DNA of 64,000 nucleotides from Arachis hypogaea (lineage: Eukaryota > Streptophyta > Magnoliopsida > Fabales > Fabaceae), in the NCBI RefSeq assembly GCF_003086295.3, contig NC_092039.1, positions 71,567,649-71,631,648 of the forward strand, read 5' to 3'. Positions 1 through 64,000 of the stretch are shown in pieces (the first letter of the stretch is position 1; every line of letters starts with the position of its first letter). The notes below the pieces were generated by a model. The model worked only from the letters and a program-made list of their open reading frames with translations, made no database searches and had not been told where the DNA came from. A program made the translations under genes and the position numbers.

Positions 1-1330
1 GCTAAGAGATGGTTAAACAACCAACCCAAGGCTAGCATAAGAACATGAAAAAGGTTACCAGAATGCAGTGCAGTCATTTTAAAAAGGTTACCAGAAAAGC
101 TTAAAGATCCTGGAAGTTTTATGATACCATGCACATTAGAAGGTGCTTGTACCAAGACAGCTCTATGTGATGTTGGGGCGAGTATTAACCTGATACTTAC
201 ATCCACTATTAGAAAGCTTGGTTTGACTGAAGAAGTCAAACCAACCCGGATATGTCTCCAACATGTTGATGGCTCTATTAAAATGCCATCAGGCATAATT
301 GAGGACATGATTGTCAAGGTTGGGCCATTCGCCTTTCCCATTGACTTTGTAGTGCTGGAAATGGAGGAGCACAAGAGTGCAACTCTCATTCTAGGAAGAC
401 ATTTCCTAGTAACTGGACGAACTCTCATTGACGTCCAAAAAGGGGAAGTAACCCTGAGAGTCAATGATAATGAGTTTAAGTTGAATACTGTAAAAGCTAT
501 GCAGCATCCAGACACATCAAGAGACTGCATGAGCATTGATATTATTGTCTCCCTGGTGGAGGAGGTCAATATGACTGAGAGTCTCGAATCAGAGCTAGAG
601 GACATCTTTAAAGATGTTCAGCCTGATTTGGAGGAATTAGAGAAAATAGAAGAACCTCTGATAACTCCTCATGAAGAGGAGAAGCCTCCTAAACCGAGCT
701 CAAACCACTACCACCATCTCTAAAATATACATTTCTGGGATAAGATGACACTTTTCTAGTGATCATAAGCTCTGCTTTAAAACCACAGGAAGAAGAAGCA
801 CAAATTCAGGTGCTAAGGACACACAAGACAGCTCTTGGGTGGTCCATAAGTGATCTTAAGGGCATTAGCCCAGCCAGATGCATGCACAAGATCCTATTGG
901 AGGATGATGCCAAGCCAGTGGTTCAACCACAGAGGCGGCTGAATCCAGCCATGAAGGAGGTGGTGCAGAAAGAGGTTACTAAATTACTAGAGGCTAGGAA
1001 TATTTATCCTATTTCTGATAGCCCTTGGGTGGCCCTGTCCAAGTTGTCCCCAAAAAGGGAGGCATGACAATGGTTCATGATGAAAAGAATGAACTGGTTC
1101 CTACAAGAATAGTTACAAGGTGGCGTATGTATATTGACTACAAAAGGCTCAACACTGCCACCAGAAAGGATCATTTTCCTTTACTATTCATAGACCAAAT
1201 ACTAGAGAGACTAGCAGGTCATGAATACTAATGCATTTTGGATGGCTACTCAGGTTACAACCAAATTGCAGTGGATCCTTAAGACCAAGAGAAAACCGCA
1301 TTCACATGTTCATCTGGAGTATATGCCTAC
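1..1330 (+). pseudogene. A1 gag scrap, protease and N-terminal RT (broken)
   Basis: Bases 1-50 match the gag of A2 near 17510-17555. The sequence then jumps to the region before the protease, so about 1.1 kb of gag is missing; a 14-base word (AAAAAGGTTACCAG) occurs on both sides of the scar. The protease is recognisable from the C-D-x-G-A-S-I-N-L motif near 165-195 (the active-site Asp is kept; A2 has Leu where this copy has Val). The frame is open 121-723, shifts near 720-760, shifts again near 1030-1060 and continues as RT (R-M-Y-I-D-Y-K-R-L-N) until a stop at about 1230. The RT is then split by a solo LTR at 1331. It cannot make a working polyprotein. Confidence 0.85.
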
Positions 1331-2878
1331 TTATGAGTGGATATTTTATACGCTTTTTGGGGGTATTTTCATATAGTTTTTAGTATGATCTAGCTATTTT
1401 TTAGTATATTTTTATTATTTTTTATGCAAAAATTATATTTCTGGACTTTGCTATGAGTTTTTGTGTTTTTCTGTGATTTCAGGTATTTTCTGGCTGAAAT
1501 TGAGGGACCTGAGCAAAAATCTGATCCAGAGGCTGAAAAAGGACTGCAGATGTTGTTGGATTCTAACCTCCTTGCACTCGAAATGGAACTTTTGGAGCTA
1601 CAGAAGTCCCAATGACAAGCTCTTAATTGCGTTGGAAAATAGACATCCAGGGCTTTCCAGAAATATATAATAGTCCATACTTTGTCTGAGTTTAGACGAC
1701 GCAAATAGGCGTTCAACGCCAGCCTTCTGCCCTATTCTGGAGTTAAACGCAAGAAACAGGTTACAAGCTAGAGTCAAACGCCAGAAATAGGTTACAACTT
1801 GGCGTTTAACTCCAAGAGTAGCCTATGCACGTGAAAGCTTCAATGCTCAGTCCCAGTACACACCAAGTGGGCCCCGGAAGTAGATTTCTGCACTATCTAT
1901 CTTAGTTTACTCATTTTCAGTAAACATAGGTTACTAGTTGAGTATAAAAACTACTTTTAGAGATTTATTTTGTACCGGATGACATTTTACATCTGAATTT
2001 GTATCTTCTACAGCATGAGTCTCTAAACCCCATGGTTGGGGGTGAGGAGCTCTGCTGTGTCTCAATGAATTAATGCAATTACTTCTGTTTTCTATTCAAT
2101 TACGCTTGTTTCTATTCTAAGATACTCATTCGCACCTCAACATGATGAATGTGATGATCCGTGACACTCATCACCATTCTCAACCTATGAACGCGTGCCT
2201 GACAACCACTCTGTTCTACCTTAGATTGAATGTATATCTCTTGGGTTCCTGGTTCACTAGTTTAACTGCCTCTCCTGACAACAGAGCATTCAAACCCGTG
2301 AGATCAGAGTCTTAATGAGAACCGGTAAGTCTAAACCTTGTCTGTGGTATTCCGAGTAGGATCCAGGAAGGGATGACTGTGACGAGCTTCAAACTCATGA
2401 ATGCTGGGCGCAGTGACAGTGTGCAAAAGGATCAATGGATCCTATTCCAACATTAGTGAGAACCAACAGATGATTAGCCATGTACATGGACCCTTTTCAC
2501 TGAGAGGACGGATGGTAACCATTGACAACGGTGATCCACCAACATACAGCTTGCCATGGAAGGAGACCTGCGTGCGTAAAGAAGAAGAGAGTAGGAAAGC
2601 AGAACTTCAGAAGATAGAGCATCTCCAAAACCTCAACCTATTCTCCATTACTGCATAACAAGTATCATTTAATTCATGCTCTTTTACTCTTCGCAATTAA
2701 AACTAAGAACCACTATTGATATCCTGACTAAGAATAATAAGAAAACCATAGCTTGCTTCATGCCGGCAATCTCCGTGGGATCGACCCTTACTCACGTAAG
2801 GTATTACTTGGACGACCCAGTGCACTTGCTGGTTAGTTGTGTGGAATTACAAAGTGTGATTGTAATTTTCGTGCACCA
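1331..2878 (+). mobile_element. Solo A-family LTR inserted in the A1 reverse transcriptase
   Basis: This 1548-base block matches the A2 LTRs through most of its length and ends GTGCACCA. It is flanked by the same five bases CCTAC (1326-1330 and 2879-2883), a perfect target-site duplication, and removing it rejoins the RT homology. The first base pair is TT rather than TG, one substitution. No internal region is present, so it is a solo LTR left by LTR-LTR recombination. A TATA box (TATAAAA) lies at 1943-1949, and palindromic GTTTAAC-type words lie at about 1690-1820. Confidence 0.93.
1943..1949 (+). promoter_or_regulatory. TATA box of the solo LTR
   Basis: TATAAAA inside the A-family LTR, at the position aligned with CTATTAATAGG in the A2 LTR (15704-15714). 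This is the likely core promoter of the LTR; the transcription start would lie about 30 bases downstream. Confidence 0.6.
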
Positions 2879-2883
2879 CCTAC

Positions 2884-5135
2884 AGAAGGATGCCATTTGG
2901 TCTGTGCAATGCGCCTGCAACCTTTCAGAGGTGCATGCTCTCTATCTTCTTTGATATGGTAGAAAAATTTCTGGAAGTCTTCATGGATGACTTCTCAGTA
3001 TTTGGAGACTCATTCAGCTTTTGTCTTGACCATCTAGCACTTGTTCTGAAAAGATGCCAAGAGACTAACCTGATTTTAAACTGGGAGAAATGTCACTTTA
3101 TGGTGACTGAAGGAATTGTCCTTGGGCACAAAATTTCAAACAAGAGAATAGAGGTGGATCAAGCTAAGGTAAAAGTAATTGAAAAATTACCACCACCTGC
3201 CAATGTTAAGGCAATCAGAAGCTTTCTTGGGCATGCAGGATTCTATAGGAGGTTTATAAAGAATTTTTTGAAAATTGCCAAACCTCTAAGCAATCTGTTA
3301 GCTGTTGATACACCATTTGTCTTTGACACAGAGTGTTTGCAGGCCTTTGAAACTCTGAAAGCTAAGCTGGTCACAGCACAAGTCATTTCTGCACCAGACT
3401 TGACATTACCATTTGAATTAATGTGTGATGCCAGTGACCATGCCATTGGTGCAGTATTAGGACAGAGGCATGACAAGCTTCTACATGTCATTTATTATGC
3501 TAGTCGTGTTTTAAATGATGCACAGAAGAATTACACAACCACAGAGAAGGAGTTGCTTGCAGTGGTTTATGCCATTGACAAGTTCATATCTTATTTAGTA
3601 GGATCAAAAGTGATTGTGTACACTGACCATGCTGCTCTTAAATATCTTCTCATAAAGCAGGATTCAAAACCCAGACTCATAAGGTGGGTATTGCTTCTAC
3701 AAGAGTTTGATATAGAAATAAGAGATAGAAAAGGGATAGAGAACCAAGTAGCTGATCACCTGTCCCAGATAGAACTAGTAGCAGGAGTGTCCCTCCCTCC
3801 TAATGAGATTTCGGAAACCTTTCCGGATGAGCAACTCTTTGCCATTCAGGAAGTATCATGGTTTGCAGACATTGCAAACTATAAAGCTGTGAGATTCGTA
3901 CCCAAGGAGTACAGTAAGATGCAAACAAAAAAATTAATTTTTGATGCAAAGTACTACTTGTGGAATGAACCATATCTCTTTAAGAGATATGCAGACCGAA
4001 TAATCCATAGATGTGTGCCTAGAGAAGAGGCACAGAAAATCCTATGGCATTGCTATGGATCAAAATATGGAGGACATTTCGGAGGTGAGCAAATAGCAAC
4101 AAAGGTTCTCCAGTCTGGCTTCTACTGGCCTACTCTCTATAGAGATTCTTGAGAGTTTGTACGTAACTGTGAAAGTTGCCAGAGGGCTGGTAACTTGCCT
4201 CATGGTTATGCCATGCCTCAACAAAGGATTTTAGAGATTGAGTTGTTTGATGTATGGGGTATTGACTTCATGGGCCTTTCCTACCATCATACTCAAACAC
4301 TTATATTTTGGTGGCAGTAGACTATGTATCTAAATGGGTAAAAGTAATTGCAACGCCTACTAATGATACTAAGACCGTGCTGAAGTTCCTCCAGAAGCAT
4401 ATCTTTAGCAGGTTTGGTGTCCCTAGAATATTAATTAGTGATGGAGGCACTCACTTCTGCAATAAACAGCTTGACTTTGCTCTGGTCCAATATGAAATTA
4501 ACCACAAGGTTGCAACTCTGTATCATCCACAGATAAATGGGCAGGCTGAAGTTTCAAATAGAGAACTAAAACGAATCCTGGAACGCACTGTAAGTACCCG
4601 TAGAAGGGATTGGGCAAGAAGTTTGGATGATGCTCTGTGGGCATAAAGAACAGCATTCAAGACTCCTATAGGGACCTCTCTATACCAGCTTCTGTATGGC
4701 AAGGCCTGTCATCTACCAGTGAAACTGGAACACAAGGCCTATTGGGCAACCAGATTCCTAAACCTTGATGCTAAGTTAGCTGGAGAGAAGAGATTACTCC
4801 AGCTGAATGAGCTAGAGAGGTTCAGACTCAATGCTTTCGAAAATGCCAAAATTTACAAGGAGAAAGCAAAAAGGTGGCATGACAAAAAGCTAACATCTAG
4901 AGTCCTTAAGCCAGGATAGAAGGTTCTGTTGTTTAACTTTAGACTCAGATTGTTCCCTGGGAAATTGAAATCCAAGTGGAGGAGACCATATGTGATTATA
5001 AGTGTGTCACCATATGGATATGTAGAACTTCAGGATACTGACTCTAACAAAAAATTCATTGTTAATGGACAGAGAGTCAAGCATTATCTTGAAGGCAATG
5101 TTAAGCAAGAATGCTCAAGACTGAGACTGGATTAA
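2884..5135 (+). pseudogene. A1 pol remainder: C-terminal RT, RNase H, integrase (broken)
   Basis: The frame open at 2890-4152 holds the RT active site F-M-D-D (near 2980), the RNase H core (M-C-D-A-S near 3425, Y-T-D-H near 3620) and the start of the integrase zinc finger. A stop codon at 4150-4152 and a frameshift near 4275 break the integrase. The D-D-E core continues at 4308-4646 (L-I-S-D-G-G-T-H), with a stop at 4644 and another in-frame stop at about 4917. The C-terminal G-P-Y-type domain reads R-R-P-Y here and ends at 5135. It is a close match to A2 with multiple lesions, and dead as a gene. Confidence 0.88.
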
Positions 5136-5161
5136 AGCTTAGTGAAGTCCAGCTAAAGACA

Positions 5162-5192
5162 GTAAAGAAGCGCTTGCTAGGAGGCAACCCAA
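5162..5192 (+). other. Post-pol conserved hairpin (A1 copy)
   Basis: AAGAAGCGCTTG is followed by CTAGGAGGCAACCCAA, 27 bases after the pol stop. The stem is weakened in this old copy (CTAGG against CCCAA). The same word and hairpin follow the main ORF in A2, A4, B3, C and, more diverged, N2. Confidence 0.6.
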
Positions 5193-5329
5193 CCATCAGC
5201 AGACATCAGATGTTTGCAACAATTATATAAGTTTATTCATGTTAGTTAAATAATACAGAAAAACGAAAGGTTCAGAGCATAAAGCAGATGAATCACAGAG
5301 AAAAAGAGCTCACTAGTGTTAAAACACCA

Positions 5330-5600
5330 GTAAAGAATCATTCTGGGCGTTAAATGCCAGAATGGGCACCATTCTGGGCGTTTAACGCCAGTAAAGGTAG
5401 CATTCTGGGCGTTAAACGCCAGAATGGGTAGCATTCTGGGTGTTTAATGCCAGAATGAGCAGCGTCCTGGGCATTCAGAAAAAATGCCCAGTGACAAAGG
5501 GTACCTGGCTGAGCGTTAAATGCCTAGATTTGCTAGCAGATGGGCGTTAAATGCCAGAATGGATACCATTCTGGGCGTTTAACGCCAGAACAGCAGGGCG
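5330..5600 (+). repeat. 31-bp-period array of GGCGTTTAACGCC palindromes (A1)
   Basis: Palindromes such as GGCGTTAAATGCC, GGCGTTTAACGCC and GGCGTTAAACGCC start at 5346, 5377, 5408 and 5439, spaced exactly 31 bases, joined by AGAATGGGyAsCATTCT-type linkers that are themselves roughly palindromic. Further copies continue less regularly to about 5590. The array lies between pol and the third ORF. It is non-coding. Confidence 0.85.
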
Positions 5601-6070
5601 AGGGGAATTTTGTTCCCAAATCAATTTTTTTCAATTTTTCTTGTTTTAATTCTTAATTTTCTGCATAAAAACATTAAAAATCTTCATCTTTCAATCCCTA
5701 TTTAAAAAATTATTAGTCTTATAAATTCTTCTTAATTCCCTTTCAATTCTTTTTCAAAAATGTTTTTAAAACTCATTCATCTTTCCAATTTCTTTCCATA
5801 TCTTTTCAAATCACCCATTTTATCTTTTTTTAGATGCATTAACAAAAATTCAAATTTAATTTCCCCATATCTTTTCCATATCTTTCAAAATTTTAAAATC
5901 CTATCTTTTTCATATCATGTTTATCTTTTACCAATCATATCTTTCTATCATATCTTTTTCAAAAGAATTTTGAAAACCCACCCTCTCTCCCTTTTAAATC
6001 CCATTCGGCCATCCCCATTCAATCACCATTCGAATCCTTTTCTCCTTCTATCCCTCTTCTTTCCTTTCTT
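5601..6070 (+). other. AT-rich spacer before the third ORF (A1)
   Basis: T/C-rich sequence with no supportable coding potential, matching the equivalent stretch 22713-23062 in A2. The open frame across it is low-complexity and unlikely to be translated. Confidence 0.6.
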
Positions 6071-6104
6071 TTGCTTGAGGACAAGAAAACCTCTAAGTTT
6101 GGTG
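6071..6104 (+). other. Hairpin plus CTAAGTTTGGTGTG motif (A1, decayed)
   Basis: TTGCTTG-AGGA-CAAGAAA (6071-6088) is the A1 version of the conserved hairpin, with one arm base mutated, followed by CTAAGTTTGGTGTG. It lies about 40 bases before the third-ORF ATG. Confidence 0.6.
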
Positions 6105-6143
6105 TGTTTTTTTGTGATCACTGAGCTAAAATTCACCAAGATC

Positions 6144-7052
6144 ATGGCCCCTAAAGGAAAATAAACCACTCCAAGAGGTAAGAAAGAGAACAATCTAAAA
6201 CCTTGGATGCATGAGAGGTTCTGCACCAAAGAACATGCAGACCATTACTTCAAAATCACGTGCAGAAGATCAGTGATCCCGGAAGTTAAATTCGATCTGA
6301 AAGAAGACGAATATCCAAAGATCCAATAGTAGATTCGAAATAGAGGTTGGGAAATCCTAGCTAATCCTGAGATGAATGTGGGAAGAAACATGGTCCAGAA
6401 ATTCTATGCAAATCTGTGGCTAACAGATAAGAAAAGAATAGTGGAAACTGCCTTCCACACCTTTCAGACTATGGTCAGGGGGAAGATTATTTACTTTCAC
6501 CTTGACAAAGTAAGAGAAGTCCTCAAACTTCCTCAACTGCAAGATGATCCAGAATCCTTTAATAGGAGAATGGCTAAAGATAAAAAGCTGGATCAAGTTC
6601 TAGAGGACATATGCCTCCTTGGAACCAAGTGGATAACCAACACAAAAGGTGTCCCAAACCAACTAAAGAGGGGAAATCTCAAACCAGTTGCTAAGGGCTG
6701 GCTGGATTTTATTGGACATTTTATACATCCCACAAGTAATCGTTCTGAAGTTACTGTAAAAAGGGCAGTGATGATTCACTGTATTATGTTGGGAAGAGAG
6801 GTAGGGGTTCATCAGCTAATTCCTTATGAAATGTACACAATTGCACAAAAGGAATCTACTAAGGCCAAATTGGCTTACCCAAGCTTGATCTATCTGTTAT
6901 GTAAGGATGCAGGGGTACAGATGGGAGTGGATGAGTTCATCCTAACTGAGCACTCAATCACTAAAAAGATAATAGATGGATCTCAAGCTCAAGACAACCA
7001 CAACAAGAGGAGGGCGCATGAGCTTCTCCCAGAAATCCCCCAATTTGACTAA
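6144..7052 (+). pseudogene. A1 third ORF (Athila-type 'putative plant transposon protein'), broken by stops
   Basis: This frame starts M-A-P-K-G-K and stays in one phase to the stop at 7052 (303 codons), but has an early TAA (about 6162) and a double TAG (about 6327). From 6372 it is open for 226 residues. It is homologous to the A2 and A4 third ORFs (G-W-x-D-F-I-G-H, P-T-S-N-R-S-E-V-T-V, I-M-L-G-x-E-V). This type of protein is found as the last ORF of Athila elements; it has been discussed as env-like, but I see no signal peptide or membrane segment here. Function unknown. Confidence 0.75.
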
Positions 7053-7059
7053 TGGGTTC

Positions 7060-8108
7060 TGATGATTGGATTTTTGACAATTTAGAATTTCACAAATGAA
7101 ATCTCGTTGCAAGTATAGTTTCTAAACCAAACAATAATCCTATCATACAAAAAGTTATTTGTCACAAGTAACAAACCCCTAAAATCTATAAACCGAAGTA
7201 TTGAACCTCGGGTCGTTCTCCCTAGGAATTACAATAAAGTGTCTTGTTATTGGTTATGAGTTATTTTTGGGATTTTGATAAGAAACATGAAAGATAAATG
7301 GCAAAAAGTAAACTAATGCCTAAAAAGGTCTTGGTAAGGGTTGGTGGTCAAGGATCTCTATCCTAATCACTAACCACAATATGAGAATTGGCAAGGATTA
7401 ATCTCACTAAATCATCCTCTAACTAATAATAAAGGAAAGTCAAGTGAGCTACATCAATCCTAGTCCATAAGTCCTAACTCTCCACTAATTCAATTAGTGA
7501 GAACTAGAGTCAATGGATCCCAATCATCAATTACTTAGACATTAGCAACTCAAGAAGTCCTAAGTTACCTTTCCAAGCCAAGAGCATAAAATTCTACTAT
7601 AAAATCCAACCAAGCATTTCATCAAACACTTGGAAGGTACAAAAGAAAAGCATAGGAAATTGATAACAAGAGTAGGATCTAACAACAATTATTGAAAGGA
7701 ATTAACAACAACAATCAAAAGAAACACAATTATTATGAGTTACCTTGAATTGAATTGAAAGAAAAGAGAAGGAACAATAGTAGATCTACAACAAAGTATA
7801 AGAACAACATAAAGGAAATTACAACAAAAGAATAGAAGAAGAATGAATGTAACAACAAGGAATTGAAAGGTATAAGTAGAAGAAAGCATGAATCTAAATC
7901 TAGATCTAAGAACTAAACCTAATCCTAATCCTAATCTTAGAGAGAAGTGAGAGCTTCTCTCTCTAAAACTAACTCTAAACTAATCCTAATAAGTGTGAAT
8001 GATTCAATCTCCCTTTGCTCTTCAATCCTTGGCTTAAAATAGCATTTCTGGCGTCAAAGTTGTTTGGGATTGGGCCCCATAACCCTTGAGAATTCGTTAG
8101 GTGCGAAT
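7060..8108 (-). mobile_element. N1 3' LTR, first part (minus-strand non-autonomous element)
   Basis: It starts on the plus strand with TGATGATTGGA right after GGTTC and matches the N2 LTR in layout (the 'gggtcgttctccctaggaat' stretch, then 'tcttggyaagggttggtggtcaa'). It is interrupted at 8108 by N2 and resumes at 30001, ending GGGGTTTATCA at 30411. Total LTR length is about 1460. It contains no gene. Confidence 0.82.
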
Positions 8109-9616
8109 TGATGATTGTGCTTTGCTCGATGGTCTAGATTTCCTTCTCATAGAAATAAGAACTACTTCGTTGTAAGCATAGCTCCAAACCATCAAACAAT
8201 TCTCACATAAAAAATTTAAATTGTCACGAGTAACAAACCTCAAATGAAAATTAACCGGAGTATTTAGACTCCGGGTCGTCTCCCTAGGAATCACAATGAA
8301 ATACTTGGTTATTGGCTATAAGGTGTGTTTTTGGGGTTTTTGGAATGATAGACATGAAAGTAATTAATAACAGAGATCAAATGACAAAGGGGTCTTGGCA
8401 AGGGTTGGTGGTCAAGGATCTCTATCATAATTACTAACCACAACATGAGAATTGGCAAGGATCAACCTCATTAAGTCATCCTCTAACTCATAAAGGAAAG
8501 TCAAATGAGCTATGTCAATCCAAGACCATAAGTCCTAATTCCTTACTCATTCAATTAGTTAGAATTAGAGTTAACGGCTCCCAATCATCAATCACTTGGA
8601 CATTAGCAACTCAAGAGTTCCTAAGTTACCTTCCTAGGCCAAGAACATAAAATTCTACTCTAACATCCTTCCAAGCATTTTGTCAAACACTTGGAAGGCA
8701 TAAAAGGAAGGTACAACAAATAACAAAAATTGATGAAATCTAATGAATAACAATTGTAGAGAAAATGAGATCACAACTCAATTCGGCAACAAAAGAACAT
8801 CACACATTAAATTGTAATTAAGAAAAGATCCAAACCCAACAAGAATTTATCATCACAAAAGATAACAAAAAGGAAAGTTACCATGAGAACTAAGAATAAT
8901 CAAGGCTAGAAACAAGAATTTGTAGATAAAAACAAGAGAATAACATGAAATCGGAACTAGATTAAAGTGAAATTAACCTAATCTATCCTAATTCTAGAGA
9001 GAAGATGGAGCTTCTCTCCCTAGAAACTACACTACATGATGCTAATACTAACTAATGTTCTTCCTCTTTTTGCTTGGGCTTCAATTCTGCATGAAATACA
9101 CTCAGAAATAAGCTAGAATTGGGCCTGGGTGGCCCAGAAATCACCCCCAACGATTTGCCTATAAGTGAGTCACGTGCGAGCATCGGCGCGTATGCGCGCT
9201 TTGCGCTTGCGCGTCGATTGGCAAATCCTTCATCTGCGCGGGTGCGTCATGTTCTTGTGTGCGTGCCTACATGAACCTCTTCTGCGCGTGCGCGCCTTGT
9301 GCGCGTGCGTGCCCCTTTGATGCAATTCCAATCTTTGTTTCTTCATGCATTCTCCTCCTGTATGCTTTTCTCCTCATTTCTTCCATCCAATACTTGCCTT
9401 ATGATCCTGAAATCACTCAACAAACACATCAAGGCATCGAATGGAGTTAAAGTGAACTAAAATCACCAGTTTAAGGCTTAAAAAGGATATTTTTACATTT
9501 AAGCACAATTCAAAGGAGAATTACAAAACCATGCTATTTCATTGAATAAATATGGAAAAAGGTGATAAAATCCAGCAAAATAAGCACAAGATAAATCACA
9601 AAATCGGGGTTTATTA
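8109..9616 (-). repeat. N2 3' LTR
   Basis: 1508 bases; plus-strand ends are TGATGATTG...TTTATTA (the 5' LTR ends TTTATCA, so one end base has mutated). It carries GC-rich palindromic words around GCGCGTATGCGCGC at 9180-9310, like CGCGTACGCG in the partner LTR. The open frame at 9259-9450 inside it is chance. Confidence 0.92.
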
Positions 9617-9653
9617 AACCTCCCCACACTTAAACTAAGCATGCCCTCATGCT
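9617..9653 (-). other. N2 polypurine tract and conserved hairpin
   Basis: On the minus strand the order is AGCATG-AGGG-CATGCT (6-bp perfect stem, 9638-9653), then TTTAAGTGTGGGGAGG directly before the 3' LTR. The G-rich end is a good plus-strand primer (PPT). The hairpin is the N2 form of the TTGCTTG-loop-CAAGCAA hairpin of the A family, with different arms that still pair. Confidence 0.78.
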
Positions 9654-11264
9654 GAAATCAAGAAAGAAGCAAGGGGTATTAATGTTGTTTCAATGAAAAC
9701 TAGCTAAGTGAATTCTATCTAAATGCAATCTACCTATATGGATGAATTGGCTTAGTCAAAATGAATCAATCTCCAGGAATCAACATGCAAGTGCAGTAAT
9801 AATCAAAGCAAACCCACAATTGAATTGAAGCATAAGAGATTTCACAAACTTGCAAGAAAAGATGATCACAGGTGGAGGCATGTAATTGAGCGATCAAACC
9901 CTCACCGGATGTGTATCCGCTCTATGCGCTCAAGTGTATAGGGTTGATTCACTCGATTTTCTCCTAATCATGCTTTCCAAGATTTGTTTTTCATCTAACA
10001 ATGAACAATTACTCCATGCATGCATACAAATATCATGAGGAATTTCCATAGGTTGTAATGGGGTTAGGGTCAAGGTAGGATGCATATGGTTAAGTGAGCG
10101 TGAAATTCAAATCTTTGATTAACTGAAACTTCCCACCTAACCTATGACAACATATACAATTCAAAGCTAACCTAACTACCCATTCTCTCACTTTTCACAC
10201 ACACTTATGCATTCTCTTTCTGATCACCACACATATGCATTGATTCTTATTGAGCTCCACTTTAGGGCATTTTGTCCCCTTCTTATTGCTTTTCTTTTTC
10301 TTTCTTTTCTATTTTTTTATATATATATATATTTTCCTTTATTTTATATTATTTACTTTTTTTCTTTTTGCAATAAAGTATATACAAAATATCAATGCAT
10401 ATGGTTTTACATTCAATGCATGAGTATGTACCCAATTTCCCAAAATATTGACAAAAATACAAAAATACACTTTCATCCCAACCAATGTTCCTAACTCTCC
10501 CAAACTTGAATGATAAGCACTCTCACTAGCCTAAGCTAATCAAAGATCCAAATAAGGACATTTATTGTTTTTCGCTTTAGGCTTGTAATGTGCTAAAATT
10601 AAGAACAAATGGGTTAAGCATAGGCTTAAGATTGGTTAACAATGGAAGATAAAAGGTAGGCTATTTGGGTAAGTGAGCTAATTGAAACGATGGCCTCAAT
10701 CATATAAGTGCATGTATACACAAAATAATAGACATATAGAATCAAACAAATCAAAGATTACAATCATAGAAAGAGAGTAATGCACACAAGAATGAAAATA
10801 AGTGGCTATATGATGTAACCACACATGCTTGTGTTCTTATCTCAAAAACATGATCCACAACTGTATAATTCAAGCAAGTTCTAAAAAAAATATTTTCAAT
10901 CAATTGGGGTGATGCCCTAAAAATGAATTTCTTGAAAATTTTCATCATACTGGCTAAGCTTATTTTCAGTGTAATGTTTCCTAGTCTATCCCTTTTTCAA
11001 TCAAAGCACGAATTTTATATAGAAAGGGTTAACTAGGATTTAACAATCCAAAATATTTTTATAATCACAATCAAAGCCCAGATGCAAAACATATATATAT
11101 ATACTAAGAGTAGCTAAAAGTGTGCATCAACCAAAATGATCTAAAATGTAAAGTGTGGAATAAAACAAAATAAAGTGGCAGAGGATATAAATAGAAGTCT
11201 GAAAGTTCACCACATTAGAGCAAACATCGATCATAAACGGTGACCTCCCCACACTTTAGAATCA
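9654..11264 (-). other. N2 3' untranslated region, no gene seen
   Basis: AT-rich non-coding sequence between the third ORF and the PPT. It holds a short TA run (10319-10333) and an AT run near 11090-11102. The same stretch is present in N1 at 30460-31890, so it is family-conserved, but it has no usable frame. Confidence 0.65.
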
Positions 11265-11282
11265 AGCATCGTCCTCGATGCT
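11265..11282 (-). other. Conserved hairpin overlapping the third-ORF stop (N2)
   Basis: Minus-strand AGCATCG-AGGA-CGATGCT, a perfect 7-bp stem with an AGGA loop, followed by CTAAAGTGTGGGGAGG. The 5' arm begins inside the TAG stop of the third ORF. It has the same stem length and loop as the A-family hairpin but entirely different arm bases. Confidence 0.75.
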
Positions 11283-12651
11283 ACTGCTGAAGCTCGGGAT
11301 GGGGGTCAACAATCGCGCCGGGCTGTGGCTCATGCTCAGGCCATGGAACTGGCGGTGGTGCTGGCTGTGAGTCCTCAGGAGGCTGCTGAGTCTCAATAGT
11401 GGTCTATGCCTCTGGTGGTGCGTCCTGCTGAATCGACTCCTCGCCATGCTCCTCCTCCTGATCTTGCTCATCTGAGGTGGGAGAGTCTGGAAGTGGGGAC
11501 AGCTCGATGCCCTGTGATGCGAATGCCCGGTCTAAACGGTCAATACGTCTTATAAGGCGACGCTCGAGGAACTCCAAGAAACGGAGTAAGCGATGCACCA
11601 ATAGGTATGTCGACTCAGGTGCTGGTGGTGGTGGTAAGGATGCGGTGGCGGTCGAGGAAGAGGGGGCTGCTGCTGTGGAGGGTGAAGGTCCAGCTGCCTC
11701 CACAGTCACTCTAGCATGAGAACGGCCTCTAAGAGGTGGTCTCTCGTGCACCCAACCACCCCAAGGAATAGTGACCTCCTTGTCATCATCATCCAAGGGT
11801 GGTGGTGTTTCATCATCATCCCTTCACTGAACATCAGCTAACTCAGCCATACTGGTAACCAGAGTGGGAAATGGAAGTAAGCTACGGATATATGCTCGCC
11901 ACATACTCTGTCGGATCAAACGGGGGAAGTACACCTCTTTTCCCTCCATGACACAACCGATCAAAACTAACATGTCCATCGGGATCTCAGAGAAATGTGT
12001 GGTGGGCAAGATATAGGTGGCAAATATCATCTGCCAGGTCTTGGCCTCTCTAGACAAATGAGCAAACATCATCCCCTTGGGCTTCTTGTTGCTCGAATCC
12101 ATCACCCATGGAGTCTCTGGTGTGGCAATCACACGCTTAAGCGCCTCATAATCGAAGGTCATGCAGTTGATAGCAATATCTACCTGTTGATATGTGGAAG
12201 CATCATCAGTAATGTGTTGGCACTGCAGTGCCTCTTTGATGGCATCCTCAATAATCATAATCTCTCTATCCCTCAGCTGAACTGAATCGAGATTGGCACG
12301 GAAGAAGTTGCAGTAGAACTCCTTGACCCATGAGATGTTTATCCTCCCCAGATCCCTATCAACAAAATTCAAACCCAACTCTAGAATGCGGCCATTGACG
12401 ACATGCCTTACATCATTTGAAAGCACCAACCTCTTCTCAACATTTAGATTTTTCTTCCGGTATTTGGGGAAGCAAAGCTCACAGTAGAGGTTGGGGAATT
12501 TGAGTGGGTCAGTGGATGGAAGCAGCTGATTTTCCTTATCCGTCTCATTCAGTGGATTGTTAGCATAATTAGCATATAGGGACGCGATAGAGATTTTAGA
12601 GTGCTTTCTTTTCTTAGAAGGAGTGGCTATGGCTTTCCCTTTGTTTGACAT
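11281..12651 (-). pseudogene. N2 third ORF, 457 codons with two nonsense stops
   Basis: It starts M-S-N-K-G-K-A-I-A-T with a lysine-rich, nuclear-signal-like head (K-K-R-K-H). The frame runs unshifted to the TAG at 11281, but with in-frame TGA at 11824-11826 and TAG at 11404-11406; both could come from single C-to-T changes. The N-terminal 275 residues resemble the Athila third-ORF protein (W-V-K-E-F-Y, L-I-G-C-V-M-E-G-K-E-V). The rest is a Pro/Ser/Ala-rich linker and an acidic tail (D-E-Q-D-Q-E-E-E). I see no membrane span. Role unknown; it is the only part of N2 clearly shared at protein level with autonomous elements. Confidence 0.72.
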
Positions 12652-15107
12652 CCTGAAAAACAGAATTTACATAATATAAAAAGCTAGCCAAATAATCAAG
12701 AAGCACTCATAACAATGCATATTCAGAAATTGAGCAAATAAAGTAGAATTCTTGGAATGAAAGCAACAAGGTTCAGAATTCAAAAGAATCTTCAAACCAA
12801 GAATTCAAACCACAATTGCACATTACTTGATTATTAAGCCTAAGAAACACCATATCCAAAAGAATGATCAAAAGAGTTAAGTCAAAAACCAAAAGAGAAG
12901 TTAGTCAGTTAAACAAGTTAGAGTTAGAAATCAGTTTGGAAGTCAGTGATATGGTGGCTACCGGCTTAATTCAAAAGATATGTACATAGTAGGGATGTAA
13001 GCATGTTCACAATCATGAAAAACATCAAGTCATTGATGATGAAATATGATGTCGCTAAAAAGACAACTCACGAGAAAACAAGTCATCAATCAATGTAGAT
13101 TACTAGAATTACATGAATTGGTGTTGGTGCGATCAAAATGTCAAAGAATGAATCAATCAAGAAATATTCAACACCCAATTTGATGAGCCATGAAAGTCAC
13201 AAAGATTGAGATAAGATTTGAAAAATTCATATGCCATGTGACCAAGGGTAATCTGGGCATGAAGGGTTCGAATCATAGCGGTCATATAGGTAGAAGAAAT
13301 CATCAATCTTGTGGAGCAAGCAAATAAGCTCAATTTCAAATGAAAATCAAGTTACTGGTCAATCTGAAAATTCATTAGAATCATTCAATGCGTATAAGCA
13401 ATCTAGCATAAATATAAGCAAAGAATATGAGAATCATGACCAAACTTGTTTTTGAACAATTTCCAAAACCATTTAGGTAACAAAATCCTTTTGATACATA
13501 AATCATCAAATAGAAGTTGTTACAACAAGTGAGTGTAATTCATGGTGTATGGTTAGGAAAAAAATCCGGCAGCAATTTGGTAGTAAGTTGGCTATTTCCC
13601 AAATTAAAGCAGTCAAATTAACTTCCATATGAATGCATCAACAATGAAAAACGGAGAAGACCATATATAAATGCATTGGAAGTAAGCAATTGAGGAATGA
13701 ACTTGAATGAGCTGCAAATAACCATCAGCAATGAACAGTGAAGCAACATGCAACATACAACATAAGCAGAGCAATGAAACAGAGTAGTTCCTCACAGCAC
13801 AAAAATTCAAACACGTAATTACAAACGGAGCACTTATCAGACCTAGAATCCTCTAACCACATCCTAACTACCTAACAGCAAATATCTCTAACTATCCTAA
13901 CAAACAAAATCATGTACTAACTAATTAAACTAACAAGAAGTTAAGAATAGAAATAAAATAGAGCAGAGGTAGGGTGGAACCTGGGAAGCAGAAATGGATG
14001 CGGAAAAGGGAAGGAAAGGGAAGCAGTGGAAGTGATCAGCAGAGTTACTACCTCGGATGGTGGTAAGGAGGAAGCTTGCGCCAGTGACAATGGAGGTCAC
14101 ATCGGTCGGAGTTGCGGTCACCGTGAGAGAGGACAGAGGAGTGAGAGGGAGAAGGAAACAGCGAGAAGGAAACGGCAAGAAGGAGAGGAAGAAAAAGAGA
14201 GGGGTGAGGCGGTGACAGCGGTGGTCTCGGGGTGGTTCGCCGGAGAGGGGTAACGGAGGTTGGGGGTGGAACGTTGGAGAGGAGGAGCAGAGAGGGACGT
14301 TGGGGAAGAGGAGAGGGTTGCGCGAATGCACTGTTCCCTTCACGAATTCAGGGTTAGTGATTTTTGCATCCGCGTGAGCGCGTATGTTGCGCGTCCGCGC
14401 ATGTGGGTTGGGCTAGAGGCATAAGGAGGCCCAGAGTTGGCACAACTCTTAGGTTCTTAGCCTGGGTGATGCTGAGATGCATCGACGCACATGCCCACTG
14501 TACGCGTTCGCGTGGATCGCTTGAGCCTATGGAATGGGCGCGGAGGTGCAAATTACGCTGACGCGTGGGAAGAGAAACAGGAAGGGGCGTGGACACGTGC
14601 AGCGTGCGTCCGCATGGGTTGAGATACAGAGTTGGCCCAAAAGTGGCACAACTTTCTGGTCCTTGGCCTAGAAAGTTCAGAATGCGATTCTACGCGCGCG
14701 CTCTATGCGCTAGCGCATAGAATCTCTCTTTCTTCTCTTTTTCTTTTTTTTTTTGGGAAGAGCTTAGTACCCTCTCAATCTCCTTCAAGGTCCTAAAGCA
14801 AGCTAAGATGTAAAATTGATACATAATTTGAAATAATGGGTATTTTTCAAATGAACTTAGAAATCTTGGAATCCAAGCAAAAACTCAATTTCAAAGAATC
14901 ATCCCATATTCAAGCATAGATTTTATGAAACACCTTAGCAATCAAAGTAAAATACAATTAGAAGGTAGAGAAACTATATGCAATGGAACCCAATTCATTC
15001 ATTCGTTATATTTACAAGAGAATGGAAAGAGTTTACCATGGTGGGATGTCTCCTACCAAGCACTTTTGGTTTAAGTCCTTAAGTTGGACATTTGGGAGGC
15101 TCCTTGT
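12652..15107 (-). other. N2 region between gag-like and third ORF: GC palindromes and post-ORF hairpin, no gene
   Basis: It is upstream of the third ORF in the minus sense. At 15031-15063 the minus strand reads AAAAGTGCTTGGTAGG then AGACAT then CCCACC, a diverged copy of the post-ORF hairpin. GC-rich palindromic words (CGCGTGAGCGCG, GCGCTAGCGC) occur at 14360-14420, 14505-14565 and 14690-14725. The rest (12652-14000) is AT-rich without coding potential. Long frames at 13930-14343 are low-complexity and have no family match I recognise. Confidence 0.65.
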
Positions 15108-16639
15108 TGATGAGCGGATAATTTGTATGCTTTTTGGCATTGTTTTTAGTATGTTTTTAGTATGATCTAGTTAGTTTCTAGTATATTTTTATTAGTTTTT
15201 AGTTAAAATTCACTTTTCTGGACTTTACTATGAGTTTGTGTGTTTTTCTGTGATTTCAGGTATTTTCTGGCTGAAATTGAGGGTCCTGAGCAAAAATCTG
15301 ATTCTGAGACCAAAAAGGACTGCAGATGCTGTTGGATTCTGACCTCCCTGCACTCGAAGTGGATTTTCTGGAGCTACAGAAGCCCAATTGGCGTGCTCTC
15401 AACGGCATTGGAAAGTAGACATCCTGGGCTTTCCAGAAATATATGATAGTCCATACTTTGCCCAAGATTTGATGGCCCAAACCGGCGTAGCAAATCAGCC
15501 TCAGAAATTCCAGCGTTAAACGCCGGAACTGGCATGAAACTTGGAGTTAAACGCCCAAACTGGCATGAGAACTGGCGTTTAACTCCAGAAAACGTCTCTA
15601 CACATAAAAGCTTCAATGCTCAGCCCAAGCACACACCAAGTGGACCCAGAAGTGGATTTTTACGTCATTTACTCATTTCTGTACACCCTAGGCTACTAGT
15701 TTACTATTAATAGGATCATTTGACATTGTATCTGTACCTGATGACTTCATGACACTTTTACACCTTTCTTTGTGTACTTTCCACGGCATGAGTCTCTAAA
15801 CCCCATGGTTGGGGGTGAGGAGCTCTGCTGTGTCTTGATGGATTAATGCAATTACTACTGTTTCTCATTCAATCATGCTTGCTTCCATTCTAAGATAATA
15901 CTTGTTCTTAATCCGGATGAATGTGATGATCTGTGACAATCATCATCATTCTCAACCATGAACGTGTGACTGACAACCACCTCCGTTCTACCTTAGATTA
16001 AGTAGTTATCTCTTGGATTCTTTAATCGGAATCTTCGTGGTATAAGCTAGGACTGATGGCGGCATTCAAGAGAATCCGGAAGGTCTAAACCTTGTCTGTG
16101 GTATTCTGAGTAGGATTCGATGATTGAATGACTGTGACGTGCTTCAATCTCCTGAAGGCGGCGCGTTAGTGACAGACGCAAAAGAATCACTGGATTCTAT
16201 TCCGGCCTGATTGAGAACCGACAGATGAATTCCGCTATGCTGTGACAGAGCATATGCAATCACTTTCACTGAGAGGATGGGAGGTAGCCATTGACAACGG
16301 TGAAACCCTACATACAGCTTGCCATGGAAGGAGACTTGCGTGTTTGAAGAAGAAGATAGTAGGAAAGCAGAGATTCAGAAGATGGAGAATCTCCAAACCT
16401 CAACCTATTCTCCATTACTGCAAAACAAGTAATCATTTCATGTTCTTTTGCTTTTCACAATCAATCCTGATAATTTCTGATATCCTGACTAAGATTTACA
16501 AGATAACCATAGCTTGCTTCAAGCCGACAATCTCTGTGGGATCGACCCTTGCTCACGCAAGGTATTACTTGGACGACCCAGTACACTTGCTGGTTAGTTG
16601 TGCGGGATTGCAAAAGTGTGATTGCAATTTCGTGCACCA
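15108..16639 (+). repeat. A2 5' LTR
   Basis: 1532 bases, TG...CA. U3 holds three palindromic words with 31-base spacing (starts 15512, 15543, 15574), then a weak TATA region (15704-15714). The same block is repeated at 25016-26546. Confidence 0.96.
15704..15714 (+). promoter_or_regulatory. Probable TATA region of the A2 5' LTR
   Basis: CTATTAATAGG aligns with the TATAAAA of the solo LTR at 1943 and with CTATAAGTAGG in the A5 LTR (about 42138). It lies about 115 bases after the last palindrome. Confidence 0.5.
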
Positions 16640-16645
16640 AGTTTT

Positions 16646-16663
16646 TGGCGCCGTTGCCGAGGA
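16646..16663 (+). other. A2 primer-binding site (tRNA-Asp)
   Basis: TGGCGCCGTTGCCGAGGA, seven bases after the LTR end. It pairs with the 3' end of plant tRNA-Asp (ending CCCCGGCAACGGCGCCA) with one mismatch (A for G). The other PBS copies in the window have GGGG or other single changes. Confidence 0.88.
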
Positions 16664-17208
16664 TTGTTGAGTTTGGACAACTGACGGCTTATCTTGTTGC
16701 TTAGATTAGGACTGTTTTATTTTTGTTGGTTTAGAGTCTTTTAGTTGAGTCTAGTTCCATATTCTAAGTTTGGTGTCAATTGCATGCTTTTGTTTTCCTT
16801 TTGATTTTCGATTTTTGCATGTTTTTAGTCCCTTTTTGATTTACAAAAATTCTAAGTTTGGTGTCCTCTTTGTGTTTTTCCCTTAAAAAATTTTCAAAAA
16901 CTGTGTGTTTGATTTTCTAAAATTTTAAGTTTGGTGTCTTTTTGTGTTTTTCTCTTTCCTCTTTTCAAAATCAAATCCTTTTCATAAAAATTTTTCAATC
17001 ATATCTTTTTAATTGCTGTTTTCAAAATCTTTTTGATTAACTAATTGATTCAGTTTTCAATTTACTTAGATCTTATTTTCTTTTTGATTTTCGAATTTTT
17101 ATTTTAATTTTCCTCTGTTTTATTTTAGTTTTTCGTTTATTCAAAAAAAAAAACAACAAAAACAAAATTTATCTCTTTGCAATCATCATCATTTCCCTTT
17201 TGTCCATC
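16664..17208 (+). other. A2 leader (5' untranslated)
   Basis: T-rich leader between PBS and gag ATG. It contains three copies of TAAGTTTGGTGTC (16765, 16853, 16926), the same word that precedes the 3' LTR, and an A-rich run before the start codon. No coding potential seen. Confidence 0.7.
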
Positions 17209-20200
17209 ATGGACTTAAGTGGGATTAATCAGTCCAAAAGGACTCTGGGGTCATATGCTAACCCCATTACAGCTGCATATGGGAGTAGCATCTGTACACC
17301 TCCCATCAAAGCAAGCAGCTTTGAACTAAATCCTCAACTCATTATCATAGTGCAGCAAAATTGCCAGTATTCCGGTCTTCCACAGGAAGAACCTACTGAG
17401 TTTCTGGCACAGTTTTTACAAATTGCTGACACAGTACATGATAAAGAGGTAGATCAGGATGTCTACAGACTATTGTTGTTTCCATTTGCTGTAAAAGATC
17501 AAGCTAAAAGATGGTTGAATAACCAACCTACAGCAAGCATAAAGACATGGAAACAGTTGTCAGACAAATTCCTGAGTCATTTTTACCCTCCAAAAAGGAT
17601 GACACAGTTAAGGCTGGACATCCAAGGCTTTAAACAAGAGGATAATGAATCCCTTTATAATGCCTGGGAGAGGTATAGAGGTATGCTAAGGAAATATCCC
17701 TCTGAAATGTTTTCAGAGTGGGTACAGTTAGACATTTTTTATTATGGGCTTACAGAAAAAGCTCAGATGTCTTTAGACCACTCAGCTGGTGGATCTATAC
17801 ACATGAGGAAGACAATTGAAGAAGCTCAAGAGCTTATAGACACTGTTGCTAGAAACCAATATTTGTATTCTAGCAATGAGTTCTCTCCAAAAGAGGAAGT
17901 CATGACAGTAGTCACTGACCCTAATCCTCAAGAACAGATAAATGAGCTTAATCAACAATTGCTCCTGATGACAGAACAGTTAGCAGACTTTAAAGAGATG
18001 CTCTATGAAACTAAAGTTGCTAACAAGAGCATAGAACTGCAGTTGAATCAAGCAAAACAGCAAATATCTAAACAGATAACAGAGGAATGTCAAGCAGTTC
18101 AATTGAGGAGTGGGAAGACCCTGAATAACACTGCTCAAAAGAGTAAAAAGCCAAACAAGGAACAATTGACAGAGGACGACCAAACCACTGTTCAAAATCC
18201 CTCTGAGGACAGTAAGAGCCCAGAGAGGAATGCTATTGGCGTTCAAACGCCAGAAAGGGAAGGAAAGCTGGCGTTAAACGCCCATTCCTTGCCCAGTTCT
18301 GGCGTTCAAACGCCAGAAAAGGGGGAAAAGTTGGCGTTTAACGCCCAAACTTCACCCATTCCTAGCGTTCAGACGCCTGGGGAGAATCAGACACCTGAGA
18401 GTGCTAACAGTAATCCCTCTAACAAGGCTTCTTCAACCACTTCTGTAAGGAATAAACCTGCAGCATCTAAGGTTGAAGAATATAAAGCCAAGATGCCTTA
18501 TCCTCAAAAACTCCGCCAAGCGGAACAGGATAAGCAATTTGCCCGCTTTGCAGACTATCTAAGGACTCTTGAAATAAAGATTCCGTTTGCAGAGGCACTT
18601 GAGCAAATACCTTCTTATGCTAAGTTCATGAAAGAAATCCTAAGTCATAAGAAGGATTGGAGAGAAACTGAAAAAGTGTTTCTCACTGAAGAATGCAGTG
18701 CAGTCATATTAAAAAGCTTACCAGAAAAGCTTCAAGATCCAGGGAGCTTTATGATACCATGCACATTAGAAGGTGCTTGCACCAAGACAGCTCTATGTGA
18801 TCTTGGAGCAAGCATCAATCTAATACCTGCATCCACTATCAGAAAGCTTGGGTTGACTGGAGAAGTCAAACCAACCCGGATATGCCTCCAACTTGCTGAT
18901 GGCTCCATTAAACACCCATCAGGCATAATTGAGGACATGATTGTCAAGGTTGGGCCATTTGCCTTTCCCACTGACTTTGTGGTGCTGGAAATGGAGGAGC
19001 ACAAGAGTGCAACTCTCATTCTAGGAAGACCCTTCCTAGCAACTGGACGAACTCTCATTGATGTGCAAAAAGGGGAAGTCACCTTGAGAGTCAATGAGGA
19101 TGAGTTCAAGTTGAATGCTGTAAAAGCTATGCAGCATCCAGACATACCAAATGACTGCATGGGCGCTGACATTATTGACTCTCTGGTAGAAGAGATCAAT
19201 ATGGCTGAAAGCCTAGAATCAGAGCTTGAGGACATCTTCAAGGATGCTCAAACTGATCAAGAAGAACTAGAGGAGGTAAAGGAATTGTCGAAAATTCCTC
19301 AGGAGGAGGATAAGCCTCCCAAGCCTGAACTCAAACCACTACCACCATCCCTGAAATATGCATTTCTGGGAGAGGGTGACACTTTTCCAGTGATTATAAG
19401 CTCTGCTTTAAACTCACAGGAAGAGGAAGCACTGATTCAAGTGCTAAGGACACACAAGACAGCTCTTGGGTGGTCCATAAGTGATCTTAAGGGCATTAGC
19501 CCAGCTAGATGCATGCACAAGATCCTACTGGAGGATAATGCCAAACCAGTGGTCCAACCACAGAGGAGGCTAAATCCTGCCATGAAGGAGGTGGTGCAGA
19601 AAGAGGTCACTAAGTTACTAGAGGCTGGGATTATTTATCCTATTTCTGATAGCCCCTGGGTGAGCCCTGTCCAAGTTGTTCCCAAAAAGGGAGGCATGAC
19701 AGTGGTTCATAATGAAAAAAATGAACTGGTTCCTACAAGGACAATCACAGGGTGGCGCATGTGTATTGACTACAGAAGGCTCAATACAGCCACCAGAAAG
19801 GATCATTTTCCTTTACCATTCATAGACCAAATGCTAGAAAGACTAGCTGGCCATGATTATTACTGCTTTTTGGATGGCTATTCAGGCTACAACCAAATTG
19901 CAGTAGATCCTCAGGACCAAGAGAAAACAGCATTCACTTGCCCTTCTGGCGTGTTTGCCTATAGGAGGATGCCTTTTGGTCTGTGCAACGCACCTGCAAC
20001 CTTTCAGAGGTGCATGCTCTCTATCTTCTCAGATATGGTAGAGAAATTTCTGGAAGTCTTCATGGATGACTTTTCAGTATATGGAGACTCATTTAGCTCC
20101 TGTCTTAATCACCTAGCACTTGTCCTGAAAAGGTGCCAAGAGACTAACCTGGTTTTAAACTGGGAGAAATGTCACTTTATGGTGACTGAAGGAATTGTCC

Positions 20201-22215
20201 TTGGGCACAAAATTTCAAGCAGGGGAATAGAGGTGGATAAGGCAAAGGTAGAGGTAATTGAAAAATTACCACCACCTGCCAATGTTAAGGCAATCAGAAG
20301 CTTTCTGGGGCATGCAGGATTCTACAGAAGGTTTATAAAGGATTTTTCGAAAATTGCAAAACCTCTGAGTAACCTGTTAGCTGCCGACACACCATTTGTG
20401 TTTGATACACAGTGTCTGCAGGCATTTGAGACCCTGAAAGCTAAGCTGGTCACAGCACCAGTCATCTCTGCACCAGATTGGACATTGCCATTTGAACTAA
20501 TGTGTGATGCCAGTGACCATGCCATTGGTGCAGTGTTGGGACAGAGGCATAACAAGCTTTTGCACGTCATTTACTATGCCAGCCGTGTTCTAAATGACGC
20601 ACAGAAGAACTACACAACCACAGAAAAAGAGTTACTTGCAGTGGTCTATGCCATTGACAAGTTTAGATCCTATCTAGTGGGATCCAAAGTGGTTGTGTAC
20701 ACTGACCATGCTGCTCTTAAATATCTACTCACAAAGCAGGATTCAAAACCCAGGCTCATTAGATGGGTGTTGCTTCTGCAAGAGTTTGATATAGAAATAA
20801 GAGACAGAAAAGGGACAGAGAACCAAGTAGCAGATCATCTGTCCCGAATAGAACCAGTAGCTGGGGCGTCCCTCCCTTCTACTGAGATCTCAAAGACTTT
20901 CCCAGATGAGCAACTATTTGCCATTCAGGAAGCTCCATGGTTTGCAGATATTGCAAATTTTAAAGCTGTGAGGTTCATACCCAAAGAGTACAGTTACATG
21001 CAGAGAAAGAAATTAATTTCAGATGCCAAGTACTACCTCTGGGATGAACCATATCTCTTCAAGAGATGTGCTGACGGAGTGATCCGCAGGTGTGTACCCA
21101 GAGAAGAAGCACAAAGGATCCTATGGCACTGCCATGGATCACAGTATGGAGGACATTTTGGAAGTGAGCGAACAGCCACTAAAGTCCTCCAATGTGGCTT
21201 CTACTGGCCTACTCTCTATGAAGATTCCCGAGAGTTTGTGCGTAACTGTGACAGTTGCCAAAGAGCTGGTAACCTGCCTCATGGATATGCCATGCCTCAA
21301 CAAGGGATATTAGAGATAGAACTGTTTGATGTATGGGGAATTGACTTCATGGGGCCATTCCCACCATCATACTCAAACACTTACATTCTGGTGGCAGTAG
21401 ACTATGTGTCTAAGTGGGTAGAAGCGATTGCTACACCCACCAATGATACTAAGACCGTACTGAAATTCCTCCAGAAAAACATTTTCAGCAGATTTGGCGT
21501 TCCCAGAGTGCTAATCAGTGATGGGGGCACTCATTTCTGCAATAAACAGCTACACCTTGCTATGGTTAGATATGGAATTAGCCACAAAGTGGCAACTCCG
21601 TATCATCCACAGACAAATGGGCAAGCTGAGGTCTCTAACAGAGAGCTAAAGAGAATCCTGGAACGGACTGTGATGGCCCGAAGAAAGGATTGGGCAAAGA
21701 GCTTGGATGATGCTCTGTGGGCATACAGAGCAGCATTCAAGACTCCTATAGGAACCTCTCCATACCAACTGGTGTATGGGAAGGCCTGTCATTTGCCTGT
21801 GGAACTGGAACATAAAGCCTACTTGGCAACCAGATTCCTAAACATGGATGCACAGTTAGCTGGTGAAAAAAGACTGCTCCAGCTAAATGAGCTAGAGGAG
21901 TTCAGACTCAATGCCTTTGAAAATGCAAAAATTTATAAGGAAAAGGCAAAGAAATGGCATGACAAGAAGTTGTCAACCAGAGTCTTTGAGCCAGGACAAA
22001 AAGTTCTGCTCTTCAACTCTAGGCTCAGACTGTTTCCAAGAAAACTCAAATCCCGTTGGAGGGGTCCGTATGTGATTACAGGAGTGTCACCATATGGATA
22101 TGTTGAGCTTCAGGATATTGATTCTGACAAGAAGTTCATTGTTAATGGACAGAGAATCAAGCACTATCTTGAAGGAAATTTTGAGCAGGAATGCTCAAAA
22201 CTGAGACTTGAGTGA
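17209..22215 (+). CDS. A2 gag-pol polyprotein, 1668 residues
   Basis: One unbroken frame; the first ATG in context is 17209 (M-D-L-S-G). Gag (about 40-190) has the Retrotrans_gag pattern ([15 protein letters not shown]); no CCHC zinc knuckle is present. A linker (about 344-390) carries a 21-residue G-V-Q-T-P-E repeat encoded by palindromic DNA. Protease: D531 in C-D-L-G-A-S. RT: F-M-D-D with D953/D954. RNase H: D1100 in M-C-D-A-S, then T-E-K-E-L and Y-T-D-H. Integrase: H-H-C-C region ending C-D-S-C-Q (near 1345), catalytic D1379, D1438, E1474 (35 residues between the last two), then R-W-R-G-P-Y. No chromodomain. All catalytic residues are present, so it could be active. Gag and Pol are fused with no frameshift or stop between them. 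Confidence 0.95.
18238..18378 (+). repeat. Palindrome array inside the gag-protease linker
   Basis: GGCGTTCAAACGCC, GGCGTTAAACGCC, GGCGTTCAAACGCC, GGCGTTTAACGCC and AGCGTTCAGACGCCT start at 18238, 18270, 18301, 18333 and 18364 (steps 32, 31, 32, 31). Two steps equal 63 bases, so the frame is kept and the protein shows a 21-residue repeat. The words are those of the non-coding array at 22384-22712. Confidence 0.9.
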
Positions 22216-22242
22216 TTCTCAGTGAAGGTCCAGCTAAAGACA

Positions 22243-22274
22243 GTAAAGAAGCGCTTGCTGGGAGGCAACCCAGT
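22243..22274 (+). other. Post-pol conserved hairpin (A2)
   Basis: AAGAAGCGCTTG then CTGGG-AGGCAA-CCCAG (22258-22273), a perfect 5-bp stem, about 30 bases after the gag-pol stop. Other families have GTTGGG-AGGCAA-CCCAAC, so the closing pairs change together. Confidence 0.75.
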
Positions 22275-22383
22275 CATTAGTAGGTTGTATGATTAGTTCT
22301 TACAGAGGCAAATATCAAAAATGAAGGAATTCACAGAGTTACAGAAGGATTCAGCTCAAAAAGCAAAGAAAATGAGCTTACTG

Positions 22384-22712
22384 GCGAAAAAATGCCAGTA
22401 AGGGGCATTTTGGGCGTTAAACGCCAGAATGGGTACCATTCTGGGCGTTTAACGCCAGGAATGGGTACCATTCTGGGTGTTTAACGCCAGGAATGGTGCC
22501 ATTTTGGGCGTTAAACGCCAGAATGGGCACCATTCTGGGCGTTTAACGCCAGGTGTGCAGCATCCTGGGCGTTTTGAAAAACGCCCAGTGATAAAGGCTG
22601 TCTGGCATTTAACGCCAGCCAGGGCACCTGGCTGGGCGTTAAACGCCCAAAAGGGGTGCCAATTGGGCGTTAAACGCCAGAATGAGTGCCATTCTGGGCG
22701 TTTAACGCCAGA
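22384..22712 (+). repeat. Non-coding 31/32-bp-period palindrome array (A2)
   Basis: GGCGTTAAACGCC-type palindromes start at 22413, 22444, 22476, 22507 and 22538 (steps 31, 32, 31, 31), then less regularly to about 22710. Linkers AGAATGGGTACCATTCT are palindromic as well. The mean step is close to three turns of B-DNA (31.5 bp). Confidence 0.92.
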
Positions 22713-23062
22713 AAGGTGGGGGGACCACATTTTTGTTTTCAACTCAAATTTTTTCAAACTTTCCTCTTTTTACCCATACTCTTCTACATAAATGCACTTC
22801 AACCTTTCATCATTCACTTTCAAATCTTCACAAATCAAAACCATTCTTCAAATCTATTTCAAATTAATCCCAAATCTTCTTCAAAAACTCACCCTTTTTT
22901 CAATTTCTTTCCATATCTTCTCAAATCTCCTTTCAAATCTCTTTTTTTTTTTCGAAAAAACTCTCCCCCTCACCTTATAAATTCGTGTTTGGCTTCCTCT
23001 TTCCACCACACCATTCGAATTTCCTCTTCCTCTCTCTCTCTCTTCTCTTCTTTCTTCTCTTT
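22713..23062 (+). other. Pyrimidine-rich spacer (A2)
   Basis: T/C-rich tract leading to the third-ORF hairpin. The open frames here are low-complexity products of the tract, and I see no gene. Confidence 0.6.
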
Positions 23063-23099
23063 TTGCTTGAGGACAAGCAAAACCTCTAAGTTTGGTGTG
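23063..23099 (+). other. Conserved hairpin plus TAAGTTTGGTGTG before the third ORF (A2)
   Basis: TTGCTTG-AGGA-CAAGCAA (23063-23080), a perfect 7-bp stem, then TAAGTTTGGTGTG (23087-23099). The ATG follows at 23137. The same pair of elements precedes the 3' LTR at 24979-25015. Confidence 0.85.
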
Positions 23100-23136
23100 C
23101 TTTTCCGTGATCACTAAGCCAAGATTCATCAAGATC

Positions 23137-23990
23137 ATGGCTCCTAAGGGAAAACAAACCAACTCAAGAGGAAAGAAAGAGACTAATCCAAAGAATCTTT
23201 GGAATCAAGAGAAGTTCTTAACCAAAGAACATGAAGACCATTATCACAAAATAATGGGTCTGAGGTCAGTGATCCCAGAAGTTAAATTTGATCTGAAAGA
23301 AGATGAATATCCGGAGATCCAAGAGCAAATTCGAAACAGAGGATGGGAAGTTCTGACCAATCCTGAAATAAAGGTGGAAGGAACATGGTTCAGGAATTCT
23401 ACTCTAATCTGTGGCTAACAGATAAGCAGAGAATGACTGGAACTGCTTACCATACCTACAGAACCATGGTCAGAGGGAAAGTTATGTACTTCCATCTGGA
23501 CAAAATAAGAGAAATCTTCAAACTACCTCAACTGCAAGATGATCCTGACTCCTTCAATAGGAGGATGGTGAGAGTAGATAAAGGGTTGGATCAAGTTCTA
23601 GAGGACATATGCCTCCCTGGGACTAAGTGGATAACCAATTCAAAGGGTGTCCCAAACCAACTCAAGAGGGGAGACCTCAAGCCAATTGCAAGAGGGTGGC
23701 TAGACTTTATTGGGCATTCTATATTGCCCACTAGCAACCGTTCTGAGGTCACCATCAAGAGAGCAGTGATGATTCATTGCATTATGCTTGGAAAAGAAGT
23801 GGAAGTCCATCATGTGATTGCTTGTGAGATCTACACAATTGCAAATAAGAATTCCACTGTAACCAAATTGGCTTATCCAAGCCTGATCTCCTTGCTCTGT
23901 AAAGTGGCTGGAGTGAAGATGGAAGCAGATGAATTCATACCTATTGAACATCCAATCACCAAGAAGTCAATGGAAGGACAAGGGGCGTGA
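23137..23990 (+). pseudogene. A2 third ORF, broken by a single-base deletion
   Basis: It starts M-A-P-K-G-K-Q-T-N. The first frame runs to a stop at 23416-23418; the homologous protein continues in another frame from about 23385 (F-Y-S-N-L-W-L-T) to 23990. Next to A1 (about 6376-6391), A2 lacks one base near 23370-23380, so the change is a 1-bp deletion. Total length 854 bases, i.e. 285 codons less one base. Conserved parts: L-P-Q-L-Q-D-D-P, G-T-K-W-I-T-N, P-T-S-N-R-S-E-V-T-I, C-I-M-L-G-K-E-V. It is the Athila third-ORF family, function unknown. This is the only lesion I see in an otherwise intact element. Confidence 0.82.
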
Positions 23991-24978
23991 ACTCCAAGAA
24001 TTGAAACGCCAAAAGTTCTCCTCTCAAGCTGAGGGAGCATCCACTTCTCAAAATCAAGGTTGTTGAGTCCTAACTCTGTGAAAACCCCTATCATTAGGAG
24101 CCTATGTTTGCGTTTTTTTTTCCTTTGTTTTGTTTTTATTTTTCGTTTTTTTTAGTTTCATTTTATATCTATTTTTGAGTCTTGCTTTAATTCATAATTA
24201 ATAAAATTGAAATTTTATGACTTAAAGATATGAATGTCCTATAAATCCATCACCTCTCTTAAATGAAAAATGCTTTAATCACAAAAGAATAAGAAGTACA
24301 GGATTTCAAAATTCATCCTTGAAACTAGTTGAATTAGTTTGATGTGGTGACAATACTTTTTGTTTTCTGAATGAATGCTTGAATAGTGCATATGTCTCTT
24401 GAATTTGTTGTTTTGAGAATGTTAAAATTGTTGGCTCTTGAAAGAATGAGGAAAAAGAGAACTGTTATTGAGGATCTAAAATCATTAAACTGATTCTTGA
24501 AGCAAGAAAAAGCAGTGGATACAAAAAAAAATTCGAAAAAAAAAGAAAAGAGAAAAAGAAAAGAAATAAAGTTGTAATCCAAGGCAACAAGAGTGTGCTT
24601 AAGAACCCTGAACACCTCTAATTGGGGACTTTAGCAAAGCTGAGTCACAATCTGAAAAGGTTCACCCAATTATGTGTCTGTGGCATGTATGTATCCGGTG
24701 GTAATACTGGAAGACAGAGTGCTTTGGGCCACAGCCAAGACTCATACACTAGCTATGTTCAAGAATCATTATGCTCAACTAAGAGAATCAATAACACTAT
24801 CTGAGTTCTGAGTTCTTATAGATGCCAATCATTCTGAACTTCAAGGGATAGAGTGAGATGCCAAAACTGTTCGGAGGCAAAAAGCTACTAGTCCCGCTCA
24901 TCTAATTGGAACTATGTTTCCTTGATATTTTGGAGTCTATAGTATATTCTCTTCTTTTTATCCTATTTTGATTTTCAG
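23991..24978 (+). other. A2 3' untranslated region
   Basis: AT-rich, no gene. At about 24655-24725 it has a stretch (TCCGGT-GGTAAT-ACTGGA hairpin) homologous to segments in A4 (minus, 38570-38620) and in B1/B3, suggesting a conserved 3' RNA structure. T- and A-rich runs lie at 24110-24150 and 24520-24570. Confidence 0.65.
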
Positions 24979-25015
24979 TTGCTTGGGGACAAGCAACAAT
25001 TTAAGTTTGGTGTTG
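24979..25015 (+). other. Conserved hairpin and pre-LTR motif (PPT region) of A2
   Basis: TTGCTTG-GGGA-CAAGCAA (24979-24996), a 7-bp stem with a GNRA-type loop, then TTTAAGTTTGGTGTTG ending at the first base before the 3' LTR. It sits where the polypurine tract must be, although it is only partly purine. N2 has TTTAAGTGTGGGGAGG at the same place. Confidence 0.8.
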
Positions 25016-26546
25016 TGATGAGCGGATAATTTGTATGCTTTTTGGCATTGTTTTTAGTATGTTTTTAGTATGATCTAGTTAGTTTCTAGTATATTTTTAT
25101 TAGTTTTTAGTTAAAATTCACTTTTCTGGACTTTACTATGAGTTTGTGTGTTTTTCTGTGATTTCAGGTATTTTCTGGCTGAAATTGAGGGTCCTGAGCA
25201 AAAATCTGATTCTGAGACCAAAAAGGACTGCAGATGCTGTTGGATTCTGACCTCCCTGCACTCGAAGTGGATTTTCTGGAGCTACAGAAGCCCAATTGGC
25301 GCGCTCTCAACGGCATTGGAAAGTAGACATCCTGGGCTTTCCAGCAATATATGATAGTCCATACTTTGCCCAAGATTTGATGGCCCAAACCGGCGTGGCA
25401 AATCAGCCTCAGAAATTCCAGCGTTAAACGCCGGAACTGGCATGAAACTTGGAGTTAAACGCCCAAACTGGCATGAGAACTGGCGTTTAACTCCAGAAAA
25501 CGTCTCTACACATAAAAGCTTCAATGCTCAGCCCAAGCACACACCAAGTGGACCCAGAAGTGGATTTTTACGTCATTTACTCATTTCTGTACACCCTAGG
25601 CTACTAGTTTACTATTAATAGGATCATTTGACATTGTATCTGTACCTGATGACTTCATGACACTTTTACACCTTTCTTTGTGTACTTTCCACGGCATGAG
25701 TCTCTAAACCCCATGGTTGGGGGTGAGGAGCTCTGCTGTGTCTTGATGGATTAATGCAATTACTACTGTTTCTCATTCAATCATGCTTGCTTCCATTCTA
25801 AGATAATACTTGTTCTTAATCCGGATGAATGTGATGATCTGTGACAATCATCATCATTCTCAACCATGAACGTGTGACTGACAACCACCTCCGTTCTACC
25901 TTAGATTAAGTAGTTATCTCTTGGATTCTTTAATCGGAATCTTCGTGGTATAAGCTAGGACTGATGGCGGCATTCAAGAGAATCTGGAAGGTCTAAACCT
26001 TGTCTGTGGTATTCTGAGTAGGATTCGATGATTGAATGACTGTGACGTGCTTCAATCTCCTGAAGGCAGGGCGTTAGTGACAGACGCAAAAGAATCACTG
26101 GATTCTATTCCGGCCTGATTGAGAACCGACAGATGAATTCCGCTATGCTGTGACAGAGCATATGCAATCGCTTTCACTGAGAGGATGGAGGTAGCCATTG
26201 ACAACGGTGAAACCCTACATACAGCTTGCCATGGAAGGAGACTTGCGTGTTTGAAGAAGAAGATAGTAGGAAAGCAGAGATTCAGAAGATGGAGCATCTC
26301 CAAACCTCAACCTATTCTCCATTACTGCAAAACAAGTAATCATTTCATGTTCTTTTGCTTTTCACAATCAATCCTGATAATTTCTGATATCCTGACTAAG
26401 ATTTACAAGATAACCATAGCTTGCTTTAAGCCGACAATCTCTGTGGGATCGACCCTTGCTCACGCAAGGTATTACTTGGACGACCCAATACACTTGCTGG
26501 TTAGTTGTGCGGGATTGCAAAAGTGTGATTGCAATTTTGTGCACCA
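25016..26546 (+). repeat. A2 3' LTR
   Basis: 1531 bases, about a dozen differences from the 5' LTR (for example at 25301, 25345, 25398, 25985, 26068-26070 and one single-base indel). Followed by target duplicate CTTGT. Confidence 0.96.
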
Positions 26547-26688
26547 CTTGTCAAGGCGGTTTATGCTTGTGTCCATCCTTGAACCTCCAAGAGTGCTTGT
26601 CCTTCAGTCGGTTGTCAGGATTTCCAACCATGTTCACCAAGCTTTGGTGAGGTTCCTTCCAAGATATGAGCTCCCAAAATTGACTTCA

Positions 26689-28325
26689 AGCGTATGATCC
26701 AGGATCCCATATCTTATCTTCACACCCATCTTCTAGTTGATCGTCTCGGTTCTGTTCGGGTGATAAGAAAGTAGAATTCTCATGCGAGCACCAAACTATC
26801 CTCCTAGACCTATTCAATTGAGCATTACACCAATCCATGTTCTTCAGTTTCGAGTTTCTAACCATAATGAATCTAGACTTACAACGCCAACTACTAAATG
26901 TCCTCCTCTTATGCTTAATTCCACAGAGCGCTTTAAGTTGGCCATCCGTCTCAAGCAAACCATACTCAAGTGGAATAATGGAGCTGAGATTAGAAGTTTT
27001 ACCCACTCAAGCGAAGGATTGGATGACAAATTAGATGGAGGAGTTCCCAAAGATTGTGACAAAGCATGTTCTACTCCCGTCCATCCCCTTTTAGAGGTTT
27101 CCACCACTTGATAAGATTCCTCAAGTTCAAGTTCTTCTTTACCAATTTCTTCTGTCTCTTCCCTATCACTCAAATCATACAGAGGAATTTGAGCGAAATC
27201 TATCTCATCATCAATTTCAAGCATAGTGGGGAAGGATTCTTCAAACTCACAAGGATCATATGTTGATTCGGAATCATCATAGATAGGAGGGCTTGTTGCT
27301 TGGAACACTTCTTCCACTTCTTCATTGGAAGAGGGTTCAACAAGATCGTCAAGGGGACTAATCAATGTGGACAAAAATTCATTGATGATAAAATCCATTT
27401 CTTGATCAATTTCCTTCGGTTCCTCGTTTACTCCCGCAACATTACTCTTTTCTTTAGTATCCCTTTTACATTCCTTGAAAGAGGACTCTTCAACTTGGGA
27501 TTCCTTTATGTACTCAACATATCCTAAACATCCAACCGCTACTTCCTTTGGTTCAATCATCTCTACCTTCTCCTCTTATTGTACTTCATGCTTCGGTTCC
27601 TCTTATTCGCCTTGGAGTTTTAGGTTCATTTCCTCACTAAGCTCCTTGGTTGCTTCTGCACATTCAACAATGGGAGTGCCTTGGTCGCACAAGCTTAGGC
27701 GGAATGAGATCATGTCACCAATGGTTTCTACCATGGTAGTCATTTTCGCTCTAAACTCCTCAAACTTCTTTTCGTCCTCCTCATGTCGCCTTAAGATATG
27801 AGATTCAAGATCTCTCACTTCTATTATGGTGGCTTCATTGGGGGTTGGTGGTAAAAGAGAGGGTTCATCATTCGAGGGAAAAGTGTTGTAGTTGGAATGC
27901 GGTGCATATTGGTGAAATCCTTGAGGTGGTGTGTATGGATCTTATGGTTCAGGGGAGTATTGGTATTGGAACGGTGGTTCTAGATGTGATTCATATGGTG
28001 GTTGATATGGTGTGTATGAATTATGGCCGTATAGAGTTGAATGGTGATGTGAGGCTTGTGAATGTGGTGTGTAACTATATTGAGAGATGGGATCATATGC
28101 ATATGATGATTGTGGTTGACAACCACAATTAGGGTCATCATATACATTGGGTTGATACACATTAGAATCAGGATTATACCCATAGGAGTTCGTAGGAGGT
28201 TGTTGCCATGAAGGTTGTTCATAAGCTTGAAGTTCCTCCCATCCTTGATGCATATCCTCATTGAAGCCTCCATTTCCTACAATATAGTTAAAACTACACT
28301 CATAGCAAAAGGGGTGAGAATTCAT
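26689..28325 (-). pseudogene. N2 gag-like leader protein, fragmented
   Basis: Read on the minus strand from an ATG near 28325 (M-N-S-H-P-F-C-Y-E-C). The N-terminal third is Tyr/Pro/Gln-rich (Y-G-Y-N-P-D-S, S-Y-A-Y-D-P) and stops at 27942. A helical, charged segment follows (27818-27603; R-D-L-E-S-H-I-L-R-R-H-E-E-D), then a long acidic part (27560-26844; E-E-V-E-E-V-F-Q). The C-terminal part continues in another frame to 26689 (L-E-T-D-G-Q-L-K-A-L-C-G). At least one stop and one frameshift break it. I recognise no gag, zinc-knuckle or enzyme domain; its place right after the PBS suggests a gag-like role. It is similar in style to the B3 ORF at 61265. Confidence 0.6.
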
Positions 28326-28464
28326 AGTGAAAGAGAGTATAAAGGAAAACAAGTATTACTAACAAACAAAGAAAACAAAATCCTAACTAGTAAAACAAAC
28401 AAACAAACCAAATTCAAGATATTCACAATATATACAATAGCCAATAATATAGCACCATTGTCAC

Positions 28465-28482
28465 TCCCTGGCAACGGCGCCA
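28465..28482 (-). other. N2 primer-binding site (tRNA-Asp)
   Basis: Minus-strand TGGCGCCGTTGCCAGGGA, three bases from the LTR edge. One base differs from the perfect tRNA-Asp complement. It fixes the element's orientation. Confidence 0.88.
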
Positions 28483-28485
28483 TTT

Positions 28486-29995
28486 TGATGATTGTGCTTT
28501 GCTCGATGGTCTAGATTTCCTTCTTATAGAAATAAGAACTACTTCGTTGTAAACATAGCTCCAAACCATCAAACAATTCTCACATCAAAAATTTGAGTTG
28601 TCACGAGTAACAAACCCCAAATGAAAATTAACCGGAGTATTTAGACTCCGGGTCATCTCCCTAGGAATCACAATGAAATGCTTGGTTATTGGCTATAAGG
28701 TGTGTTTTTGGGGGTTTTTGGAATGATAGACATGAAAGTAATTAATAACAGAGATCAAGTGACAAAGGGGTCTTGGCAAGGGTTGGTGGTCAAAGATCTC
28801 TATCATAATTACTAACCACAGCATGAGAATTGGCAAGGATCAACCTCATTAAGTCATCCTCTAACTCATAAAGGAAAGTCAAATGAGCTATATCAATCCA
28901 AGACCATAAGTCCTAATTCCTTACTAATTCAATTAGTTAGAATTAGAGTTAACGACTCCCAATCATCAATCACTTGGACATTAGCAACTCAAGAGTTCCT
29001 AAGTTACCTTCCCAAGCCAAGAACATAAAATTCTACTCGAACATCCTTCCAAGCATGTTGTCAAACACTTGGAAGGCATAAAAGGAAGGTACAACAAATA
29101 ACAAAAATTGATGAAATCTAATGAATAACAATTGTAGAGAAAATGAGATCACAACTCAATTCGGCAACAAAAGAACATCACACATTAAATTGTAATTAAG
29201 AAAAGATCCAAACACAACAAGAATTTATCATCACAAAAGATAACAAAAAGAAAAGTTACCATGAGAAATAAGAATAATCAAGGCTAGAAACAAGAATTTG
29301 TAGATAAAAACAAGGGAATAACATGAAATCGGAACTAGATTAAAGTGAAATTAACCTAATCTATCCTAATTCTAGAGAGAAGATGGAGCTTCTCTCCCTA
29401 GAAACTATACTACATGATGCTAATACTAACTAATGTTCTTCCTCTCTTTGCTTGGGCTTCAATTCTGCATGAAATACACTCAGAAACAAGCTGGAATTGG
29501 GCCTGGGTGGCCCAGAAATCACCCCCAGCGATTTGCCTTTAAGTGAGTCACGTGTGAGCATCGGCGCGTACGCGCGCTTTGCGCTTGCGCGTCGATTGGA
29601 AAATCCTTCATCTGCGCGGGCACGTCATGTTCGCGTGTGCGTGTCTACATAAACCTCTTCTGCGCGTGCGCGCCTTGTGCGCGTGCGCGCCCCTTTGATG
29701 TAATTCCAATCTTTGTTTCTTCATGGATTCTCTTCCTTGTATGCTTTTCTCCTCATTTCTTCCATCCAATACTTGCTTTATGATCTTGAAATCACTCAAC
29801 AAACACATCAAGGCATCGAATGGAGTTAAAGTGAACTAAAATCACTAGTTTAAGGCTTAAAAAGCATGTTTTTACATTTAAGCACAATTCAAAGGAGAAT
29901 TACAAAACCATGCTATTTCATTGAATAAATGTGGATAAAGGCGATAAAATCCCCCAAAATAAGCACAAGATAAATCACGAAATCGGGGTTTATCA
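28486..29995 (-). repeat. N2 5' LTR
   Basis: 1510 bases; plus-strand ends TGATGATTG...TTTATCA. GC-palindromic words (GCGCGTACGCGCGC and similar) at 29565-29700. Followed by CGAAT. Confidence 0.93.
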
Positions 29996-30000
29996 CGAAT

Positions 30001-30411
30001 TCACTTAAAAATCAGGTATCAGCATCGACGCGTACGCGCACAGCACGCGTACGCGTCCATGGGCCATTTCGCAAGGTGCGCGTAAGCGCCTGGTGCGCGC
30101 GCGCGTCCATGGGCGAGTTCAATTCTTTGGCCTTTTCATGATCTTCTCCACTTTGTATGCTTTCCTCTCACTCCTTTGATCCATTCCTAGCCTTTTCAAT
30201 CTGAAATCACTAACAAACAAATCAAGGCATCTAGTGGAATCAAAGGTGAATTAAAACTATCAAGTTAAAGGCCTAAAAAGCATGTTTTCACATTTAAGCA
30301 CAAATTGGGAGACAATCACAAAATCATGCTAATTCATTGAATAGATGTGGGTAAAAGGTGTTAAAATCTCCTAAAATCAATACAAGATAAACCCTAAAAA
30401 TGGGGTTTATC
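30001..30411 (-). mobile_element. N1 3' LTR, second part
   Basis: It resumes the N1 LTR after the N2 insertion and ends GGGGTTTATCA at 30411. It contains ACGCGTACGCG-type palindromes (30025-30110). Confidence 0.82.
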
Positions 30412-31912
30412 AACCTTCCCACACTTAAACCAAGCATGTCCTCATTCTTAAACCAAGAATGAAGTAAGGTTATGGCATTTATTCAATGGAAACTAACTAA
30501 ATGCAATCTACCTATATGCAACTATCTAAATGAATGCAATTGCTTGGTCAAAATAAATCAATTCCCAAGAAGCATATATGCACAAAGGCTAGGGACTATC
30601 AAATCTAATCCACAATTGGATTGAGTTATTAAATATTTTTACAAACTTGCATGAAAAGTGATACTTATAGGTGGAAACATGTAATTGAGCATCAAACCCT
30701 CACCGGATGTGTTTGCACTCTATTCGCTCAAGTGTTTAGGGTCGATTCACTCAATTCTCCTCTATTTCATGCTTTCTAAGATTTGTTTTTCTTCTAACAA
30801 TCAACATACATTTCATGCATGCATACACATATCATGAGGTCTTTTTATTGGTTGTAATGGGGCTAGGGTTAAGGTAGGATGCATATTTGGTCAAGTGAGC
30901 TTGAAATTTGAATCTTTGATAAGCTTAAACTTCCCACCTAACCTATGACATCCTATACAATTAAGTTCTAACCTGACTACCCATTCTTCTCACTTTTTCA
31001 CATACTCATGTACCCCTTTTCATTTCACAACACATATACATTGATTTTATTGAGCTTCACTTTGCTTTGGGGCATTTTGTCCCCTTTTATTGCTTTCTTT
31101 TTCTTTGTTTTTCTTTGTTTTTCTATTTTTTTCTTTTCTTTCTCTTTTGTTTTTCTCATTTTTTTTCTTTCTATATACAAGAGCATCAATACATAAGGTT
31201 TTACATTTGATCAATACACGAACATGCACCTAATTCCCAAATATTTACAACAAAAAACAAAACTACCCTTTTATTCACCCAATGTCCCAAGATTTCCCAC
31301 ACTTGAATGTTACACACACACTAGCCTAAGGTAATCAAAGATCCAAATAAGGACATTTATTGTTTTCCGCTTCAAGGCTTGTAATGTGCTAAAATAAGAA
31401 CAAGTAGGTTAAGCGTAGGCTCAAATTGGCTAACAATGGATGCTAAGGGGTAAAGCTATTTGGGTAAGTGAGCTAATTGAAATGATGGCCTCAATCATAT
31501 AAATGCATGTATACACAAAATAATGGACATAAAGAATCAAACAAATCGAAGATTACAATCATAGGAAGTGAATAATTGCACACAAGAAGGAAAAATAAGT
31601 GGTTATAGGATGTAACCACACCATTAGGCTCAAATCTCACTTGCTTGTGTTCTTAGCTCAAAACATGATCTACAATATATATAATTCAAGCAAGTTCTAT
31701 GAAAAGTTTTCACTCAAATCAATTGGTGCTCTATAGATAAATTTCTAGAAAAATTTCATTATTTTAACTAAGCTTATTATGTATACATATGCAAAAATGA
31801 GAAAATGCAAGTAAAAATCCTAAAACCTAAAATGAAATGCAAAAGTGTTGGAATTAGAAATTTGTCACCCAAAATCACCGATTGGTCGGATGACCTCCCC
31901 ACACTTAAAGTT

Positions 31913-31930
31913 TACACCGTCCTCGGTGCA
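31913..31930 (-). other. Conserved hairpin (N1 internal)
   Basis: Minus-strand TGCACCG-AGGA-CGGTGTA: six of seven pairs, AGGA loop, then TTTAAGTGTGGGGAGG. Arms differ from N2 and A but keep pairing. Confidence 0.68.
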
Positions 31931-32849
31931 CTCAAAGATGAGCAAGGGGGCACGACAACTCTCCGGATTGCTACCTTCAGGTGGTAGGTCAGCCGGTGAT
32001 GCATGTTCTTTGTCTTGCTTCCATTATTGCTTGTGGTGCATCCATCATGAAAAACAAAAATATAACACCATAAGATGAGAAAACAAAAGCAAGAAAGCAA
32101 ACATTGTTGGAATGAGGTACTAATCACTAGAATTGAATGAGTGAATTAGTGTGATATTAATGACAAATAAGTGTGTGAATTCTAAATTACGCGGTTTAGA
32201 ATACACATTAACATAAAAAGTGATGCCACAAAAGAAGTATACACTTCACTTATCCTAGTGTGCTTGAGATGCTTTAAGTGACTTGTAAGGTAAAACAAGC
32301 ATTAAAGAAGCATGAAGGCATTCAAGTCAAACATATATGGATGCATATAATCATGAAATACAATGCATTGAAGTAAATGCTCAACATCCATCAAGAAATT
32401 GCCTAAACAAAAGAGTAGGGCTCAAATCACATGGTGGCCAAATCATGCAATTTAAGAAGATTAAACATGGTTGAAGGCATTTCTCATCACTTGGTATTCT
32501 TAAAAGGTAAGCATGAAGAACTCAAAACCAAGTAGAAAAATATAACCTCAATGATAGAATCCAACAAAGATTATAAACATAATGATGTTAAGATAACATC
32601 CTTTTTATTATCCGGCAGCAATTAATGGTAAACAAGAATAACAATCCAACACTTACAATGAAAAAGAGAAAATGAAATGAAATCTAACTAAAACTAACTA
32701 ATCAACTAACTAACTAACTAATTAATTAACTGAAATAAATGGTTATCAATGGTGTTTGGGAGTGTTGGATGAAGGGTAGGAGAAGGGAAGAAGAAGGGAG
32801 AAGGAAAGAAATGGAAAGAGGAGAAGAAAAGAAACGGAGTGAAGAAAGG

Positions 32850-33245
32850 ACATCTGCGCGTATGCACACATGGCGCGCGCGAACGGATGGTGGTGCAATG
32901 GATGCGACGCATACGCGTACATGACGCGTCCGCGTCGATGGCTTATTCCGAGAGTGGCGCGTACGCGACAGGTGCGCGTACGCGTGAGTGGGTTTGTGCC
33001 AAAGGCACAATGTTGGCGCAGTGTGGGCATAACTCTCTGGAAAATGTATTGGGAGGACAAGAGGCACTATCGGTGCATGCGCACAGTGCGCTTGCACGTC
33101 AATCCGCAAGTTGCCAAAAGGGAGCGTATGCGCCAGGTGTGCGTACGCACGAATTGGTTTGTGCCTTAGGCCCAATTTTCACACAGTGCAGGCCTAACTC
33201 TCGGGTTAATGTATGGAAGGTGGAACTTCTCAATCCACGCATACG
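32850..33245. repeat. GC-rich palindromic words of the N1/N2 family
   Basis: Words such as ACGCATACGCGT, TACGCGTACATGACGCGT and GCGCGTACGCG recur every few tens of bases in otherwise AT-rich DNA. The long frames on both strands here are a by-product of the GC content, not genes. Confidence 0.7.
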
Positions 33246-33249
33246 CGTG

Positions 33250-34713
33250 TGATGAGTGGATAATTTACACGCTTTTTGGCATTGTTTCTAGGTAGTTTTT
33301 AGTAGGTTCTAGCTACTTTTTAGTATGTTTTTATTACTTTTATGAAAAATTCATATTTATGGACTTTACTATGAGTTTGTGTGTTTTTCTGTGATTTCAG
33401 GTATTTTCTGGCTGAAATTGAGGGAGCTGAGCAAAAATCTGATTCAGGCTGAAAAAGGACTGCGGATGTTGTTGGATTCTGACCTCCCTGCACTCGGAAT
33501 AGATTTTTTGGAGCTACAGAAGTCCAATTGGCGCGCTCTCAATTGGGTTGGAAAGTAGACATCCAGGGATTTCCAGCAATATATAATAGTCTATACTTTG
33601 CTCGAAGATAAACGACGTCAACTGGCGTTTAACACCAGTTCCATGTTGCATTCTGGCGTAAAACGCCAAAAATAGGTTGCAAATTGGAGTTAAACGCCTA
33701 AAACAGGTTACAACCTGACGTTTAACTCCAGAAACAGCCTAGGCACGTGAAAAGCTCAAGTCTCAACCCCAGCACACACCAAGTAGGCCCCAGAAGTGGA
33801 TTTCTGCACTATCTATCTTAGTTTACTCATTTTCTGTAAACCTAGGTTACTAGTTTAGTATTTAAACAACTTTTAGAGATTTATTCTATATCTCATGACA
33901 TTTTAGATCTGAACTTTGTACTTTTTAATGGCATGAGTCTCTAAACTCCATTGTTGGGAGTGTGGAGCTCTGCAGCGTCTCGATGAATTAATGCAATTAT
34001 TTCTGTTTTCTATTCAAACACGCTTGTTTCTCTTTAAGATGTTCATTCGTACTTAACCATGATGAAGGTGATGATCCGTGACGCTCATCACTATTCTCAA
34101 TCTATGAACATGTTCCTGACAACCACCTCTGTTCTACCTTTGATTGAATGGATATCTCTTGGATTCCTTAATCAGAATCCTCGTGGTATAAGTTAGAATC
34201 CATTGGTAGCATCCTTGAGAATCCGGAAAGTCTAAACCTTGTCTGTGGTATTCCGAGTAGGATTCAAGGATTGTATGACTGTGACGAGCTTCAAACTCGC
34301 GAGTGTTGGGCATAGTGACGGACGCAAAAGGATCAATAGATCCTATTCCGACATGATCGAGAACCGACAAATGATTAGTCGTGCGGTGACAGTGCATTTG
34401 GACCATTTTCACTAAGAGGACGGATGGTAGCCATTGACAACGGTGATCCACCAACACACAGCTTGCCATAGGAGGAACCTTGCGTGCATGAAGAAGAATT
34501 ACTTATTTTATGCTCTTTCACTTTTTACAATTGAAACTAAAGAACCCTATTGGTATCCTGACTAAGAATAATAAGATAACCATAGCTTGCTTCAAGCCAA
34601 CAATCTCCGTGGGATTCGACCCTTACTCACGTAAGGTATTACTTGGACGACCCAGTGCACTTGCTGGTTAGTTGTGCGGAATTACATAGTGCGAGTGTAA
34701 TTTTCGTGCAACA
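33250..34713 (+). repeat. A3 5' LTR
   Basis: 1464 bases, A family. Palindromic words (GGCGTTTAACACC, GGCGTAAAACGCC, GGAGTTAAACGCC) at 33620-33735. The candidate core promoter is around 33855-33870 (GTATTTAAAC). Confidence 0.9.
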
Positions 34714-34719
34714 AGTTTT

Positions 34720-34737
34720 TGGTGCCGTTGCCGGGGA
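34720..34737 (+). other. A3 primer-binding site (tRNA-Asp)
   Basis: TGGTGCCGTTGCCGGGGA; one mismatch (T for C) to the tRNA-Asp complement. Confidence 0.85.
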
Positions 34738-35804
34738 TTGTTTGAGTTTGAACAACTGACGGTGAATCTTGTTGCTTAGATTAGGAAAATTTTGTCTTTT
34801 GGGTAAGTGTCTTTTATTTTCTTTTGAAAAATTTTTTTAAAAATATTATTTTTCTTTATTAATTTTTAGTTTCTATGTGAGTTTAGTGTCATGTTTTAAG
34901 TTTGGTGTCAATTACATGCTTTTCTTTGTCTTTCAATTTTCGAATTGCATGTTCTTTGTTTTTCCTTGATCTTCAAATTGTTCTTGTCAATTTTTCTTGT
35001 TTGATCTTTGGTTTGTCTTGTTTTGTGTCTTTTCTTGTTTTTCTTGTGCTTTTTCAAATTTTTAGTTTTCAAAAAAAAATTATTTATTAAATACCTTTTT
35101 AAAACACGTTAAATTTATAGCTCAGTTGGCTAGAGCGTTGGCTTATGTTCTTGGCGATTGGGTATCTTCCTTTTAAAACTTTTTCAAAAATAATTTTTCT
35201 TTGATTAAATCTTGTGCCAAACATTAAGTTTGGTGTTCTCTTGTTAATTTTCTTTAATTTTCAAAAATTTATTTTGGTTTTCCAAAAATTTTAAGTTTGG
35301 TGTTCTTTCTTTTGTTCTTGTTATTCTTGTGAGTCTTCAAGGTGTTCTCAAGTCTTCTTCGTGTTTTGATCTTAAATTTTTTAAGTTTGGTGTGCCTTGG
35401 TATTTTCCCTCCAAAATTTTCGAAAACAAGGAGCATTGGATTTAAAAATTTTAAATCTTGTGTCTTCTGTGTGTTTCTCTCTTTCATAATAAAATTCAAA
35501 ATTCAAAAATATCTTTTCTAACTATTTTTAAGCAAATATTTCGAAATTTTTCATAAAAATTCAGATTTCATTTTCAAAATTTTTCAAAATCTTATCCTTT
35601 TTAGAATTTAAAAAAAATCACATATTTTTCAAAAATATCCTAACCACTTTCTCTCTCCTCACTTTTTCGAAAATCTTCATAAAATATTTTCAAAATTCTT
35701 TTTTATTTTAGTTTTTATTTTATTTCATTTTATTATTTCGAAAATTATTTTTCTTATATAATAAAATAAATAAAATAAATCCACATCATCTCCCTTTCTC
35801 CATC
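34738..35804 (+). other. A3 leader with repeated TAAGTTTGGTGT words
   Basis: A T-rich leader about twice as long as that of A2. TAAGTTTGGTGT occurs near 34899, 35225, 35291 and 35383. A tRNA-like half sits at 35116-35140. No coding potential supported. Confidence 0.65.
35116..35140 (+). ncRNA. tRNA-like 5' half (box A only) in the A3 leader
   Basis: TATAGCTCAGTTGGCTAGAG contains TAGCTCAGTTGG, a perfect match to the tRNA A-box consensus (TRGCNNAGYNGG), in the D-arm context expected for a tRNA 5' half. No B box (GGTTCGA) follows, and A2 lacks the segment. It is a fragment captured by the element, not a functional tRNA. Confidence 0.4.
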
Positions 35805-36616
35805 ATGGACCTAAGTGGAAATGAACAGTCTAGAAGGACTCTGGGGACATATGCTAACGCCACTATTGCTTCATATGGGAGTAGTATCTGTATACCCTCC
35901 ATTGGAGTTAGTAGTTTTGAGTTGAATTCTCAGCTCATTATCATGGTGCAGCAAAGTTGTCAGTATTCTAGTCTTCCACAGGAAGAACCTACAGAGTTTC
36001 TGGCATAATTTTTACAAATTGCTGACACAGTACATGATAAGAAAGTAGATCAGGATGTCTACAGATTATTACTGTTTCCATTTGCTGTAAAAGACCAAGC
36101 TAAGAGGTGGTTAAATAACCAACCTAAGGTTAGCATAAGGACATGGAAACAGCTGTCAGAAAAATTCCTGAATCAATAATTCCCTCCAAAATGGATGACA
36201 CAGCTAAGGCTGAGCATCCAAGGCTTTAAACAAGGAGATAATGAATCCCTTTATGATGCCTGGGAGAGATACATAGAGATGCTAAGAAAATGCCCCTCTG
36301 AAATATTTTCAGAGTGGGTGCAGTTAGACATCTTCTATTATGGGCTTACAGAGAAAGCTCAGATTTCTCTAGACCACTCAGCTTGTGGATCTATCTACAT
36401 GAGAAAGACGATTGAAGAAGCTCAAGAGCTCATTGATACAGTTGCCAGAAATTAGCATCTGTACCTAAGCAGTGAACCTTCCATGAAAGAAGAGGCTAAA
36501 ACAGTAACTGCTGAACTCAGTCCTGCAGAACAAGTTACTGAATTCAATCAGCAATTAGATTTTCTAACAAAACAGCTAGCCAAATTTAAGGAGATACTAC
36601 AAGATACAAGAATGGC
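35805..36616 (+). pseudogene. A3 gag, three nonsense stops, truncated by A4
   Basis: It starts M-D-L-S-G-N-E-Q and follows A2 gag closely ([19 protein letters not shown]). In-frame stops occur at 36006-36008, about 36176 and about 36453. It ends where A4 begins. Frame is otherwise preserved, so decay is by point mutation. Confidence 0.85.
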
Positions 36617-38265
36617 TGGTGGACGAAATTGTGATCAACACTAATGTAGTATTCTTTGTTGTTGTATGGAATCATTATTATGGCACTTATGTGTGGACAC
36701 AACTCCGTTCAACTAACCAGCAAGTGTACTGGGTCGTCCAAGTAATAAACCTTACGTGAGTAAGGGTCGATCCCACAGAGATTGTTGATATGAAGCAAGC
36801 TATGGTCACCTTGTAAATCTCAGTTAGGCAGATTAAATGGTTATGGGTTTCGAAAATTAATAAGAAATAGAAAATAAAAAGGGATAGAAATACTTATGTA
36901 AATCAATAGTGGGAATTTCAGATAGGCGTATGGAGATGCTGTGCTCCTTTTGAATCTCTACTTTCTTATTACATTCATCCAATCCTTCCTACTCCTTTCC
37001 ATGGCAAGCTGTATGTAGGGCATCACCGTTGTCAATGGCTACATCCCATCCTCTCAGTGAAAATGTTCCTATGCTCTGTCACAGCACGGCTAATCATCTG
37101 TCGGTTCTCAATCAGGTTGGAATAGAATCCCTTGATTCTTTTGCGTTTGTCATCACGCCCAGCCTTCAGGAGTTTGAAGCTCGTCACAGTCATTCAATCC
37201 CAGAATCCTACTCGGAATACCATAGACAAGGTTTAGACTTTCCGGATCCTCATGAATGCCGCCATCTATCTAGCTTATACCACGAAGATTCTGTTGGGGA
37301 ATCTAAGAGATATGCGTCCTGCCTAAAGTAGAACGGAAGTGGTTGTCAGTCACGTACGTTCATAGGTGAGAATGATGATGAGTGTCACGGATCTTCACAT
37401 TCATCAAAGTTAAGTATAACGTATATCTTGGAATAAGGATAGAAGAGAATTGAATAGAAAGTAATAATAATTGTATTGAAACTTGAGGTACAGCAGAGCT
37501 CCACACCCTTAATCTATGGTGTGCAGAAACTCCACTGTTGAAAACGCATAAGTAAAAGGTTCAGGCATGGCCGAATGGCCAGCCCCCTGAGTGATCAAGA
37601 GACCGAATAGTCAAAAGATTAAACTGTCAAAAGATGTCTAATACAATAGTAAAAAGTCTTATTTATACTAAACTAGCTACTAAGGTTTACATGAGTAAGT
37701 ATTTGATGCATAAATCCACTTCCGGGGCCCACTTGGTGTATGCTTGGGCTGAGCTTGATCTATCCACGAGCTGAGGCTTTTCTTGGAGTTGAACTCCAAG
37801 TTATAACGTGTTTTGGGCGTTCAACTCCGGATCATGACGTTTTTCTGGCGTTTAACTCCAGACAGCAGCATGTACTTGGCGTTCAACGCCAAGTTACGTC
37901 ATCAATTTCCGAATAAAGTATGGACTATTATATATTGCGGGAAAGCTCTGGATGTCTACTTTCCAACGCCATTGAGGGAGCGCAATTCGGAGTTCTGTAG
38001 CTCCAGAAAATCCATTTCGAGTGCAGGGAGGTCAGATTCCAATAGCATCAGCAGTCCTTTTGTCAGCCTTTTTCAGAGTTTTGCTCAAGTCCCTCAATTT
38101 CAGCCAGAAATTACCTGAAATCACAGAAAAACACACAAACTCATAGTAAAGTCCAAAAATGTGAATTTAACATAAAACTAATGAAAACATCCCTAAAAGT
38201 AGCTTGAACTTACTAAAAACTACCTAAAAACAATTCCAAAAAGCGTATAAATTATCCGCTCATCA
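36617..38265 (-). repeat. A4 3' LTR
   Basis: 1649 bases; on the minus strand it begins TGATGAGCGG and ends CGTCCACCA. Its last 100 bases differ from A2 (…GTTGATCACAATTTC), marking another subfamily. The middle contains GGCCATTCGGCC, shared with the A5 LTR. Confidence 0.9.
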
Positions 38266-38302
38266 CAACACCAAACTTAAATTGTTGCTTGTCCCCAAGT
38301 AA
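38266..38302 (-). other. Hairpin and pre-LTR motif (A4)
   Basis: Minus-strand TTACTTG-GGGA-CAAGCAA (one mismatched pair), then TTTAAGTTTGGTGTTG directly before the LTR. Confidence 0.75.
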
Positions 38303-39554
38303 CTGAAAATCAATTAGGATAAAAAGAAGAGAATATACTATAAACTCCAAAATATCAATGAATATTAATTATAATTAGATGAGCGGGACTTGTAGCTTTT
38401 TGCTTCTGAACAGTTTTGGCATCTCACTTTTTCCTTTGAAGTTTAGAATGATTGGCTTCTCTAGGAACTTAGAATTTCGGATAGTGTTATTGACTTTCCT
38501 AGTTAGGCATGTTGATTCTTGAACACAGCTACTTATGAGTCTTGGCCGTGGCCCTAAGCATTTTGTTTTCCAGTATTACCACCAGATAGATAAATGCCAC
38601 AGACACATGACTGGGTGAACCTTTTCAGATTGTGACTCAGCTTTGCTAGAGTCCCCAGTTAGAGGTGTCCAGAGCTCTTAAGCACACTCTTTTTGCTTTG
38701 GATCACGACTTTAACCACTCAGTCTCAAGCTTTTCACTTGGACCTTCATGACACAAGCACATGGTTAGGGACAGCTTGATTTAGCCGCTTAGGCCTGGAT
38801 TTTATTTCCTTGGGCCCTCCTATCCATTGATGCTCAAAGCCTTGGATCCTTTTTACCCTTGCCTTTTAGTTTTAAGGGCTATTGGCTTTTTCTGCTTGCT
38901 TTTTCTTTTTCTTTCTATTTTTTTCGCCAGTTTTTTTTTCGCAAGCTTTTTTGTTTTCACTGCTTTTTCTTGCTTTAAGAATCAATTTCATGATTTTTCA
39001 GATCATCAATAACATTTCTCTTTGTTCATCGTTCTTTCAAGAGCCAACAGTTTTAACATTCATAAACAACAAGATCAAAAATATGCACTATTCAAGCATT
39101 CATTCAGAAAACAAAAAGTATTGTCACTACATCAATATAATTAAATTAAATTCAATGATAAATTCGAAATTCATGTACTTCTTATTCTTTTGAATTAAAA
39201 CATTTTTCATTTAAGAGAGGTGAAGGATTAATGGATTTTATTCATAGCTTTAAGACATAGTTACTACATACTAATGATCATGAAGTAGAGACACAAAACA
39301 TAGATAAACACAACATTAAAAACCAAAAAATAGAAAGAAATAAAGAACAAGGAATGAATCCACCTTTAGTGGCGTCTTCTTCTTGAAGGACCAACAATAT
39401 CCTTAAGCTCTTCTATGTCCCTTCCTTGCCTTTGTTGCTCCTCCCTCATTGCTCTTTGATCTTCTCTTATTTCTTGAAGAATGATGGAGTGCTCATGATG
39501 TTCCACCCTTAATTGTTCCACATTGTGGCTCAAATCTTCTAAGGAGGTGTTGAG
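38303..39554 (-). other. A4 3' untranslated region
   Basis: Homologous to the A2 stretch 23991-24978. No gene. The segment about 38570-38620 carries the GGTAAT-loop hairpin (minus TCTGGT-GGTAAT-ACTGGA) with a perfect outer pair GCATTT/AAATGC. Confidence 0.65.
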
Positions 39555-40513
39555 TTATTCCCAATAGTTATTGGGAGGAGAGTGCATCCCTTGAGGCATC
39601 TCAGGGATTTCTTGATGATGAGCTTCCTCATGCATCTCTTGAAATCCGTGGAGGGTCTCTCTTGCTTGCTCCATCTTCTTCTTGGTGATGGGCTTATCCT
39701 CCTCAATGGAGATGTCTCCTTCTATGATAACTCCAGCTGAGTAACATAGATGGCAAATAAGGTGAGGAAAAGCTAGCCTTGCCATGGTGGAGGGCTTGTC
39801 GGCTATTTTGTAGATTTCATTGGAGATAACCTCATGAACTTCTACTTCCTCTCCAATCATGATGCTATGAATCATGATGGCCTGATCCACAGTAACTTCA
39901 GATCGGTTGCTAGTAGGAATGATGGAGCGTTGAATGAACTCCAACCATCCTCTAGCCACATGCTTGAGGTCCAGTCTTCTTAGTTGAACTGGCTTGCCTT
40001 TGGATTCTATTCTCCATTGAGCTCCTTCCACACATATGTCCGTTAGGACTTGGTCCAACCTTTGATTAAAGTTGACCCTTCTAGTGTAGGGGCGTTCATC
40101 TTCTTGCATCATGGCCAAGTGAAACGCTAACCTCACATTTTCCAGACTAAAATCTAAGTATTTCCCCCGAACCATTGTGAGATAATTCTTTGGATTCGGG
40201 TTCATACTTTGATCATGGTTCCTAGTGATCCATGCATTGGCATAGAACTCTTGAACCATTAAGATTTCGACTTGTTGCATGGGGTTGGTTAAGACTTCCC
40301 AACCTCTTCTTCGGATTTCATGTCGGATCTCCGGATACTCATTTTTCTTGAGCTTGAAAGGGACCTCAGGGATCACCTTCTTCTTTGCCACAACATCATA
40401 AAGTGGTCTTGATGGCTTTTGGAGATGAATCTTTCCATCTCCCATGACTCGGAGGCGGAAGCTTTTGTCTTCCCTTTTCCTTTTCTAGAGGATTCTCTGG
40501 CCTTAGGTGCCAT
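39555..40513 (-). pseudogene. A4 third ORF, one frameshift
   Basis: On the minus strand the ATG at 40513 gives M-A-P-K-A-R-E-S-S; that frame stops at 40373. The homologous protein continues in a second frame open to the stop at 39555 (P-E-V-P-F-K-L, G-W-E-V-L-T-N-P, A-R-G-W-L-E-F-I, P-T-S-N-R-S-E-V-T-V, I-M-I-G-E-E-V). The shift lies in 40373-40445. The tail is Met/Glu/His-rich. It is the same Athila third-ORF family as A1 and A2, but more diverged. Confidence 0.8.
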
Positions 40514-40548
40514 AGATGGTAGTGGAAAACAAAAAAGATTGTGCTTTG

Positions 40549-40588
40549 ACCACACACCAAACTTAAAATATTGCTCGTCCTCGAGCAA
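40549..40588 (-). other. Conserved hairpin before the third ORF (A4)
   Basis: Minus-strand TTGCTCG-AGGA-CGAGCAA (40571-40588), a perfect 7-bp stem, then TTTTAAGTTTGGTGTG, about 35 bases before the ATG. Compared with A2 one pair has changed on both sides (T-A to C-G). Confidence 0.82.
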
Positions 40589-41097
40589 TAGAAGAAATAA
40601 GAGAAGAAGAAGAAGAAGAGAATATGGTAGAGAAGGAGAGATGTAGGTTCGGCCTAAGTAAAGAAGAAGGGGTTTGTGGTGTGAAAATGAAGTAGAATGG
40701 AAGGGTATATATAGGGAGAGGGGGTAGTGTTTGTTCGGCCATTTAGGGTGGGAATGGGTGGGAAAATGGTTTTGAATTTTGGAAGGTAGGTGGGGTTTAT
40801 GGGGAAGAGTGGATGGATTTGAGTGGTGAAAGGGGTGATTGGGAAGAGGAATTGAGGTGATTGGTGAAGAGTGTTGGGAAGTGTGACATGGGGAATACAA
40901 ATCACAAAAATAGGATTTAGGAGGTAAGGTGGGAATATAGTAGGTGGGGATCCTGTGGGGTCCACAGATCCTAAGGTGATCCTGTGGGGTCCACAGATCC
41001 TGAGGTGTCAAGGAATTCCATCCCTGCACCAAATAGGCATGTAAAATGCCTTTGCACACCATTTTAGCATTTAAACGCTCATTGGTGCACGTTCTGG
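40589..41097 (-). other. A4 spacer before the third ORF, no gene
   Basis: Between the palindrome array and the hairpin, in minus sense. It is pyrimidine-rich on the minus strand, with a direct repeat of GATCCTGTGGGGTCCACAGA (40949 and 40978 areas). The long minus frames here are low-complexity. Confidence 0.55.
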
Positions 41098-41303
41098 GCG
41101 TTCAACGCCCATGTAAAGCATGTTTCTGGCGTTGAACGCCAGTTTCATGCTTGTTACTAGCGTTCAGCGCTAGCTTTTCTTCTCTAGGCACATTCCTGAC
41201 GTTCAGCGCCAGAATGTTGCTTGTTTCTGGCATTCAGTGCCAGAATGATGCTCTGTTCTGGCATTGAACGCCGGCCAGATGCATCTTACTGGCGTTGAAC
41301 GCC
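41098..41303 (-). repeat. 31-bp-period array with variant palindromes (A4)
   Basis: Palindromes start at 41098, 41128, 41159, 41198, 41229, 41260 and 41291 (mostly 31-base steps). Arms vary together: GGCGTTCAACGCC, GGCGTTGAACGCC, AGCGTTCAGCGCT, GGCATTCAGTGCC. Symmetry is kept although the bases change. Confidence 0.88.
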
Positions 41304-41448
41304 AGCCTGTGCGTGCTCCAGGGTGTGAATTTTTTCTTTTGCTGTTTTTGATTCTGTTTTTAATTTTTATGATTTTTTCGTGACTCCTCATGAAAATGTA
41401 CCTAATAAAACATAAAATAACAATTAAATAAAAATTAGATAAATAAAA

Positions 41449-41477
41449 TTGGGTTGCCTCCCAACAAGCGCTTCTTT
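41449..41477 (-). other. Post-pol conserved hairpin (A4)
   Basis: Minus-strand AAAGAAGCGCTTG then TTGGG-AGGCAA-CCCAA, the same layout as after A2 pol. The pol stop itself is not in the window. Confidence 0.72.
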
Positions 41478-41542
41478 AATGTCAATAGCTTGACAGTGGC
41501 TCTCATGGAGCCACAAAGGTGATCAGGTCAATGTTGTATAGT

Positions 41543-42721
41543 TGATGAGCGGATAATTTGTATGCTTTTTGGCATTGTTTTTAGTATGTTTTTAGTATGA
41601 TCTAGTTAGTTTTTAGTATATTTTTATTAGTTTTTAGTTAAAATTCACTTTTCTGGACTTTACTATGAGTTTGTGTGTTTTTCTGTGATTTCAGGTATTT
41701 TCTGGCTGAAATTGAGGGACCTGAGCAAAAATCTGATTCAGAGACCAAAAAGGACTGCAGATGCTGTTGGATTCTGACCTCCCTGCACTCGAAGTGGATT
41801 TTCTGGAGCTACAGAAGCCCAATTGGCGCGCTCTCAACGGCATTGGAAAGTAGACATCCTGAGCTTTCCAGCAATATATGATAGTCCATACTTTGCCCAA
41901 GATTTGATGGCCCAAACCGGCGTTCAAAGTCACCCTCAGAAATCCCAGCGTTAAACGCTGGAACTGGCACCCAAATGGGAGTTAAACGCCCAAACTGGCA
42001 CTAAAGCTGGCGTTTAACTCCAAGAAGAGTCTCTGCACGAAAAATGCTTCATTGCTCAGCCCAAGCACACACCAAGTGGGCCCGGAAGAGGATTTTTATG
42101 TCATTTACTCATTTCTGTACACCTTAGGCTACTAGTTTTTCTATAAGTAGGACCTTTGACTATTGTATAAAAGATCTTTTGATCACTTTAGATCTCTAGA
42201 TCATCTTTGGACATTTTAGTTCTTAGATCATTGGGAGGCTGGCCATTCGGCCATGCCTAGACCTCATGCTTATGTATTTTCAACGGTGGAGTTTCTACAC
42301 ACCATAGATTAAGGTGTGGAGCTCTGCTGTACCTCGAGTATTAATGCAATTACTATTGTTCTTCCATTCAATTCCGCTTGTTCTTGTTCTAAGATATCAC
42401 TTGTTCTTCAACTTGATGAATGTGATGATCCGTGACACTCATCATCATTCTCACCCATGAACAAGGTGACTGACAACCACTCTTGTTCTACAAACGATCA
42501 AGGCTCTAGTGAATATCTCTTGGATTCCTGATTGCACGATGCATGGTTGATCGCCTGGCAACCGAGTGCTCATCTGACAAACGAGCCAACCATTCCGTGA
42601 GATCAGAGCCTTCGTGGTATAGGCGAGAACTGATGGCAGCATTCAAGAGAACCCGGAAGGTCTAACCTTGTCTGTGGTATTCTGAGTATGATTCAATGAT
42701 TGAATGACTGTGACGTGCTTC
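41543..42721 (+). mobile_element. A5 5' LTR, 3' end deleted
   Basis: It begins TGATGAGCGG and matches the A family to about 42721, where it breaks off and joins the 3' internal region of a B element. It has palindromic words 41948-42020 and a TATA-like CTATAAGTAGG near 42138. It is probably the 5' LTR of the A5 element whose protease and RT appear at 54652-58949 (inference from order and strand). Preceded by ATAGT. Confidence 0.78.
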
Positions 42722-43144
42722 AAAACACTTAGAAGTCAAGGCTAGGCTCAAGTGCAAAAGCACTCCCTCAAAGCTCAAGGCTCTGAGCATCAATGATTAG
42801 AGAGTCAAGAAAAGAAAAGAAAAAAAAATGAGCTTAATGAAATCCTCTAATTAAATGCTTGTGGTGCTTATGTATCAAGTGGTAATACTTGAAAACAAAG
42901 CATTTAGAAGTCGTAGCTTTGTTATTAACTCATGGGGCAAAGCACCCAAAAGGAAAAAAAAAATCAAAAGCTTGTTTCAAGGAAGAATTATAAGAAAATG
43001 ATTTCATAAAATAAGCTAGATAGAAGCATCAATCATTTACATCTCTTTTGTAATTGTAGCATGCATAGAAAACTAGCTTACCATGAACATTGAGTTGCTA
43101 TTCTTCTTACCTTGGATTGTCAATCTTTATTGCATGATTCTTTT

Positions 43145-43181
43145 CTTGCTTGGGGACAAGCAAGATTTAAGTTTGGTGTTG
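43145..43181 (+). other. Hairpin and pre-LTR motif (B1)
   Basis: CTTGCTTG-GGGA-CAAGCAAG, a perfect 8-bp stem (43145-43164), then TTTAAGTTTGGTGTTG directly before the LTR. Identical arrangement to A2, although B encodes no polymerase. Confidence 0.85.
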
Positions 43182-45178
43182 TGATGACATGTCATCATAT
43201 ACCCATTTTCTATGCTTTTTCATACAAGAAATTGATGATTTGTGCTTAAATATTGAATGCTTTTTGTACTTAAATGATATATTTTCTTGATATTTTAATT
43301 TTATAAATCTTGTAGGAAATAAGAAGAAAAAGAAGCAAAGAAGCACAAAAAAAGGAGAAAAAAAGAGCTTTGGGGTACACTTTGAAGTTGGGGTACACTT
43401 TGGAGCCTTAGGCCACGCTTTTAAAAGCGTGGCCCATGACCAAATCAAGGAAGGAAGCAGCCAGCACGATTCTGCCCTGCCCTTGCAAAGGGCAGGATCG
43501 TGATGCACATTAAGGATTGGAAGCAAAATTTTCGCTAAGTTAAAATCTGGGGGCTCACAGCATGACCATGCCTACTTCAAAGGGCTATAACTTGAGCTAC
43601 AGACGTCCGATTGATGTGCTTCCAGTTGCGTTGGAAAGCTGACATTCAGAGCTTTCCAACGATATATAGAAATCCATATTTGGCGTCCAATTGAGGCAGG
43701 AACGAAAGGCATCTTTAAGGGCCAAAAATAAGCAAAAATAAGCCAAGGAAATTAATGAAGCGTGTGCGTCCTCTGTGGTTCGAACACGGGACGAGAGAGT
43801 TGGAACATTGCCCTGCCCTTGGCGCGGGCAGGGCAGCATCGTGTGTGTGGCAGCACCATGCACGCACCAATGCGCATCCTGGCGCACCAAATTGCTTCCT
43901 GGCGCACCAAATTTCCTTCTGGCAGCACCATCCGCACGCACGCCTCTCATCCTGGCGCATCAACTTTCCCGCCCTGCCCTTGGCACGGGCAGGGCAGCCT
44001 CTGGCGCACCAAACTCGTGCCAGACCAGCACCATGGCCGCACCAGACTCGACCACGCCGCACCAAATCCACGCACCAAGCTTCAATTTTCTGCCCTGCCC
44101 TCCACAAGGGCAGGGCAGCCTCCTGGGAGCAACATGGGCCAAAATTCAACCAAATTTTCATTTAAATTCAATTTCTCTCCAAATTGAATCAAGGCCAACC
44201 AAACCCATTTCTCCTCAAATCCAAAGCAAGCAAAGCCCAAATCATCACTCAAAGGCACATGGATCAAGTAATTTAGGATTTTCATTTTTGTAATTTGTTT
44301 TTCATTTTCAATTTTATTTTGTAAAAGCCTATATAAGGCATCATTTCAATCTTTGAAAGGAGGCCGGCTCCATTAGGAATAGATAGCTCTCTCTTTAGTC
44401 TTTCTCTTGTTTTGAAATTTTGGATTGAGGTTGGAGGAATTCTGTTCCAATCTTTGATCTGAAATTCAGTTGTGTTCTTCTGCATAATTAAAGGAATTGT
44501 GATTTGAATCAAGGCTCTCTTTGCTGCTTCTATTTTTCTTTCTTCTTCAATCTATTTGCTGTTGGATCAAGGAAGGGAGTGAGATCTAGACTTGTTTTCT
44601 AGTCTCATTGATTCCCCGAGATCTTGTCTCTTTAAATTTCAAAATCAAGCTGAGTTACATTCTGTGTTGCTTCTTCAAGCAATTTTCCATTTCTGTTTAA
44701 ATCTGCTGCACTTATTTCATCTTTTACTTTTCTGTTTGATTGCTCCTTACATTCTCTTGTTGAATTTTAAATTCCCAGCACCCAAGTCCTTTTAATTTTC
44801 ATGCAATTTAATTATTCTGCAATTATTCTAAGTGTGCTTATTGCTTTCCTTTAAATTTTCTGCACCCATTCCCCTTTTCATTTAATGCAATTTACATTTC
44901 TTGTCATTTAAGATTTTGTCAATTTACTTTTCCTGTTCTTTAAGCTTCCTGCCTATTTACATTCTGCAATTTAAGTTCACTGCTATTTACATTCTGTTGC
45001 CACAATTCTCACTTAAATGTTAGCTTGACTAAACTAATCACCCACTAAAATTGCTTGATCCATCAATCCCTGTGGGATCGACCTCACTCTTGTGAGTTAT
45101 TACTACTTGATGCGACCCGGTATACTTGCCGGTTGGATTTGTGTGTTGGAAATTCATTTTTCCTCAAAAACACCATCA
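43182..45178 (+). repeat. B1 3' LTR
   Basis: 1997 bases; TGATGACATGTCATCA start (itself an inverted repeat), CACCATCA end. It carries CTGCCCTGCCC...GGGCAGGGCAG inverted repeats at about 43808-43835, 43970-44000 and 44088-44118, CACGCTTTTAAAAGCGTGGCC at 43417-43436 and TATATAA at 44330-44336. Long frames across the palindromes are artefacts. Confidence 0.88.
44330..44336 (+). promoter_or_regulatory. TATA box of the B1 LTR
   Basis: CCTATATAAGGC, about 210 bases after the last palindrome. The equivalent is TATATAAA in B3 (60287) and TATAAAAA in B2 (56598). Confidence 0.65.
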
Positions 45179-46957
45179 ACCACCATTAAATTGATGCTAA
45201 CTCATGAGGTATAAGCTAAATTTAATTGATTTTTAATTGATTTATAAGCCTTGGGAATTTAGTGATACTTTGATTGGTTGTTTTGATTATTTGAAGGTAA
45301 AGAAAAGAAGAAAAGAGGAAGCGTGGCTTAAGAAAGCGTGGCCCAAGAGATAAGAAGTGTGGCGCATAGAAGGAGGAAGCAAACATTGCCCTCCACAAGG
45401 GCACACTGCCCTCCAGGAGAGCAACATAATGAACCAAGCCTTGAAAAACAACATTGCCCTGCCCACAACAAGGGCGGAGCACAATTTGATGCTAAGGATC
45501 AAAGAGAGCAAAAACTCTGCCCTGCCCTCCTCAAGAGCAATATCGGGCTTCACCCAAGAAAAATTCAAAGGAAATTGCTTCATAATGCTTCCTATGGGTT
45601 TCGAACCCAAGGACAAAGAGGAAAGGAGTAGCGCTCAAGCACAATAAAATCAAGCAAAAAGTGGCTTGCTTTCATTCTCCATGAATCGAACATGGCACCA
45701 TGAGGAAATAAGGAACTAAGCATGACTTTGGTGCCAAGAAAACCAAGGAAAAAGGAGCAACATGTGCCTCCACCGAGTATCGAACGTGGGACTTCACCTT
45801 TGGCACATTGCCATGCCCTCCACAAGGGCAGGGCAGCATTTTTGTGGTGCACGGCCAGCGCACAGGATTGGCACGCACCAGGGGACTCTCGGCCAGCAGC
45901 AGCACGCACGGGCAGCAGAATCTGGCGCACCAAGAAAACTCTGCCCTGCCCTCCACAAGGGCAGGGCAGCATCCTGCAGCACCACACACCCCAAGCGCAC
46001 GCAACAAGGGCCGCACGCACCATTTCCTGCCCTGCCCTCCACAAGGGCAGGGCAGCCTCCTGGAAGCCAATTTTTCATGGGCTGAAAATTGGATTAAAAA
46101 TCCAATTTAATTCATTTCTTCACCAAATCAAAAGCCCATCCAAATTCCAAGATCCAAGAATAGAAAGTGTATAAATAGGAGATAGTTTGATGTAATTAGG
46201 ACCCTTCTTTTGAGCTTTGAACCTGGGGAGCTTTTCTTTACTTTTGACTTTTAAAACCTTCTTTTGAGTTCTGAGACTTCATTGGGAGCTAGGCACTGAA
46301 ATTTCAGAGAATTGGGGAGGAGAATTGATCTCTCTTCTTCCTCGTTCTTGCTTGAGTACTTTTTACTTTTCTTGTTTGAGTCTTGGGTGTGAAGAATTGA
46401 GAAAATTCTGTCTCAATCTCCATTCAAGATCTCTTTAATTCCTCTTCTGCATAATTGAGTTCAATTACATTTCCTGTACTGCTTCTTCTTTAATTTCTTG
46501 TTAATTGCTTTGTGAACTTGGATCTGGGAAGGCAATTGAGATCTAGACTTTGCTATCTAGTCTCTTGGAGTCCTGAGATCCCATTTTCCTTTTTGGTTCT
46601 TCTGTGAACCCTTGCTACAATTTAATTTCATTTCCTGTTTGAATTCTAGTTACTTCCAATTCATCTTCTGCTTTATTAATTGTTACAATTTAATTTCCCT
46701 TGCTGAAATTCTGAATTCCCAAACCTCAACTCCCTATTTCCATTCAAGCAATTTACATTTCTTGCACTCTAAGCTTCAGTTATTTACATTTCTTGCAATC
46801 TAAGTTTCTGCACTTTATCTTACTTGCAATTTAAGCTTCAGTTTCCTTCAATCCTTCAATCCCTGTGGGATCGACCTCACTCCCGTGAGTTTTATTACTT
46901 GATGCGACCCGGTACACTTGCAGGTGAGTTTTGTGTTGGATCGTTTTCCACACATCA
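45179..46957 (+). repeat. C 5' LTR (5' end missing)
   Basis: It matches the C 3' LTR from its base ~125 on. GGGCAGGGCAG inverted repeats at 45812-45837, 45946-45970 and 46028-46053; TATAAATA at 46170-46177. A ~130-base block present in the 3' copy (about 54405-54540) is missing between short direct repeats. Confidence 0.88.
46170..46177 (+). promoter_or_regulatory. TATA box of the C 5' LTR
   Basis: AAAGTGTATAAATAGGAG; the same core stands at 53728 in the 3' LTR and, on the minus strand, in D at 48449-48456. Confidence 0.7.
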
Positions 46958-46963
46958 AGTTTT

Positions 46964-46981
46964 TGGCGCCGTTGCCGGGGA
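46964..46981 (+). other. C primer-binding site (tRNA-Asp)
   Basis: TGGCGCCGTTGCCGGGGA, a perfect 18-base match to the tRNA-Asp complement, seven bases after the LTR. Confidence 0.9.
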
Positions 46982-48448
46982 TTGAAATAGATTGACAATG
47001 ATTAAGTGAAGTGGAGATCTAGATCAAGCACTTTTTCTTTTCTGTTTCTTTATATTTTGACAAACACACTAACTGTTTGAAAATTTGCCTCTATCAACTC
47101 GCTAACTGTTTGAGAGTTTGTCTCAACTAACTGCACTCAATTCTCAAGAGTCCTACTGTTTGTTCCTCCTGATTGTTTGCATGCCACAGGAAAATAGGGA
47201 AGTCAGAAGAAAGACTATCATTGGAAAAGATGTCTCTGCAGATGAAGAATAGCATGACATGAAGCCACCACTCATTACACTAATCAAGAACAATTGTTCC
47301 TACGACGGAAATCCATTGGAGGATCCTCAACAGCACATATCCACTTTTCTGAAGACTTGTAGTGCTGTCAAAACTGATGGTCTAGATCATGACACTTATA
47401 AGATCTTGTTATTCCCTTTCTCATTAAGGGGTGAAGCTGCACAATGGTTTGAAACTTTTCACCAAGGAAGTATCACTAGTTGGGACGATTTGGTCACCAA
47501 ATTTCTGGCCAAATTCTCCTCATCCCGACAGATCATTGATAACTACGATTTTAGGAAATTGCACAATCAGCAAAAATTCCTTCCGGCAAGTGCACCGGTT
47601 ATCGTCAAGTAAAAACTCACAATAGAGTGAGGTCGAATCCCACAAGGATTGGTTGAGTGAGCAATTCGGATTAGAAGTGTGTTCTAGTTGAGCGGAATCA
47701 AGATTTAGATGAGAATTGCGGAATGTAAAATTGCATGAATTAAAGAGCGAGAAGCTAAATTGCTAAAATTAAAAAGGGATCGGGGTGATTGCATGAATTT
47801 AATTGCAGAATGTAAAGAGAAAGTGTAGATCAGAAATGGGGAATTCATTGGGTTTCAGGAGATATTGAGATCTCCGAATCAAAACATTTTTATCCCTTCC
47901 TCAACCAATGCATTCATTGAATTTTGCTTGGCAATCTTATGTAATTGGATCCCAATCCCTTGGCTCACCAATTCTCTCTAAAAACAAACAAATTCCCAAT
48001 CCCTTGGTTTAAATGTTCATAAGAAGAGATGATGCTCGATCACTGATTATACCACACAGTTTCATGAACCACAATTTGGTAGGATTACATTTGGTAGGAC
48101 TACATGTCACAATATCCATCCAAACCCCAATCCAATTCACTGTGAGAAAGCTTCTCTAGCATGAATCCTCCATTCCTTTCCCAAGGTTCCGAAGGATTCT
48201 AATTATGGATAGTCTCTTTCCCAAGACAACTAACCAATGGAATTTAGATCGAGAAGCTTTCTAACAAAATTCAAGAGAAAAGATTGAAGAAGAAGATAAA
48301 AACTATTATTGATTCATTGAATTACAATAGAGCTCCCTAACCCAATGAAAGGGGTTTAGTGAGTTATAGCTCTGAATTCAATTACAAAAAGTATCAACTA
48401 GCAAAAATGATCCAAAAGTAAAAATCCTTTCTAACTTAAATTCTATCC

Positions 48449-48456
48449 TATTTATA
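48449..48456 (-). promoter_or_regulatory. TATA box of D
   Basis: Minus-strand AGTGTATAAATAGGAT, matching the C LTR promoter core over about 14 bases. Confidence 0.65.
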
Positions 48457-48779
48457 CACTTTCTAAATTGAGCTTCTGTTGTGTTTCTTGGGCTTTGAGG
48501 CCTTTCCTTGATTTCCTTTTGCTTTGGGTTTATGATCCATAATCCTGATGAGGCTGCTGATCCAATTCTGTAACATTCATTGAGCAAACTTAGTGATAAA
48601 CAAGTAATGACACATGACTCAACAAATTGAAATTCTAGACTCATCAATTCTTCAAGCCCAATCCCATAAACCATGATATTCAATTGGGTTTCATACCAGA
48701 TTATGTTTAAGTCAATGTTTGTGCTCAAATCCTAACTTAAACTGCAATATCTTTGGCCCAGAAACCCTTTCGAAAAGTG

Positions 48780-49440
48780 GCGTTTAAGTTGCAGTTTAAG
48801 CTTCAGTTTAAGGTTAAACTGAAGCTTAAACGTGGAAATGGAAGAAAGCAAACACGGAGTGTGAAATGTCGAACACGTTTAAGCTTCAGTTTAAGGTTAA
48901 ACTGAAGCTTAAACGTGGAAATGAAGAAAGCAACCCTGGAGGAGAAATTGGGTCGAACACGTTTAAGCTCCAGTTTAAGGTTAAACTGGAGCTTAAACGT
49001 GGAAATGCTTCCTGGAGGGTGAAATGTCGAACACTTAAACTGGAGCTTAAACGTGGGAATGAAGAAAGCAACCCAGGAGTGTGAAATGTCGAACACGTTT
49101 AAGCTCCAGTTTAACCTTAAACTGGAGCTTAAACGTGGAAATGAGAAAGCAAACCCTGGAGTAGAAAAATAGTCGAACACGTTTAAGCTCCAGTTTAAGG
49201 TTAAACTGGAGCTTAAACGTGGGAATGCTCCCTGGTGCATTTCTCATTTCTGGCGTTTAACTTCCAGTTTAAGGTTAAACTGGAGGTTAAACGCCAGTTT
49301 CAGCTCTTCTCAGCCTTCATGATTTTGGCGTTTAAGCTCCAGTTTAAGCTTAAACTGGAGCTTAAACGCCACTTCCCAGCATTCTATGGCTTGGTAGTTT
49401 AAGTTCTAGTTTAAGCTTAAACTGGAACTTAAACTCCACA
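48780..49440. repeat. Array of ~40-bp near-perfect palindromes in D
   Basis: Eight inverted repeats of the type TTTAAGCTCCAGTTTAA / TTAAACTGGAGCTTAAA have centres at about 48812, 48895, 48979, 49115, 49199, 49273, 49348 and 49415, with a half copy near 49040. Steps are 83-84 bases in the first part and 67-75 later. Arms change together (CTTCAG/CTGAAG, CTCCAG/CTGGAG, CTTCCAG/CTGGAGG, TTCTAG/CTGGAA). The frames through it are artefacts. Confidence 0.93.
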
Positions 49441-51021
49441 TGTGATATTCAAGCTTCCTTTATTGATTTTGTTGCTTCCTTGCCTAGCCTCTTCTTCCCT
49501 GAAATCATCCAAACAACTGCATCAAAGTCTTGCAAAATTTCATGAGAATTCTTCCATGCATAGCATTCAAGTAATATAACTAAAAAACTCATGGAATTTG
49601 CATCAAAATCATACTGTTTGGATGGTTCATTGCTTTGTTATTCATTTAACCATTCTTGGTTACTTTAAGCTCAAGAAAATGCATAAAACAACTAAAACTA
49701 ACAGAAAAATGCTAGTGAAACTAGCCTAAGATGCCTTGGCATCAATCATCAAGTTGAAAGAGGGGGAATATCCATTCACACAAGGAGAAGAAGAACCACT
49801 CTTCAAGGCATGGGAAAGAAAGCAACTGATAAAGTGGGTTTCCGAGCTTTCTGTGAAGGATTAACCCCAGAAACAAGAAAAGCAGTGGACTACTTTTCAG
49901 ATGGCCTACTCAAAGCAACAACAACTGCCCAAGGAATTGCACATTTTAATGACAAAAGAGTCAATAACCAACACTCATCTGAGAAACCACAGCATGCAAT
50001 CTCAGAAAAAGAAGTGATGAATATTGAAGGAGTGAATGCATTCAAGAACCTGAACAAACAAATGCACCATCAAACATAGCAACACATGGAGCTGAGAGAT
50101 AGAAAAGTTGATTGCCTGCAATCTGCTGCAGTGAATGCCCAATTCCCACCATGGAGACCCCATTCTTATCTGAGAATGAGACAGTCTCAAAATCAAGAAC
50201 AAGAAAGTTTCAACCAGGGTAAATCCATGACCACAAACAACCAACATCACTCACCCACTAATACCAATCAAGGCCAATACTCACAAAACAGACACTTCCA
50301 AACTCAATCCAACTGGAGAAGGACCGAGTACCAAAATCACGAACCAAGGGACTTCAATTATAACAACCCCAGCTTCACAAACCAACAAAAACACCATTAT
50401 AGTAACAACAACCGCTACATGCCACCACAACACCCACCCTTCCAACCTTTAACATCCCACAACCAACCAATCTCACAAGACTCTCAGAGGATCACTAACT
50501 TGGAGATCTTAATGGAGAGAATGATGAAACACCAAGAGGAGATAACAAAGAACCAAGAGATTTCAATCAGAAGAATTGAGGGGTAAATAGCTCAACTGGT
50601 GAAGCACTTTGCAGAAATGGGTGAGAAGGGGGCAAATACTCTCCCCAGAGCCACTGAAGACAAACCAACTAACAACGAAGATGCTGCAAAGAAGGAAGGA
50701 TGGAAAAAGATCATAGAGGAAAGTAAGAAAACCTTGGACAAAGAAAGTACCAGCCAAGAAAAACACAACAAGGAATTCTTACAAGGAGAGACAGAGGATA
50801 GAATTAAAGAAAAGCAGAAAATCCCCACTGGAAGATTTTCACTAGGGGATAGAGTAATGATAAACAGTCAAACCATGAAGGTGTCCCCACAGCTGTCTGA
50901 TCACTACATTGTGACTAAGACCCTTCCACAGGAATTCATAAAGGTCATCAAAGAGGAAACCGGAAGGAAGTTCACCGTGAAGAAAGACAAGCTAAGGCAT
51001 TGTGATTTTCAATCTTCATGA

Positions 51022-52573
51022 TCAGCAGAATGGAGGATGTCAAGCTAGTGACAATAAAAGAGCGCTTGTTGGGAGGCAACCCAACCTGAGGTAGTTTTCT
51101 TTTCATAGCTTTTTCAATAAAAATGTTGAATAATTGGTATGCATTGCAAGGAGCTAAGTTTGGTGTTGCACACCAAAACAATTTAAGGGAGAATGAAAGA
51201 TTCTAAGTTTGGTATTCCACCAAAAATATCATTTAAAAACACATTCTCACCTCTTGCATAGTGCTAGCTCTAAGCAATCAAACAAATTATCCAACTATTT
51301 AACTGCATTTTAGCTTTAATTCCATAACCTTTAGCAAGGACACAAGGTTTCACATACGGTTAACTTGTTGCATCAGAGGCAGTGGCAAGCAATTAAGTTT
51401 GGTGTTCCCACACCAAACTAAATCCAAAAGACACACTCAATTTATGCATACTAACCATGCAATTAAGGGCTTGAGAAGCAAGCAACTTTGAGAATTATGC
51501 AGGACATGAGTCAACAATTGAAGATATTGTGCATCTTAACTCAAAGAAAACACAACAGAAGGAAGAATCAAAGGGTTGCAACTTCAAAGGTTGTATCTAA
51601 ACTTAATCCTTGCTGCTGTGAATTGTTTTGAACATGGGAACCATTATGTATCCTGCTAAAGTGTTTATCTAGTTGCAAGTGAAGTTTCTTTATTAAGAAT
51701 GCTAATCTGCATAATGCTCGTCATTGATCACCTAGCTGAATTTTGTTTTGTTTCCCATATGCTTGAATAAAAGAGAATTGTTTGAATTAGAAAGTAAATA
51801 TCCAATGTTGCATAAGTTAGAATGGAAATTAATGGTGGTGTATGTGTTTGATTAAATACATAACTCATGAAATAATTGCTGCATAGTATCATTTTCATTG
51901 AAGTGTGAGCTAGCTTGCTGTTATAAAGGTTCTTATCAATAAAAAAAACCCTTGAGAACAGAAGAAAATAGAACAGAAAGAAAAGGAAGAAGAAAAAGCC
52001 AATGTGGCAAGAAAAACAAAGAATAAAGGTTGAACACCAATAGCTTGGGCCCTAGGACATATGCCTGTGGTGTTCTTGTACTAGGATATGCTTGGATAAG
52101 TAAATTCTGAGGGGTATTTTAAAACCCGGTCACTTAGATCAACTGATTTGGGATGACCAATTGAAAGTCCACAATAAAGAGCAACTTAGATACAGAACAT
52201 TTAGTTATCCAAAGAGATGCTGGGCATCAATGATTCTAGGAGGAAAGAGTGAGCCATGTGTCTGTGGTGGAAAGATGTTGAGTAAAAATAAAGCCAAAGG
52301 CTACTACTGCAACATTAGACACCAAGCCTTCAAAGAATAATAAGCTTGTTAAGCAAAATGAGAAAAGAAAAGTTAGCAAGGGAGCAAAGAAAGAATAAAC
52401 CTTATAACAGCAAGTTTAGTAAGCCTTTGAGGAAAGATGTATATTATGTAACAGCAAACAATAACTTGGGTTGTCATTGTCAGCATAAAAGCTCCATAAA
52501 CCAAGTTCTGCTATATGCCTAATAAGGATATGTTTTCTCTTCTTGTTCATTTCATTTTCTCTTAGTTTTGATG
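51022..52573 (+). other. C 3' untranslated region with post-ORF hairpin
   Basis: At 51058-51085, GAGCGCTTG then GTTGGG-AGGCAA-CCCAAC (6-bp perfect stem), about 40 bases after the ORF stop. TAAGTTTGGTGTT words near 51150 and 51394 (and a variant near 51203). The remainder is AT-rich without a gene. Confidence 0.7.
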
Positions 52574-52610
52574 CTTGCTTGGGGACAAGCAAGATTTAAG
52601 TTTGGTGTTG
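52574..52610 (+). other. Hairpin and pre-LTR motif (C)
   Basis: CTTGCTTG-GGGA-CAAGCAAG (52574-52593), then TTTAAGTTTGGTGTTG directly before the C 3' LTR. Identical to B1. Confidence 0.85.
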
Positions 52611-54651
52611 TGATGACAAGTCATCATATACCCATTTTTCAAGCTAATTTCACTTGTTTTATTAGTCTTTATGCACTTTCTTGCATCTTAAGTAAGTGAT
52701 TTGGAATGAAAATGCATAACTTCTTTAAATCAAACAACCACCATTAAATTGATGCTAACTCATGAGGTTTAAGCTAAATTTAATTGATTTTTAATTGATT
52801 TATAAGCCTTGTGAATTTAGTGATACTTTGATTGGTTGTTTTGATTATTTGAAGGTGAAGAAAAGAAGAAAAGAGGAAGCGTGGCTTAAGAAAGCGTGGC
52901 CCAAGAGATAAGAAGTGTGGCGCATAGAAGGAGGAAGCAAACATTGCCCTCCACAAGGGCACACTGCCCTCCAGGAGAGCAACATAATGAACCAAGCCAT
53001 GAAAAACAACATTGCCCTACCCACAACAAGGGCGGAGCACAATTTGATACTAAGGATCAAAGAGAGCAAAAACTCTGCCCTGCCCTCCTCAAGAGCAATA
53101 TCGGGCTTCACCCAAGAAAAATTCAAAGGAAATTGCTTCATAATGCTTCCTATGGGTTTCGAACCCAAGGACAAAAAGGAAAGGAGTAGCGCTCAAGCAC
53201 AATAAAATCAAGCAAAAAGTGGCTTGCTTTCATTCTCTATGAATCGAACACGGCACCATGAGGAAACAAGGAACTAAGCATGACTTTGGTGCCAAGAAAA
53301 CCAAGGAAAAAGGAGCAACATGTGCCTCCACCGAGTATCGAACGTGGGACTTCACCTTTGGCACATTGCCCTGCCCTCTACAAGGGCAGGGCAGCATTTT
53401 TGTGGTGCACGGCCAGCGCACAGGATTGGCACGCACCAGGGGACTCTCGGCCAACAGCAGCACGCACGGGCAGCAGAATCTGGCGCACCAAGAAAACTCT
53501 GCCCTGCCCTCCACAAGGGCAGGGAAGCATCCTGCAGCACCACACACCCCAAGCGCACGCAACAAGGGCCGCACGCACCATTTCCTGCCCTGCCCTCCAC
53601 AAGGGCAGGGCAGCCTCCTGGAAGCCAATTTTTCATGGGCTGAAAATTGGATTAAAAATCCAATTTAATTCATTTCTTCACCAAATCAAAAGCCCATCCA
53701 AATTCCAAGATCCAAGAATAGAAAGTGTATAAATAGGAGATAGTTTGATGTAATTAGGACCCTTCTTTTGAGCTTTGAACCTGGGGAGCTTTTCTTTACT
53801 TTTGACTTTTAAAACCTTCTTTTGAGTTCTGAGACTTCATTGGGAGCTAGGCACTGAAATTTCAGAGAATTGGGGAGGAGAATTGATCTCTCTTCTTCCT
53901 CGTTCTTGCTTGAGTACTTTTTACTTTTCTTGTTTGAGTCTTGGGTGTGAAGAATTGAGAAAATTCTGTCTCAATCTCCATTCAAGATCTCTTTAATTCC
54001 TCTTCTGCATAATTGAGTTCAATTACATTTCCTGTACTGCTTCTTTTTTAATTTCTTGTTAATTGCTTTGTGAACTTGGATCTGGGAAGGCAATTGAGAT
54101 CTAGACTTTGCTATCTAGTCTTTTGGAGTCCTGAGATCCCATTTTCCTTTTTGGTTCTTCTGTGAACCCTTGCTACAATTTAATTTCATTTCCTGTTTGA
54201 ATTCTAGTTACTTCCAATTCATCTTCTGCTTTATTAATTGTTGCAATTTAATTTCCCTTGCTGAAATTCTGAATTCCCAAACCTCAACTCCCTATTTCCA
54301 TTCAAGCAATTTACATTTCTTGCACTCTAAGCTTCAGTTATTTACATTTCTTGCAATCTAAGTTTTTGCACTTTATCTTACTTGCAATTTAAGCTTCAGT
54401 TTCCTTTACTCTCCTGCTCTTTAATTTACTGCAATTCTCCCCTCTCCCTTTACATTCCAAGCAAGTTAGTTTCTGTTAATGATAAACCACTCAACCAATA
54501 CTTGATTCGCTTGACTAAATCAACCACTAAACTAAAATTGCTCAATCCTTCAATCCCTGTGGGATTGACTTCACTCCCGTGAGTTTTATTACTTGATGCG
54601 ACCCGGTACACTTGCCGGTGAGTTTTGTGTTGGATCGTTTTCCACACATCA
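52611..54651 (+). repeat. C 3' LTR (complete)
   Basis: 2041 bases, TGATGACAAGTCATCA start and CACACATCA end. Inverted GGGCAGGGCAG repeats at 53366-53392, 53504-53527 and 53586-53611. TATAAATA at 53728-53735. Confidence 0.9.
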
Positions 54652-55513
54652 TTGCCCACTTTGTATATTATCTCAAGGCTCTTAAAAAAAAGATTTCGTT
54701 TGCAGAGGCATTTGAGCAAATACCCTCTTATGCTAAGTTCATGAAAGAGATCTTAAGTCATAAGAAGGATTAGAGAGAAACTAAAAAAGTTTACCTCACT
54801 GAAGAATGCAGTGCAGTCATTCTGAAAAGCTTACTAGAAAAGCTTAAAGATCCCGGAAGCTTTATGATACTATGCACATTAGAGGGTACTTGTACCAAGC
54901 AAGCTCTATGTGATCTTGGGGCAAGTATCAACCTAATACCTGCATCTACTATCAGAAAGCTTGGTTTGACTGAAGAAATCAAACCAACCCGGATATGTCT
55001 CCAACTTGCTGATGGCTCCATTAAATACCCCTCAGGCGTGATTGAAGACATGATTGTGAAGGTTGGGCCATTTGCCTTTCCCACTGACTTTGTGGTGCTA
55101 GAAATGGAGGAGCACAAAAGTGCAACTCTCATTCTAGGAAGACCTTTCCTAGCAACTGGATGAACCGTCATTGACGTCTAAAAAGGGGAATTAACCTTGA
55201 GAGTCAATGAGGATGAGTTTAATTTCAATGTTGTCAAAGCTATGCAGCATCCAGACACCCCAGATGACTACATGAGCATTGATATTATTGACTCTCTGGT
55301 GGAAGAGGTCAATATGACTGAGAGTCTCGAATCAGAGCTAGAGGATATCTTTAAAGATGTTCAGCCTGATCTGGAGGAACCAGAGAGAATAATAGAACCT
55401 CTGAAAATCCCTCAAGAAGAGGAAAAACCTCCTAAACCCGAGCTTAAACCATTACCACCATCCCTGAAATATGCATTTCTGGGAGAAGGTGACACTTTTC
55501 CTGTAATCATAAG
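54652..55513 (+). pseudogene. A5 protease region (broken)
   Basis: A2-like from the gag end through the protease (C-D-L-G-A-S-I-N-L, active-site Asp kept near 54912) to the acidic spacer before RT. Stop codons at about 54770, 55161 and 55178, plus one poorly matching stretch at 54660-54700. It is followed by the B2 solo LTR. Confidence 0.85.
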
Positions 55514-57429
55514 TGATGACATATCACCGTGTCATGTTTTTCTATGCTTTTTCATACAAAAAATTGATGATTAGTGCTTAAATATTGCATTCTTTTGTGC
55601 TTAATTGGAATATTTCCTTGATCTTTTAATTTTATAAATCTTGTAGGAAATAAGAAGAAAAAGAAGCAAAGAAGCACAAAATAAGCTAAAAAGGAGAAAA
55701 AAGAGCTTTGGGGCACACTATGAAGTTGGAGCACACTTTGGAGCCTTAGGCCACGCTTTTAAAAGCGTGGCCTATGACCAAATCAAAGAAGGAAACAACC
55801 AGCACGCACATTGCTCCGCTCTTGCCAAGAGCAGAGCAATATCGTGATGAAACAAAGTGAAGTTGGAAGCAAATTTTTGCAAAGTTAAAATCTAGGCGCT
55901 CACATCATGACCATGCCTCCTTCAAAGGGCTATAACTTGAGCTACAGATGTCCAATTGATGTGCTTTCAGTTGCGTTGGAAAGATGACATTCAAAGTTTT
56001 CCAACGATATATGGAAATCCATATTTGGCATGAAATTGAGGCATGAGTGAAAGGCATCTTTAAGGGCCAAAAATAAGTAAAAAAAATCGGCCAATGCTTC
56101 CACCAAGGTTCGAAGCTGGAGCCTCACTCCAAAGCACAGTAGCGCTCATTATTCTACTCTGCTCTCTTGGTGAGAGTAATGTCGTGTTCTCTTCATAAAA
56201 ATTCAAGAAAAATTATTTCCCCAAATGCTTTCACAAGGGTTTGAACTTGGGACCTCCCCTTGGAAGCTCCATTGCGCTGCTCACAATGAGAGCAGAGCAC
56301 TACTCCTTGGTGCCACACATATGAGGCGCACAACACAACACGGGCCAGGAAGCTTGGAGCGCACAAGACACAGCACAAGCGCAATGCTCCGCTCTCCACA
56401 AGAGCAGAGCACTCTACTGGGAGCTGCACCATAGGCCAAAAATTCAATCAAAATTCCATTTAAATTCACTTCTTCTTCAAACCCAAATCAAGCAAAGCCC
56501 AATCAACATGAATCAAAGGCATAAGAAATAATTAGCTTAGGAATTTATTTTTAATTGTAATTTGTTGAGAATTTCATTTTTTTTTCATTTTTCAGCCTAT
56601 AAAAAGGCATCTGTGTCATTTTCAAAAAAGGGAGGCTAGCTCCACTAGGGAGCATTAGGAGTAGGATAGAAAGCTTTCTCTCTTAGTTTTCTTTTCTGTT
56701 TTGAATCTTGAGTGAGATTGGAGGAATTCTGTTTCATTCTCACTTTGAGAATTCTCTTTGTTTACTTTCTGCAGATTTCTAAGAAATTCAGGATTGAATT
56801 TGAGTCTTCACTGCTTGCTTCTCTATTTTTTTCTGCAATTATTCTCTGTTGGATCAAGGAAGGATTTGAGATCTAGACTTGTTTTCTAGTCTCACTGAAT
56901 CCCTGAGATCTTCAACCTCTCCTTTAGATTCTGCAATTGATTTGAATTTATTTTCTGCTTTGCTTCTTCAAGCAATTGTTCTCTGCTGTTTAAATCTGCT
57001 GCACTTATTTCATCTTCCACTTCTCTGTTTGATTGCTACTTATGCTCTCTTGTTTAATTTCTGAAATCCCAGCACCCAATCCCCTTTTATTCTTCAAGTA
57101 ATCTACATTTCTTGCACTTTAAGTTTCTGCAATTTACTTTTCTTTCAATTTAAGTTTCGGCTCTTTTACTTTCTTGCTCTTTAAGTTTCAGCAATTTAAT
57201 TATTCTGCACTTTTAATTCCCTGCTATTTACTTTCTGTTGGCTACATTTCATCCAATTTCACTTCAATGTTAGCTTGACTAAACTAATCACCCACTAAAG
57301 TTGCTTGATCCATCAATCCCTGTGGGATCGACCTCACTCTTGTGAGTTATCATTACTTGATGCGACCCGGTACACTTGCCGGTTAGATCTATGTGTTTGG
57401 AAATTCATTTTTTCACAAAAACACCATCA
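55514..57429 (+). mobile_element. B2: solo B-family LTR in A5 pol
   Basis: 1916 bases, TGATGACA...CACCATCA, flanked by ATAAG (55509-55513 and 57430-57434), a perfect target duplication. Its palindromic word differs from B1: TGCTCCGCTCTTGCC / AGAGCAGAGCA (55809-55835 and 56385-56412). CACGCTTTTAAAAGCGTGGCC is shared with B1 and B3. TATAAAAA at 56598-56605. Confidence 0.93.
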
Positions 57430-57434
57430 ATAAG

Positions 57435-58949
57435 CTCTACCTTAGAGCCACAGGAAGAGGAAGCACTAATTCGAGTGCTGAAGACACATAAGATAGCTCT
57501 TAGTTGGTCTATCAGTGATCTTAAGGGCATTAGCCCAGCCAGATGCATGCACAAGATCCTATTGGAGGATGACGCTAAGCCAGTGGTTCAACTACAGAGG
57601 CGGCTGAATCCAGCCATGAAGGAGGTGGTGCAAAAAGATGTCACTAAATTACTAGAGGCTGGGATTATTTATCCTATTTCTGATAGCCCCTGGGTGAGCC
57701 CTGTCCAAGTTGTCCCCGAAAAGGGAGGCATGACAGTGGTTCATAATGAAAAGAATGAACTGGTTCCTACAAGAACAGTTACAGGTTGGCGAATGTGTAT
57801 TGACTACAGAAGACTCAATACAGCCACCAGAAAGGATCATTTTCCATTACCATTCATAGACCAGATCCTAGAAAGACTAGCAGGTCATGATTACTACTGC
57901 TTTTTGGATGGCTATTCAGGTTACAACCAGATTGCAGTAGATCCCCAAGATCAAGAGAAAATAGCATTCACATGTCCATATGGAGTATTTGCATACAGAA
58001 GGATGCCACTTGGCCTGTGCAATGCACCTGTAACCTTTCAAAGGTGCATGCTCTCTATTTTCTCTAATATGGTGGAAAATTTTCTGGAAGTCTTCATGGA
58101 TGACTTTTCAGTATTTAGAGACTCATTCAGCTCCTGTCTTGACCATCTAACACTTATTCTAAAGAGGTGCCAAGAGACTAACCTGGTTTTAAACAGGGAG
58201 AAATGTCACTTTATGGTGATTGAAGGAATTGTCCTTGGACACAAAATTTTAAACAAGGGAATAGAGGTGGATCAAGCCAAGGTAGAGGTAATTGAAAAAT
58301 TAACACCACCTTCCAATGTTAAGGCAATCAGAAGCTTTTTGGGGCATGCAGGATTCTACAGAAGGTTTATAAAGGATTTTTCAAAAATTGCAAAACCTCT
58401 GAGTAATCTGCTAGCTGCTGACATCCCATTTATCTTCGATAAGGAGTGTTTGCAGGCGTTTGAGACTCTAAAAGCTAAGCTGGTCACAGCACCAGTCATC
58501 TCTGCACCAGACTGGACATTACCATTTGAATTAATGTGTGATGCCAGTGATCATGCCATTGGTGCAGTGTTGGGACAGAGGCATGCCAAGCTTCTACACG
58601 TCATTTATTATGCCAGCCGTGTTCTAAATGATGCGCAGAAGAACTACACAACCACAAAAAAGGAATTGCTTGCAGTGGTTTACGCCATTGACAAGTTCAG
58701 ATCCTATTTAGTAGGATCAAAAGTGATTGTGTACACTGACCATGCTGCTCTTAAATATCTACTCACAAAGCAGAATTCAAAACCCTGGCTCATAAGATGG
58801 GTGTTACTTCTGCAAGAGTTTGATATAGAAATAAGAGACAGAAAAGGGACAGAGAACTAAGTAGCAGATCACCTGTACCGAATAGAACCAGTAGAAGGGA
58901 CGTCCCTCCCTCTTATTGAGATCTCTGAAACCTTTCCGGATGAGCAACT
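57435..58949 (+). pseudogene. A5 reverse transcriptase and RNase H (one stop, then cut by B3)
   Basis: Continues the A5 pol after B2. The frame is open from before 57430 to a stop at 58858-58860 (494 codons in the open stretch). RT motifs [11 protein letters not shown] and F-M-D-D, RNase H M-C-D-A-S and Y-T-D-H are all present. Some changes at conserved places (T-K-K-E-L for T-E-K-E-L removes the RNase H glutamate). After the stop it remains homologous up to the B3 insertion at 58950. Integrase would lie beyond the window. Confidence 0.87.
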
Positions 58950-61088
58950 TGATGACAAGTCATCATATACCTATTTTTCTATGCTTTTTCATACAAGAAA
59001 TTGATGATTTGTGCTTAAATATTGAATGCTTTTGTACTTAAATGATATATTTTCTTAATATTTTAATTTTATAAATCTTGTAGGAAATAAGAAGAAAAAG
59101 AAGCAAAGAAGCACAAAAAAAGGAGAAAAAAAGAGCTTTGGGACACACTTCGAAGTTGGAGCACACTTTGAAGCCTTAGGCCACGCTTTTAAAAGCGTGG
59201 CCCATGACCAAATCAAAGGAGAATAAGCAATCAGCGCACACAGCCCTGCTCTTGCCAAGGGCAGGGCAATATCATGATGAAACAAAGTGAGGTTGGAAGC
59301 AAATTTTCGCTAAGGTAAAATCTGAGCGCTCACAACATGACCATGCCTCCTTCAAAGGGCTATAACTTGAGCTACAGACGTCCAATTGATGTGCTTCCAG
59401 TTGCGTTGGAAAGCTGACAGTCAGAGCTTTTCAACAATATATAGCAATCCATATTTGGCGTACAATTGAGGAAGGAACAAAAGGCATCTTTAAGGGCCAA
59501 AAATAAGCAAAAATAAACCAAACTGCTTCCACCAAGACTCGAAGAAGGAGACACAAGAAACCTAAGGAAGTCTACCCTCAAGGAGAGCAGAATGCCCTCT
59601 TGGAGGGCAATGTCGTGTTTTCTTCATGAAAATTCAAGGAAAAATTGCAACAACTTCCTCCACCAAGTTTCGAACACAAGACCTCTAGGAAGCCAAGCCT
59701 TAGGCGTGAATTAGGTGCCAAGAAGAAAAAGCAAAGCAATGCACTCCATGGGATTCGAACTTGGCACTCCCCAAAGGAAACATTGCCCTGCCCTCCGCAA
59801 GGGCAGGGCAGCATTTTAGTGATGCACACACACGCACCATTCTGGCGCACCAAGGGAAGGCTCGGCAGCATCATTCTGGCGCACAGGCATCACTCGGTAG
59901 CACCAGCAGCACGCACAGGCATCATTCTGGCGCACCAAAAAGTTCTGCCCTGCCCTCCGCGAGGGCAGGGCAGCATCCTGCAAGCATCAGCGTCCAACTC
60001 ACACGCACCAACGGCCGCACACACCATTTTCTGCCCTGCCCTCCACAAGGGCAGGGCAGCCTCCTGGGAGCAAATAATCATGGGCCAAAAGTTCAATTTC
60101 ATATAAATTCAATTCCTCACCAAATTGAATCAAGGCTATCCAAGACCCATTCTCCCTCAAATCCAAAGCAAGCAAAAGCCCACTCAACATGACTCAAAGG
60201 CACACAGAGAAGCTAGATTAGGAATTTCATTTTTGTGAATTTGTTTTTAATTTCAATTTCATTTTATTTTCATTTTGTAAAAAGCCTATATAAAGGCATC
60301 ACTCTCATTTCAAAAGGGAGGCTAGCTCCACTAGGGAGCATTAGGATTTGAGAGCTCTCTCATAGTTTTCATTTTCTATTTTGAATCTTGGGTGGAGATT
60401 GGAAGAAATTCTGTTTTCATTCTCCATCTGCATCTGCAACCTCTCCTGTTCTTCTGCTGCAAACTTTCAAGTGAATTATGATTTGAATCAAAGTTTTCCT
60501 CATTGCTTTCATCTTTAATTTTCCTGCATCTTGTTTGCTGTTGGATCAAGGAAGGGATTGAGATCTAGACTTGTTTTCTAGTCTCTTTGATTCCCTGAGA
60601 TCTTCATTTGTCTCTTTAAATTTCACAATTGAGCTTAATTACATTCTGTGTTGCTTCTTCAAGCAATTTTCCATTTCTGTTTACATCTGCTGCACTTATT
60701 TCATCTTTTACTTCTCTGCTTGATTGCTCTTTACATTTTCTTGTTGAATTTTAAATTTCCTGCACCCAATCCCCTTTACATTTAATGCAATTTACTTTTC
60801 GTGCAATTTAAGTTTCAGCTATTTTACTTTCTTGCACTTTAAGTTTTATGCAATTTTACTTTCTGCAACTTTAAATTTCCTGTCATTTACAATTCTGTTG
60901 GCTACATTTCATCCAATATCCCTTCAATGTTAGCTTGACTAAACTAATCACCCACTAAAGTTGCTTGATCCATCAATCCCTGTGGGATCGACCTCACTCT
61001 TGTGAGTTATTATTACTTAATGCGACCCGGTATACTTGCCGGTTGGATTTGTGTGTTGGAAATTTATTTTTCCACAAAAACACCATCA
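58950..61088 (+). repeat. B3 5' LTR
   Basis: 2139 bases, TGATGACAAGTCATCA start and CACCATCA end. GGGCAGGGCAG inverted repeats at 59780-59813, 59944-59974 and 60030-60061; TATATAAA at 60287-60294. Confidence 0.92.
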
Positions 61089-61094
61089 AGTTTT

Positions 61095-61112
61095 TGGCGC
61101 CGTTGCCGGGGA
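61095..61112 (+). other. B3 primer-binding site (tRNA-Asp)
   Basis: TGGCGCCGTTGCCGGGGA, perfect over 18 bases. Confidence 0.9.
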
Positions 61113-61264
61113 TTGATTTTGATCAACAATGATTAAGTGGGTGAGAAGTCTAGATTAAGCATTTTTTTTATTTTTGTTCTCTGCTTTAAAGTGATACCAA
61201 GGTGTTTGAGTTATTGCCTCACTAAGAAATTCTTTCTCTGTGACATGAATTTCAAATTTCATTG

Positions 61265-62359
61265 ATGTTTACAAAATACAAATGGAGTTCAACTCATCTT
61301 ATGGTCAAACAAAATTTTATGGGATATCATCCACCATCACCAATATCTAATGATGGCTGGGAATATCACCAAGAGAATACACATTCTGAGTACTCCAACT
61401 CATGGAGATTTGCTTCAGAAACACAAGATGAGCAAGAGAACCATATGGGATATTTCCTTCCACCACAAAATGATGCAAGTCATAATTCTAATGGTGGCTG
61501 GGAAGGGAATTCTAATGCTCCATATGATATTCATCCAAAGATATCATCACTTGACCATGCTTCAACAGAAAGCCTCTTTCAAAACTCACCACCCACACAA
61601 ACTTCCATGAACCAAAGCCTCTCAAAGCTTGAGACCATGTTTGAAAAATATGAGAGGGAGGCACAGATATCATGGAACGAGCAAGAAAATTCATTCAAAA
61701 ACATGGAAATAATGTTAGCTCAAGTGGTGAGTGCAACAAGGAAAGAGGAAGGGCAAGATGAGGAAGCCTCTGTGTCAAGTAAAATTTCAATGAAAAAAGA
61801 GGTGGTGAAAATATTTGAACCTGAAACTGCACTTGAGATGACAAGAGAACCTAAACACTCACAACCTCCTCAAACTCCCCTGGACCAAAGATGCTCAACA
61901 CTGATCGAAAAATATGAAGAGGAGATGAAGAAAGCTTGGGAAGATCAACAAACCTCCTCCATGAAAGAGCTATTAAAGCAAATGTTGAGTGTAAAAGAGG
62001 AAGTGGAAGAACAAGCTAGTGAGGAGGACAATCAAGAACGTCCAAACTCAAGGGAAACAGAGAGGCACATGAAGGACAAGCTCATTGAACCACCAATTAA
62101 AAAGGCCCTGGATGAAGATCAAACTCCAAAAATCACACAGCAACCATGTCTTGACATCCAAGAAGTGAAGGCAACTAACAAAAGCACCAATCCTGTCCCT
62201 GAACTAGCAAGCAAGCTCAATCAAGCCAAATTCAAAAGGAAGCTTACTGAGAAGAGGCCAAGAGAAGGGACAATAGCTGAAACCTCTCCCCCTTTGAGGT
62301 CATTCCTCTTAACAAACTGGAAGAAGAGGAAGAAAGTGAAGAACAACATGTCAAGCTAA
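61265..62359 (+). CDS. B3 gag-like protein, 364 residues
   Basis: It is the only intact ORF of the B family here. ATG at 61265 (M-F-T-K-Y-K-W). An ATG at 61246 opens only a 6-codon frame, so the original start may have been lost by a small shift. The N-terminal 90 residues are Asn/Pro/Trp/Tyr-rich (N-D-G-W-E-Y-H-Q, N-G-G-W-E-G). Residues about 110-260 are charged and helical, likely coiled coil (L-S-K-L-E-T-M-F-E-K-Y-E-R, T-L-I-E-K-Y-E-E-E-M-K-K). The C-terminus is very basic (N-W-K-K-R-K-K-V-K). No CCHC, protease or RT. Place and style suggest a structural gag-like role; function unproven. Confidence 0.62.
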   Translation: MFTKYKWSSTHLMVKQNFMGYHPPSPISNDGWEYHQENTHSEYSNSWRFASETQDEQENHMGYFLPPQNDASHNSNGGWEGNSNAPYDIHPKISSLDHASTESLFQNSPPTQTSMNQSLSKLETMFEKYEREAQISWNEQENSFKNMEIMLAQVVSATRKEEGQDEEASVSSKISMKKEVVKIFEPETALEMTREPKHSQPPQTPLDQRCSTLIEKYEEEMKKAWEDQQTSSMKELLKQMLSVKEEVEEQASEEDNQERPNSRETERHMKDKLIEPPIKKALDEDQTPKITQQPCLDIQEVKATNKSTNPVPELASKLNQAKFKRKLTEKRPREGTIAETSPPLRSFLLTNWKKRKKVKNNMSS

Positions 62360-62364
62360 TGACA

Positions 62365-62397
62365 CTAAAAGAGCACTTGTTGGGAGGTAACCCAACC
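62365..62397 (+). other. Post-ORF conserved hairpin (B3)
   Basis: AAAAGAGCACTTG then GTTGGG-AGGTAA-CCCAAC (62379-62396), a perfect 6-bp stem, about 20 bases after the stop. Confidence 0.75.
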
Positions 62398-64000
62398 GTA
62401 GGTATAATTTCTCTTCTCTGCTTTGTTTTCTTTCTTTAAATTCAATAAATTGGCATATGGTTACATTTTAAGTTTGGTGTTGCCATGCAACACATTGTTT
62501 TCAATCTTTTTGGATGATTGCATCAAATCAAAAAATTGAAAGTGACACACCAAGATTCTAAGTTTGGTGTGCCACGTATTTTTCTATGCAAATCATTCAG
62601 CAACACCACTTGTCTGCATAACCATAATGTCTTTGCAGTGTTAATTTTCTTTTGGTTTGATATTTTGTTATTCTGTTTACTTTAGTTAATTCTTTGTTTT
62701 TAATGCTTTCATTTTAGTTTGCTTATTTACTGTGTTTGTTAATACATTACCAAGAGAGCTTTATTAATGACAGATTCTTAGCTTGGTGATTGTAATTAAT
62801 AAATAACAGTTTCATTTGCTTGGTTTTAATTCAAATAAGTGGACATAGGATTGCATTCTAAGTTTGGTGTTGCTATGCAACACAATTTGCTTCAAATCTT
62901 TACTGGATACTTGCATTGATTCCAAGTGAAAGTATCACACTAAGTTTGGTGTGCCACTTATCTTTTATGCAATGTATTGTGCTCACCTTCTTAAGTTTGC
63001 AATCAAATGTCTCTGTCTCTTGTGCTTTGATTATTATCTTTAATTTTGCTTGCTCAAAACACATGTACTACTAATTTTTCATTGTGTAAGACATTCATGA
63101 TCCATCTTAGCCCCATAGCCATTGTTCTAATTGTTGCTTGAGGATGAGCAAGCATTCTGAGTTTGGCAAGGGAAAGAGGAAGAATAGAGGAAAAAGGACA
63201 ACAATAATAAAGATGAACTACAAGGTTATAGAGTTCCTTTTCTTTTCATTTGTTTCCAGCACTTAAATTGCATGATTGTCTTCATCTTTTCTATTTACAT
63301 GTGTGTATGAATAAAGCATAACTTGAATCTTGATTTGTAATATGTTGTTGTGGCATTATAACTACCAACTTGAATTTTGTGAGTTCAAAAGTAGTAAAGT
63401 ATCATGATCATAAACAAACAAGGCATTAAAAAAGAACTTAGCATGTGCATACAAGTATTGGAAAGCTAGTATGATTGATTGTTGCTCAATTGCATTGGAT
63501 TTTATTTAATTGAAGTTATTCATCTAGTACATTTTGTGAAATCTTTTGAAATCATGAAAACCTTGAAAAAGCAAATACAATTAAAGCAAGAAAAGAAAAA
63601 GGGAAAGAATGAGAAAGCTGAAGGCCCTGAGTACCAATGGCAATTTATTTGCTAAGTGCTTGTGGTGTTTATGTATCAAGCCAAATGCTTGAAAACAAAA
63701 CACTTAGAAGTCAAGGCTAGGCTCAAGTGCAAAAGCACTCCCTCAAAGCTCAAGGCTCTGAGCATCAATGATTAGAGAGTCAAGAAAAGAAAAGAAAAAT
63801 GAGCTTAATGAAGTCCTCTAATTAAATGCTTGTGGTGCTTATGTATCAAGTGGTAATACTTGAAAACAAAGCATTTAGAAGTCGTAGCTTTGTTATCAAC
63901 TCATGGGACAAAGCACCCAAAAGGAGAAGCTAATAAAAAAAATAAATAAATAAATCAAAAGCTTGTTTCAAGGAAGAATTACAAGGAAAAGATTTCATAA
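62398..64000 (+). other. B3 3' untranslated region
   Basis: No gene. YTAAGTTTGGTGTK words near 62468, 62558, 62860 and 62941. TTGCTTG-AGGA-TGAGCAA hairpin (63134-63151, two wobble pairs) followed by CTGAGTTTGGC. Two nested stem-loops at 63652-63707 and 63822-63878. Confidence 0.68.

What the first reader, a model, noticed from the sequence alone, without database searches (positions are those of the whole stretch)
23063..25015. Covarying AGGA/GGGA hairpin linked to a TTTAAGTTTGGTG motif across retrotransposon families
At twelve sites I find a short hairpin followed within about 2-13 bases by TAAGTTTGGTGT (A, B, C) or TAAGTGTGGGG (N). Sites: 6071, 23063, 24979, 43145, 52574 and 63134 on plus; 9638, 11265, 30432, 31913, 38285 and 40571 on minus. 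Arms differ but still pair: TTGCTTG/CAAGCAA, TTGCTCG/CGAGCAA, AGCATCG/CGATGCT, AGCATG/CATGCT, TGCACCG/CGGTGTA; B1 and C have CTTGCTTG/CAAGCAAG. Stem length (6-8) and a purine loop are kept. Compensatory change points to selection on RNA or cruciform structure. It sits directly before 3' LTRs and next to the third ORF, and occurs in elements with and without pol. Possible roles: plus-strand priming, 3' end formation, packaging, or translation of the third ORF. I do not know of a description of it.
Basis: partly seen in the sequence, partly recalled or inferred. Interest (0 to 1): 0.86.

Follow-up and report, generated by a model that had tools for sequence, protein, structure and literature searches.

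The report
Hairpin beside retrotransposon plus-strand primer site
Thousands of plant retrotransposon copies carry a tiny hairpin, with arms that change together so that they keep pairing, at a nearly fixed distance before the site thought to start second-strand DNA synthesis; this suggests an overlooked part of their copying machinery.

Summary
In detail: all 12 hairpins are at the stated places. The window lies in a 2.56-Gb genome (unnamed; size fits peanut) with tens of thousands of copies. Among 92 distinct hairpins the arms covary strongly (88.4% of cells paired; 54.8% after shuffling, 20-37% after sliding), and 28 groups defined by flanking sequence agree. Loop (RGGA, then C) and spacing are kept while stems change: GGAC lies 16-17 nt before the AAGTKTGG core in 104 of 113 sites and 28-30 nt before the LTR in 27 of 28. 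Elements carry a copy beside the 3' LTR and often a second 1.5-2.3 kb upstream. I read the core as the plus-strand primer (PPT), and the upstream copy as the extra PPT reported for Athila4/Calypso. Contaminant contigs show the module, with other stems, in another Athila-like element and a chromovirus; a chromovirus-type pattern is enriched in the home genome (615 against 23). Most likely the hairpin belongs to the primer signal, perhaps by halting reverse transcriptase so that RNase H cuts at PPT/U3; that mechanism is inferred. The motif also occurs without hairpin (62 of 83). The open papers searched hold no description.

The parts
24978..24997 (+). LTR-adjacent hairpin of element A (GTTGCTTG-GGGA-CAAGCAAC)
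   Evidence: 18 nt from stem base to the 3' LTR
25001..25015 (+). PPT-position segment between hairpin and 3' LTR (TTAAGTTTGGTGTTG); read as plus-strand primer, not tested
25016..26546 (+). 3' LTR of element A (TGATGAGCGG...CACCA), followed by the target-site duplication CTTGT
   Evidence: LTR pair 99.15% identical
15108..16639 (+). 5' LTR of element A, preceded by the duplication CTTGT (15103-15107)
16646..16658 (+). primer binding site resembling the tRNA-Asp complement (TGGCGCCGTTGCC)
   Evidence: PBS string recalled
17041..22215 (+). gag-pol reading frame (stop to stop): gag, protease, RT, RNase H, integrase
22976..22981 (+). TATA-like box upstream of the linker hairpin
   Evidence: string match only
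23061..23082 (+). linker hairpin of element A (TTTTGCTTG-AGGA-CAAGCAAAA)
23087..23098 (+). core motif TAAGTTTGGTGT after the linker hairpin (extra-PPT position)
23137..23987 (+). third ORF: ATG at 23137 (93-residue frame in this copy); PF20167 segment in another frame at 23367-23987
6069..6089 (+). linker hairpin of a related element (one mismatch in the 3' arm); loop-closing G lies 67 nt before an ATG with MAPK start (frame broken after 6 residues)
40569..40590 (-). linker hairpin, second stem type (TATTGCTCG-AGGA-CGAGCAATA); loop-closing G lies 69 nt before an ATG with MAPK start
38284..38303 (-). LTR-adjacent hairpin of the same minus-strand element (one mismatch)
43145..43164 (+). LTR-adjacent hairpin CTTGCTTG-GGGA-CAAGCAAG, LTR TGATGACATG follows
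52574..52593 (+). LTR-adjacent hairpin of element C (gag-like match only, no pol found)
11265..11282 (-). upstream hairpin of an N element (AGCATCG-AGGA-CGATGCT)
9638..9653 (-). LTR-adjacent hairpin of the same N element (AGCATG-AGGG-CATGCT)
31913..31930 (-). upstream hairpin of a second N element (TGCACCG-AGGA-CGGTGTA)
30432..30449 (-). LTR-adjacent hairpin of the second N element (one mismatch), before LTR TGATAAACCC
63134..63151 (+). weak, divergent instance (TTGCTTG-AGGA-TGAGCAA, then TGAGTTTGGC)

Best explanation
The hairpin is a structural part of the plus-strand priming signal of these Ty3/gypsy elements. SHOWN: the stem is kept by compensatory change while its sequence turns over; the loop RGGA before C is kept; GGAC-to-core and GGAC-to-LTR distances are nearly fixed; the LTR-adjacent copy is present in a pol-bearing family and in two families in which no pol was detected. 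INFERRED: the AAGTTTGGTGT / AAGTGTGGGGAGGT / AAGGGGG segment between hairpin and LTR is the PPT. INFERRED AND MORE SPECULATIVE: when reverse transcriptase copying minus-strand DNA has passed the PPT it meets the hairpin base and pauses; its RNase H then sits some 17-19 nt behind, over the PPT/U3 border, and cuts there, which fixes the 3' end of the primer and so the LTR end that integrase needs. The upstream copy would make a second plus-strand start, like the extra PPT reported for Athila4 and Calypso.
For: Covariation: 92 distinct sites, 88.4% of cells paired against 54.8 +/- 1.5% shuffled (0 of 500) and 20.0-37.0% slid; covariation score 0.759 against 0.195 +/- 0.018 (0 of 500); 220 cells changed on both sides against 86.1 +/- 7.2. 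One hairpin per flank-defined cluster: 149 of 168 cells paired in 28 clusters, at most 123 in 20,000 arm swaps. Spacing: GGAC to core 16-17 nt in 104 of 113; GGAC to LTR 28-30 nt in 27 of 28; stem base to LTR mode 18 nt, range 16-23, n=24. Reach: another Athila-like element, stem ACATTG/CAATGT, GGAC to AAGT 16 nt; a chromovirus (SH3_Tf2-1 and a chromo match below its cut-off), stem GATTTCG/CGAAATC, 18 nt to LTR. Of one search's 9 pattern hits, the 4 that I judged to be retroelement 3' ends have a hairpin and the other 5 do not. Around 33 purine tracts of contaminant contigs, stems of at least 7 bp occur at 5, against 141 of 6000 random stretches. Home genome: 615 chromovirus-type matches against 23 reversed; 80 of the 100 listed at the same 16-nt spacing.
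Against: No element was shown to transpose and no PPT was mapped. In the window's main family the PPT-position segment (AAGTTTGGTGTTG) is not purine-rich. Ty3 RT has its two active sites about 13 bp apart (PMC5371799, passages), less than the 17-19 nt the ruler model needs; the distance for Athila RT is unknown. 62 of 83 core motifs lack the hairpin. The upstream copy is not next to an LTR, so a measuring role cannot be its whole story. Two's five measures do not separate well from shuffles: pairs with two-sided change 6 against 6.0, further pair types 22 against 19.0 (16 of 500). A loop-blind hairpin-plus-purine scan of contaminant elements was only weakly above its control: 11 raw hits (6 places, in 5 of 20 regions) in about 46 kb against 11 raw hits on the opposite strands, 110 kb. 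The other 15 regions showed none by that rule; some are short, without a recognised 3' end, or from the same contig as another region. The ACATTG hairpin in L229 is not the minimum-energy fold of its 40-nt stretch.
Confidence: 0.6

Rival explanations
1. The hairpin and the UUUGGUGU motif are binding sites for Gag (nucleocapsid) that serve packaging or dimerisation of the RNA; their place at the 3' end and in the linker is one of several sites.
For: The motif is repeated without hairpin, with different flanks: three copies ahead of the gag frame in element A, and copies 33 bp apart in several sampled loci. A purine tetraloop plus GGUG recalls retroviral packaging hairpins (recalled). Elements without detected pol keep the LTR-adjacent copy and would need packaging in trans.
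Against: Spacing to the LTR is nearly fixed, which packaging does not need. A chromovirus has the hairpin with a different motif.
Confidence: 0.15
2. The hairpin acts in translation, splicing or transcription of the third ORF: it lies in that ORF's leader, downstream of a TATA-like box and a pyrimidine tract.
For: In the linkers of three elements the loop-closing G lies 67-69 nt before an ATG with MAPK start; two of the three have a TATA match upstream. The 31 nt 5' of the stem are 74-75% pyrimidine against 50% background.
Against: The LTR-adjacent copy has no ORF after it. In the N element with a PF20167 ORF the upstream hairpin follows the ORF. In the C element no third ORF was detected, yet it keeps the LTR-adjacent hairpin. 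In these three copies the frame from the ATG is short (93, 6 and 46 residues).
Confidence: 0.1
3. Complementarity is kept by mutation, not selection: template switching inside imperfect palindromes copies one arm onto the other.
For: Would produce two-sided changes in one step; the arms are close together. No call tested this directly.
Against: Does not explain the kept loop, the nearly fixed distances to core and LTR, or the same module in distant elements.
Confidence: 0.07
4. The pairing matters in DNA (cruciform or single-stranded minus strand) rather than in RNA, for example as a stop for plus-strand displacement synthesis or an integrase or host-factor site.
For: Pair statistics do not separate RNA from DNA. 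The minus strand would form the same hairpin with a TCCY loop.
Against: No direct evidence either way; strand-specific G.U against A.C mispairs were not counted genome-wide (that search did not complete).
Confidence: 0.08

Closest known systems
Polypurine tract (PPT) of LTR retrotransposons and retroviruses, with the T-rich U-box upstream
   Same: position directly before the 3' LTR; purine-rich in N elements (AAGTGTGGGGAGGT) and in the chromovirus (AAGGGGGAGG); T-rich stretch just before it
   Different: a covarying hairpin upstream at nearly fixed distance; in the main family the segment is AAGTTTGGTGTTG, not a purine run
Extra PPT in the pol/env-like linker of Athila4 and Calypso (Wright and Voytas 2002, seen only as cited in PMC2829016)
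   Same: a second PPT-like motif between pol and the third ORF
   Different: here each of the two sites has its own hairpin; I could not read the original paper, so whether it shows one is unknown
Multiple PPTs of Sireviruses (PMC2829016, passages and section 17)
   Same: several identical short motifs besides the LTR-adjacent one
   Different: Ty1/copia, octamer AGGGGGAG; 'hairpin' and 'stem-loop' do not occur in the main text held
PPT-in-loop hairpins of Sire elements and HIV, discussed in PMC3601003 (passages)
   Same: RNA structure at the PPT; the authors call for a systematic search
   Different: there the PPT is in the loop and one arm is in U3; here the hairpin is wholly upstream
Central PPT of lentiviruses (recalled)
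   Same: second internal plus-strand start
   Different: lies inside pol; no such hairpin that I know of

Membership tests
PPT (plus-strand primer) | lies immediately 5' of the 3' LTR | tested here: met
   LTR border set by LTR pair and target-site duplication in element A; 27 of 28 sites with recognised LTR starts at 28-30 nt from GGAC
PPT (plus-strand primer) | purine-rich, RNase H-resistant RNA | tested here: inconclusive
   purine-rich in N and chromovirus types, not in the TGATGAGCGG family; resistance not testable
PPT (plus-strand primer) | primes plus-strand DNA synthesis | not testable with these tools
   needs cDNA end mapping
Extra PPT of Athila4/Calypso | second copy of the LTR-adjacent motif between pol and the third ORF | tested here: met
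   23087-23098 between the pol stop at 22215 and the ATG at 23137
PPT-in-loop hairpin (Sire/HIV type) | PPT inside the loop, one arm in U3 | tested here: not met
   stem and loop lie upstream; the core is outside the stem
Known Rfam RNA family | match at gathering score | tested here: not met
   0 matches in the window
Athila-type Ty3/gypsy element (element A) | tRNA-Asp PBS, gag-pol in one frame, extra ORF after pol | tested here: met
   defining list and lineage name recalled, no RT tree built

The most novel reading that the evidence does not exclude
An RGGA-loop hairpin about 17-19 nt upstream of U3 is an ancient, general component of Ty3/gypsy plus-strand priming, shared by Athila-type elements and chromoviruses, and it works as a roadblock that makes reverse transcriptase measure the PPT/U3 cut.
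Probability: 0.25. Interest if true: 0.85.

Novelty: new variant of a known kind. Interest (0 to 1): 0.66.

Why it matters
How reverse transcriptase picks the one correct plus-strand primer is a long-standing question, studied mostly in HIV and yeast elements. A covarying hairpin at a nearly fixed distance from the LTR in very abundant plant elements gives a concrete, testable signal. It would also help annotate LTR borders and extra PPTs where the PPT is not a purine run, and tell which non-autonomous families share a copying machinery.

Tried and rejected
The pattern scan of genome contigs found nothing; an RT query there found 15 loci, the useful source. Sequence-string searches of papers were uninformative (listings only).

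A first chromovirus pattern (GGACN{6,18}AAGGGGGGGAG) failed in the home genome, 18 against 7 reversed; a pattern built on a recalled 12-nt motif, stem included, gave 615 against 23. The matched letters could not be read, so these places are not verified as chromovirus ends.

An apparent second module in L274 (minus strand, about 387) lies inside an open pol frame and was discarded. A first clustering of sites chained 110 of 113 together and was replaced. One search's loop-blind scan was only weakly above its control; in 528 kb of home-genome strands the same rule gave 22 raw hits, and none of the 14 printed is the module. The planned count of C.A mispairs (GCTCGRGGACAAGC) did not complete.

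Rejected: protein-coding constraint as the cause of pairing (in element A one frame stays open through the linker hairpin up to the core, the other two have stops; coding does not predict arm complementarity); a known Rfam RNA.

Full report
WHAT WAS CHECKED. The 12 sites exist as described; details and the three mismatched stems are in the observation check. The window is G000:C4:71567649-71631648 of a 2.56-Gb genome in 440 contigs.

ANATOMY. Element A (15108-26546, plus) is the clearest. Its LTRs are 99.15% identical, flanked by CTTGT on both sides, with a tRNA-Asp-like PBS at 16646. Gag-pol lies at 17041-22215 with gag, protease, RT, RNase H and integrase matches. After pol come a 31-bp tandem array, a TATA-like box (22976), a pyrimidine tract, the linker hairpin (23061-23082), the core TAAGTTTGGTGT, an ATG at 23137 opening the third ORF (broken in this copy; PF20167 segment 23367-23987), a long untranslated stretch, the second hairpin (24978-24997), the same core, and the 3' LTR at 25016. 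A minus-strand relative has the same order at 40590-38284. The C element (PBS at 46964, LTR-adjacent hairpin at 52574) has a gag-like match but no pol match. The two N elements (minus strand) gave no gag or pol match in that search; one carries a PF20167 ORF upstream. Both have two hairpins about 1.5-1.6 kb apart, the second before the LTR, and a hairpin-less copy of the core between them. So the LTR-adjacent copy is the constant part. The linker copy varies: before the third ORF in A, after it in the N element where the ORF was found, not seen in C.

COVARIATION. I took 113 sites by a rule that ignores the stem (GGAC, 8-18 free bases, AAGTKTGG) from the window, 8 loci of the first search, 20 sample loci and 80 short fetched sites. 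Of the 80, 60 were chosen from the lists for diversity of the 3' arm and 20 from the TAAGTTTGGTGT lists; the 5' arm was not in those lists, except that one pattern fixes the loop and the closing G. The 8 loci of the first search did come from a pattern that includes the stem, and 79 of the 80 sites lie on one contig. There are 92 distinct 22-mers. Pairs 2 to 7 are formed in 81, 81, 87, 81, 86 and 76 of 92, against 43, 55, 48, 46, 47 and 62% expected from column composition. The formal count is 88.4% of 644 cells paired against 54.8 +/- 1.5% in shuffles and 20.0-37.0% when slid; score 0.759 against 0.195 +/- 0.018; the number of pairs with two-sided change (6) does not differ from shuffles and the number of pair types only slightly (22 against 19.0). 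Shuffles ignore relatedness, so I grouped sites by 24 nt beyond the core and kept one hairpin per group: 28 groups, 149 of 168 cells paired, mean 86.6 and maximum 123 in 20,000 swaps of whole arms; with a stricter threshold 40 groups, 214 of 240, maximum 168. Stems include TTGCTTG/CAAGCAA, TTGCTCG/CGAGCAA, AGCATCG/CGATGCT, TGCACCG/CGGTGTA, AGCACGG/CCGTGCT, TGCACGG/CCGTGCA and TAGCATG/CATGCTA. Per pair, 5 to 16 of 92 sites are unpaired, as expected for decaying copies. RNA folding gives the hairpin as part of the minimum-energy fold in 8 of 9 stretches, z from -1.42 to -3.07; the ninth (L229) prefers another fold.

SPACING. GGAC to the core: 16 or 17 nt in 104 of 113, 15 in 6, 18-19 in 3. GGAC to the first LTR base: 28-30 nt in 27 of 28, one at 34. 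Stem base to LTR: 16-23 nt, mode 18 in 13 of 24. In the sample, 83 TAAGTKTGG cores fall in two sets: 21 with an RGG(A/G/C) hairpin at 15-17 nt and 62 without; the 16 other stems of at least 6 of 7 pairs found near cores have scattered loops and spacing, as at random positions (1017 of 4000 by the same loose rule).

BEYOND THE HOME GENOME. An RT query of GTDB assemblies returned 15 loci that look like eukaryotic contamination. Two near-identical contigs (L229, L230; RT about 70% identical to element A over 215 residues) carry ACATTG-AGGA-CAATGT followed by TTGATTTAAGTTGGGGGGAGG, GGAC to AAGT 16 nt; no LTR border is known there. A second contig of L229's assembly (L264/L271) ends a pol frame with an SH3_Tf2-1 domain (E 2.6e-24) and a chromo match below its curated cut-off (20.1 of 25.1 bits). 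Its stop codon overlaps the stem GATTTCG-GGGA-CGAAATC, and 18 nt follow to TGTAAGACCC. A pattern search of nine such assemblies gave 9 places. Four I judged to be retroelement 3' ends: L278 by its pol stop, L285 by likeness to L278, L279 and L282 because they lie downstream of an RT on the same contig and strand. They have stems of 7, 7, 5 plus a G.U, and 7-8 bp; the other 5 places have none. L235 has a stem CGCTTCG with loop AGA 17 nt before a probable LTR start; a 392-bp LTR is supported by its CTCACA end followed by TGG. Near 33 purine tracts of these contigs, stems of at least 6 and 7 bp occur at 9 and 5, against 442 and 141 of 6000 random stretches. Against this, a loop-blind scan was only weakly above its control (11 raw hits, 6 places, in about 46 kb; 11 raw hits in 110 kb of opposite strands), and 15 of 20 regions showed nothing by that rule; some regions are short, come from the same contig as another, or lack a recognised 3' end. 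In the home genome the chromovirus-type pattern TTCGRGGACGAAN{3,14}AAGG has 615 matches against 23 reversed, with 80 of 100 listed at one spacing, GGAC to AAGG 16 nt, although 12 spacings were allowed. Here the stem was part of the pattern, so this is evidence for presence and spacing, not for covariation.

HOW IT MOST LIKELY WORKS. Shown: a conserved structure at a nearly fixed distance from the LTR, kept in several families. Inferred: the segment between is the plus-strand primer, and the upstream copy is the extra PPT that PMC2829016 attributes to Athila4 and Calypso (passages and section 17 read; the original, Wright and Voytas 2002, is not held). Speculative: RT stalls at the stem and RNase H cuts 17-19 nt behind. 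HIV RT has roughly this distance between its two sites (recalled), but the review of Ty3 gives about 13 bp (PMC5371799, passages), so the ruler is plausible only if Athila RT is HIV-like or the stall lies short of the stem. An alternative within the same view is that the stem keeps the region upstream of the primer from mis-pairing.

LITERATURE. Text searches (open-licence papers only; listings seen, passages of the papers named here) gave no description of this hairpin; 0 papers held 'Athila', 'polypurine tract' and 'hairpin' together. PMC3601003 (passages) discusses PPT-in-loop hairpins in Sire and HIV and calls for a systematic search. PMC1142308 (passages) notes a strongly predicted transmembrane segment when the 128 bp before the Diaspora PPT are translated; a pyrimidine tract like the one seen here would translate that way (inference). 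In PMC2410132 and PMC11963269 the word 'hairpin' does not occur in the main text held. Subscription papers were not searched, so novelty is provisional.

VERDICT. Real, strongly covarying, probably part of plus-strand priming; how it works is unproven. Novelty: new variant of a known kind.

Noticed in passing
16765, 16853, 16926, 34897, 35225, 35292, 35382, 51155, 51394, 62469, 62559, 62859, 62941 (+): Further copies of TAAGTTTGGTGT without the RGGA hairpin; in element A three lie between the PBS and the gag frame. Some (51155, 51394) could pair with a nearby CACCAAA, judged by eye only.
   Followed up: partly
L129:4078-4160, L131:4827-4910 and similar in L134, L141, L146, L147: The core motif recurs 33 bp apart upstream of the linker hairpin, where in L129 it reads by eye as the peptide repeat PNSKFGV, so the same 12-mer may be both coding and non-coding.
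   Followed up: no
22976-23137; 40522-40700 (minus): Third ORF has a promoter-like leader of its own: TATA-like box, pyrimidine-rich stretch, ATG with MAPK start.
   Followed up: partly
5284-5621 and 22406-22713: 31-bp tandem arrays built on the palindrome GGGCGTTAAACGCC after pol in two related elements.
   Followed up: no
about 28507-30412 (minus): An N-type LTR with a hairpin/PPT on one side and a tRNA-Asp-like PBS on the other (28482), as if two elements share one LTR.
   Followed up: no
10507 and 31304 (minus): Third, hairpin-less copy of the core (CAAGTTTGGG / CAAGTGTGGG) midway between the two hairpins of N elements.
   Followed up: no
L229 (NZ_QPKJ02000021.1), L230 (NZ_JABGCL010000066.1): Near-identical plant-like retrotransposon contigs inside two bacterial genome assemblies, apparently contamination.
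   Followed up: partly
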